This document shows positions 1 through 64,000 of a stretch of DNA of 64,000 nt, piece after piece. The DNA comes from Branchiostoma floridae (lineage: Eukaryota > Chordata > Leptocardii > Amphioxiformes > Branchiostomatidae), in the NCBI RefSeq assembly GCF_000003815.2, contig NC_049995.1, forward strand, positions 2,020,296-2,084,295, written 5' to 3'. Position 1 is the stretch's first letter. The number at the start of each line of letters is the position of its first letter. The position numbers were made by a program, and so were the translations under genes. Under the pieces are notes generated by a model. It was given only the letters and a program-made list of their open reading frames with translations. It made no database searches and was not told the DNA's origin.

Positions 1-91
1 TGAAGGATTTAAATGCAAAGTTACATAATTTCCAGTACTCCATCAAACGTGCACATAAACTAATTTCTCATTATGTTATGTTTCCTCTCAG

Positions 92-6419
<6,328 letters not shown>

Positions 6420-6423
6420 ACGA

Positions 6424-6612
6424 CACAGGCCTGTCGTTAACAAACAACACGGCCCTGACGATAATAAACAACACAGCCCTGTCGTAGATAAACAACACGG
6501 CCCTGACAGTTATTGAGAAACAACATGGCCCTGATGATAATATACCACACTGCCCTGACAATAAAAAACAACAAGGCCCTGACGATAATAATAAACAACA
6601 CTGCCCTGGTCA
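6424..6612. repeat. Minisatellite directly after the Pumilio stop codon
   Basis: About seven degenerate copies of a 25-30 base unit, consensus AACAACACGGCCCTGACGAT plus a short A/T-rich spacer, begin within ten bases of the Pumilio TGA. They will be in the 3' UTR of every transcript using this stop. Several units create AATAAA hexamers, so polyadenylation signals should not be called here on the motif alone. Confidence 0.85.
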
Positions 6613-7661
6613 CTAAACGACACAATGTTTCTAAACAGCAGCCCAAGCTTGTTTCTATGAAAGACATCACTGTATGTTGTGGGCAACATGGCAAAGGTTC
6701 TTAGTTCCACCAAACCGACTGAAAACCTTTCTAACAGGGTTGATGATTTCTTTGGAAAGCTTTTTCCCCACATCTAGTGCTGAAGTGAAAGACACAGAGA
6801 GTTGTACTTTTTGAATTTCTACATGGGGAAATTTAGCATATGCCTACATGGTGTGGTGTGCAAAAAGCACAGCTCCTGCATTATATTAGGAGTAGGCAGA
6901 ATTGAGGAAGTCGAATGATGCTAGGTTTTGACTGAATAGCCAGTGCAGCAGGAAAAGGAACTACACAACTTTGAATACTTAAAAAAAATGGATGCTTTGA
7001 GGAGAATAAGAAGCAGGGCAAGTTTTTATCCACGTGAAAGGTTCCTTTGCTACGGAAGGTACCTTCCCAGGGGGCATTGGGAATGCAGGGATTTCTGGGA
7101 TAACATTTGCAGCAAACATAAGCAGTGGTCCTTAACTGAAGTCCTTAATTCCGTAGTCTGTTTCTTAAAGTGAGCTTTATTTGTGGCTTATTCTTTCTTA
7201 AATGCTCACATCAAAACAAAACAAAAACCTCTGTGCCAAAAGTTGACTGTCTCCTGCAAAAGGTTTAAGATAAGGAATGTATTCTTTTTCGACACTTCTT
7301 TTTTTGTGTCTTCTTGGTCTTCCAAAAAGTAAGAATATGAGTGTGAAATTAAATAGGAGCAGTCTTGAAACAAGGATTCAATCTACCAATAGTGTTTGAA
7401 CGGACTGTTTTGTTGTATCACTGCTTACTGTTATGCTGTCCGGTTTTTCCCAAAATCTGTTTGAAACCAAGAAACCCTGTGTAGTTTCGAACCCTGTTTG
7501 GGAAAATTGACGCTTGTGTACTTACTACATGTACCATGTTTGTACTAGTTTGGTCCCAACTGTCGCCGTTTCAGTAGCTGTAATTAATTGTTCTTTATTT
7601 CGAGTCGAATTTGTTGTAACTTTGGTCCTGTAATCTTCCATGAATTAATCCACAGTACATA

Positions 7662-7870
7662 TGTACATACACATTTGTAAGTGCAGTCCAATGATTGGTA
7701 GACCAATTTTTCCTCGGTCCTGTACAGTAGTTAAAAGATGTGGCTTGTCCATCGGTGCTACTGTTGAATCCCCACACGTCTGGGTTAGAACGTTTCGGTG
7801 TTGTTTTCATTTTTTCCTTCTTTCTTTTGTAAAACCTCTTTTAGACAGGACGATCAACTCCCTGTACATA
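7662..7870 (+). promoter_or_regulatory. Two Pumilio response elements in the Pumilio 3' UTR
   Basis: TGTACATA occurs at 7662-7669 and again at 7863-7870. Both are exact matches to UGUANAUA, the target predicted from the repeat code of the protein encoded here. Weaker relatives (TGTACATT, TGTATATT, TGTACATG) occur further along the same UTR. This suggests autoregulation; binding has not been shown here. Confidence 0.6.
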
Positions 7871-9707
7871 ACAAATGCGAAACTCCTGTACCAAAATTGT
7901 GACTACGAAAATTTTTCTGGACTTGTACGTTATACTACTGGACACAAAACCTGCTGCCCGCTGTTTTTTGGGCTAATCATGGGTGTACAGTCACTCGGCT
8001 GGCGTTGTATAGCGAGGTATGTATATTTGAATTCGCCACGTGTACATGTTCGTACGTTTTTTCTGGACAAGCCGCCAGCGCCCCCCTTCGCGGGGGCAGT
8101 ATACATAAAACCTACCAATCTTTACGAATGCTTCCATCGAATCCAGGCTGAACTATTGTACATGTATTTATGGGCCATTTTCCTGAAACTGGATGTTGGT
8201 AAAAACAAGTAACGCTCCGCTTTTTGGCGTGGACAGGACCAGATGAGGGAGTTCGATTCCCAAGATGTCTTGCATGCGTTGATGTGCATTTTACCTCTTG
8301 GTGTTGTTGTGACGTTGTCTTTTTGGGGTTTATACTCGGAGTTTAGGAACTAATACCAAGTATTTGTGTGAAAACTGTTAATACTTATAATAACATGGTA
8401 ATGTAGGTATAGTCCAGTGTAACAATGGTTGTGTACACAATTTTTCATTTCTTGTAACTTTTATATCTACATATATACAGTCGCATTTTTGTACTTGTAG
8501 ATTGCAACCGCCAGATATGCCTAGGTTTATATTTTCGTGGAATGATATACATATATTATGATACATATTTTATTGTGATATCGATGGTAGTTTGTGATGA
8601 AGGCATAGTTGATTACAACTTTAAATTGTACATTGTACATTTGTAAATGTGATGCTAGACAATGAGTTTTATTCGCCCCCCACCCCCTTTTTTGCCCATG
8701 TACAAACCAGTGAACAAAGGTACAGACACATTGCACATAGTTTGTCAAAAGTGTACATTGATTTTGCTGTATGAATAGATTGGTCTTTGTACGAAAGGAG
8801 GATAGCAAATTTCATACTCAAAAAAAAAAAAGGGAATAGCTTTTTGCCTTGTATGTTGATACTCGCACCATTGTTAAAAAAATGGAAGTCAAATTTCGAT
8901 CCACCTTAATAATTGCACGGTATATATCTTGATATTTAACTTGTTAATAATATTGTGATTACTGCTACTAACTGTAGTTGAATGTTTTGTACTTTGGTAA
9001 ACGTGCTAAAAAAATCATGTATAATGAACTAGGGTGTAGAGAAGGGTTTAGTAAGTTGACAATGTACTGCTTTTGGTATTGGCTGCCTTCTATCATGATG
9101 GTGACGATATTCGGTACATTGGAAACTCGAATCTTGGGTACCTAGGCCTTTTACTGTAAGAGCCAAAATTTGATGAGTTTTAAAGCTGAAGAAAGAAACG
9201 TTGAAACGTCTAATAATCGAAACTAGTGACTGATTTTTCTAAGCGTGTTTCGTAGATGTCAAAGAAAGTTAAATTAGGTTTTCGTTTAGGTAAAGTTTTC
9301 ATCGATATTTTTCTTTTCGAAAAAAACGACTTAACAATCTGAAGATATTGCTTTGGTGTATACCCTTCGAGAGATGTATCAAGGGTAGTTGTTTTGGCTT
9401 GTTTTTTTGACATTATGTTAGGCCTTAGGTACGAGTGACTATGGTTCAGTGGGAGTTAGGACGTAGCATTTTGTATGGTAGCGTTAGTACGTGCAGTATA
9501 TACATAATGTGGGCTTGATCTGTACATGCTGTATATGGATAAAATACAACTAGAGCCCCGAGAACCTGTATGTGTATCAATTAAAAAATCATTGGTGTTT
9601 TGCAAACTATCACTCTGGTTGTTTTGATTCATTGTAGCATGATATGTATTGTGACATCTGTTGCTATGAACCTAGTGGTCCTGGGTTCAATACCTGGAGA
9701 TGCTAAT

Positions 9708-9887
9708 CTCCAAGCAGAGGTTAGACTGTTTTTGACGTTTTTAGGCTTTTTTACCTGGCTTTCTATTTTGTACTGTTTTATTGATGTCTCGTTTAAATAG
9801 TCCACCAGACATCAAGAAAATAGTATAGAATAGAACGCCTGATAAGAAAGCCTAAAAAAACGGCCTGAGCCTAACCTTTGCTTGGAG
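9708..9887. mobile_element. MITE with CTCCAAGCAGAGGTTAG ends
   Basis: Left end CTCCAAGCAGAGGTTAG and right end CTAACCTTTGCTTGGAG are inverted repeats of each other. The interior is also partly palindromic (tttttaggctttttt against aagcctaaaaaaa). A second full copy lies at 22098-22267. Flanking bases suggest a TA target, as in Tc1/mariner-type MITEs. There is no coding capacity. Confidence 0.8.
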
Positions 9888-10553
9888 AGTAATGCCCCAA
9901 CGAGGTGCCACAGGAAAGGATTTGGTGTGTGAAGAATTGACATTTTCCACAAAGCATCATTCTTAAGAATTAAGTGTTTTTTTCACAGTCAATCAGGATG
10001 TTCATGGATTCGCATCTTCTTGTATGCCATTCGGCCTGTCAATCAAAGTACAAAAGTTGAGTAGCTGTGTTCTGGATTCATCAGAACAATATTTCAGCAG
10101 AAAGTTATGACTTTAATCATGACCTGTACCACATGTATAAAAATTTATCAGTAGTACTCAATGCTGGATGCCTTGAAGAAAACAAAATGAAAAGCCTGAC
10201 AAAATTCCAAGGGATGTACCTAATTGCAGTTTGGAACTCATTTTCACCTGGTACCAGAGTGAAGTGAATAAATGTTCATACACTGAGAGGTGACACCGTG
10301 TGTGAGTTAAGTTCTGTCTTGCCTTTGGTATGTCAGGAGATTCAAACCCAGGACCTCTAGTGCATGGGACAGACACCTAGTCCGGTCTACATTTATAAAT
10401 GGAATTTTATAGTGTGACCCACAAAAAGTTATCAGAGATACAGATAAAAGATATTGATTGCAATGAATAGGAACTGGAGATGACAATGACAACGAAGTTT
10501 ATTGCATGTTCATTAAATGCGGTAAGTTGTATACCAGTAACGTTATAAGAGTT

Positions 10554-10768
10554 GTAACGCTAGTTCACCATTATGATTATCCGCAAGGTAACCTATATCT
10601 GATTTGCTTTAAACAGGAAATTTACGGATATCAAGTTGATGGACAGTGGTTTCAAATTGCATTTTTGTTAGGTATTGCAGTTCGAATTTGAAACAACCGT
10701 CCCAAATACCCTTGTCTTGAATACAACGGATATAGGTTAGCCCTCGAATAATGGTGAACTGGTGTTGT
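10554..10768. mobile_element. MITE with TAACGCTAGTTCACC ends
   Basis: The ends TAACGCTAGTTCACCATTAT and ATAATGGTGAACTGGTGTTG are inverted repeats. An inner stretch, ggacagtggtttcaaa, is shared with the larger copy at 61025-61439. It is non-coding and lies between the Pumilio 3' UTR and the tRNA gene. Confidence 0.75.
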
Positions 10769-10909
10769 ACAAAAGTGGAAGGGTGGAAAAAAGTCTGGTA
10801 TTAAGAAAAAGTTGATACAAAATTGGCACTGTGAATTGCAATAGATAGTAACAAAGAGAGAGGAACAGAAAGTGTAAAATTTTATGACAAGAGGCAAAAA
10901 ATTCACCGC

Positions 10910-10981
10910 TGCGTTGGCCGGGAATCGAACCCGGATCTACTGCTTGGAAGGCAACAATGCTGACCATTACACCACCAACGC
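10910..10981 (-). tRNA. tRNA-Gly (anticodon TCC)
   Basis: The reverse complement folds as a 72-nt tRNA. The acceptor stem GCGTTGG pairs with CCAACGC and is followed by discriminator A. The D-arm contains GGTGTAATGGTCAGC. The anticodon loop CTTCCAA reads TCC. The T-arm CCGGGTTCGATTCCCGG is perfect. No intron and no encoded CCA. The sequence is close to the standard metazoan tRNA-Gly(TCC). Confidence 0.96.
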
Positions 10982-11033
10982 TCGCTGAGGATGCAGGGTA
11001 AATTTAAAGGATCTATTCCTCACCTTAATTAGA

Positions 11034-11433
11034 TGACGTCACGTTGCGAGGTGACGCAGTATTTGTCAAATACTTTTAGGCCAAGTTTAACCATATAGAC
11101 TATTTTTTTAGGTAGAAACTTCTGCTGGTTGTTCTTTTAGATGGTTTTATGCTGATGAAAAAATCTCAAATTGGCGGGAAGACTGTAATTTTGAGGTTGA
11201 TGACGTCAGCGAGGTCAGGCCAGCGTCACGTGACGTGGGAGCGGGAGCGAGGCACATGTCTGGTCCGCCATTGTTCTGTGATCCACTCCCTTCCTCAAAA
11301 CTTCCTCTTCCCCAGGACTTTTCCAACGATTCAGTGCTGCTAGCTCACCGCAGGACACTTCTTTACAGACTTAAGACTTTTTCTGTTGGGAAACTTGGAG
11401 GATTCACGGGGATTTAGACGGCGTTTTCGTACG
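11034..11433 (+). promoter_or_regulatory. YTHDF promoter and 5' UTR with CRE and CLEAR-type E-box palindromes
   Basis: Two perfect CRE palindromes TGACGTCA lie at 11034-11041 and 11201-11208. The palindrome GTCACGTGAC at 11225-11234 is an E-box of the extended CLEAR/USF type. The region from about 11180 is GC-rich and leads into the start codon at 11434. No TATA box is visible. Transcription factor binding is inferred from motifs only. Confidence 0.6.
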
Positions 11434-14400
11434 ATGTCTGCCAGCGTTGATCAGGTATGTATGTGTCATGGCGGCCGTCGATATGCTGTGTCCTTTTCTT
11501 TTCTCTCCTGCGTTGCCAAATAGTTTGCCGTCTTGTTTCCACCACAACCACTAACAACCCGTTATCGTCTTTCTTTTACCTTTCCACCGACACGCTGTCG
11601 CCACAGAGGCCTAAATCACAAGGAAATAAAGGTGAGTCGACACTTTTTTTTCACAGTCGTATTTTTGTGACGTTTGCGTAAGCTAGCTTCCTGGTGGTGA
11701 AAATTTCGTGTCTGTCCCTGCGTTTTGTTTAATCAGAATCTCCGCATTTCTTCTTGTCTCTTCTCGAACAACAGTTGCACAAAATGGACCCGTGAATACG
11801 AAGGATAGTGGGAAAGGGGAGGAATTTGAGCCGTACCTGCAACATAACCAGACTGGCCAGGTAGGTTTTGTTTCCCCGTAATTCGGCGTGACGAGTGCCG
11901 GTTGTTTGTCGGGGCAACATCGATGTCTGCCCGTGTGGAAATATGCGGGCTCCATCGCTCAAACAACTGTTGGATTTACATGCATTATTCAGTGCGATTA
12001 TCCTCCATTTTATCCACATTTTTTTTTACATTTTTTAAAATTGAATGTAACTTTACAGTTATTTTATGAAAACAAAATAATAAAACTTACGGTATCAACT
12101 TGCATAACTTTGACCATACTTAAGAAATCTAAAACTAAGTTAAGTGTAGATTGACCCCCAGATGTTAAGGTTTCGGAAATTTACGCTAATTTAAACCCAA
12201 CCCTTCATAAATTATGATGTCGTCTCCAAGTTTGAGTCATCGTTGACAAAAGAAAATCCCCTATTTGCAAGTTACAACTTGCAAAACGATCATTTTTCAT
12301 ATTTATATTATGTCAAAAACTCTTTTTGTTTGATTTATTGATTTTACAAACATTTTCTGTTGCCATATCGATCAGTTTTATTATTGATAAGAAAGTCATT
12401 ATACAATGACTTAAAAGTTAGTTGTGGGTATATAAAAAGCCTATAGGAAGTGTTTTTTTTGGGGGGGGCAGACAATTAGCATATGGGTATGCATAGACAA
12501 ACAAACACTTCAATATGAAAGAAATATTGTATTTGACATGATGAAACTTTCGCAAAAGAAAATTACATTCTTCCATTTGTCTGTGTGCGGGGGTGGGGGT
12601 GGAGAAAACACTTCTCACATATTGCTGATTTTAGTTGAAATTAATGGGTCATAACTTTGCCAAATGTTGCACATGAACTTTTTTCTTGGAAAAGAGGACT
12701 TTAATTTGTGAGTTCTCCATGTGCAGTTGTAACAAATTTGTGAATACGCACATGCCTGTTTTCAATATGTTGTTCCGAAGGCAAAAGAAGTTGCAATAAG
12801 CAGAGTCAAGAAAAATTATGAACAAGACATGTATTTGAAATCAGAGTCAGTAAGTGACATTGGAACTAGTTTGGGACTCCTTTTTTTAAAGGAGAATAGA
12901 AATTAAGAAGTTCAGTTCTAGTTTCAGTTCTGTAATTTGGATACAATACTCAGAATCCAAATCCTTGAGCTTCACTTTCATATGTTTTATAAAATCCTTC
13001 CATTTCGATTCGTAAACAATTTTATCCTTTTATTTACTAACAAATTACACACAATATGGTGTTAACAGATAAAAGCTGTCGTGTTTGAACCTAGGATAGC
13101 CAGACCGTCTAATCAGCATGCGTGTGATGTCATAAGTATGTGACTTTAATTACATACACACTGTCAGAAATTCTTATTTCCTGTCAATCACCAAAGTAAA
13201 CCATCCAAAATGGTGGACATTAGTCACACAAGAGTTCAAACACCCTAAAGTACATTTCAGCACATGAATTACATGTAAATGTCCATATGGGAAAAGTGTA
13301 CTTATGAAGAAACTTTAAGATATGTTCCTGTTTCAATTTTTCCGAATAAACAATAGAAGCTGTGAGGAAGCAAAGCTTTCAAGGTGTTGCTAACATAAAT
13401 ACTTTCATAGACTTTGTCAATTTACGAAATCATCTTTTCATAATAGAAGGGACCGTGTGAGTAACTTTGATAATCTTTTGAAAACAGCACAGAAGTTGTA
13501 TAAAGAGATATTCACCATAGAATGCTGTTATCAGTTGCCGTGGACAGCTGTTAACGTATCCCAAACACATATCTAATCCAATTACTCAAACTTATCACAT
13601 CCTGAATCTAGCTGTTTGAATGAGCAAGATATGAAAAAAATGGGGAGATAGTACTATTAGTAGTTTTGAAGTAGGGGGCCCATTTTCTTTGAGATTAAAT
13701 CCATTTGACCAAAAGGGGAATATAAACAGGCTGGATGCTTGTCAAATTTTTTTAGTAGTCACATTCAAATTTCTTCATTTCAGAATCTCCAAGTAGTTAC
13801 TAGATGTTCGTGGGTGAAACCGTGACAGTTTCTGTGGGATTCGATATTGGGAGGAGTCAGAAACCGTCAAGTTTTGTCTCCAAACGTTTGCTTAGGGATT
13901 AGCATTTCAGTCTGTTACCTGAGTGCCTATGTTTGGTAATATTTTTAGTGACATTTAGAACAATTATGGTAATTTTATTTCAGTTTTCAGGGTTTGACAA
14001 AACTGCTTGCCCAATTGTCCTGGGCAAGTGCATGTCCTACTCCTCTTGATTTGTCCATGAGTGAGAGTTTGAAATGCATGTTATTTTTCACAGTCATGAC
14101 ATCCAGCAATTGTTCCAACACAGAAAAATACAGCCAAAGATACAGGAATTCCATTGCTGGAAGTCAAAACACATAGAAAAATATCATTTAAATTTCAAGC
14201 AAGTGAAAAGCTGGTCCAGGCAAATAAATTCTTTACTTTCTTGCCTGATAGGACAAGTAAGTTTAAAAAACTTCTCCAACCCTGGTAATAAAAATGTAGT
14301 ATACTTGAGTATAACATTGAAACTAGAATAAGTCTGAAATGTTCAATAGCATTCTACCTTTTGGTCAAGGTAAACCCTTTACCAGGCACTGAGATGACGT

Positions 14401-17400
14401 GTCCAAAAGAATGCGCAATCCGTTGGACTTTGTCCCCGTATATACGTGTGTTTACAAAATAAAAGATAGCAGGAACACCTGCCACACCTTGTATCAACCC
14501 AGCTCTCCGTACAAGTCGGGCTTTTGTACTGGGCTTAGATAGAAAGGCTCAATACAAGTATGCTGGATAAAGATATTGTAAGAAGGTCTTCCTGGAAATA
14601 CTGCAAGTTTTCATATGCAGCAGACTAGCGCAGGACTAGTCTAGCAAAGGTGGTAGATTGCTGTGTTGCAACGGGGTTTTTTTTCCGTAGTTTTTACATC
14701 AACATCTACAGTGCAAGCTTGTCTAGCCCTCACACAATTTGGAACACTGAGGTTAGAATGTGTCTGCCTATAACTTTGAATATTTGTCGGTTTTACTTGT
14801 TTCGGAGTTTAATCTTTGTTGTCAAAATCTCAAAATCTTATGCTTACAAAAGTACATTTTCATGCAGTTTGCGTTGTGTACTTGAGATTTTATGGCTAGA
14901 TAGGGTGAAAGTTTTGTCCCTTCCAACTAGCCAAGTTCAGGCCCTGGACAGAGGTAGACAGAGGGACAGGTCCTGGAGACAGTCGTGTTAAGTACATACC
15001 TCATGTCCCATTTATACCTGTAGATACAGAACAGAGCTACAGAACAGAGCTCAAAATACCACCTGCATATGCAGGTTAGTGCTGGTAAAATTGGAGCTGT
15101 GCAGGTATTTCTGGTGTCTACCTGCACCTAACCGGCACTGGCCCATGTAATACTTAAACATAAATTAAATATCCTATGGTGTATGTGCATGTGGATTGTT
15201 ATTAGCTGCATTGACTGTTTAGTGTTACCACCTATTAAGTATAAAATAATGGTTCCTAAACAATTTCAGTATGATCCATACTTCGTAAATTCAGGTGGTG
15301 CAGGTAAAATTTGTCTGGTGCAGGTAATTTTCAATACCAATGCAGGTATAAAGTTTTTTTTCATAAAATTTCGTCCACATATTCTATCATAAAACAATGC
15401 TTACCTTGTAGTTACCATGCTCATATCTCTGGCATATTACAAGTTTGCTACAATTTATCTTTTTATTGGACAAGTGCAGCCACTGCCAAGGGCAAGGATG
15501 GTAGATATGAATTTTGACATCTGTGACTGTATGATTATGTATGCAATTTGTCAGAGAAGTAATCATGGTTATTGCTGTATCAAGCACTGCACCGTTATTG
15601 GAAAGTTTGTATAGCATGATTGAAGTAAATCATAATTAAACGTCGTAGCAAAGGGGCCAGTGTCAGGGAGGGTAATCTTAATATTTTCACAAATGAGAGA
15701 AAAATCTTGGTTGTTTGATAAGGCAACGGAATGTGTCTTATTTTTTTGACGTGTTAGGAAAACTTCAAGCTTGTTTTTTTTAAAGATTTTTTTCCTGTGT
15801 TTTAATTATTCTATTTACCTTATGACGACATTCACAGTATACATTAGTATCATAATTTGACATTTGTATGGATTTTACTTTTGTTGAACTCTTTTATTTT
15901 TGCTCAATGGCTGAGAATGAAACGGTTTTTGATAAAGAATAACCTTGGGCCCCTGTGCCATGATGCTAATGTAAACCCACCTTCACAGTGTAATACAGTA
16001 TGGAGTGTGACATAAGAACCCTCATGCTCACACCTTTGTTGATTAGTATGGAGGAGACAGCTTTCTCGCCCACTCCAACAGACTGGAGAGCTTCCTTTTC
16101 ATGTGTCATATATGTAGCTTTAATAATATGGTCGGTTCACATGAGGAAGATTTCTGAGCGTACGACAATGACATGTCAAAGTCGTCTGTCTTTGACATAC
16201 GATGCAATTTGTACTCAGTGTGAGAGTCATATGCAGATATAACGCCCGTCCTGGGACTCGCAAAATACTAGTGACAGAACATTTTTCACTACGAAATTTA
16301 GTTTGTTCAAAATGCACATGTCGCAAGGTGTTGAAGTCACGGAGTTACCAGTTATTGTTTTTTACAATGTCTGGCGCAGCAAGGGTGCAGCGGGTTCCCA
16401 GGTCCGTGCGTGTGAACAGAAAGCTGACGGACAACTTTGGTACGCAGGGCTCAAAATACTGGGGTTTTGTGCACCCAAAATAGGAGCTGTGCACCCAATT
16501 ATATTATGTGGGTGCACAGGTTGCACCTAAATATTTTCTTAGGTTGTGTATGTTAAGATATCAAAGTATACTAGTATACATCATATTCTTCACATCTAAG
16601 TGTTTGACGGGTAATAAAAAATGTCTATCATGGTACTTGTTTAAGAAGTTGATAGCATGTAGCTAAGTTTTATTACTAGTTTATTACTTCAATTAAAAGT
16701 GGTGCACCCAAAAAAAATTAGGGTGCACCCAATTTCTTGAGCTGGGTGCACCAGTGCACCTAATCCCAAAAATGAATTTCGAGCCCTGGTACGTGTAATT
16801 GTCGTACCACCAGAAATCTTCCTCGTGTGAACTGGCCATCAGAGGACAACGCTGCAAATCTTTGAACGAATTGAACGGTTAAAGTTCAAAACTCAAATTT
16901 GAGGTGGAAAGGTCACCATGAAACCACTATATATGATAGGCAATTGCCAAAGTTTTCAGATTTCCAGTCCTATGTATTGTTTTGACAGCTTTGCTATCAA
17001 AACACACCTGGACTGCAAGCAGTGTGTCCACTTTGGTTGCTAGGCAACATGTGACCTGTCAGGGCTGTACCAAGAAGTTGTTGTAGGAGGAAGTTACAAA
17101 GGCACCACAACTTGACATGTTCTTGTCAACATATCAAGTCAGATTTTTTTAATAAGGATGTTTTTCTTTTGTGGTCTTGACATTCTTAGTATTGTTCCCT
17201 CTTTTTCCCTTCTTGTGAATCAGTTGTAAAAGGAGAAATTTGAAACATTTTGGGGCTGTCTTGATGAATGAGGTAAACATAGCTTCCCTCATGCATCACA
17301 GTAACAGTCAGGCTTGTTCTTTTCCTATGGTGTTGTGTGTGCTGATTTGGTTCTGGGAAATTCAACAGTATTGTTTTCACCCTTATAGTTATAGGGGAAG

Positions 17401-20400
17401 GATGCTAGGCGTAAGGCTAAGTGACTGGTACAAAACTGTAAAAATCTTACCGGTCAAAGTACCAAATGTCAATCTCCCAATACTGTACCTATGCTAAATG
17501 CCACTTTTAGAAACTTGATTTTCTTGTAAAATTCGTAACACAGGTTGCACAAATTTCTTCCAATATGAGGTTAGATGAATGTTGAATATTAGTTAAGACA
17601 TTTTGTTTATTGTACTGGATATTGTTTGCCTTGTTTGGCTATGTGTTGTTTTCCGGCAGGCCTACGCAGGAGAGTTGTTAGTTGAGACATTTATTGTACT
17701 GGGACTACTGGATATTGTTTACCTTGTTTGACTATCTGTTGTTTCTCGGTTAAGGTTAGTATATTAAATGTTAGGTAAGACATTTTATTGCACTGGATAT
17801 TGTTTCCCTTGTTTGACTATCTGTTGTTTCTCGGTTAAGGTTAGTATATTAAATGTTAGGTAAGACATTTTATTGCACTGGATATTGTTTCCCTTGTTTG
17901 ACTATGTGATGTTCCTCGGCAGGCCTATGCAGGAGAGTTGTTAGTTGAGACATTTTGTTTATTGTACTGGAGTGTTTGATTATGTGTTGTTTCTCAGTTG
18001 AGGTTAGATGTATGTTGAATGTTAGTTAAGACATTTTGTTTATTGTACTGGATATTGTTTACCTCGTTTGACCATACAGGAGAGTTGTTAGTGGAGACAT
18101 TTTGTTTATTGTACGGGATATTGTTTGACTATGTGTTGTTTCCCGGCAGGCCTACGCAGGATCCACGCCCATGGCGCACGGCACCTCCATGTCGGACCCC
18201 TACATGCCCAGCTACTACCCCTCCATGTCCTTCCCGTACCTCAGCAGCACCGAGTGGTCCACCGGCGACCCCATGTCGTTCGGCTGGCCCAACGGCGGCG
18301 ACCAGCAACACTACGGACAGGACGCCATGTTCCCTCCCACGGGGAACGCGCTGGGAAGCACCCCTCCCTACTTTAATCAAACTGGGTTTAGCTTCTTCCC
18401 CCAACCGGTGGGTGGGACGGACTGGGGCAGCAGTGGCTGGCCTCAGGGATCTGGACAGAACCAAAGTGCCAGTGGGGGTGGCAGCCAGGCTCAGACTGCT
18501 TATGACTATTACCAACCCCCCGTGTCGAGTTACAATGGACCCAACCCCTACCAGAGTAACGGACCAACGGACGTACCTACTAACAAGGCACCTGGACACG
18601 GCATGAAATCGGTTGAACAAGGGTTAACTGGACTTACCCTGGGAGGCTCGGACAACAAGGCACAATCGGGCTCCGCTGGGAGTCAGAACGGGAATAAGGC
18701 GGTACACGGACACGGACATGGCCATGGGGACGCGACGGCGGCGAGCTCGGCTGCCAAGACCAACGGAACTTCGGCTACCACCACCACGGCACCGTCGAAG
18801 CCCATCTCGTGGGCCTCGATCGCGAGCAAGCCTGCCATCCCGCAGCCGAAGGCAAAACCTAAGACCGGTGGGGGATCGTCCGGCGCGGTCATGCCTCCCC
18901 CGCCCATCAAACACAACATGGACATCGGAACCTGGGATGGGAAAAATGTCCCAAAGAAGCCCCCACCCCCGCAGCAGGCCCCGCCTCCACCGCAGGCCTG
19001 GAACGCAAACCCTCGCGGGCGCGGTGGCCCCCCTCAGAACCAGCAAGGTGCCCAGATGGGCGGGACTGCCGGGCTGACGCCCATCGCGCACCCCAGCGGG
19101 GCTGAAAACCCCGCCGCGGCGAGTCACCCCATGTTGGACAAACTTCGCATGGAGATCAAGAGCAACTTCAAGGAGTTCAACACGAACCCCAAGAACTCGC
19201 GCTTCTTTGTGATCAAGAGCTACTCTGAGGACGATATCCACCGTTCCATCAAGTACCACATTTGGTGCAGCACGGAGCACGGAAACAAGCGCTTGGACCA
19301 GGCGTTCCGCGAGCGCAAGGGAAAGGGACCGATCTACCTGTTCTTCAGCGTAAACGGGAGCGGGCACTTCTGCGGCGTGGCGCAGATGATGTCTGAAGTG
19401 GACTACAACGCGGACACGGGCGTGTGGTCGCAGGAGAAATGGAAGGGCAAGCTGGAGGTGAAGTGGATCTTCGTGAAGGACGTGCCCAACTCGCAGCTCA
19501 GGCACATCCGCCTGGAGAACAACGAGAACAAACCGGTGACAAACTCGCGGGACACCCAGGAGGTTCCCCCCGAAAAGGGGAAGCAGGTCCTGAAGATCCT
19601 CTCGAACTATAAGCACACCACCTCCATCTTCGACGACTTTGTGCACTACGAAAAGCGACAAGAGGAGGAGGATCAACTCCGCAAGGTGAGGATCGTGTAG
19701 TTTTAGACATAGTTTAAGGCCAGTTGTATCATTTTCTTCTTTCTCTGCTCTGTTCAATTTCTTATCTCAAATCCATGCAGCCTTATATTAAACCGTTTAT
19801 GAAGACTTACACTAGGGATGTGGACAGGTATGTGGGGACAACGGTTTAGATCCATACAAGTTTGACCAGCTTTGAAATGAAGGTATACATGATGATGTAG
19901 CAATCTGTCTTTTTTTAGAGGTGGATTCTCATCTTTGTATGCAGGATTTGCATAGTTTTATCCAAAAGGTTTCATAATTCCCAACTGGTAGATTGTTATC
20001 TTTCATATGAGGGTTATCAATCTTTGCTTGAATAAAAAGACATACACTTTTGTCAAACTTTAGGTATGGCTACGATTGAGGTCCAGGTTTGTGCCTCAAC
20101 AATTTTTCAGGGAAACAGTTTGAAAATATTCAATTGTAAAAGTTGATGCAGAGGAAAAGGAATTTTTTTGTCAGATTTTCATCTATTTAATTACTTAACA
20201 AAACTGCCAAATAAAGACTACATACAGTCTAAGGCATATTGATTTGTTTCAGTCTTTGTGTTTTTACAAAGCGAGAATTGCCACTACCCTTGAATGTTAA
20301 ACGTACAGCCTGTCAGAGTAAGGTAATATTCTCAATGTCACCCTGTCAGCTAATCCAGCTGGATATGATCGATCCTAATCCTTTAATCCACCAGGGGATC

Positions 20401-21274
20401 AAGAAAAGCTGAATATTTTATCACATCGCCAGGCAGGTGTTGCGGCTGTGACTAGTTCATGGCATTTGTAGATTTTTGTATGTGCCTCATGTTGCATTTT
20501 TTTCTGTCCACTGCTCTATAATATGAGATGGATCCACGCATCTGCTTGGAGATCAAACTAATAGTGATTCTAAATGTGGATGCTATAATGCTTATCTTTA
20601 TGTATTAGGAATTTAGCATAATGTTTCTTATTTTTCTATATGTCATAGATAAGTACATTCCAAGTAACAGCAACTGTCAATTATAACTGAATTTTTATTG
20701 TGTTCAGTTGTATACATGAATTCATTGTTAAAATTTAACTTAAATCTTCTGTTTTTCTAATGCTTCTCTCAGTTCATTTGTTCATCTCAGTTGAAAAATT
20801 ATTTGTGTACTTATTCTAATAAGTGGATTTGAAAGGATGTCAAGATTTTGTTAGATAGGTGAATTGATTAAAAAGCTTTTCAGGTGGAAACAATCTCAGG
20901 TCTTGATGAAACACCGAAATTTTTTTGTTAGTCATTTTCAAAAGGGCTTTATTTTGGAGCCAAGGTACTTTTCACTGAATGGAAAGTGACATGTAAACCA
21001 CTAAATGTAAGCGGTTGTTGTTACAGTACTTGTCAAGAATCTTCGTATTAAACGGGGATTTTTTTGTTCCAAGATTTTGAGACTTCGAGTTTCTATTTTC
21101 AAACCCTTCAAATTTGAAAGCATAAAACTACTGAACCTGTACATAAGGATTAAAAAATTCCATTTCTGTTTTCTATCACTGTATTTACTGCATGTTTTTT
21201 TGTTTACAGCCACTGTATTTACTGTTTTTGTTTACTGTTTACAGGAGAGGAAGCACCGGGGCAACCACCAATAA
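11434..21274 (+). CDS. YTHDF: YTHDF family N6-methyladenosine reader (complete)
   Basis: Cytoplasmic YTHDF proteins bind m6A in mRNA and control translation and decay. Exons: 11434-11454, 11607-11631 (a 25-nt micro-exon), 11775-11860, 18150-19685 and 21245-21274. Phases agree and give 565 residues, against about 560-585 in vertebrate paralogues. The N-terminus [15 protein letters not shown] and the EFEPYL motif match the family. Residues 45-390 are low-complexity, rich in Pro, Gly, Gln, Asn and Ser. The YTH domain spans about 395-530, including [13 protein letters not shown] and [11 protein letters not shown]. Aromatic-cage tryptophans are at about W416, W470 and W475, with the same 54- and 5-residue spacing as human YTHDF1. 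The end [11 protein letters not shown] follows a 30-nt last exon. If the last intron is retained, the protein ends RKVRIV instead. No second YTHDF copy is seen. Confidence 0.96.
13988..14284 (+). mobile_element. Non-autonomous transposon of the CAGGGTT / GGGCAAGT family in YTHDF intron 3
   Basis: Ends are CAGGGTTTGACAAAACTGCT on the left and, read inverted on the right, CAGGGTTGGAGAAGTTTTTT. A hairpin of TTGCCC and GGGCAAGTGC follows the left end and TTGCC / GGACAAGT words precede the right end. The internal ACAGTCATGACATC stretch identifies it with the copy at 5821-6071. No clear target duplication remains. Confidence 0.7.
14815..14990 (+). repeat. Dispersed repeat sharing AAAGTACATTTTCATG and GGAGACAGT with the copy near 50 kb
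   Basis: It shares the stretch TTATG, a short gap, then AAAGTACATTTTCATG, and a terminal GGAGACAGT with the repeat at 50020-50195. Near its right end it repeats the words GGACAG and ACAGAG, where the other copy repeats GGATGG. Boundaries are approximate. Confidence 0.45.
15035..15370 (+). repeat. Word-repeat element with TGCAGGT motifs (probably end-truncated)
   Basis: It begins CAGAGCTCAAAATACCACCT, like the left end of the element at 16445 (CAGGGCTCAAAATACTGGGG). The word TGCAGGT or its complement ACCTGCA occurs about seven times, clustered near the two ends. The right end reads AAAATTTCG but lacks the expected AGCCCTG, so it appears decayed. No target duplication was found. Confidence 0.6.
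16445..16788. mobile_element. Non-autonomous DNA transposon, 5-bp target duplication, repeated GGTGCACCC word
   Basis: Ends are CAGGGCTCAAAATACTGGGG and, inverted on the right, CAGGGCTCGAAATTCATTTT. They are flanked by GTACG on both sides (16440-16444 and 16789-16793), a 5-bp target duplication. GTGCACCC or GGGTGCAC occurs about eight times near the ends. It is non-coding. The end sequence and duplication length match the 2186-2479 element, although the repeated word differs. Confidence 0.82.
17568..18148 (+). repeat. Minisatellite that includes copies of the YTHDF exon 4 splice acceptor
   Basis: Degenerate tandem units of about 85-110 bases run directly into the real exon 4 acceptor at 18149/18150. 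Shared blocks are GGATATTGTTT, CTTGTTTGACTAT and GTTAGTTGAGACATTTTG. Two adjoining units are an almost exact 85-bp duplication (starting about 17736 and 17821). Units at 17660 and 17923 carry a CGGCAG acceptor followed by GCCTACGCAGGA or GCCTATGCAGGA, copies of the first codons of exon 4. Use of these decoys would run into a stop. Confidence 0.85.
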
Positions 21275-22036
21275 ATGGCCTGGCAAGGACCCTGCCCCTA
21301 ACGGACTTGGTGTGGACTAAGACCATGTTACCCTGACATCCCTCAAAAGGAATTTGGACTTCTATCTTTGAATGGAATTTAAAAAAAGACGCTACTAGAT
21401 CTACGAACTTGGACTTCTAAAAGTCGGCGGTACTCTATGAGGACGAAACCGCCGGCTTGGACTACAATCAATTGAGAAACAAAAAAACTGAAAGCAAGGT
21501 CTCCAACTTTTTAAAATTAAGATTTTTAGTTATTTTGACGCATTCACTGGCAAGCGCATATGTGTAACCCCCCATGCTTATACCCTTCGACGTAAACATG
21601 GCATAGAAAAGATTTGCTTAATTGTGCACAACTTATTAACAATCCTAGCGAACAGAACGGATTTCTGTAGAAGCATATATGGGTATAGGTGGTAGTGAGT
21701 GTAATGACTGTAAGCACCTCCCCTATTTACATCTTATCTCCTTGGATTTTGGTTTGACGGTAGATACACGAACATCAGTGGTAAGTAAGCTCAAACGGAA
21801 TATAGAAATTGTTTCTCGACGCCGTGTAGGGCAATTTTTTCCTTTCTCATACTAGTATCTTGCCTCTGTCGTCTCTTTCTTCAGCTTTTCTGTGATTGGC
21901 TAAAAAATGGAGTGTAGGTTGATCGGGAACGGATCCGGAGTCGCGAGACTTCGGCGCGGTGCAGAAGGCTTTGAATTTAAAACTAATGAATGCTTAACAC
22001 ATGATTATTCTCTAAGTAGTAGAAATAGCAGGAACA

Positions 22037-22042
22037 AATAAA
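22037..22042 (+). terminator. Likely YTHDF polyadenylation signal
   Basis: AATAAA occurs about 760 bases after the YTHDF stop, following a GC-mixed 3' UTR without repeats. A MITE starts about 55 bases downstream, consistent with the transcript ending before it. The cleavage site is inferred. Confidence 0.55.
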
Positions 22043-22097
22043 ATTGCAGGAAAGATATCTTGTGTACAAGTCTTATTGTGTCTTTTATATAAACAAA

Positions 22098-22267
22098 CTC
22101 CAAGCAGAGGTTAGACTCACAGCTGTTTTGGGGTATTTTTTAGGCATTTTTATTGGGCATTCTATTCTGTACTGTTTGTTAATGTCTCACGGCCTCAACA
22201 AAATGGTATAAAAAGGAAGCCTGATAAAAATGTCAAAAAGCAGCCAGGGCCTAACTTCTGCTTGGAG
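22098..22267. mobile_element. MITE with CTCCAAGCAGAGGTTAG ends, second copy
   Basis: Left end CTCCAAGCAGAGGTTAGACT and right end CCTAACTTCTGCTTGGAG are inverted repeats. It is homologous to 9708-9887 across its length, including the tttaggcattttt segment. A partial third end (CTGCTTGGAGAGTAAT) lies near 22340. The following 22350-23440 is AT-rich with no gene I recognise. Confidence 0.8.
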
Positions 22268-22349
22268 AGTACTCCAAGCAGATATGGGAAGGGCATTTTA
22301 CTGACATAATGTCACATGAGAATGATAAGGCAGTTCATCTGCTTGGAGA

Positions 22350-23440
22350 GTAATATATTTAAAAAAAAAAATAGTAGCCTAGTAGTAGTTCTAAGACTTT
22401 TGCTCTTGGCTAGGATAACATAAACCCAGACGATGGCACCCAGGCCAACAAAAATGCCACACCATTATGATAGTTCCAAGGCTTTTACTTGGCACATGTT
22501 GAAGTATGTTCTCGAACTAGAACACATAGTCTACCCTTCCTCAATCCATTTGCAGTTTGCAAAATTGTGTTGCCAAAATACTATTCTTAGTTAGGTAATT
22601 ATGATTACGGACAAATTGATAGGTCTCACTACCAAGTGGTGGCTGTGACAACATGCAAACTAGCTATATGTTGTAAATATGCATGCATGAATATGATATT
22701 TAGGCCCAGATTTGATATCATTTTGCATGCACATACAGCAAACAAATGACAATCTTGGACAAAACATATGCTTTCATTGTTCAAAATGTTACAAAAAAGA
22801 AATAAAAACATGTAGATTGCACAAACGCAGATGAAACCTTGGTTGTATCCCTGCCCAATACTTTTCGAACAGTACAGGTAAAAGGTATATTACATACTGC
22901 AAAAACTCTACACAGTATCAGTACATGTATACATGCATATAAGGTTACAAATTGTCATGTTGGTGTTAAATTAATTGCCCTATTGGCTAGTAGAACTGGC
23001 ACGTTATTTGCCACATGATCCAAATGTTGTCCATGACGTGTTTTTGCCTTACTGACTGCAACCACCTGTGAACACAGCAAGTTGACAAAAATCACTGAGA
23101 CATCCAGAGAAATGAAGAAATTATGTGAATAAAACTAGACTTGTGCAATAGGGAGGACCTGGGTGGTAAGATTCTATCAAATTTGACAGAATCCCTCTCA
23201 CATGTTTAGGCAGGTAAGGTGCTGCTTATCTCCATTTGTATTGCCCTTGGGCCACACAATTGTGTAATCATTGCAGAAGGGGTTAGTCCATTGGTAGTGG
23301 TGTGAGTTACTGGTAAGTTACATACTCTCTCATAAGAGCAGAGTGCTGACTTAAAGGTAGAAAGCAGTATATACCATATCAAAGTGTTTGGTATGGCTCC
23401 TCTGCCAAGCTCTATTGAAATCACACCATGTATCCAGATT
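22350..23440. other. Intergenic stretch or 3' region of gene A, nothing recognised
   Basis: No coding exon, tRNA or clear repeat structure was found on either strand. It may hold a last exon or the 3' UTR of the minus-strand TIR-death gene A, but I could not identify an acceptor with convincing coding sequence. Confidence 0.4.
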
Positions 23441-23445
23441 ATATA

Positions 23446-25648
23446 CTAAGTAATGTTGCCCATACCTGTAAGTGTTTTGAGTAGAGCCATGTCTATCTGT
23501 TCATCTGTCCCGTCCATGCCTACATGTTTGGTCCAGCAGTTTAACCCCTGCACAAGTAGAGCTCGAATTCCGGCAGCGTGGCTGGATATCTCTGTACAGA
23601 CCACTTCAGGGACGCCCAGGTTCCTGCAGAAAGCGACAGCCTTTCCTTTGTCCGGTTGGACGGCTTTGAAAACTTTTTCCGCTGAAGTTCGTATGGACAC
23701 TGGACATGGTCCTGAAAAATGGATAGTTGACTAATCTTGATAGTCGCCAGGTAGATCTACCGGTGGCATAAGGAGTTTAGCTGACCAAGGAGTGTTCTGA
23801 GCTACCAAGGCCTCCTTATGCCACCGGTACATCTGCCTGTAGATTATGATCTTGACTAGATAAGAAATTGCTGTATATTCAAAACAATGGTCAATTTCAT
23901 TACAAAGGAATCTGTTTAATGGAGTATCTAACTTCTACTGGCATTTAAAAATCCTATCTTAGGCTATAGGTAAACAACACTAATGTGACTGTAGAAAGTT
24001 GGTAAAATGATTTAACTCTCCTCTTCTCTCTTGTCACTTTTTGCCTTGCCGCCAGGCAAGGCTTTACGCCAGCTTTCTTCCATGGTTGGACGGACCTGTT
24101 AACCCAGCCCTTCCAAAGGCCCTTCTTTCCTTGCCGAGTTTCCTGGCGAGTATTAAAACGATCTTCTAGACGCATGTTACTGTATGTGGTCCAGCGTAAT
24201 AAATCTACGCTTTAACTCACCATGTTTATATAAATATATATCACAAATTGCATCAGAAGGAACTTAGTTTGTAACAAAAAATAATTCATTGTGGGTCAAA
24301 AAGTTTTACAAAACCTGTTTAAGGTGCCAATAATTCATCTGACATAAATTATGATAATGAGGGGGGCGACATGTGGAACTTGGGATTTTTAAGCGTAGAA
24401 TCTAGTCTAACTTACCAAAATAACATAAAATACGCGGCAAGGCACAGCTTTTTTAAAAAGATTTCTTGTTTGGATAGGTATATAAAGCCCCAAAGCATGT
24501 GAACACTTGCTGGTATAATCTGTAAATTTTGTAATCGGTTAAAGATCCGGTCAACAAGACAAAACGGTGTACTGGTACCCATCCCTATGACCTATTCTTT
24601 GCAGCTGAGATGTTTGTCATGACCGTCACCTTAAGGGGATCCGCAGGGCAATCCGCCATGCAAATTATCGAATATAGTTCAGGGCCTAAAACTTCAAGAT
24701 TTTTTTCCTGGTCAAATGGGTAGAAATCCTGGCAGTTTTGAGGTGGGTGTGACAGGGGACGGTTTCTACTTTCTGATTAGGGCCAAAAAGCTGAGTTTTT
24801 GTGGTTGCTGAGGGGTATTAAGTTGGGACTTTTTTGTCCTAGCACATGGCCTCACATCACCTTCTCACTGGGTTGTGGTGCGGTTTTGAGGTCAGGGGTA
24901 AATTTTTCAGTTTCCCGGAAGTTTCACCGTTAGATACTTGGCGAAATGTGGTTTTTCGGATAGCTGAGATGTCGGGCTTTCATATGAGGGTATGTTTGTG
25001 TGCCAGTAACGTCAGAAAGTTGAGTTATTAACAGTTTCTTTCTCCTCTTTTTTGTATAGGGAGGCTGAATATTGAATGACCTGCGGATGCCCTTAAGCTT
25101 CTCGCTTACAAGTCGCGGGCGACTGTTGTAGGGCTAATCTTTTGCATAGAGCTAGTCTTATACATAGGGCTAATGTTTAAGAGTGGATGCAGGAGACTAG
25201 CCCTACAACAGTCGCCCACGGCTACTCGCTTACCTGCGTTTTTAACCAGGCTCCTATACAGCACACTCCAGTACCACTGGCCTGTTGGCTTTAGAGGCGG
25301 GGTGTCCTGCAACGCTAGCGGTACGGTACATTCCTCCAGCATCACCGATACAACGTTCTTACGTTTCTCACTAAGTAGCCTGTTTAGAACGGCGTTTTCT
25401 ATCTGAAAATTCCCCCAGTTTTCGTCCACAAATCTTGATGTAAGTAGGCACAGTACGTTTCTGCTCAACTCCAGACTTTGTTGTAAATTGTCAAAAATGC
25501 TCTTCCCAAGAACTGCATCCCTTGCCCAGAAGAATCCTCGCAATGAAAAGGTCTTTTCGACGGACTCCAAGAGATCAAAAGCTGCATCTTGGTCATCTTC
25601 GTGGTAAAGTAAGACGAAGTCGTACTCATAGTGACTATGCCCCGCCAT
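23446..25648 (-). CDS. TIR plus death-domain protein, gene A (3' end uncertain)
   Basis: Exon 1 (25648-25234) starts MAGHSHYEYDFVLLYHEDD and encodes a TIR domain. Box 1 is YDFVLLYH, box 2 region ARDAVLGKS (the usual Pro of RD..PG is Leu) and box 3 region WYW. Exon 2 (23711-23466) joins in phase 1 and encodes a death domain: LGVPEVVCTEI, then LLVQGLNCWTKHVG. The TIR-then-death order is the reverse of MyD88. After 23466 a GTATGG donor could lead to an unseen exon. Without splicing, translation ends at 23446 after TGMGNIT, giving about 227 residues. An acceptor at about 25671 implies a non-coding upstream exon. It lies head to head with gene B, so they may share a promoter. Role in Toll-like or death-domain signalling is inferred from domains. 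Confidence 0.85.
23748..23839. mobile_element. Short palindromic element (MITE core)
   Basis: Arms CAGGTAGATCTACCGGTGGC (continuing ATAAGGAG) and their near-perfect reverse complement at 23812-23839 enclose 36 bases. It lies in the single intron of gene A, close to the death-domain exon. Confidence 0.65.
25110..25224. mobile_element. MULE-like MITE inserted at the gene A splice donor, 9-bp target duplication
   Basis: A 115-bp element has inverted ends sharing GGGCGACTGTTGTAGGGCTA. It is flanked by direct repeats CTCGCTTAC at 25101-25109 and 25225-25233. On the minus strand that 9-mer is GTAAGCGAG, the intronic part of the exon 1 donor (exon ends 25234). The duplication length of 9 fits the Mutator superfamily. 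The insertion therefore doubled the 5' splice site sequence while leaving one copy next to the exon. Confidence 0.8.
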
Positions 25649-25899
25649 ACCAGTACCTCTTCCAGTGGGAGCATCTACTAAAAGTAGGGGTGGTCTGATT
25701 TATTAGATAAAGTTATTAGTACTTTGTCTTTGCACTTTGATATAATATGATGCTAGTATAGAGTGAATTATTACCATATAAAATGATGCTAGTATAGAGT
25801 GAATTATTACCATATAAAATTATATATATAATCAAATATTTGTTAAATTGTTGACTATAGTCACAAAATATGAAAAAGCCCCCCTTTGGAATGGCCAAG

Positions 25900-26032
25900 T
25901 CTTACCCATGGTGCACTGCCAAAAGTGAAACTCAAGAAACTTCCGGGTTGCGGGGTTGTGTACGGGCAACAGGTGGGGAAAAGTTAGACCTGAGCCTTTA
26001 TTCCTGGATCACGGTCAACGAATTTTGAGCAG
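25900..26032 (+). promoter_or_regulatory. Promoter and non-coding exon 1 of TIR-death gene B, IRF/ETS-like block
   Basis: The block at 25923-25950 contains AAGTGAAACT (IRF half-site pattern AANNGAAA) and AACTTCCGGGTTG (inverted ETS core). It is almost identical to 40123-40150 upstream of gene C. A donor AGCAGG/GTAAGG near 26032 can join to the acceptor at 26712/26713 ahead of the gene B start. The exon boundaries are inferred; the conservation between paralogues is seen directly. Confidence 0.6.
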
Positions 26033-26725
26033 GGTAAGGCTAAACAGATCTATTTTATCAGTCAGCTCACGCATTCCCTCTACCATCGTTTGTTATTGAA
26101 ATATTTTGATTATAAAGTCAAGGGTTCAATACCCCGGACTGGCATGGTACCCGTCTATTTTTGGATGTGAGTCACAAAAATTTCCCGTCCTTTGAACAGG
26201 TCTCAGTTGCAAAGAACTCTTCATTACCGACTACATGACGCAGCTTTGGTTTATATACCAGGTACTAGTTGGGTGTCTGCATGTTTTTTTATTCATTTAT
26301 TAGTCCTCACGTAGTTGTGGTCAAGATTGTGGTCAAGATTTAAAGCAAAAGAAGCCTTGCAGCGACAGTCGTCGCGTCCAGAGACGTCGACCATTATTTG
26401 TACAATAACGTACTGTAATGAACCTTGGTAATGTGCATTGGCCTTACAGACATGTAATATTTTGTCAGGAATTGAACAGCAAAAATGCCAGGAAGTTTAA
26501 AATGCCCATTGTCTCCATTGAGTGAAGGTTGTCATGCCCTGATCGATGAAGGCCTCCTTTATTCCTCCAACGAAGTAGCCCAGTCTAGTATCTAGTACTT
26601 CGACTGGAATCCTGAGGAAGAATACAGTTGGACGGTTGATAATCTGATACCCTGCGTTGATTTGTATTGGGTCAAAGTTTTAAACGTTGCACCACAACTT
26701 TGTGTTTTACAGGAATGAGACAGTG

Positions 26726-29700
26726 ATGTCGGATGTGGAAGAGGACATTGATCCCAACGGAAATTTTGCATACGATGCAGCAGTATGTTATGAGGATGAC
26801 AATGACAATGAAGAAGAGACAGAAACTCAAGGCGTCATTGACAAACTAGAACAGGATGACTGGGGATTCCTGGTCTATGACTCTCACAGGGATGGGGAGG
26901 GATCACAAGTGAAACGACTCGAGAAGTCTGTAGATGACTGTCGCCATCTAATCGTCTTCCTTTCACTCAAATTGCTTGAGGCTATCAAGAGGAACGAAGA
27001 AGCTCCCGCAGTAACCAACTTCGAAACATTCCTATGCAACATCTTGCATAACCGAGACACTCGACTGAAAAGAAAGTTGATTGTCGTAAGGTTGGGAACG
27101 GAATGTCAAGACTGCAACATCCCCACCATCTTGAAAAATTGCAGGATCTTGAACATCAGAGAGAAAGGATTCTACAGGCAGCTTTACAAAGCTGTAAGCA
27201 AACTGCCAGGTATCAAAGTCTAAATATTATTATTGTTGGGAGGGCCAACTGTTCTCTCTTTGCAACCACCACTTGGTGAGAAGTTAATACTATTGAAGGC
27301 TAAACCGGAAGGGTCTTGAACTTTGTTAGGATCAAAAAAGGTGTTCTGATTTAATGATAGCATGAGAAGTGGATGGTATCTGCCACCAGACCAGAGTAGA
27401 CAGGGTGTTTCACAGCACAGTGTAGGCTATTCTTTCAGTCATACATTTTACAAGCTGAATGGTAAAATGACAGACAAACAAAGAAAAGTCTTGACTGAGA
27501 CAGATAACACAAGTCTAGAGTAATTTTTAAAGACATTATACTCATTCCTGTACTAGACTATCGTCCAAACATGTCAATAGGAATATCATGAGGTATAATC
27601 TTTTCAGGTGCACAGACCATAGAAGAAATCCAAATTCGGAAGAAGGTTGACCAGATGGCCAGGGGAGGATGCTGCACTGAAGCCGTCCTCATGAAAGTAG
27701 CCAAAGAGCTAGGGATACCAGGAGATGTGTTATGCAGCATCAAGCAAGAATATGGGGGATATAGAGCTCAGCTGATGGAGGTAAGATGAAATACTGTAAA
27801 TGCAGAAATGTTTGCGGTAGTTATATGTTTGCAGTTTTTGCAGAGGCCACTTCGCCGCGAACTTTAAACCACCGCGAACATTTTTCCATTCTATTATCAT
27901 GACATTGCAGTCTATGGCACTACCACGAACTTAAAACTACCGCGAACACTCAATTTTCCCACTAGCGCAAAAGTAAATCCCAGCAAACTTAAATGCATTA
28001 CAGTAAAGCATTTTCCACATAATGGTGTCAGGTTTCCAATACCTTTACACTTCTCTTTGAATACACATAATTAATTCAACTGGTTAACGTATGATTAATG
28101 GTATCATATTGATCACATTAACCCATTCAGGTGCTGGTGGTTTGGCGAGTCCACCATGGCCCTGAGGCAACCCTGGCCATTGCAGATGATGCCATTAGGA
28201 AGGCCACCAACACAACACCTCAGCAAGTGGAGGCTGGTCCGCAAAGCCTGGGTAAGGGGAATTTATCATGAACTAGATTCTTTGCAGTTTAGCCCATTTC
28301 CACGAGATTGACTGATGACCACCATACTTTGTTAGTGTAAAGAAGAGAAATACATATCCTTCTGAAGGATGTCTTGAATGCCTTGATATGACGAAGGCTG
28401 TTTCTTCGTATCTGAAGATCAATGGTAGGCAGACAAGGTTGAATAGACAACCAGTCTGCCTGGCCTGCATGTGACTTTTTAAGGTGAAGGAGGGGTATGC
28501 ACTCCCTTCTCCACCCTCTCGTCTACTGGAGCACTAAGTCCTACAGGGACAAAACTGTTTGCCACGTAAGACGGCCCCAGCAGATGTAGGTTTATTATTT
28601 GGAGTTTCCGTCTTCTAGGACTTCCGACCAAGGATGTAAGGGGTTCCTCCTACCCCCGATCGTGCAACTCGTGTGTCATGGCGGGTGCGTCTACTACACT
28701 CTGCAGAATTATGACAGTTGGCAATTATCAGTACATCAAATAATTAATTACATAAGCATATCTTGACTGCATATCAAAGAAACAGAAAAGAAGAGAGGAT
28801 AATCATGATTTAGGAAGGGCAAGAGGAGTTCAATTTGTAATTTGGAGCACAGTAGTAGAAGATGTAGCAGCATGGAAAAGGAATTACATTTTTTGACACC
28901 ACTTATCCCATTGCACCATAATCACTATCCACATGTGCAGCACTAGAAACAGCTACCTCCCAACAACAGTAAGTGCCTGGAATAAGTTACCATCACACAT
29001 TGATACAGCTCCAACACTTGCTAGTTTCAAGTTGGGGTTGGTCCAACACATGGGCCACCCCAACTCCCAGATGTAATTCGGGATTTCCTGCGGCCATGTA
29101 CATAGTCACACACAAGTCTCTTTTTTTGGTTTCTTTTTGGTTCCTGCACCTTGCACTTTATTTTTTCCTCACGCCACCGGCTGCACGGACCTGCACCTCA
29201 CCTGGATGTGATGCTCTAATTGAGGGCTTTGTCCAGTACCTTATTGAGATTGAGACATTATATTTTTCTACCCACACACATTTTCTCTATAGTTTTAACA
29301 GTCATTACCCTTGTTTTTTCCAGTTGGGGCAACAGCATCATCGGTGGATTCAGAGGCAGTGCCTCCTGTCATCACCCAACCAAACAGTAAGATTATTTTG
29401 TCTGGTCCACTTCTGTCTGCATCGTATTCTAGAGTTAGCCTGATATTCATTATTCTGTCCTCTCTGTAAATACTAAGATATATATATATGATGTCAAATG
29501 TTGAGACACCCTTTTACTTCATTCTTATTTGTTAAGTCAACGTGTTGATTATCAGAAGGGGTGAACTTCAATATTGAGCCATTGTGACCCCTTCCCTACT
29601 GACATCTCCATGATGTAACCATGTATGGTTCTCCTGTCGATTCGACAGATGAGGAGGCAGACAGGCATTTACCTGTTTTGCCTGACCTGCACATGACTTT

Positions 29701-31224
29701 TTATGGTGAAGGAGGGGTGTGCAATTCCTTCTCCACCCTCTTGTCTACTGGAGCACTAAGTCTCACAGGGACAGAACTGTATGACACGTGTGAGACGGCT
29801 TCAGCAGATGCAGCTTTGTCATTCGGAGTATCCATCTCCTAGGAGGACTTCCGACTAAGGATGTAAGGGGTTCCTCCTACCCCCGACCGCGCGACTCGTG
29901 TGTCATGCCCGAACATGCCCCTAAGCCTGGCTCGGCCACAAAGCCCCGCCAAGGCCACTAGCCGCAGCTAGATACTCATTTACACCTGAGTTAAGTGTAA
30001 CCATTTAGCCCATGGATGAACCCCTAGTAGGAAAGTTGGACTGAGTCATGTATTCACCCTTGTAATGTATAGATTCATGAAAGGTAGTGACTATATCTCT
30101 TTGTATCTAGGTGCATTCTTTTCAGGATCTGATGTTGATGGGGCTACAAATCGTATGGAAAACCTGAACATGGCCACGCCACCTCCGACTGATGACACAG
30201 TAGATGGTAAGGGTCAAAGGTCATCACATATGCTAAACTTAAGGTTGTGATGACTGATAAACATGATGACAGAAATCATGAGCTCCTTTTGGACTGATTT
30301 CAATAATGACAGAGACCTGGGCCCCTACTGGTATACTACAGTACTTTTCCTTTATTCAAATCAGTCTCCTGCCTTGTAGGGAAATGGCCACAAATTCTGT
30401 GGGGAGGACTCAATAGAGCCCTAGACAGTGAGATTTTGTGTTTCACAAAGTACACTGATTCTATATTGTTTACAATGGAATCAGTTGTACACTGCACCTT
30501 GGAAGCAATATAACAAGACTACTTTTTCTAACTACCTTGTCCATGGTACTGAAATATAGGTTATGATGGAGAGGTATCAGGAGTAGACAGACAAGTTTTG
30601 GTAATGTGAGCAGGAAATCTTCTGTCTGTAATCTCTTTAATTGATGAATTGATTTTTTCCTTGTAGAAACACTACCATCTGTGCCAACACATGCTATCGA
30701 TGAGAAAAAAAGTCAGTTCAATGAAATTTTCCTATTTTACTTAGAGTTAGTAGGAAGTCTTGGATAACTTTTCAACTAGTATTAATTTTGTTCTTTAACA
30801 TAGAAAAACATACACCTGCCAATATCCAAAGTCTCTCAGCCATTCCATAGGAGTAATAATAACTGGAGACAGTCATACTTTTTGCTGCAGTGTTTCTTTG
30901 TGGCCAGAAGTAGTTGCTGGTATTAATTCATAAAATGATCATTCCTTGCTGTTATTATCATGTATCTTTTCCATTTATCCCTTATCTAAAACAGAATGAA
31001 AGAGAACCAGGTCGAGGATACTTTAAAAAAATCCTCCAAGATCCATAGTCATGAAACTACAGTACTCCTTTTAACAAATTTCTTTGACATATCTGAGGAG
31101 AATTAATGTTGCCTTAACTTTATAACAGTTTCCTATTTGTATCTTACAGACTATTTTGTTTCATCCTTTTTCAGAGAAAACAAGTAAGAAGGACAGGGGT
31201 CAACCACTTACAACTGAAGTCTAG
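26726..31224 (+). CDS. TIR plus death-domain protein, gene B (RHIM-less paralogue)
   Basis: CDS exons: 26726-27209, 27608-27780, 28131-28251, 29324-29386, 30126-30206, 30667-30711 and 31175-31224. All junctions are phase-consistent and give 338 residues. Residues about 14-160 form a degenerate TIR domain: box 1 FAYDAAVCYED, box 2 region SHRDGEGSQ, then CRHLIVFLS. Residues about 161-258 form a death domain over two exons (ELGIPGDVLCSIKQEYGG, then VVWRVHHGPEATLA). The tail is short, acidic then lysine-rich (EKKKKTSKKDRGQ). Exon order, sizes of the death-domain exons (173/121 against 170/121) and phases match gene C, so they are paralogues. B lacks the repeat exons and the RHIM exon. The start follows an acceptor, so exon 1 is non-coding. 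TIR adaptor activity is inferred. Confidence 0.92.
27794..28003. mobile_element. MITE with CTGTAAATGCAGAAA-type ends and TA target
   Basis: Flanked by TA on both sides (27792-27793 and 28004-28005). Left end CTGTAAATGCAGAAATGTTT and right end AAACTTAAATGCATTACAG are inverted. The interior repeats ACCGCGAAC words. A homologous copy lies at 44764-44939. It is in the intron splitting the death domain of gene B. Confidence 0.75.
28460..28690. repeat. Dispersed repeat, copy 1 (pair with 29680-29960)
   Basis: About 230 bases, from the CCTGCATGTGACTTTTTA region to CCCGATCGTGCAACTCGTGT, are 80-90% alike by eye to 29685-29910. The family is not identified. A retroelement tail is possible. Both copies lie in introns of gene B. 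Confidence 0.6.
28935..29265 (+). mobile_element. LINE 3'-end fragment (CR1/Jockey-like)
   Basis: A short reading frame ends RNSYLPTTVSAWNKLPSHID, then TAPTLASFKLGL and stop at about 29073. This pattern (tyrosine-leucine-proline, WN.LP, FK) is typical of the last residues of CR1/Jockey-group reverse transcriptase proteins. The remaining 190 bases look like the 3' UTR. It is heavily 5'-truncated and lies in an intron of gene B. Confidence 0.7.
29680..29960. repeat. Dispersed repeat, copy 2
   Basis: This copy is homologous to 28460-28690 and extends further right through CCTGGCTCGGCCACAAAGCC and CGCAGCTAGATACTC. It creates an open frame at 29621-29842 that I regard as fortuitous. It lies between coding exons 4 and 5 of gene B. 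Confidence 0.6.
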
Positions 31225-31319
31225 AGACTCGTTTTAACATGCAGCATTTCGTCGCTGGTACGACTCCAATGTTTCAAAGATGGCACAAAGAGTCTGCAAG
31301 ATGAAATTTTACCAGATAT

Positions 31320-31800
31320 ATGTATATAGTATGATGTTTAACTCTTAAATTTTTTAACACATTTTATATATGAAAATGATATATTCTACTCTGAAAGCAT
31401 ACCCCCTGTGATCTTTCAACATCAATCTTAAGTGCTCAAGTAAGAGCAGAATTTTTAAAAAAGATTCAATGTCCTGCTGGCTGAGCTTTGTCTATATCTG
31501 ACATTAGCAATGAAATGATGTATTAGAAATTCTGAATCATTGATCATTTGTAAAGCAATTGTGGAACTTTGTCTGGATACTAAAAACATGTTACCTTACA
31601 AATGAGAACATCCATATTCTTTTTTTAATTCCAGAAATGAACTCCTTGATGAACACTTGATTTGTACAAAACTGTACTCCCTTGGTATAGGTACCTGTGA
31701 GATAAATGTTTTGTAAAAAAGAAACACGAGCTGTGCTTTGTCTCTGAATATTTGATGCTTTAGTAGGCCTTTCTGTGGTACAATGTACAGTTCTTACAAA
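31320..31800. repeat. Segmental duplication arm 1 (downstream of gene B)
   Basis: Blocks such as GAACACTTGATTTGTACAAA, TTTGTCTGGATACTAAAAAC and TTTAGTAGGCC recur in the same order at 35745-36400 and 37150-37200. Each copy is followed by a NAT16-like gene on the minus strand. The duplicated unit is therefore flank plus GNAT gene. Part of this arm is probably 3' UTR of gene B. Confidence 0.6.
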
Positions 31801-31820
31801 AACAATGAGGATGAGCTATA

Positions 31821-31992
31821 ATCTCCAGGCAGATCCTATAGTGCTACAAGATAGTACATGTATCAAAGCTGGCAAAGGAGTATATAACCGGCCAAAAGGA
31901 GTCAGATGGTAGCAAACACACTCCTAGGCCAGCTTCATTCCTCTGCCACCTTTTGATACTATCTTATGCTACCATAGGCCCTGCTTGGAGAT
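31821..31992. mobile_element. MITE with ATCTCCAAGCAGATCC-type ends and TA target
   Basis: TA at 31819-31820 and 31993-31994 flank the ends ATCTCCAGGCAGATCCTATA and TAGGCCCTGCTTGGAGAT. The interior contains opposed copies of AGCTGGC and GATACTATCTT. Relatives lie at 37931-38097 and 61695-62040. Confidence 0.8.
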
Positions 31993-32139
31993 TAGCGTTT
32001 TGCAATACAGTTCTTATGGACTATGAAATCAATTCGTCTCAGGCCAATGGGTCATACTGATTTGATTATAACTAACATCCTCTGGGTACCCTAAAACTGA
32101 TGCGAAGAAACAAATGGTGGGAAAGGAAATCTTTAAGGT

Positions 32140-33355
32140 GCTTCCATTATTGAATCTAAGTGGTCAGCAACCGTTACCAGCAAGTTGTGGTGAATGGAGA
32201 CAAGTCCGGACCTGTTAAAGTAAGGTCTGGCGTGCCTCAGGGCACTGTATTAGGCCCATTATTATTCTTGATATATATAAATGACATCAACAAAGGGATT
32301 ACTTCACAACTCCGTTTATTTGCCTATGATTGCTTACTCTACCACCCCGTTATAAAGGAAGAAGATCAACACACTCTACAGAAGGATCTTGATCAATTGT
32401 GTAAGTGGTCGGATCTTTGGCAGTTACGCTTTAATGTGAAGAAGTGTTCGATTCTGCACATACACAAATCAAAAAGAGCTTCTAAGCACTTATATAACGT
32501 TACAATGTTTTCAGAACCCCTTGAGTCTACATCTATCTAGACCCTTATCTAGGTATCATACTCTCACACAACCTGAAATGGAAATCACACATAGATTATA
32601 TAGCAGCAAAAGCAAACTACTCTGGGATTCTTAAGAAGGAATCTGAGAGGACCATGTAGAACAATCAGAGCTCAAGCCTATTTGTCCATTGTAAGACCAA
32701 AACTAGAATATGCGTCCTCTGTGTGGGACCCCCACAAACGCATACATTCACAAACGAACAAACTTGAAGACGAGTTAGAAGCAGTACAGAAGCGTGCCGC
32801 CAGGTTCGCCACTGGCGACTACCGCTCAACAACCAGCATTACACACACTCTGCAAACTCTCGGTTGGCCCACCCTACAACAGCGCAGACAAGTTGCCCGC
32901 CTTTCGCTTATGTACAAAGCTGTCAATAATCTTATTGCCATCCCCATCCACAATATCCTCACAAGAAACACTAACATAACCAGAGGACACCAGCAACGAT
33001 TTACCACACTCAACTGTAGGACAGAAACACACAGAGGTAGCTACTTTCCAAAAACAGTCATTGTATGGAATGCACTACTGCAACACCTTATAGAAGCTAA
33101 AACCACAGATAGCTTCAAAGCTGGGGTAGCCAAGTACTATGGTTACCCCGGCTTCACACAGCTGTAAGGGTAGGGGCCTATATCTAGTGTGGCAATATGT
33201 ACAGTATCACTTGTTCCTGTTTTTATGCACCACTTTTTTTTTCTATTTTGTTGACGGCTTGCACCACCACCACCGGCCACACTTGGGTAAGGCCTCTGAT
33301 CATAAGTACGTCCTGGACATCATGCCCCACTTTTGTCCAGTATCATAAGAAGAAG
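32140..33355 (+). mobile_element. 5'-truncated LINE (CR1/Jockey group) with partial reverse transcriptase
   Basis: A first frame (32160-32540) contains SGVPQGTVLGPLLFLIYIND, reverse transcriptase motif 4, then FAYDCLLY where the catalytic FADD should be; the central acidic residue is Tyr. A second frame (32682-33167) encodes the thumb and C-terminus (LEYASSVWDP, AVQKRAARF, WNALLQHL). The two frames are separated by a frame disruption, so the copy is dead. The 3' UTR ends in ATAAGAAGAAGAAG, a typical simple-repeat LINE end at about 33355. The endonuclease and upstream ORF are missing. Confidence 0.88.
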
Positions 33356-33533
33356 AAGCAAGGTTTTAACAAATGAATGAAGCTAAACTGCATCCCTGTA
33401 GACACTGTGAAACCGTACGCGTGAAACTAAACCACCCAGTTAGTTCAGCACCAAGGGCAGGTCTAATTTACCACTGTCCTTGGTGCTGAACTGATCCTTT
33501 CACGTTGTACACTGTAACATACTTTCCTTACAG

Positions 33534-33600
33534 CCGTACAGAAATCTACAACTACAGAGGCACGACGTCCGGTAAGCCGGTTGTGTCCAGTTATGCCCAA
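33534..33600 (-). pseudogene. Fragment of NAT16-like exon 3 downstream of copy 1
   Basis: About 65 bases match the NAT16-like exon 3 segment at 34043-34110, including GAGGCACGACGTCCGGTAAG and GTGTCCAGTT. They sit immediately after the stop codon of copy 1. A similar, more diverged remnant lies near 37265-37318 after copy 2, so the remnant predates the tandem duplication. Confidence 0.7.
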
Positions 33601-33612
33601 CGTTTTCAGGTT

Positions 33613-35575
33613 TCACATTACAGCTTCGAAAGCTAGCGCCTGTGTCTTACTGGGTTGAACAGGGTCCATTTGTAACGTTTGTCTACAGAAATCATGCATG
33701 GCGTCTTCTAATTCAAACTGCGAAACGAAAACACTTGTGCAGATGGCGTCACCGTGATAGGTTCGACTTGCGTCTTTCAGATGCGTCAGTAGGTGTTTTA
33801 AAACGGTGGCCAAATCCTTTGCATAGATTTGGACGCACAGCATTCTCGCTGAAGGTGAAAGGTAAGTATTGGAGATACTCAAGCTTACTTCGCCTTCGTG
33901 TTTCAATACGTAAATCTTGTTTTGTGCTTGTAGATACTTTAAGTTAGCCGGAGATAGCGTGAACGGGTCCCAGTCTACAAGTATGACGGGTTTGCCGTCG
34001 TGAGTACCGCAAGCTCCCGCGGGAAGCCATTTCTGTACAGCCGTACAGAAGTCGTCGTCTGCGTCCTGTAGAGGCACGACGTCCGGTAAGCCGGTCGTGT
34101 CCAGTTGAGCCAGCTGAGCGGGGTCCTGTCGCCACCACAGGTTGGGTTCGCTCTGGTATTCTATGAAGGGCTGCCAGAAACGTCGCATGTTACTTTTGTA
34201 CGTTAGATTAGTTACTGTTCTGCTATTTAAGTTGCAATTGCATTATTTCAGGCTACAGACATTTTCATTTCCAAAACGAGTTGTGGAGCTACATTTCGGG
34301 CAAGGCCACAGGCTGCATCCATTTGGAAATTTCACTTTAATTCATATCTATCCATTCATCTTAAAAACAGTTGGGTTGTCACCTTCAGTCGCGTCACTGG
34401 TTTTCAAGGGAGCCCAACACGAGTCGCTGCTGTCTTCCCAAACAACACGTGCCTATGTGGTTTAGAAGTCTTACAGGCAAAACTTCAGAAAATCTGAGGC
34501 ATCCGAAAGTACGTAGGAAATCGTAATCCAAATTCTTCTGAGTACAGAAGATACTCTGGACCTAGAATTGGTTTGGATCAGCCTGTTATCCAGTCGTATT
34601 ATATAGCTCCCGAGTCTCTTCTGTCCTCTCTCCAAAATACGTATTTGCGGAGAGGACAGAAGAGACTCGGGAGCTATACTCTAGTAATACGGCCGGATGC
34701 CAGGCTTAAGGTTTGGATACCAGACTAAGGCGATTATTATGTACTCACCATACTAAAAATATATCGCATCTTTTTCTTCATGGATTCTGTTACGCCTTGG
34801 GACAGGGAAAACGCCGTGGATCGCTTGTACTTGACCGTGGGACGATTCTGACGCATCCACTGGTCCTGATGAAGGGACAACCGTCTGTCGATTCCCTGCC
34901 CCCTCCAGTCAGGAGCGATCCTAGCGGCTTTGACGATAAATGCAGTTCCACTCTCTGTAATCTTGGATGCCCGCAACCCCACCTGTAATGCAAAGGAATT
35001 CGAGATGTAGAAACAGCAAGACGACAAACAACATGTACACATTCGACATTTTCACCATTCCATCTCCAAGCAGATGTTGGGGTAAAAGATTGTCAATAAT
35101 CGTCGTTTCGACTTTGAGTAGATTTTACTGTTACAGATCTTGAAAACATCGCCTCCGCAAAAACGGTTATCATTTGTTGTTAAAAACAGTGTATTTAGAG
35201 ATATCACGTCGATGGACAGCGGGTCTAAACTGGAATATTTTGAATATATTGCAGTTTGGAAACATGGTCCGTCGAATTAATATACCTTGATACCCTTTTG
35301 AAAGACATCGGATATAGGTCACAGAACAAGCGTTTAATACTTGGAGATGTAAAGTTTCTCACCACTTGGTCACTGACCAACGCCAGGAACACAATGACGT
35401 CAGGGTCGTCTATGAAGGAGTGAAAGAACGCCGGGAGGTAGTCTTTGCCCTCGTAGATGCCTTCAGACATTCTCATGACGCTGTCATAGTCGCCGTGACA
35501 GGCCATACGGAACGTGAGAGCTAGATCCGCGCCACTGGTGGTGTTGTCTGCACCACTGGTGTTTTTGTCCGCCAT
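33613..35575 (-). CDS. NAT16: GNAT N-acetyltransferase, NAT16 / histidine N-acetyltransferase-like, copy 1
   Basis: Exons on the minus strand: 35575-35363 (71 codons), 34982-34749 (78 codons) and 34170-33613 (185 codons plus stop). All introns are phase 0 and the product is 334 residues. GNAT features are FRMACHGDYDSVMRMSEGIY, then DYLPAFFHSF. The acetyl-CoA loop region is APDWRGQGIDRRL (R/Q..G.G pattern). Vertebrate NAT16 and fish histidine N-acetyltransferase share the IY.G.DYLP and RVAP..RG.G signatures as I recall. The C-terminal half (NLWWRQDPAQLA) is typical of this small family. The substrate is not known from sequence. Confidence 0.88.
34602..34678. mobile_element. Near-perfect hairpin element (29-bp arms) in NAT16-like intron
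   Basis: TATAGCTCCCGAGTCTCTTC with its continuation to 34630 is perfectly complementary to 34650-34678. The loop contains the 12-base palindrome AAATACGTATTT. Weaker pairing extends out to about 34594 and 34691. Perfect arms imply a recent insertion or selection on the hairpin. It lies in intron 2 of copy 1 and is absent from copy 2. Confidence 0.7.
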
Positions 35576-35744
35576 CTTTCTGTACTTTTGTGACCTTTGG
35601 TCTAGTTTGGAACCGGTTAACCAACATGGGCCAAAGTCTCCAAGCAGATGTTAGAAGGGAACTTACAACAAGATGAAATCTTACCATATGAAATAGCAAA
35701 GTTTTAAAATACTTTGCCATTTTTTTTAGATTAAAATGATTTTA

Positions 35745-36400
35745 ATTTTTGAACGCATTTTTAGATATGTAAAATAATATATTTTACTCTGAAAGCAAAA
35801 TCCCTCCCATAATCTTTCCCCAGTGAACCTTAATTACTCTTACTAGACTAGACCAGAATTCAAAATGAAAACATACGATCTTTGTCCTTATGTGCTGCTG
35901 GTAGCTTTGTCTATATCCTTAGCAATGATACGATGTTTTCCAAATTCTGACTCATCTGTAAAGTGTAACCATGTGTCAATTGTGGAATTTTGTCTGGATA
36001 CTAAAAACATAACTTGGACTGTCCAAGTGAGAAATGAGAACTTCTGACCCTAATAGGAAATTAAAAGAATGCATCCTAGGTTCTGTGGAATGTATGGTAG
36101 TAAGAGCTAGTTGTTGTGTAACACAGGATAGCCTGGCGTGGACAAATGACAAAGACGAACACACTACTAGTATAAATGTTTTGTGCATACATCTTTTTAA
36201 TGTGCAATAATTACAAAAACGAAAGGTTGTTGAAAAAAAACTTAGAAGAGTTACCTTACAAAAGTTAACATTCATATATTTCTATTCCTGAAATGAACTA
36301 TTTGTTGTTGAACACTTGATTTGTAGAAAACTGTGGGGTAGATGTAGCTGTAGAGATGAAATGTTATTTCCTGGGCTGCGCTTTGTCTGTGAGTGTTTAT
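35745..36400. repeat. Segmental duplication arm 2 (between the NAT16-like copies)
   Basis: It matches 31320-31800 in order: TACTCTGAAAGCA, CTTTGTCTATATC, TTTTGTCTGGATACTAAAAA, GAACACTTGATTTGTA and TGCGCTTTGTCT. A further piece lies at 37150-37200. The short ORF at 35865-36047 (MKTYDLCPYVLLVALSISLA) is within this repeat and is not called a gene. Confidence 0.6.
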
Positions 36401-37930
36401 GTAGGGATGGTGAAAAGCAGATATTATGTACTTTGTAGAATCGTGATTTGTAATTCTTTGTTGTTGTGTCGCAAGGTTCCCTTCACTTCATAACAAGGCT
36501 ATAATGTATTTTGTCTGAGGAGAGCGTCTCCGTGGCCAGATGTGTATTACTGTCTGCTATTGTTGTGTGATAACTGTTGACAAGGTGTTATCCTTTGTAT
36601 TGTTCTTTGATGAACTGAAGATGAAAAGAACAACAAAGCCAATAGCAGGTACATGTTATAATTAGTGCCATGCATATAGCTGTAGACAGTGGATATGTGT
36701 CTGGGATTTTGAAATAAAGAGCAGTGAGTTGTTGAGTTGGGAAACAGTTGGACAGAGGCTTCGGTCAGAGAAGGAAGCAGAGAGAGGGTCCGAACTCACA
36801 GCTCCCGTGCGTGTCAATGGCATAATGCGTAATTTACCTGTGTCTTGTGCGTGTTTTAGTCCTGTAGTTTAAACGTCCCTCGTGCAGCATTCTAAAAGAA
36901 CCTGGGGCCCAGAACACCGACCCCCACTTCTTACATTTAATAAGAGGTGTTGTGCATTATTAAGGGTCTTTTGAGTGTACAAAATTCTTCATGATTGTCT
37001 TTATTGCATATTCATGAACTTTAAACATAAATCAGTGAAATTTAAAATTATAAAAAAAGGAGTGTTTGATAACAAAATTCCGTAATCTCAAAGCAAATTT
37101 AAGGTTCTGGCTCAGTACCATCTAGTTTTAATCAATTTGTGTTTTTATAAGCTTTAGTAGGCTTTTTTGTAGTACAACTTTGTACTGTTCTAACAAAAAC
37201 ATGCGTAACACACTGCGGATAATCTAATCTTAACAGCTGCTGAGACAAGTAGTCATCATTCGTTTCCTATTGAGGCACACCGTTTGGTAAGACTATGACA
37301 TGTCCAGTTGAGGTTTTTAGGTTTCACATCACAGATTCGAAAGCTAGCGTCTGTGTCTTGCTGGGATGAATAGGGTCCATTTGTAACGTGTGTCTACAGA
37401 AGTCATGGATGGGGTCTTCTAACTCAAACTGCGAAACGAACACACCCATACAGATGGCGTCACTGTTGTAGATTTGACTTGCTTCCTTCAAGTGCGTCAG
37501 TAGGTGTTTTAAAACGGTGGCCAAATCCTTTGCGTAGATTTGGACGCACAGCATTCTCGCTGAAGGTGAAAGGTAAGTATTGGAGATACTCAAGCTTACT
37601 TCACCTTCGTGTTTCAATACGTAAATCTTGTTTTGTGCTTGTAGATACTTTAAGTTAGCCGGACATAGTGTGTACGGGTCCCAGTCTACAAGTATGACGG
37701 GTTTGCCGTCGTGAGTACCGCAAGCTCCCGCGGGAAGCCATTTCTGTACAGCCGTACAGAAGTCGTCGTCTGCGTCCTGTAGAGGCACGACGTCCGGTAA
37801 GCCGGTCGTGTCTAGTTGAGCCAGCTGAGCGGGGTCCTGTCGCCACCACAGGTTGGGTCCACCTTGGTGCAGTATGAAGGGCTGATGGAAAATCACATGT
37901 TTGCTACATTTGTTACTGTTCTTCTGCTTA

Positions 37931-38097
37931 ATCTCCAAGCAGATCCAGTGGTAGCATAAGATAGCATCAAAAGCTGGCAGAGGAAGCCGGCCTAGAAGAG
38001 TTTATGCGACCGGTGCCCGTTTGACTCCCTTTGGCCGGCTATACTCCTTTGCCAGCTTTGATACTATCTCACGGCACCGTAGGATCTGCTTGGAGAT
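37931..38097. mobile_element. MITE with ATCTCCAAGCAGATCC ends in NAT16-like copy 2 intron
   Basis: The ends ATCTCCAAGCAGATCCAGTG and CCGTAGGATCTGCTTGGAGAT are inverted. TA precedes the left end; the right target copy has decayed. The internal GCATAAGATAGCATCAAAAG opposes CTTTGATACTATCTCACG. It is absent from copy 1. Confidence 0.8.
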
Positions 38098-38573
38098 TTC
38101 TTCTTCTTACAATTGCATTTCATGCTACAGAGATGCACATTTCCAAATCGATGTCCCTTCCATGTAGAGTCTTTTTTTGTGTGCACTTTTAGTTAAGGCC
38201 CCTTACAGGCCAATTTACTTTTGACTGAGGCAACTCTGTAGTACTTAACTACTCACCATACTGAAAATATAGCGCATCTTTTTCTTCATGGATTCTGTTA
38301 CGCCTTGTGCGATGGAATCGCCGTGGATCGCTTGTACTTGACCGTGGGACAATTCTGACGCATCCACTGGTCCTGATGTACAGACAACCTGCTGTCGATT
38401 CCCTTTCCCCTCCAGTCAGGAGCGACCCTAGCGGCTTTCACAATGAATACAGTTCCGCTCTCCGTGATCTTGGATGCCCGCAATCCCACCTGCATGTCAA
38501 AAAAGACAACATTTTTACAAAAATGAAGAATGTCTTCCCTCTAGCCTTGTGTCAACCTCCCTTGTCGCATACA

Positions 38574-38644
38574 ACAGTCAAACTTGTCCGAGCAACCATT
38601 TTTGCTCAGTCCCTTGAGTGGTTGCTCAGGACAAGTTTGACTGT
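38574..38644. mobile_element. Short palindromic MITE ACAGTCAAACTTGTCC
   Basis: ACAGTCAAACTTGTCCGAGC at the left is opposed by GGTTGCTCAGGACAAGTTTGACTGT at the right. A related single-ended copy with ACAGTCAAACCTGTCCTGAG occurs at about 44976. It lies in intron 1 of NAT16-like copy 2. Confidence 0.7.
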
Positions 38645-40099
38645 ATACCATTAGGTTCACCCCAAGGTAGTGTGTGCGAGTGAAAAAAAGAATTGGGGCT
38701 ATGAAAGGGGGTATTTGAATAGCCTAATGTGATAGCCAGCCCAGGTAGACAGCTCAGCCTTTCCCGTAAACCTTTTCTGCTAGGAGGAAGAAAGAAAAAG
38801 AACGCACCAGGAAAAACAATGTTTTCTCCTTCGGGGAAAACATAAATGATCATAGATATTATGTCTAGGCCAGGCTATTGACGCTTCCTAGAGGTTCTAA
38901 AGAACGTTATGAAATTGTTCTTTTTATACCGCTGGTTCCGAGGCCTAGTCATAAAGATTGGACTTACATGTGAACGGATTCAATACAACTTAACGGTTGG
39001 AAAGTGGAATCAAACAGCCCTGACTCTCTGACTGGAATTCCAAACATTCCTATGGATCAGCATTCCCGTGGACACATGCCTGTACAATTCCCAGAATTTT
39101 TGCGACTGAACACAATCATATACCATTTGGCTCGCCCCTGAGGCGTCGCCAAAAAGAAGGATAGCAACAAAAGTTTTAGATTTTCCCTCCCAATATGTCC
39201 ACATAGAAATCTTTATTGACATAAACTGACAATAGAATCTATTGACATAAATTGACATGTATTACAAAGTACAGTAGTACAGTACAACCAAGAAGGTTCT
39301 TTTTCAACGTACCTCCTTGTCAACATATTGGGTCTAGCATGTCATTTACACTATTGGTTCTGTAACAGTGGGGTTCTAGCGCTGCTAACGGTACATGTCA
39401 CCTGGGTACATGTGTATAAGCATTCGTCCACGTATCTCACCACTTGGTCACCGACCAACGCCAGGAACACAATGACGTCAGGATCGTCTATAAAGGAGTG
39501 AAAGAACGCCGGTAGGTAGTCCCTGCCGCCGTAGATGCCTTCAGACATGCTCATGACGGCGTCATAGTCGCTGTGACACGCCATACGGAACGTGAGAGCT
39601 AGGTCCGCACCACTGGTGGTGTTGTCCGCCATCTTTAGAACTTTTGTGAACTTGAACTTTGGTCTAGTTATTTTTGGTCTAGTTTGGAACCAACATGGGT
39701 CCAAAGGTCGGGTCGGTAATCTCCAAGCAGATGTTAGGATGGAACCAGAGAGACGCACAAACAAGCTGTAACGTTTACAATAACTAGCGGTACACATCTG
39801 CAGAAACTAGAGGACGACTCGAAGCGCATGTCACAAGGCACAATACCTGCAATACCATCAAAAATCGCAAGAGCGAGGTTTTGCGCCATTAGTTTGAGAT
39901 GGGCCGATGCAAGGAGGTTAAAATTTTAACGTGAACTCGAAAACTCTCATGAAAGATCTATTTATGATAATTCTGCTCTTTAAGTTAATTCATGAAGTTC
40001 CTCATCCCCCATTTTGATACTTATAACTTTTTAACTGTTATATTTTTTATGACAGACCGAAAGAAAACCCCTGTACTGAAGTGAAACCGCCCACTTTTC

Positions 40100-40260
40100 C
40101 CATGATGCTCCACTTCCCTAAGAAGTGAAACTAAGGAAACTTCCGGGTTGGGTCTGACTGTGTTTCGGGTAAAAATCCCACGTTTTGTCGCTTTTCTGGA
40201 CGCCAGAGCAGCACTGCACGGACGGACATGTGTTCGAACTACCACACTGGCTGTTGCAAG
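40100..40260 (+). promoter_or_regulatory. Promoter and non-coding exon 1 of TIR-death gene C, IRF/ETS-like block
   Basis: The block at 40123-40150 has AAGTGAAACT, then GGAAACTTCCGGGTTG, and is shared with the gene B promoter. A candidate exon 1 ends GTTGCAAG/GTTAGT at 40260 and joins the acceptor at 40808/40809. The transcription start is not defined. Confidence 0.6.
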
Positions 40261-40305
40261 GTTAGTTTACAGATAGAGGAGCTTTATAAGCGCGCGTTTT
40301 ACTTG

Positions 40306-40352
40306 TGACGTCAGGGGATTTCCAGATGATTTTTTTTTAGCTGGAAACCCCC
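40306..40352. promoter_or_regulatory. Inverted pair of kappa-B sites with a CRE in intron 1 of gene C
   Basis: TGACGTCA (40306-40313) directly abuts GGGGATTTCC (40314-40323). After a T-rich loop comes GGAAACCCCC (40343-40352), a kappa-B site in the other orientation. The flanks CGTCAGGGG and CCCCTGACG are complementary, so the whole is a hairpin. All lie within 100 bases of the predicted exon 1. NF-kappa-B control is an inference from consensus matches. Confidence 0.5.
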
Positions 40353-40819
40353 TGACGCGCGTATGCTGAGTCACAAGTTGGTGTTACAAATTGTAGTGAA
40401 CAAGGCTTCTTTAGTGGCTCCACATACTGAATAGATACTGAAGAGGCAGTAAGAACAAGTATGCCAACTCAATTCTTTTAATAGCTTTGTGTTCTGTAAT
40501 TTACCTGCCATGGGAGGGGTTTACGGAAAACACTGAGCAGGGTTATTAAGGCTACCTGGCAGCCAAATTGGCTATTGTAACCTTAACATCTTGAGTCCAC
40601 CGCTGTGTTGCAAACTGGTCTTTCCAAACAACTTTGAAGGGCCTAGAAAGAAAGCAGTGAAGTGACTTGAGATGTCAATAGCAGCTAAAAGAAATTTTCT
40701 TTTGGCTTCTTTTGACCGCATGATGCAGTAATATGATAATTTGTTGTTTGAACAGTTTCTAAGCGCATACACCAACAAGTTTTATTCCCTTTTTTGTTTT
40801 GATTTCAGAAATGTAAACC

Positions 40820-43800
40820 ATGATGGGAGACAACGGCCCATCCAACCAAAACTCTACTTTCATCTACGACACTGCTGTGTATTACGATGAATCTGACCAA
40901 AGAAGGGAGGACATACAAAAGTATAGAGACAAACTCGAACATAACAAATGGGGGTTTTCAGTATGCGACCCATACCGAGACGGGCACGGAGAACGGATGA
41001 AACGGTTCAAGCAGTCGTTTATAGACAGCCGCCACGCCATAGTGTTTCTCTCACCAGACGTACTGGAACGAATGAACAAAAACCTTGAAGACGCCGTAGA
41101 ATTTAAGATGGGTACGTTTTTGTCTGGGATTCTGGAAAGCCACGACCTGAAGCTGAAGAGAAGACTCATTCCCATTGTGTTTGAAAGTGACGACAGGAAT
41201 TTCCAGAAACCTTTTCTTCTGAGCGACTTCAGTATTCTGTGTCCAGGGAAGAAAGGGTTTTACAGACACCTGTACAGATCACTGAGCAAGCTGTCGGGTA
41301 ACTTTTTTTTATCTTTTTTAATGGAGTTAGAAGAGCCTTTTAGTCTTGGGTCAAAAATGTAATTCAATATTATATACTTTCTTAGTACCAATTTTTAGAT
41401 GTCATAGCTGCAAGAAAATGGTGTTCCCTCCTTGTTAGCTAGTAAGTGTTTCAATATTATTGGTTCACGGATTTTTTCCTAAAAAGTATGGAGCGAGAGG
41501 GCAAAATAAAAATAAAAATAAAAATTGTAAAATGGTTGGGGTAAAGGTAAGGGTTAATCCAAAACATAAAGAATAAAAAGTTTTCAGCTCGAAAAAAGTA
41601 CAAAACACTATTACTGTACAGTAACTGCACCTGTTTGTTCAAAATTATAAATTTTAAAGTAGTGTCAGTTTTTATGTTTGTCCCATTCTTCATCATAGTT
41701 CATGAATGAAAAATATGACTGCAATAATAATACCCACATTTTAAGGAGCTTATAATATAAAGGCCAATTTGCTACACCAGAAAGTTGGTGAATGGTTTCA
41801 TTTATGGTGAAAATTTGCTGAGTGGTGATTTTTATTTTTTCCCCAAAAAATTGGAGCGAGCGAATCCGTGAACCAAGAAATTAAATTGGTGTGGCCTTAA
41901 GAACAAATATTTATATTGTTATTGCAACATTTATTCTTAAAACTTTAGGCCCTGACACCATCACGCAGAGGCAGATCCGACAGAAGGTTGATGCGATGGG
42001 CAGAGACAGATACACAGACAGAGTTGTTACTGGGGTGGCACATGGACTTGAGATACCAGAAGAAGTCCTGGAAGACATCCTACAGGAATATGGAGGACAC
42101 AAGGCCATGCTGATAGAGGTACATCTTCTGGATTAACATGCTTTTTTACGTGATGACAATAAACCAAAAACAGTTGGAACTTAGGCTCTATAACATAGAT
42201 TGTAGCCTGCATTCTGTCCTACATCCTTGCCTTTACTAGTACTTTGTTCATTTTGTAAAAAAGGGAAAGGTTTTTTTCTGATGTTTTGAACTTGTGATTG
42301 AAACAATGCTGTTCATACAATGAAAACTTGTGTACAACCTGTCATGATTTCACCAGTGAAGTTGCCAAAAGATTTATGGTACACACCTCTGACTATTTGC
42401 AGACTGTGGAGTGTTGGAGGTTACGCCATGGGCCTGATGCGACTGCCACTATTTTGGACCGTGTCCTGGAAAGATGTACCACTACACCTCAACAAGTAGC
42501 TGACCTACCACCACAGAGCCTTGGTGAGGAATTTATTACCTCCTGTGTGTGTGTGCATGTTTGCGTGCGTGTGTGAATGCATGTGTGTGTGTCTGTGTGT
42601 CTGTATGTGTGTATGTGTGTATTTCAGTAAATTCCTCTCTTCCCTAGAACTTGGTCATGGAACCCCCATGACATTATGTTTTGCATTAAGTCGCTGTCAA
42701 TCGTGAAATCTCCCGCCGTTTTTCAAAGCCTTGTTTTACAAAGACGGGCATGATTAACAAATGTACTGTCTCAACCTAAGTGTAAAATGACTCTTTGTAA
42801 ATGCATGTCATGTTTTCAGTGAGGACACATATCACTGAGGAACCCTCTTCTATGATTCCCATTCAGCGACAGACAACCACCAGTGGTAAGTTTTGTTTTG
42901 CTGCATCTTACTGCTAGACGCACAATTATAATTTATATACATTTTTTATATTGAAATGTATTTAAATTAATGTTATAAAAGAGAGAGTCAATTCAGCAAA
43001 GCTGGTGTCATTTTTTATTAATTTGTTCCATTGAACTTATTGAATCTTGTGCAATAGAGCAATACTGTGTTGGCTGGGCCTCATCATTGAACAAATGGAA
43101 AAGCTAAAGACCTCCTAAGGTGGTACTAAACAGGTGCCGAACAGGAAAAAGGAAGAGACAAGAAAGCTGAGAGAGACCTTCTCGAGATGGGCTGAGAGGA
43201 CAACATCGAGCAACAAACAACAAGCACTGATGATGATGGTGATAATAAACTGTAAAAAAAATAATGTGATAAAGTAGTCTTGCATCGGATATTTGTTACT
43301 TTGGTGCTCGGTATTCACTGTGAATTTACATTTTTTTTGTAGAAGTTCAAGGAGCTGCACATGAACTTGATGCAGCTCTGAACATTGATGTGGAAAACCT
43401 GACAGTTCACTCAGGAGAAGCCCAACTGCATGGACTGGAAGTTTCCTCAGAATCAGGTCAGTTTAAGCTTTGTAGTTGTCTTCTTACAGTAACACAGAAA
43501 TCAAATTGTGCCAAGAGGATTTGAAGAGTTCAGATTTTGTGTCTACTTTTCTTATCTGTGATATACTTTAACTTGTGCTTCTAAATTAGTCCTATCATGG
43601 TGAAGAAAAAAGAATAATATGTGGCAATAGCAAGTTAATATCATGATAATTCCTTTTGCTATGTATTTAGTCCTTTATAAGTTTTGCCAAGAAGGTTATA
43701 TTTTATGTGTTTCTGTGTTTTTATGTGGGTAGCATAACTCAATGTGTCCTTATGATTATAGTGATATTTGGTACGTGGGTAGTAGATACATACAAAATAG

Positions 43801-46800
43801 AATTGAGCAAAATTATTGGGTTCCCAATTGAAAGCAGCTTTCATATATCAATGGTACTACAGCAAAACTCCTCCTACATTTATTACTTTGTTAATTTGTT
43901 TGTAGAACCTGCTAACGATGCAGCTGAAGCACCTGGCACTGATGGAGAAGAGCAGACAGAAGGAGCACAACCTCCCCCAGAACCTGGTTAGTTTGAACGC
44001 TATCAGTCTTGTTACATGATTATTGATTTAAAAAAAAAAAATTAATACAGTCTGAGATAGCAGCTAAACCTTTAAAGTCGAGTTTTACAAAAATGGACAA
44101 TGTCATGATTAACAAAATGTATCATGTTTTCAGGGAGGACACATGTCATAAACTCCTCCTATGTGTTTGAGTAGTAGAGTAGAGTAGAGTAGAGTTCTTC
44201 AGGTGCAGCTAGGAACATCTGTGTGAACGTATGTGTTCATGTGTTTGTAGAACCTGCTGATGATACAGCTGAAGCTCCTGGCACTGATGGAGAACAGCAG
44301 ACAGGTGCTACAGAAGGAAGCCAACCTCCCCCAGAACCTGGTTGGTTTGAACACTATCATTTTCATTATAATATTGATTAAAAAAGAAAATGAATACAGC
44401 CTGAGATAAGCAGCTATCCCTTTAAAGTGAAATTTTACAAAAATGGACAGTGTCATGATTAACAGAATGTATCATGTTTTCAGTCAGGACACATGTCACT
44501 GAGGAACCCTCTCCCATCACTCCCAAACTCCTCCTATGTGTATGAGTAGTAAGAGTAGAGTTCTTCAGGCGCAGCTAGGAACGTGTGTGTTTGTGTTTGT
44601 AGAACTCGCTAATGATACAGCTGAAGCTCCTGGCACTGATGGAGAACAGCAGACAGGTGCTACAGAAGGGGCCCAACATTCCCCAGAACCTGGTTAGTTT
44701 GAACACTATTATTTGATTATTGATTATTGATATTGAAAAAGAAAATGAATACAGCTTGAGATACTGTTAATGCATTTAAGTTTGTGGGGATTGAATTTGA
44801 CTGTTCGTGGTAGTTTTAAGATTGCTTTTAGCACCAAGCACTGTAGTCTCTAACTGCCATGGAAAAATAGTTGCGGTGAATTAGCAACGTGAAAACCGCA
44901 AACATAAAACCTGGTCTGATTTAGTTTCTGCATTTACAGTAGTAGCTAACCCTTTAAAGTTAGGAAGTTTGGTTATACAGTCAAACCTGTCCTGAGCAAT
45001 CACTCACGGGACCGAGCAAAAATGGTTGCTGAGGATAGGTGGTTGCTTGGCGAACAAAAATAATAAATGATACGGTTTGCATTTATTTATTTATGCATGA
45101 TATACACCTTCAGTTAGTTCTCAGGAAACATATCTACAAGAGACGCACAGTTTTCAATCCCCATGCTGTTATGTAAACAAATTTCAATAAACCATTGTTT
45201 AACAATCAGAGCTGAGTTTGTCTAACAATTAAACATGGTTTGTTTTGTAGTTGTCTGTTTTTCTGAACAGCCCAAACAAGTGCTTTGAATTTCTCTACCA
45301 GTATGTCAAAATTCTCACTGATAATCATTTTGCACGGTGCACATTGTCAATATGCTTGACTGATATTCCCTTACATAAAGAGAAGAAGTCTCTAAGTCCA
45401 GGGTAACTGTGCCTTCATAATTCTTCATATAAAATGGCTGCTAGCTGCTGTCAGTCAATTTTGGTTGGTATGGTTTTTTTTGGTATGGCAAATTTCTAAA
45501 TTAAGGTTTTGATACTTTCTCATTGATATTACCAATTTTATAAAGTCATGGGTAACAAATCTAATTTATGATGCAGCGGCAACACCAATGCACCTCAGCT
45601 ACCGTGAAAATGCAGCCATTGATGTAGAAGGTGGCAACAGTACAGATGAACCTCCAGAGAGATGTAGCCAAGTAAATGTAGAAGTTAAAAACAGTGCAGT
45701 CAATCATCCAGACACCGGCAAAGAAAAACTGTCAAATGGTGCAGCAGGATCTCAGCTAGTTCCTTTGGAGAAAGGTTAGTTCAATTATCAAATTGATATC
45801 AAACTTTATGTTTTTATTTGCATTCTTATCTTTTTTTAGCCAGAGTGTCGTCATGCAAAAAGTTATGCAAAAAATTAATAAATTTCCTTTCATTCTCTTT
45901 GTGGTGGTTCAGACATTGATGCAAAATGAATATGCTGAATGATTTTTGATATTTGTGGGACTAGTGGGTACTTAATTGAATGCTGTGAAGTAAGATGAAT
46001 TATTTTTTTTACTCCTTCACCCCTATGGTATATCAATATTAATAAGGTAATGATGTCATTGTTACGACCTTGGTGTTACGAGTCACGTGATGCCCCTTGC
46101 TCTCTTAACACCATGATGGCTGTGTTGTAAGCATTATGTGATTAAATCCCTCTTTGAATCAAGGTGCATCTTCGCCTTTGATTAACTCACTTCGCATCCT
46201 CTGGTCGACGTTGCTGTTTGTCTATCTATAGCCTGGCATAGTAGCAAATTTTTGAAGCATAGTTTGAATACTCTAGATCTACCTCTAAACTATTTGCCTT
46301 GTTGATGTAGAAGGTGACAACAGTGCAGCCAAACCTCCAGACACCAGCGAAGAAAAACTGTCAACTGGTGCACAAGGAACTCAGCTAGTTTCTTTGGAAC
46401 AAGGTTAGTTCAAATGTATTATACATTAATTTTGCTTTTATTGGCATTTCTGTCTTTTTTAGTCTGCGATCATGAATTGCTACCAATTGATTTCTTTTTC
46501 TTTTAAGTGGCTAGATATTGAAACATGATATGTTATACCTTGATAATTCCTAGAGGGTCTAAATTTGACTTATGAATCAGTTTGCTTGAAGGGACATAAA
46601 TCTATTAAAAGCCAATTTTAGTAAAGCTTTCTTTCAAACTGAAGAGTGGTTGCATTTGAATTGATAATATGTAACTATGCTCTTGGGGACAGTATGTTGC
46701 TTTTGAATACATTGTAGTTAAATTCACATTCTTTGGGTGCTGTTAACAGATATTTTCAGCCTCATGTTGGCTCTGCTGCTTTTAGCATTCACCATGAATG

Positions 46801-49800
46801 GACAGAATGGTTGAGAAGTACTGACACGTCTAGTCTTCTCTTACGTAACATTTAAGCTGTATAGCTATCATTGTATTACTAAGAAAATCAGAATCATGAT
46901 GATTTAGACACTGTTTGTTACCCATAAAACTGGTCATGACCAAGTGTGAAAGCTGCACCATTATCTGTTGGATTAGGGTGGCAATTTGAAGATTGACGAC
47001 TGTCTATATTATCTTAACATTTGGATATCAGAAGAGCACATGGCATACATGCTACAAAAAGTTAATTTTGTCACTGAGGTATAGGAAAGTCAGTGTTTGA
47101 ACAAAAAGGTTGTCCAATTTTCTTGGGCAACCAAATATTGTTGAACCATGTGTCATTAAGACTGTACAAGTGAAGTCAAGAGGACAAGCACAGGCTACGT
47201 AGATCCAGTCCACAACATAAACATGGCTGAAAAGTTTTCAAACTTGACAGGGACGCAGAACGTCACAGTGGTGAACTACCACATCAAGAACATCTACATC
47301 ACAAACAGCGACATGGTTCAGGTCGGTGACTGTAATGCCATACAGATGTCACAGACGGAGGTTGGGGAAGATAATCTAGAGGAAGAGGAGGAGGATGCAT
47401 CTGGTGTGGAAGTACCAACACGAACAGCCCACAGCCAGCTGGGTACAGCTGCAGGCACGAACACTGATGAGAACACTGACAGACATGATGACTCGCACCT
47501 GGAGGAAGAAGACTGTAAGAAATGGAGTTAACGACTTGTGACGGTCGAGCCACACAAATTTGATTTTTAATGGATGACATCCTCTGCATGGAGACAAAAC
47601 TTTATGAGGAAAATTTCCATCAATTGTTTGGGATTGGACTTTTGCATGATACGTCAGGCTAATTTACGATGGTTCCATGATCATGATCATGTTCCCGCAG
47701 TTGCAGTTTTGTCATTTGTAGACGCTGCTACATTTTCATAGGCTTGTTGTAACAATCAAAGCAAGATTTCCCTCAGAAAAAAAAACTTTTAGGCAGAAAT
47801 CATCCAGAAGTCTAATTTGTATGGCATAAATTTTAGATTACATGTGAAATAACTTTCTTGTGGTGAATATGATTTTTAATATGCATCTTGTGGCAAAATA
47901 GCATGGAATGGATGATAGTTTATAGCTGCTCCATTCACTTGGATGGCACTTAAGGCTATCAAATAGGAGCAAGCAAGGTTAATCTTGAATGTGATTCTTA
48001 GGAGTTCATTAGCTTTGCACTTCTAGTGTTTATTGCTGCAGAAATTGTTTTGCAACTTTTCATTTTGTTGGGGAGTCTGAAAGAATGATTGATGTCTGTC
48101 ATTGCCTCTGGTAAAATGCTGTCTTGTGCAGCAAGAATTGTGGCATTGTTTTATCTGCTCTTGGCACTCACTGTTAAACAGCTGCTGTTTCAGCTCAATA
48201 AACAGCTATTCTCAGTAATCATTATCTTCTATGGCAGCTCTTGAAATTCCAAGTTGGAAAACTTTTAGATTTGTCAGAAAGTGCCGAAATGGACACATTG
48301 TGACTAATTCTTTAATTGGCACATGTGGCTATTATCAATAAAGTTTCAAATTGGAAATCTGGTCACTCTCTTGTACACTGAGTCCAGAAATTTAAAACCC
48401 TAATCATAGATATCTGATTTTGATACATCCCTACCATAACCAACATTTGTTTGCTGTGTCTACAGGAAAACCTATAGTTGATTTTACTTTACATTTTACT
48501 TGTAGATGCTGCTGCAGCACCACTTCAACAAGATGGACCCCCAGATCCAAGTGAAGTTGAATCTGGTGCAGGTATATTCTTATAACTTAAAAGTTGCTCC
48601 AATAGATTGCAAAGTTGTAATATCTATAACAGTTTAACCCTCAAACCACCGTATGGGGTCAAAACTGACCCCAGGCGTATATCAATGTGTGCCATTATGT
48701 CATTTCTGGTTGAAAACAAATTTCCTTCCAGGAGTTTGTTTGTATATATGTCCTATAACTTCTTATACGTTTTTACCGAGATTGGCTAATTATTGATTAA
48801 GTTATCCTCGAAAGTTTATGCATAGTCCAGTGGGGTCAAAATTGACCCCAGCATTTTTTTAAACAAACTTTTGTTACCCACACCTAAACTACTTATTGTA
48901 GGAGCACGAAATTTTCAGAGAATGATGTACATGTAAGCCAAAATTATTATACTAACTTTCGTGCCATTATAATGTTATATGATGACATTATGACGTCATC
49001 TAGGTAATATCGGCCGCCATCTTGGATTTTGACTGATGANNNNNNNNNNNNNNNNNNNNNNNNNNNNNNNNNNNNNNNNNNNNNNNNNNNNNNNNNNNNN
49101 NNNNNNNNNNNNNNNNNNNNNNNNNNNNNNNNNNNNNNNTGAGCCACCTCGTAATCTTGAATTTATAAGATGTGATAAACAACTGTTATTTGCCAAGAAA
49201 ACCTTAAAACTAAAATGTTTAATACAAAATTAGAAAATTTCGTAATAAATATGTCTGTCAGAAAAACGTTGCCATGGCAACATGAAAAATGATGAACATA
49301 CTTTGTTCACTGAAAATGTTTGCTATCAACATTTTCTAAAAAGTTACCAAGTTTGGTGGCCCTAGCATAAGCCATTCAGGCGCAATAAGGCATTGAAGTT
49401 GGTACAGGCATCAAAAACCTCCTTCCTGGTCTGAATAGCGTTGGTGCAAAATGTGGTCCACATGATCTTTTGCATAAATTATGATAATGAGCTAGAAGTA
49501 TTCTCACCTAATCATGTCAGACTGTCCCACATAGATTAACGAAACTATACATATATACAAATCACAAAAAGAGTCACACAAAAAAACTGTATTTGTACAA
49601 AACGTTTTGGGGTCAGTTTTGACCCCATACGGTAATCTACGTCACAAAAAAGCTACGGTGGTTTGAGGGTTAATATGCAATGTAATCTGTCTACTAGTAG
49701 GTCAAAGTGAGAATTTGTGTAATAATTTTGATTTGTTTTCAAATTGTTGATGTCCTCAGATTCTGAATTCTCATTATTCTTGATCCATATTTTAGAACCT

Positions 49801-52800
49801 GAAGATATCACAGCTGAAAAACGTCCAGCAGTGTCTTCTACCATCGAGGAAGAGACACTATCTGATGGTCTGGAAGAAGAAGTATCTCCTAGAGATGGTG
49901 CACAGGGTGAGTTTATTGGTGCCAGTGTTGACTGCTAAAGCCATTTGATTACAGATAATCTGAAGAGCAGTTTCATGTAGCGTCACTGCTGTCCACTGCA
50001 ATGTTAGGGCTGTCAGGGTTGTCTTCCGTCATTGTTTTGGAGCCCATGTTGTTGATTTTCCTGGCTAAATATGTCATTTTAAGCTTATGAAAGTACATTT
50101 TCATGTCATTTTTGGGATGGATGGGGTAAAATTATTTCCATCCCAACAAGAAAATTTCCATCCCTGAACAAAAGGATGGAGACAGTGCTGGTTGGTGTCC
50201 CTATTTGCATATTAGTGAATCATAGCTTCAGTGTTTTCGTAACCACTAGGAAATGTGTGTAGTATACAGTTTAAAGAAGACAATACCAGAGGAAAAGTCT
50301 TAACTTAGTTTAGAAGATGCTTGAGCAAGCGTGAGAATCCTGTGTACAGTTCAGCAGTACAATCCGTTATTTTGATTACTATACAATTGTACGTAATGGC
50401 TATAGAGTGAGACAAGTTAGTGACTTTTTTGATGATGGCAATTGGATTATGCATACAAGATCTGAAATTCATGACTACAACACTTTTTATTGCAGGCACT
50501 CAAGACGACCAGAGTGAACGAAAACCTATCACTACTGACCCTGATGTACAGGCAATTTCACAAGGAGTGGAGATGCTGAAGTTGGACAGTTCCTCATCAG
50601 TGGAAACTGGTCAGGGTGGTGAGTTACAGTGCACTAGTTTAGTACCTAAAAACTAATTTCAATCTATTACCTTTGCCACAAAGACTATTTGCCACAAAGA
50701 CAAAGGTGGCGCATGTGTGTGTATGTGTGTGTGTGTTTGTGCTTTGTGTGTGTCGTTGGACAACATAACTTGAGAAGCTGAGGACAGATCCTTATTTGGA
50801 AGGTGGATAAAGGGGTTTGGAGTAAAACTTCTTCATGTCTTTTTCTCATATCGTGTAAATTTCTAGTTTATTTCTCTTTTCTTTAGTTACAGATTTTGCT
50901 TAATTAAATCATAATGGACATGTAAGTGAAATATATACCTGGTAGCCCCATTTCAAAGTATTTGGGTGTAAATGTGTCTATAAGACTTACATGATAGAAC
51001 TTCATCTTAAAGTTTGCTTTTAACTCATTAATAATATTTCTTACAGATCCAGTAAAGAAGAAAGGTTTACTGCCCAGGTTGTTTCGTAGCCAGAGCGCCA
51101 GTGATAAGACAGCTTCATCAGGTATCTTAACACTATGCTATGGGGCAGTAAATAATAAATCAATGTATTCTAGCACGCTTGTACAGTAACCTTAAATGGT
51201 TACCAGATCGTTGTACAATTGTATTTCTCAATGTATTGTGTAATTGCAAAGTGCAAATTTGTTTGAGCATGCTCTTATGGTTGATGAAAATGACTTATGT
51301 TTCCTGTGATGCAAGCATGTTTTTGTGATCACATTTCATAAAAGAATTAAAGCACAATATCCATGCAGTTTACTGCCAAATTAACATTATTTACTAGGAA
51401 GATTGCTCTGTATCAATTATCATTTTATTGTGCCATCCATAATGTACAAGCCTAGGGATTGATTTTTCTGCACATGTAATGCTCTAACACGAGAGACCAA
51501 TTAATTTGTTTGTTGTTGTTTTTTGTTTTCAGAGAAGAAAGAAAAGAAACAAAGTTTCATTGCGGACATCAAAAAGAGATTAACACCTCAAAAGCAGTCT
51601 CGTAAGTGTTTTATGATGTAATTGTTTTAAGATCATCTTATTTCGAATTCATCTCAAAAATAAGGCTTAGCATATTCATGTACTGTAATTACAATTTGAG
51701 AAGTACTTATTCTATATAGCATACACAAAATACACAAATACCCAGTATTTTCAGTGCAGGTTTAGACATGTCTAATTTTGTGCCTGATCGGGCCAGTGCA
51801 AGTTTTCTTTGTTGTCAGGTAGACATCTCAGTTGATTTCAAATTAAATTTTTCAAGCATTATAAGTTATGTAAATTCTTTTTCCCTCTTTCATGTTTTAG
51901 GTTCTGCCAAAAGCTCAGTTCAGAGGTCCACCAGTACTTCCAGTACTGGAGTTAAAAAGGGCGAGTCGTCGATGATGCCCAGAAGCATCAGTTATGAAAG
52001 TGGAAGGTCTGTTGTTGCAGCAGCTGGTGGGAAAATGAATCCTGCTGTACCTGCCAAGCCAACTACAGGCAAATCTGCGAGTGGTATGTACAGTTAAGAT
52101 AATGGCCTCCGCATGGATGTGTGTGTGTGTGTGTTTGTGTGTGTGTGCAGGCATGTGTGTATGCATGTTTGTGAGTGTGTGTATGCATGTTTGTGTAAAC
52201 TATGTAGGCATGTGTTTGTGTGTATGTGTCTGTATGCCATTGTGCGAATGGTGTGTGTATATTTGTCCTATGTGTATTATGTGTATGTACATGTGTGTTT
52301 CTAAATGTTTATGTGTGTGTGAGTATTGTTATATGTATTGTATATTATGCAGGTCTGAATAGTGGCTGTCATATGGTGCGTTGTTGTGTCTGTGTTCGTG
52401 TGTTTTGAAAAATGCAGTCACGTTTATCCTAATGTAAACCAATATTGAGACTGATACACAGCCAGCAAGCATTTCTCAAAAAATCATTGCTTTATTACCA
52501 CCTCAAAGATTTAACGATCACCATACAGTTGTATGACACATTAGGTAGGACTTTGCGTAGTAAAATGTACTCATTATTTTGCTGCCTACAGCGATCAAGG
52601 ATGAAGAAAGACTGGTCAGTGCCTTGCCAAACCCGCCTAGTGACAAGTTGGAGGAGAAAACTGGTAAGTTATTTCATTCATTCATTCATACTTATAATTG
52701 TTACATCCTGTTCCATTTTAAGCTAAAGCCTGGCTCTAAAATCATAAACTTTAATCATATTAAGCATCAAATAGTTGTTTACAGACTCCACCATTGAATG

Positions 52801-52874
52801 TATTGAACTTTCTTTGTGCAGAAAAGAAAAAGCAGAAGAAAACCAAGGCTTCATCACCACTTGCGGCTACCTAA
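40820..52874 (+). CDS. TIR-death domain-repeat-RHIM protein, gene C
   Basis: CDS exons: 40820-41297, 41949-42118, 42403-42523, 42820-42885, 43343-43456, 43906-43986, 44251-44340, 44603-44692, 45577-45774, 46311-46403, 47194-47514, 48506-48571, 49796-49906, 50496-50618, 51047-51121, 51533-51601, 51901-52083, 52592-52663 and 52822-52874. Every junction is phase-consistent; total 857 residues. TIR, about 12-158: box 1 FIYDTAVYYDE, box 2 region PYRDGHGER, then SRHAIVFLS. Death domain, about 160-256: LEIPEEVLEDILQEYGG, then ECWRLRHGPDATATIL. Acidic tandem repeats, about 317-403. RHIM about 535-555, core VQVGDCN. Basic Ser/Lys-rich tail (FIADIKKRLTPQ). All introns after the death domain are phase 1, so exons can be skipped without frameshift. 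A start-stop uORF (ATGTAA, 40811-40816) precedes the ATG. The domain set suggests an adaptor linking TIR and death-domain receptors to RHIM amyloid signalling; this is inferred. Confidence 0.9.
41458..41877. mobile_element. Inverted-repeat element with TTGGTTCACGGATT ends
   Basis: TTGGTTCACGGATTTTTTCC at the left is opposed by AATCCGTGAACCAA at the right, and both ends contain TGGAGCGAG nearby. It is about 420 bp, AT-rich and non-coding. It occupies the intron between the TIR and death-domain exons of gene C. The target duplication is unclear. Confidence 0.65.
42541..42624. repeat. TG-rich microsatellite in gene C intron
   Basis: Interrupted (TG)n with GTGCGTG and TGTATG variants begins within 20 bases of the splice donor at 42523. 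Confidence 0.85.
43906..44692 (+). repeat. Tandem array of three duplicated exons with their introns in gene C
   Basis: Exons 43906-43986, 44251-44340 and 44603-44692 encode near-identical acidic peptides. The shared elements are a start resembling EPANDAAEAPGTDG and an end resembling PPPEP. The introns are also duplicated, sharing GAATACAG.CTGAGATA, TCATGATTAAC and TTCTTCAGGTGCAGCTAGGAA blocks. Relics of the 42820 exon (AGGACACATGTCACTGAGGA) survive inside the array near 44133 and 44485, so the duplicated unit once included that exon. Nearby exon 46311-46403 is likewise a partial copy of 45577-45774. Confidence 0.9.
44764..44939. mobile_element. MITE with CTGTTAATGCATTTA / CTGTAAATGCAGAAA ends and TA target
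   Basis: TA flanks both ends (44762-44763 and 44940-44941). It is homologous to 27794-28003, with AAACCGCAAACATAAAACC against GTTTGCGGTAGTT in the opposite orientation. It lies in a gene C intron. Confidence 0.75.
44974..45053. repeat. Partial copy of the ACAGTCAAAC.TGTCC MITE
   Basis: TACAGTCAAACCTGTCCTGA, then CACTCACGGGACCGAGCAAAAATGG and GGTTGCTTGG resemble the element at 38574-38644, but the right end is missing. Confidence 0.55.
46065..46222. mobile_element. Possible fossil LTR fragment (Gypsy-like), weak
   Basis: The stretch starts TGTTACGACC, contains an ATTAAA signal and a downstream segment (AAGGTGCATCTTCGCC) reminiscent of LTR R-U5 ends. No partner LTR or internal region is seen. 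It would be an old, incomplete solo remnant. The call rests on general resemblance only. Confidence 0.25.
47090..47150 (+). repeat. Fragment of the CAGGGTT / GGGCAAGT transposon family
   Basis: CAGTGTTTGAACAAAAAGGT, then CCAATTTTCTTGGGCAACC aligns well with the left end of the 13988 element. It lies about 45 bases upstream of the RHIM exon acceptor. Confidence 0.55.
47194..47514 (+). other. RHIM-encoding exon of gene C
   Basis: This 321-base phase 1-1 exon encodes NIYITNSDMVQVGDCNAIQM followed by SQT. The core VQVG is at 47316-47327. The RHIM consensus is (I/V)Q(I/V/L)G with a following Asn. The human RIPK3 RHIM, as I recall it, reads NIYN..GVQVGDNNYLTM then QQT, so the match covers both flanks. 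RHIMs form cross-beta amyloid signalling fibrils in RIPK1, RIPK3, TRIF and ZBP1. The rest of the exon is acidic (EEEEED). If the donor at 47514 is not used, translation ends CKKWS at 47531. Confidence 0.82.
48197..48342 (+). terminator. Two AATAAA signals after the RHIM exon (possible short isoform of gene C)
   Basis: AATAAA at 48197-48202 and 48337-48342 lie 0.7-0.8 kb after the in-frame stop that follows the RHIM exon. Cleavage here with intron retention would yield a protein of about 612 residues ending just after the RHIM, like TRIF, whose RHIM is near the C-terminus. Usage is not demonstrated. Confidence 0.4.
48638..49669. mobile_element. piggyBac-like non-autonomous element with TTAA target and GGGGTCAAAA palindromes
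   Basis: TTAA at 48634-48637 and 49670-49673 flank inverted ends CCCTCAAACCACCGTA and TACGGTGGTTTGAGGG. The palindrome GGGGTCAAAACTGACCCC (48655-48672) has relatives at 48832-48849 and 49609-49626. TTAA plus a CCCT start is the piggyBac signature. No transposase is seen, although 100 bases inside are unsequenced. It is inserted in a gene C intron. Confidence 0.85.
49040..49139. other. Assembly gap of 100 N
   Basis: Unknown bases lie inside the piggyBac-like element. A round 100 usually denotes unknown gap size, so the element length is uncertain. Gene C exons are not affected. Confidence 1.
50020..50195 (+). repeat. Dispersed repeat with GGATGGA word
   Basis: It shares CTTATGAAAGTACATTTTCA and GGAGACAGT with 14815-14990. 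Near its right end GGGATGG, GGATGGG, CCATCCC (twice) and GGATGGA alternate in orientation. A possible left end is TGTCAGGGTTGTC near 50015. Boundaries are approximate. Confidence 0.5.
50713..50752. repeat. TG microsatellite
   Basis: Short interrupted (TG)n in the gene C intron after the exon ending at 50618. Confidence 0.8.
52118..52330. repeat. Long degenerate TG-rich repeat
   Basis: About 210 bases of TGTG with TGCATG and TGTATG variants begin 35 bases after the gene C splice donor at 52083. They give spurious cysteine/valine-rich ORFs in all forward frames. Confidence 0.85.
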
Positions 52875-55733
52875 GTATCTAAATAGCATGAAGGATGGCT
52901 GGGTTGCCTGTCCAGATGAGGGTTTCTGGTAATGAAAGACCCAAAACACCCTGTCAAGGACTCATATTTTAGCTGCTAATAGTGACACTAATACATAACA
53001 GTTTTCTAACATTGCAAAACTGTAATCTACAAGATGAAAAATGAGTTACATTTTGTATAAATTTTTGGATGTATGTTTTATAGGAGATGAAGACAGTAAA
53101 ACATGTCTTCTTTTAAAGATGTAAACTTTGCTAGAGAATGATGTGTATTTACTAACAGTTGAAGGGTATCTTCTTTTGAAGGTGTAAAGAAATGTGCCAT
53201 TAATACTGTTTCTGGAAAGCCAGTATGTATCTACACTGCATTGCAACGTAAGAATGGGGAAATTCAATTTCCAATGATCTGTCTTTGTAATTGTATAATT
53301 GTACTTATATATTGTAATTTGTTTTAAAAAGCTTGAGCAAGTGTGTTGTCAGCAAAGAAAGAAACAGTTCATAGGGAGACATAAGATAGGATAGGTGCAC
53401 AATTGTGACTTAAAGGGGCATTCCACTCCAGAAGCGAGTGTTATTTTCTGATAGATGATATTTTTTGGGATACAAATGCACTCGACTTTTCGCAAAGTTA
53501 CCTGATTTGTCTTTTAGACAATATTCTTTTCTAAATTAGAGCACCCCCATGCGGACCCGCTTCTAATGTACTGCGCCGTATATGAGTTCGCGACTTCCGT
53601 CACACCTTCTCGCTAACGGTAGTCGGGATAAGCTTGACAAAGCAGTCAAGTGATAATCACACATGTAGGGAAATACAAAAAAAAGTTTGAAGACTATATC
53701 ATCTTGGGATGGGGATATTTGGCCACTTAACTATAAGGAGTTGAAAGTCGGTCAACGTAAAATGGCGGCGCCAAAACTGCTTGTGTGGCCGACGTTGGGC
53801 ACAATTTCTCGCTAACGGTAGAACCGCTGAGCGAACGAAAGTGGTAGGGTGGCTATCGGACATTTAGGAAGGAACACACAAAGTTTGAAGCTCAGCGGTT
53901 CTTGGAATCCAGAGATGTGGTTACTTTTGTGGATCATTCTTCTCTAAAAAGGCTACTTTTATACATTAACAAATTACTACAGAATGACCCACAAACGTTC
54001 TAATGACGTTTGCGCACACACATACAGTCTACTCAAAAAGTGATCCTAAAACATCATAGTATCGAAATCTATACTAGTACTAACCGGTACCTGTTCCCAT
54101 GATCAAAGCCACCTCCTCCCTCAGCAGCGCACAATGCATTGGAAGGGTCCTCAAGGGAATTCAAGAACTCGTTTGCTACAATGTTCCCTCTACGTTTAAG
54201 CTTAAACTTGTGGTAAATTTGACCAAACAAACTTGATTCAAACATAATTATTTATTCTCTGAGGAATAATAATACTCGTTTCTGGAGTGGAATGCCCCTT
54301 TAACAATTCTTAGGATGTCACTGTGGAAAATTGTCAAGCATTTTTATATCATGATGATACCTTTTTTTATCAGGGACTATTACATATTTTGTATGTATTG
54401 TGATATCCTATAGGCTGTTGAAAAATGATATTTTACATGAAGAATGAATTTGAAACTTTTTCAAAAGTTTGACGGTACAAGTCTTAATACTTTATATGTG
54501 TATATGGGAAGAATTTTACTGCATTTATTTTAAAATACTTGGCTACGATCACATAAAAATTGTAAATAGAGTAATGGTATTCACATTTAGATTTTTTGTT
54601 GCAGTTGTTGCTAATTCTAAGACACTTGTCTTAAGTATACCTTCCAACTTGAAGGTAAATGTTTGATATAAGTAGGGTTAGAATTTCTTATGACAATTAG
54701 TTTTCAGTAAAACTTTCTGATTGTATATTTTGACTAGTTAAACAGAATATGCATAAGTCTGAATCCCGCTTGGTCACAATTCTAGGGAATGCATTCAATT
54801 TGATCATTTCATACATTTGTATGGTCACATAAAGCTAGAGGTATGCATTAAGCATTAAGCCTCTGCACGTAAAAGAACCCAACACACTTACATGTAGGAG
54901 ATGTGATCCATCTTGCTCAGCTGAAGCCTGAAAACTAACAGGTCCATATTATATATATCAAAGCCGTATTGCACTGCTACAGCTGACAGCACTGATACAT
55001 GTACTATGTACAGCTATGTAAAGAAGCTTGTTTATCACAGTTGAAAATAACTGTTTTACCTTGTGATTATTTCATCTGTGATGGTTGAGTCATGTCACAT
55101 TTCTTATTCCATTTGCTCTGGGATTTTGCACAGGGAAGCAATATTCATGCCATGTGATTTAGCTTTCGATAAAGTTTACTCAACACAAGAGGAATATGGG
55201 ACCAAGTGTAAAAAACTATTTGTTGTATAGTTGATTTTTCAACCTGATAATGGTGTTGAAATTGAGTATATTCCATTTTGAAGCAATAATGATGGATATT
55301 AATGAAATGATCATGCACATAACGTTTTTGTCAGTATAGCTAAGTGATAGAAAAATGACTCAAGTTTTGATTCCATGTGAAATCTGGCGTGCTTTGAACA
55401 CAAATTGAATCAGTGTCTGTGACAATTTGATATTTCATGAGTCATTTGACAAGAAAAATTGAGAAATCAGATGAAATGTAAATAATATTAAATATATGAC
55501 AGCTGTACATTATTTTACAATGTACAGTTGAGATCGAAAATACTGTCAAAGCAAATAATTAAAAACGAACTTTATGAATATATATTTTGATTGCCTATCC
55601 TTGAATTGGAGAATTGCATTTTCTTCACTATGTTGCTCTGAATATTTTGCTAAATCTGATATGATATATATGAATATAATGTTTTACATGTTGTGCTTGT
55701 TGGTAATACATTCATTATGGGTAATGGAATAAA
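52875..55733 (+). other. Gene C 3' UTR with polyadenylation signal at its end
   Basis: About 2.9 kb of AT-rich sequence follows the stop, ending in GGAATAAAGATT with AATAAA at 55728-55733. It carries an 886-bp TTAA-flanked element at 53414-54299. Gene C and the minus-strand channel gene converge here with about 340 bases between this signal and the channel stop at 56069. Confidence 0.55.
53414..54299. mobile_element. Inverted-repeat transposon with AGGGGCATTCCACTCC ends and TTAA target
   Basis: TTAA at 53410-53413 and 54300-54303 flank the ends AGGGGCATTCCACTCCAGAA and TTCTGGAGTGGAATGCCCCT. Because TTAA is palindromic, a TA target (Tc1/mariner) cannot be excluded. The interior is non-coding and contains CTCGCTAACGGTAG twice. 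Inserted in the 3' UTR of gene C, its two ends would pair in the mRNA to form a long stem. Confidence 0.82.
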
Positions 55734-56068
55734 GATTCCTTATGGCTAGCCTGTTTGAAAATATTTCACATAAGTGAGGAATGTCCACTGAAATTATGCC
55801 CAATACAATTTACAATATATCATTGATGAGGCATTTGCAATTAGATGTCCCGCTTTACACAACATATCATTTCACAAAGTTTTTAACATATACATACAAC
55901 ATGCAAGTTGGTACATTTATCATAGATATTCATCGAGGAGCGCAGTTTTGCCCAACTATCAATAGGCACAAACTTACCTCAAATAATCAACTACTATAAA
56001 ACAAGTACAACTAACTAGAAAAACTGGTTGAACATGTCCATGTACTAACTCCTAAGGATGTAAGACAT

Positions 56069-59000
56069 TTACTTGCCTAAATACATAGTCATGGGAACGG
56101 CTGCCACGATGCTGATGATGTATAGGACAAGACAAGCCCTGTCCAGGACTTTAGCCAACAGGATATATTCAGACACCCCCTCCTCACTCACCATAACCTT
56201 CTTAAGCACCTCTCTCTTGTTATCAACCGCCTTTGCGAGATCTTTGACTTCGTTTTTTACCCCTTTAAGATTAGGAGTCAGCTCAAGAATGGTGGTGGAA
56301 CGGGTCGGCACCAGACCTGTGAGAAGCGTTGATGGCGTTGTTGCCTCATTGCCATCACAGGGTCTTTCGTCGCTGGCTTTGTCATCGGATAGAAAGGCAC
56401 AGTTGATCAACTCTGTGGCAGGAAAGTCAGTCAAGTCGGCCTCTTCATCACTGGAGCGCTTCTTTTTTGTTAGATCGCCCAACTGCAGTATTCTAAATAG
56501 CAAAAAAGGACGTGAATTAAATGGCGCCAACGGGAAATTATCACTTGAGCTTTCTACAAACCAACATTAATGGCAGTCATCCAATACCTCGTTATTTTCG
56601 GGCCACCAAAAATCGCCAGGTGACCCAAACCTACACGAGAACGTTAACCATGACCATAGCATGAACACGAGATATCAAAATCGTAAAGTTGCTGCAGTAC
56701 CTATGAAAGTTGCAAGGGGGTAGTGTTTGGATAATTGGGAAATGAGATACTGAATGAAAAGGTGCCCCTGTGTTTAAGGAAAACGACTCCAACAAACAGA
56801 AAGAAGAGAACGTAATGTTGGTGAAATCATCATTAGAATGATGTATAAACTGAATATGGAACTTTGTCGAATCCCGGAGTGTTATAAGGTTGGAATAAAC
56901 TAATGTATTTCGACGGTTACAAAGATATCGCGAAAATAATTCTAAAATATTGTAACGAATAGATTGAAGATGATTCAGTCTATACTTCTGGATATATCTC
57001 AGAGTATAGACTGAATCATCTTCAATTTATTGTATCCTGGATGGCTAATCTTCACAAACGTATTGAAACGAATAGTAATTACTTTGAAATGTGTCGGAGA
57101 AAAATAATCTTCACCGTCGAAGACAGACTGCCCTCTTTGTCGTGAATAACGATAACGGCCATGGTGAGAAGGAGGAAAATTCCCATCAGCCCCATGCACA
57201 CGATGATCAGCGTAGCTGTAACATTATGATAAAAATAGAATGAACACTCGTCGATCTGCGTTGGTAAATTACACATTGACAAGCTAAACTTTACTCGACC
57301 AACACTTGGCTTACACAGATTGTCGGCTGACAACCCGACTGCTGCAGCTTCCGGAATGTGACATTCGAGCTCGCCGTCAAACATTGAACAGAGACGGGGG
57401 GTGACATAGGTTATCTGGCACCAATGACCGGCTGCTGCAGTCACGTGGTTTCGACGTCACACCCAAGAAGCTGTGCAACAGACGGGTTTATCCGGGGATA
57501 GGCTGACGGAGTCATTCGAAATTCAGGTAAATCCCAACTAGTGTTAGTTTGGTACAGTTTCGTTTATTATAATGACAAACAGTTACCAGATTGCTGAAAA
57601 AGCGATATCAGAATAGCCTTGAGTGACATTTATCTTCGTCTTAAAGCGATGCAGTTGGATTATATCTATTTTACTCACCCAAAAATGGCAAAGCCCCCTT
57701 AACAGGAAGAACGTCCGTCACAAATACAAGAGACACGACCATGGAGAGCAGAATGGTCACTCCGAACGAGATCCGGTCTCCTCTGTCCAGGGGCATGACG
57801 AATGTGATGATCATCAACACAACCAAGATGATGCAGGGTCCAACTGTGGTGGCCATGTGGAACAGGGGGATCCTCTTTAGATGGACAACAAAGCAAGCTT
57901 CCCTGTTGTCTTCCGCGAAGATCCTATCCTTTCTGTACCATTCGCCCTCCGTTCTTTCATCAGTATAGGAGTTGCACAGGGTGTTTCCCTTATCAGCTCC
58001 TGCTTGGCAATCTGCATTCAACAAATGGTTCTATCACTTATCATATATTCTTTGGAATCAGAACAATGCGTAGGATATACAACAAAACATCAAATGTGGT
58101 TGATGTCTGCGCACTTCCAGTTTCATCTAGTTGCAAAGTCTGGTCTTCTTACTTTTAACGAATGTTTTCTTTTATTGTCCACAAATACTAAATCTTGTAT
58201 TTATGCATTTTTGTCCTCTTGAAAACATGGCTGGACACAACATTGTGTCATGTCTTTGAGGGAAGGAAAATGCCTTAACCATAAGTCAAAATTTATTTTT
58301 AAAGTCTTACGAATGGTTTGCTCCACTGCTGCGATCGCAGAGAAGCAGACGTGACATTCCATGGTGTCCGCAGGAAAGTAGAAGGGGTCTGCATCACATA
58401 CGGTGGTGGTCAGGGTTCCCACACTCCAGGCTACCCGGCCATTGCTGCTCACTCGGACCGGGACATCCTTTTGTAGGCCTCCGTGTGTAGGGTCAGCACT
58501 GCGAAGTAACCAACATGTGTTTTGTTTATTTCATTCATGAACAATTCATGGCGGTTATATCTTCACTATTGTTTGTCTGTGTGCCTGTCTGTTTGTCAAC
58601 AAGATAACTTAAGAACGGCTGGGTGGACTGGTGTCATTTGGTGTGTTGGTAGGGTGTGATAAAAGCTGGGAATGATTAGATTTTGGGTCCTCTAGCAGTT
58701 TCCCTTGGTACAGCAGCATAACTTGCGCGGGTTTTGCTATCTCGTGTTCTGAATAAGCTATATGGTCACGATTTTTGGGTGTTAGATGCCTCTTGTGCTC
58801 AGGAAGAAGTGTCATAAGTTTTAGCCCCCTAGTTTGTTTTCCTTCCTTTCTCTTTGAAACGGTGTCTTGTTGTGTTACTACATACCGTCGTGTGTAAGGT
58901 CGTATACTTATAAGATAATGTAACTGTAACTATTGCGCAAAAAAATAATCGTTATCATTTTGTATATTGGACATGTTGTGCATAAAAGGATTAATATAAA

Positions 59001-62000
59001 AGAGGAAATTATATACAAGTTATAACTTACTTTCTCTTCAAGGTCAATATTGGGGTCCAAATGCTGTCACCCGGAATGGTAAGTGTTGTGATGTCATCGT
59101 AGTATTTCGGATCCCAACTCAGTCTGCTGTCTTGCCAGGTCTAAGAAAAGAGCAATCATAAAAGATGTCAACGTCTCAATTTTCCCTTGGTGTCTGAAAC
59201 ACACCTGGACAAAAGCGTTCTTTATGTGCAGTCATACGATTTTATCTGTTGTCTGTATATTTGAAAGGTGATCCAAAGAGTAACTTGTACTTGGTAAACT
59301 GTCTTAGAGAAATCTCCAACGATGTACATCTAAACTGCACGACTGCCATACTGGAGTCTATAGTTTACGTTATCCTGATTTATATTGGTCATTATCTGTA
59401 TCACTGGGGGCTTTAAAGAAAAGCTCTCATAACTGTGACCACTCACAAAATCAATGGCGACAGATGCAACCAGCTGCTCCTTCTTTTCATCCTGAAATGA
59501 AAGTTACAGCATGGATTAAGATATGCATTTTGCTCCAAGAAGTAATTCCATACCAAAAACTGAGTACCAGTATTAGATAAATAACTCTGAGATAAAAGTA
59601 CTTGCCAAGTCGACTATCTGTTCCACAGCTCCAGTGAAGTTGATGACGACATTCTCAGGTGCAAGACTGGCACTGTAAATCTCAAGAAGCTCCTCTTGCA
59701 GCCTTCGTCGATGGTTTACTGCATCAATAGGAAAATCATTATGCGAGATCTACATGTCCAATTCTATAACTTTAGATTGAAAGCGAATCGGTTTGCATCC
59801 ATAAAGTGTGTTGTCTTATACCCATGGGAAGAGAAAAAATATTTTGAAAAAGTCCTCATTGTAATATTTTGAATCTTGCATAAAATTCCATGTTAACGTT
59901 AGGACAATAATAAAACTAACAAAATATGTTAGGAGAGCGCTGACTTTCGAATTCATTCAAACCGTATGTACTCTTTAGGCATGCGAAGGGTTTAGTTTTT
60001 GGCATATTCGTCTTCCATTGAAGCCCTAATATGCCAATAATAGTTTACAGCCGGCCGTGTATTAAACAGGCTTAGGCCTGTAGCAAAAGATGACACACAA
60101 ATCAATCACCTGAGCAACTGGGCTTGTCATATTGCCAATCGCCTCCTGGCATGCACCTCACTTCACTGGTGTAACCTGACTTAAGCGTGTAGCCTTCGTT
60201 GCACGTGTACGTCACTCTTTCGTCCACGAAGTAGAACCTCTTGTTTGGACTTCTTTTGCCGTAGTTTGGAGGACCTCTATCCCAACAACCGTCGAAATCT
60301 AATGTCGCAGAGAATGGCAAAGTTATCGTCGATTAAATAGTATAAATGCAGAAACTGCGTGGTGGCTTTATACTCGAGTTGTTCTGTCTGTTTGTAGCAC
60401 CTTTGCCGAGTAACTAAATTTAGCAAGTGGTTTCGACAAGCAGTTCGTAGAGGCGATGGGTTTTCTGTTACAGTAAGTGACTACAGCACAGTACTGTAAA
60501 GACATTTAAATTGTCTGGGTGACGCTAACGTCAACTCTAAACGACAGCAAACAATCAAATCCCCACGAAGTCAAATGCACATACAGTATGCATTCAATAT
60601 ACATGTGCTATTTTGTGATCGCAAGTATTTCAATCACTCTTTCCTCATAGGGCAACTTACTACAAGGAATGACGTCACAGTCCTCCTGGCTACCGTCTTC
60701 TGTCAAACAAAATGGCCGATCGAGCCCGGTCGGGTTGCGGCAGTAGTTGTTATCCAGGTTAGCCCAGGGGTACTCTGTCTTGTAGTAACCGGCTTGTGCA
60801 GCTGACCACTCCACACAATCTGCCCCGGATGTAGTTTTACTCCATGTGCCACGGTAGTTTATGCCGTTGCCATGGTAGCAAACTGTGGAAGACATTTAAA
60901 GAAGAAGTAGGTGATAACGTTAGTTTAAATGTAAGAAATATGTATTTCTGATTAAATGTGACGAATATGTGGGCCGACTTGAGCTTTTATGAACAACCAA
61001 AGGTTCAAACAAACAACACAGGTATAACGCTAGTTCACCTTTATCTGTGGGGTGACCGTTATCCGTTGTCTTTTAAGTGGGTAAATTCGTCTTCCACTGC
61101 CTAAAGAGAAGAAGTCTAACCCAACAAAACCAGTATAATGTACACTAGCATAGCATAGTCATAGAATGTAGTTCCTAGCACCTTTGTATTTTTCCTTATT
61201 TTACATGTTGTTTGTACCTGCAATTAGCCCTCGGGCAAGAACTTGCAATAAACATATCTTATATCTTTAAAACAGCACATTTAGGAGTATCAAGTCTGCG
61301 GACAGTGGTTTCAAACTTGCAGTATTTTCAAAATGTTCCGATTTGAAACCACCGTCTGTCGACTTCATATGCCTAAATACGTTTTTTCTTACAAACAACG
61401 AATATAGGTTACCCTTGGATAAAGGTGAACCAGCGTTAACAATCTTAAATACTTTTTCGACTAAAAGATATCAATGAAAGTCTTCACTTTCACCTTCGTT
61501 TCCCTTCTTGGCTGAATCAGGATTCCAGCAGCCGTGTTTGGACGATGGAAACAGTTTACATGACGGCAGCAGGACTTTCATCCAATCAGCGGCCATGTTG
61601 AGGATCTCCTCACACCACGTGCGGCATGGTACCAGTTGTGTACCCGTGACGTTCCCCCTATAAAACATTTACAGATTTAGCATACTTACTGGTAATCTCC
61701 AAGAGAATTCTATCATGGTAGTACAAGATGGTATCAAAATCTAGCAAAGGAGTGTACGTAGCCGAGTTTGGAGCCAATGCACACTCCAAAGTCGACAACG
61801 CTAATCTCCGATCTTGCGATTGCACGGCCTATTTGCCACTGAATTTCGTGCAATTATCCGGATGGTGCAATAATGCGAAGCTGTTTAGCTGGACCGCACC
61901 AGTTTGGGATTTTGGGATTCCGTGCATGCAGTGTGCGTTAATCCGTTATGCAATTAACTGGCTTCTACTGTATAATAGGCTGGGGAAGGAGTTTAGCCGG

Positions 62001-64000
62001 CAAAGTAGTTCATTGGCCACCACAAGATCTGCTTGGAGATTAGGCTACACCACTTTGCCAGCTTTTGATACTATATTCTGCTACCGTAGGATCTGCTGGA
62101 AATCAACTTACCGGCTGGCCGGTGCCTGAAAACGTGATGTTTGCTACTATCAAGAAAGTGTTTCAACCGACTTAGTATCACTGATGTACATGTTTCTTAT
62201 TTATTTCAAGTGCCCGTATTCGTTTTGATTCCGCAATGATCAAGTTGCATTGAAGGCTGTTGTTAAACTTACCACCATCCAAAAGCAAAACGAAAATATC
62301 ATTTTGGAAAATCGCCACAATATTTTCCTACTTACATGCATGAGACCGTGTCGGTTGCATTTGTAGACAAATAGCAATCGGTCCTGTTCTCTACGGTGAC
62401 ATTGCACTCCGGGAAAATGATCGTCGAAACGAATTTCCGTAACTCCGGGTGGTAGTTTCCGGAGCTGCTGTACGAACTGTTGAGCAGCTCCACCACAGAG
62501 GAATTCTGGACCTCCTCAAACGTCGTCTGGCCCAGCTGATTCGGCAGCATCGTAAGTCTGATGGCGATTTGAAAATCTCCAGGTATTGGCTTGCACACTA
62601 AAAAGTTGACAAAGAAATGGATTGTGCAATTTCTCTGGTTTTGATATTAATTAAAGAAGGTAGGGATTCTAAATCGTAGGTAGCTACAACATAGTTAAGT
62701 TAAGAAAGATATTGGTTGATATCGGCCTGTTTTGTTTGTGAAGACCATACACATCGTGCACCATTGGACTGGTGCAATGACTGATTAGGAGTGTTCGTCT
62801 TGCATTCAACCGAGCCATACTTAAGTCTTAAAAGATGGCACATGCTGCTTTCTCTGCTTATTAGCACTTGGGACTAATGAGGAAGAGTATGGGAGTTAAT
62901 CACACATCACTACCAGCGGACTAGCCCCCTGCGCATGCTGCAGTGGCTTGCACAAATGTATTGCCATAGGGGCTATAGAAATGGAGATGGGCACAACCTT
63001 AAGCATCTGTTACAGATGCACTTGCAACTTAAACTTAAAACGTGGTCACCCCCTGACAGTGACTTACCACAGCCCGTCTCGTCACTCCCGTCCGTACAGT
63101 CAGAGATCCCGTCACACCGCTTCCATGACAGGATACACGCACGGCCGTGGCCACAGCGGAAGTATCCCATGGAGCAGGTTATTGCTGTGCATGGACACAG
63201 TTCACAGACGAGTTATTATCTCAATGAAAATGGAGATACTGTTTTGGGCGTGTCTGTCCGTGTGTTTCATATTGTGTACAAGGCAAAAGACACATGTGGA
63301 ATAGTAACTTTAGAGATTCTGAAGCAGCTGAACCAACACTAACTTCTGCCTAAGCCAATTCTATGAATGAATGAATGATTTTATTTGTAAAACCTTGCAG
63401 CTGAGTTAGCTGAATTGAGAATTACTTACAGACAAGAGTCAATCATATATCCACACATAAACTAAAATCATGGACATCGGGAGTAAAATAACTTTGCTGT
63501 TGAAGTTAAAAACAGCATAAATCTACAAGGCAAGGCAATTTACACGAGGACAATGTTTAAAAAAATGCGCGGCTAATACAAAGATGAAGGTCATGAGCCA
63601 GCAGAACAAGATCGTCGGTGTAAAGTGACTTCCAAATACACATTCAGAGTACTAAAAGATTCTACTATAGTGCTAATAGTCTCTTATGTACACTTTCAGA
63701 TAACTAGTCGTCACTTGCACACAACAGACTTAAGGCACGTGGGATGAAGGACATAGCAAGTCTTTTAGTTTTGCTGACCATTGTTGCACGATATCGTCTT
63801 CTGCTGCGTAGACCGTAGTGAGTGTATAAACTGTTGTGTGGAATACCTTCTTTCAGTTGGCAGATGAACTTGTAAGCAGAGGAGCACGTTGCGTCTTTCC
63901 ATCCGGAACCACCGTAGTTCGCACAGTCTTCTACTCCCTGGTTATCGTTAGGTTCCCCCAGCTGCCAGTTGCTCCAGTCAGCGATGGTGTCGTGTGGAGT
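56069..64000 (-). CDS. Chimeric receptor: C-type lectin-LDLa-Frizzled CRD-kringle-sushi-Cys-loop ion channel (5' end outside window)
   Basis: Minus-strand exons: 64000-63847, 63184-63068, 62597-62336, 61657-61494, 60882-60661, 60298-60110, 59718-59606, 59491-59447, 59140-59031, 58498-58311, 58011-57679, 57215-57083 and 56492-56069. Phases agree throughout and give 817 residues in the window. In order: C-type lectin end (GEPNDN, GGSGWKDATC); LDLa (CDGISDCTDGSDETGC); Frizzled-type CRD over two exons (TMLPNQLGQTTFEEV, CRTWCEEIL); kringle (CYHGNGINYRGTWSKTTSG, NNYCRNP); sushi (YTCNEGYTLKSG). Then comes a Cys-loop channel with VDLDEKKEQ, WDPKYYDD, Cys-loop C-13-C ending YFPADTMEC, TM1, TM2 (GDRISFGVTILLSMVV), TM3 and TM4. 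The 45- and 110-base exons match nicotinic receptor genes. Asp at TM2 -1' and Leu at 9' predict a cation channel. The vicinal Cys pair of loop C is absent, so acetylcholine is not implied. Confidence 0.88.
56964..57025. repeat. Perfect 23-bp inverted repeat (hairpin) in channel gene intron
   Basis: 56964-56986 (TTGAAGATGATTCAGTCTAT plus ACT) is exactly complementary to 57003-57025, with a 16-base loop. It could be a MITE core or a small-RNA hairpin. No conserved miRNA seed was recognised. It lies about 60 bases past the TM3 exon end, in the intron before the last exon. Confidence 0.6.
61025..61439. mobile_element. MITE with TAACGCTAGTTCACC ends, larger copy
   Basis: TAACGCTAGTTCACCTTTAT and ATAAAGGTGAACCAGCGTTA are inverted ends. 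It is related to 10554-10768 through GGACAGTGGTTTCAAA and ATATAGGTTA blocks. It lies in the intron between the Frizzled-CRD and kringle exons. Confidence 0.75.
61695..62040. mobile_element. MITE with ATCTCCAAG ends and TA target, plus adjoining fragment
   Basis: TA at 61693-61694 and 62041-62042 flank ATCTCCAAGAGAATTC and AGATCTGCTTGGAGAT. Bases 62043-62103 are a further partial copy of the same family (CAGCTTTTGATACTATATTC, then CCGTAGGATCTGCT), so one copy inserted into or beside another. It lies in the intron that splits the Frizzled CRD and yields a spurious ORF. Confidence 0.75.
63350..63840 (-). other. Intron between LDLa and lectin exons, nothing recognised
   Basis: AT-rich, with no coding exon or clear inverted repeat seen apart from a short ATGA tandem near 63365. 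Confidence 0.5.

Follow-up and report, generated by a model that had tools for sequence, protein, structure and literature searches.

RHIM proteins are few, the human ones numbering four in the accessible part of PMC9444067, and the question addressed here is by which route RHIMs became wired to the Toll-like receptor (TLR) and death-receptor pathways. According to excerpts of PMC12119088, NF-kB activation is a common function of these proteins, and the RHIM of TRIF is dispensable for it. For amphioxus the reports conflict: in their available parts, PMC9573974 and PMC11507063 describe RIPKs without a RHIM, whereas PMC12119088 and PMC6043800 describe RHIMs as present, the former in lancelet RIPK1 homologues that carry both the RHIM tetrad and a death domain (DD). 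As for TICAM, one survey lists that of Leptocardii without a RHIM (PMC9440496, in part), and a review, also available in part, has bbtTICAM acting via its RHIM (PMC6043800). The same review describes amphioxus TIRA as an adaptor that binds both TICAM and RIP1b and has a damping effect on NF-kB. The accessible text of PMC7885112 contains no match to the letters RHIM together with amphioxus. TIR domains themselves occur in 28 combinations in amphioxus, 20 of them its own, as stated in the portion of PMC2575513 at hand.

The locus described here lies in a 64,000-nucleotide stretch of the Branchiostoma floridae genome (the window), where coding sequence for a TIR domain, a DD and a RHIM stands on the same strand within one gene body, at 40820-52874 (+). 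TRIF/TICAM1 and amphioxus TICAM resemble its predicted 19-exon product in having TIR and RHIM in one adaptor, with the RHIM C-terminal of the TIR; unlike TRIF/TICAM1, the product of this gene has no N-terminal TRIF domain, the TIR beginning at about residue 14, and the gene has a DD and long acidic exons. MyD88 also unites TIR and DD, but there the DD is N-terminal of the TIR, whereas the TIR comes first in the amphioxus family, and the present gene further has a RHIM exon and a long tail. With RIPK1, both vertebrate and lancelet, it shares RHIM and DD; it differs in the lack of a Pfam kinase match, in the presence of a TIR, and in the order, DD then RHIM. The domain-shuffled TIR adaptors of amphioxus (bbtTIRA, bbtTIRC and the combinations in the consulted part of PMC2575513) are lineage-specific like this gene, and many of them have partner domains unseen elsewhere; the TIR-DD-RHIM combination was not found among those described, the accessible part of PMC2575513 included. 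Since TIR, DD and RHIM all fall below their Pfam cut-offs here, Pfam surveys could miss such a combination. The TIR-DD gene with a RHIM exon is a new variant among these shuffled adaptors. The earlier note on this DNA had called it an undescribed system, which is too strong in view of the 28 combinations, and it had overlooked a paralogue in the window that has TIR and DD but no RHIM.

Read from the sequence, the gene has 19 coding exons; all 18 introns are GT-AG, the frame is open and the product is 857 aa long, which in part bears out the proposed chain of TIR, DD, acidic repeats, RHIM and basic tail. Exon 1 (40820-41297) carries the start codon and the TIR domain (about aa 14-157), and exons 2 (41949-42118) and 3 (42403-42523) the first and second parts of the DD. 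Two linker exons follow, exon 4 (42820-42885), to which an exon of the paralogue corresponds in place, and exon 5 (43343-43456), which weakly resembles exon five of the paralogue (p=0.055 by shuffling). The acidic, partly duplicated exons begin with three repeat units, exon 6 (43906-43986), its near-copy exon 7 (44251-44340) and exon 8 (44603-44692), a near-copy of exon 7; they go on with the acidic linker of exon 9 (45577-45774), part of which is duplicated in exon 10 (46311-46403; 80% over 161 nt). Exon 11, as first drawn (47194-47514), is the sole carrier of the RHIM. After it come the linker exon 12 (48506-48571), the acidic linker exon 13 (49796-49906), whose end must be 49906 in this chain, and the linker exon 14 (50496-50618). 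The basic tail begins in exon 15 (51047-51121) and continues through exon 16 (51533-51601), the Ser-rich exon 17 (51901-52083) and exon 18 (52592-52663) to exon 19 (52822-52874), with its Lys-rich end and stop codon. Intron phase is 1 throughout, except for phase 0 between exons 2 and 3. A 100-N assembly gap (49040-49139) lies inside intron 12, and the exon chain may therefore be incomplete. Searched whole, the 857-aa protein matched no Pfam family at E<=10.

Taken alone, the TIR of this gene scores 14.7 bits with Pfam TIR (E=0.027; 15.1 bits as a trimmed domain) against a cut-off of 21.3, and its DD 14.3 bits with Pfam Death (E=0.046) against 22.6. Although both are below cut-off, sequence comparison with family relatives secures them. 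A TIR exon followed by a first DD exon occurs at six places in the genome, with no stop inside these matches and with the TIR first at every one of them. Besides the present gene, this TIR-DD family includes a tandem paralogue in the window (26726-31224, + strand; a seven-exon model, 42.8% identical over aa 11-288, E=1e-63) and four further places elsewhere in the 513-Mb genome, one of which is perhaps a haplotig. When the six members were compared with Pfam at E<=1, TIR_2 matched four (best E 0.00063) and TIR one. Pfam Death was scanned in five of the six, L024 being left out: the paralogue (24.3 bits) and L022 (27.6) exceed the cut-off, L026 (20.0) and the present gene fall below it, and the DD of L028 gave no Death match.

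Sequence profile and fold comparison both place the exon 1 domain nearest to solved TIR domains. At E<=10 the TIR profile matched three PDB entries, each an IL-1-receptor-family TIR construct (E 0.58-0.86), and Foldseek placed MyD88 at each of ranks 1-6 (E 0.013-0.072), with low TM-scores (0.30-0.39) from a poor model (pLDDT 57.5) and no match at E<=0.001. The DD profile found no death domain in the PDB, its two matches being unrelated (E 0.52 and 1.2). TIR NADase activity requires a conserved catalytic glutamate, and an alignment of the six family TIRs has no invariant Glu among its 24 invariant columns; for this reason the TIR is more likely, judging from the alignment, to be a scaffold than an NADase.

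Exon 11 can be skipped without frame conflict, being 321 nt long with phase 1 on both sides. The exons had been said to join without phase conflict, and the frame is indeed open; since it stays intact with or without exon 11, this is weak evidence, and intact phase was rejected as an argument for the inclusion of an exon that is neutral in this respect. The further claim of a single polypeptide with TIR, DD and RHIM found no support in the exon 11 acceptor. The acceptor at 47194 scores -10.6, the worst of 29 (the lowest of the 28 others scores -1.03), has 4 pyrimidines in 15 positions where the other acceptors have at least 8, and stands at the 12th percentile of window AGs, below 88% of random ones. 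The best in-frame alternative acceptor, at 47251, scores 0.44, at the low end of real ones and no better than chance. As for the donor, it was the lowest of 18 under a narrower, gene-only splice model and is the second lowest of 28 under the wider model that replaced it; an in-frame GT at 47403, after the RHIM, scores higher (7.48), and the donor itself, ACT/gtaaga, resembles one of the paralogue's, ACA/gtaaga. The composition of exon 11 is coding-like, at 0.342 bits per codon against an intron maximum of -0.027 (up to 3000 intron windows), with a weak frame signal, two other frames reaching 0.149 and 0.249, also above introns. Exon 11 would lie inside the transcription unit because exons 18-19, downstream of it, resemble the last exons of the paralogue, its C-terminus (shuffle p=0.0026, in a comparison chosen after the likeness had been seen). 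Exon 11 may start at 47251, or it may serve as an alternative first exon and be translated from the ATG at 47223; a protein with TIR, DD and RHIM together is, on these data, plausible.

The explanation we prefer, and to which we give an even chance, is that the locus is a member of a small cephalochordate TIR-DD adaptor family and that its RHIM exon is spliced into at least some transcripts, yielding an adaptor with TIR, DD, acidic linker, RHIM and basic tail; the inclusion of the exon in TIR-DD transcripts is what we infer. A different arrangement, which we consider unlikely but worth serious attention, would have the TIR-DD protein skip exon 11, with the frame kept, and a promoter inside intron 10 drive a RHIM protein from the ATG at 47223, via 47514, to exons 12-19, so that TIR-DD and RHIM would never share a chain. 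What fails in exon 11 is its acceptor, a site that first exons do without; moreover 47223 is the first ATG of the open frame, and the A in position -3 with the G in position +4 by rule makes a strong start context. Against this, a reading of the sequence found no promoter evidence, the donor of exon 11 is weak as well, and internal promoters are generally rarer than cassette exons.

If exon 11 is indeed spliced to the TIR-DD exons, the TIR would enter TIR assemblies, be they those of Toll-like receptors, of MyD88 or of TICAM, and the DD would join DD helices; with RIPK1-like or RHIM-TRADD_N proteins as partners, the RHIM, once clustered, would then template beta-sheet polymerisation. The output would most likely be NF-kB activation, or its damping should the protein be a decoy; lytic death is a possible output, and the necroptosis-like signalling proposed in the earlier note finds no support in the sequence. 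RHIM partners are plausibly available in amphioxus: the lancelet RIPK1 homologues of PMC12119088 are candidates, against which stand PMC9573974 and PMC11507063, and in the same genome three RHIM loci (L030, L031 and L032) adjoin TRADD-like_N exons, and MLKL_N loci are present. Like the gene described here, L030-L032 have RHIMs beside an adaptor domain, and L031 also has a Death-like ORF; unlike it, they have at least two RHIM cores with TRADD-like_N, and no TIR in the ORFs scanned. The broader proposition is that one adaptor combines three self-assembling innate-immunity modules (TIR, DD and RHIM), in a genome that also has RHIMs beside TRADD-like domains and MLKL-like N-domains, and that Toll-like and death-receptor adaptors would there feed RHIM amyloid directly, besides kinases. 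This we put forward tentatively, at a little under even. If it is true that one adaptor has all three, RHIM wiring would be modular at the base of the chordates; and with the TIR-DD gene and its RHIM exon, the three RHIM/TRADD-like_N loci and the MLKL_N loci in one genome, the wiring question becomes directly testable in an accessible animal.

The same TIR-DD-RHIM protein could exist and mainly inhibit, as amphioxus TIRA does. A proline in the BB-loop is a usual TIR motif, and it is absent from all six aligned family TIRs. A precedent from this group of animals is the damping of NF-kB by TIRA (PMC6043800, as far as its text is available). Inhibition is our preferred explanation with its sign reversed, and the probabilities of the two overlap; as an account of its own we regard inhibition as improbable.

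Slightly more doubtful again is a separate small gene nested in intron 10 that would encode the RHIM only, as a decoy or seed: an ORF of 102 aa (47223-47531, + strand) runs from the first ATG past the donor to the TAA at 47529. A plausible donor stands just before that stop, and the RHIMs of L030-L032 are not alone but adjoin TRADD-like_N exons. AATAAA occurs 3' of this ORF, at 48197 and 48337; as evidence for a separate gene it was rejected, since the + strand of the window has 41 copies of this common hexamer and its presence here is not significant.

The RHIM itself looks real as judged from its sequence. The 24-aa block (47277-47348) has its core VQVG at 47316-47327, and the segment VQVGDCNAI, at aa 542, conforms to the core [IV]Q[ILV]GxxNx[MLI], an expression taken from the accessible part of PMC9440496; it is matched once, where 0.058 matches are expected from composition in six frames. 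The earlier note had proposed a profile search of exon 11, which in substance came out in favour: Pfam RHIM gives E=0.014 with 15.3 bits, below its curated cut-off of 20, and a profile of six RHIMs from three other loci of the same genome, with blocks picked by their shared core, which favours a match, returns the block as its top window match at 23.4 bits, where the runner-up reaches 9.0 and the best of 20 shuffles 17.1. That score lies within the range of the known genome RHIMs scored with their own locus left out (8.6-33.6). Compared pairwise with the six, the block scores above nearly all shuffles (0/3000 to p=0.007), both sides having been picked for the core. A phmmer search of the PDB with the RHIM exon had no match at E<=10, and the RHIM stretch, run as a protein query against the genome (E<=10), recovered only itself and none of the other RHIMs. 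That the likeness arose by chance in an acidic linker, leaving merely a TIR-DD adaptor, fits the sub-threshold Pfam score, the two empty searches and the regex expectation, and is nevertheless very improbable given a profile score far above window background and shuffles, and pairwise scores that hold for all six RHIMs. The label "RIPK3-like" was too specific, the closest RHIMs found being the amphioxus ones beside TRADD-like_N exons.

Within the TIR-DD family, motif and profile scans of the window detected no RHIM in the paralogue at 26726-31224, and in the other four places no profile match exceeded 13 bits over two 10-kb stretches each (L022-L029, with 318 N in L028), a threshold that would miss one of the six known RHIMs. 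Likewise, when a second copy of exon 11 was sought in the genome at the protein and DNA levels, its own locus alone came back, at the thresholds used and with only the best candidates scored. The RHIM would have been gained by the 40820-52874 member alone, beside the duplications of its acidic exons. As a separate observation, a looser RHIM core motif is present inside the TIR of L028.

Nineteen exons of the TIR-DD-RHIM gene (DD, death domain) form an open frame in the window, from an ATG at 40820 to a TAA at 52874, encoding 857 aa. All 18 introns are GT-AG, with phase 0 between exons 2 and 3 and phase 1 elsewhere; the chain holds provided that exon 13 ends at 49906, and intron 12 is interrupted by a 100-N gap. 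Exons 6, 7 and 8 are near-copies of one another, and exons 9 and 10 share 80% identity across 161 nt, so the acidic region has been partly enlarged through exon duplication. With the 857-aa protein, a Pfam search returns 0 families at E ≤ 10. The Pfam TIR and Death profiles score 14.7 and 14.3 bits on this gene, below their curated cut-offs of 21.3 and 22.6, and the case for a putative TIR and DD here depends on relatives.

A tandem paralogue (26726-31224) is 42.8% identical to the gene across residues 11-288 (E = 1e-63) and agrees with it in the first three exons and their phases. When the genome (513,431,437 bases, the window being C17:2020296-2084295) was searched at E ≤ 1, the TIR gave 7 matches and the DD exon 6, and a TIR is followed by a DD at the six places common to both searches; the remaining TIR match, at E = 0.039, is a weak one that lacks a DD counterpart in this search. 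Besides the gene (40820-52874) and its paralogue, these places are C17:12.02 Mb (L026, C17:12023500-12033499), whose TIR is 95% identical to the paralogue's, C17:6.98 Mb (L022), C3, and C242, where the DNA is about 95% identical to that at C17:6.98 Mb across the TIR and the first DD exon and is perhaps a haplotig of it. The TIR and first DD-exon matches are stop-free at all six. A stop lies inside the fourth-exon match of the C17:12.02-Mb copy, which may therefore have suffered damage or follow another splicing pattern; at C242, the search for the second DD exon gave no match at E ≤ 0.1. L026 is a second copy of the paralogue, 10 Mb off on the same chromosome, and its last exon differs from that of the window paralogue. 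Adjoining this paralogue on the opposite strand is the third TIR ORF of the window (25106-25699, minus; TIR_2, 34 bits against a cut-off of 28). A Hisat_C (histidine N-acetyltransferase C-terminal) ORF also occurs twice on the minus strand, at 33613-34242 (E = 7.4e-14) and 37324-38001 (E = 5.9e-13).

Pfam Death was scanned at five of the six places, all but C242: the paralogue and the C17:6.98-Mb copy exceed the cut-off, the TIR-DD-RHIM gene and the C17:12.02-Mb copy fall under it, and C3 has no match. A DD profile built from two members had no death domain among its PDB matches. AlphaFold modelled the TIR poorly (pLDDT 57.5), and the best six Foldseek matches of this poor model are all MyD88, with E at least 0.013 and TM-scores of 0.30-0.39. 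TIR NADases require a catalytic glutamate; the six aligned TIRs have 24 invariant columns, none of them a glutamate, which, as far as sequence can tell, argues for a scaffold and against an NADase.

The RHIM assigned to exon 11 (47194-47514) gave a divided result when checked with profiles. Pfam RHIM scores its peptide at 15.3 bits (E = 0.014), below the cut-off of 20, and exon 11 is absent from the 7 matches, two exceeding the cut-off, that this profile finds genome-wide at E ≤ 10; among control genomes 1 of 14 has a match, under the cut-off. Three loci account for five of the seven: L030 (C135, ~205.7 kb), L031 (C148, ~162.9 kb) and L032 (C11, ~2.6 Mb), each with an exon-like ORF bearing two RHIMs. 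The remaining two matches, in short frames of 41 and 36 aa, look like chance. A profile of these six RHIMs, two from each locus, scores the exon 11 block at 23.4 bits, against 9.0 for the next in the window and 17.1 for the highest of 20 shuffles; one of the six came from a motif scan rather than the Pfam search, a third core-like place at L032 was left out, and picking them partly by core motif favours a match to exon 11. With their own locus left out the six score 8.6 to 33.6 bits, so the score of exon 11 falls within the range of real RHIMs. The published RHIM regex matches once in the 857-aa protein, where composition predicts 0.0002 (0.058 in the window's six frames). Counting against the RHIM, a genome search at the protein level with this stretch recovers, at E ≤ 10, only the stretch itself. 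In composition exon 11 resembles coding sequence, at 0.342 bits per codon where no intron window exceeds -0.027, but its two other frames, with 5 and 9 stops, reach 0.149 and 0.249, also above introns. On balance, the RHIM looks genuine.

The splicing of exon 11 to the TIR-DD exons is the weak part of the finding. A splice model was built on 28 further acceptors, taken from the gene, its paralogue and relatives. The exon 11 acceptor at 47194 scores -10.6 in this model (next lowest, -1.03), has 4 of 15 pyrimidines against 8 or more in every other, and is outscored by 88% of AGs in the window. The best in-frame alternative, at 47251, scores 0.44 and keeps the RHIM, and an equally good acceptor occurs in 54% of random intron stretches. 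The exon 11 donor is second lowest of 28, with a similar donor in the paralogue, and is outscored by an in-frame GT at 47403, 3' of the RHIM. Being 321 nt long and of phase 1-1, exon 11 leaves the frame intact whether included or omitted.

A serious rival is a RHIM protein started internally and sharing the same tail: the first ATG of the exon 11 open frame, at 47223, has A at -3 and G at +4. In favour of the join, however, exons 18-19 show similarity to the C-terminus of the paralogue (shuffle p = 0.0026, in a post hoc comparison of two Lys-rich stretches), which places the RHIM ORF inside a same-strand TIR-DD transcription unit. On general grounds, accidental placement of so rare an immune motif inside that unit would seem unlikely. 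The earlier note's 19-exon gene thus keeps its exon chain, GT-AG introns and open frame, with its weak point at acceptor 47194, and its joining of TIR, DD and RHIM in a single protein, favoured by the enclosing same-strand unit and disfavoured by that acceptor, is about evenly balanced.

The locus is a novel form among the domain-shuffled TIR adaptors of amphioxus; gene order, family and RHIM match are direct observations. All steps after its transcription we infer: a TIR-DD adaptor, carrying the RHIM in some isoforms, would connect assemblies of TIRs and DDs with RHIM polymers, and its most likely output would be NF-kB. Of the necroptosis-like adaptor proposed earlier, the TIR, DD and RHIM sequences within a single locus hold, and the single protein and the death output are the uncertain parts. 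Excerpts of the literature describe a RHIM tetrad and DD in lancelet RIPK1 homologues, and NF-kB as a common RHIM output, yet TRIF's RHIM as dispensable for it (PMC12119088), and TICAM as working via its RHIM and inhibited by TIRA (PMC6043800). Against this, excerpts of two surveys describe amphioxus RIPKs without RHIM (PMC9573974, PMC11507063), and those of one describe Leptocardii TICAM without RHIM (PMC9440496). No TIR-DD-RHIM protein was found among the matches listed from excerpts of the open-licence literature, and a search of PMC7885112 for the RHIM letters and amphioxus found no match.

At L030, L031 and L032 the RHIM ORF is followed by a TRADD-like_N ORF (16.7 bits, E = 0.0064; 12.2 bits, E = 0.17; 21.3 bits, E = 0.00024), all below the cut-off of 23.7 bits. 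L031 also has a Death-like ORF (17.6 bits against 22.6, E = 0.0042), and we infer that the ORFs at each locus are exons of one gene. TRADD-like_N has 96 matches genome-wide at E ≤ 1, with ORF arrays on C215 and on the window's chromosome (C17:18.30-18.90 Mb); excerpts of a TRADD-N survey report Branchiostoma lineage expansions of this domain, and the word RHIM is absent from the survey (PMC8195603).

For B. lanceolatum, an MLKL without the MLKL_N domain is described in excerpts of PMC11507063. MLKL_N is found at four places in the present genome at E ≤ 1 (4.7e-16, 2.9e-15, 1.3e-7 and 0.0012), three well above the Pfam cut-off and the fourth at its edge (26.6 bits). These ORFs, at C6:11148637, C6:11055401 and C6:11058393 (loci L051 and L052) and at C18:2844769, count in favour of death as an output.
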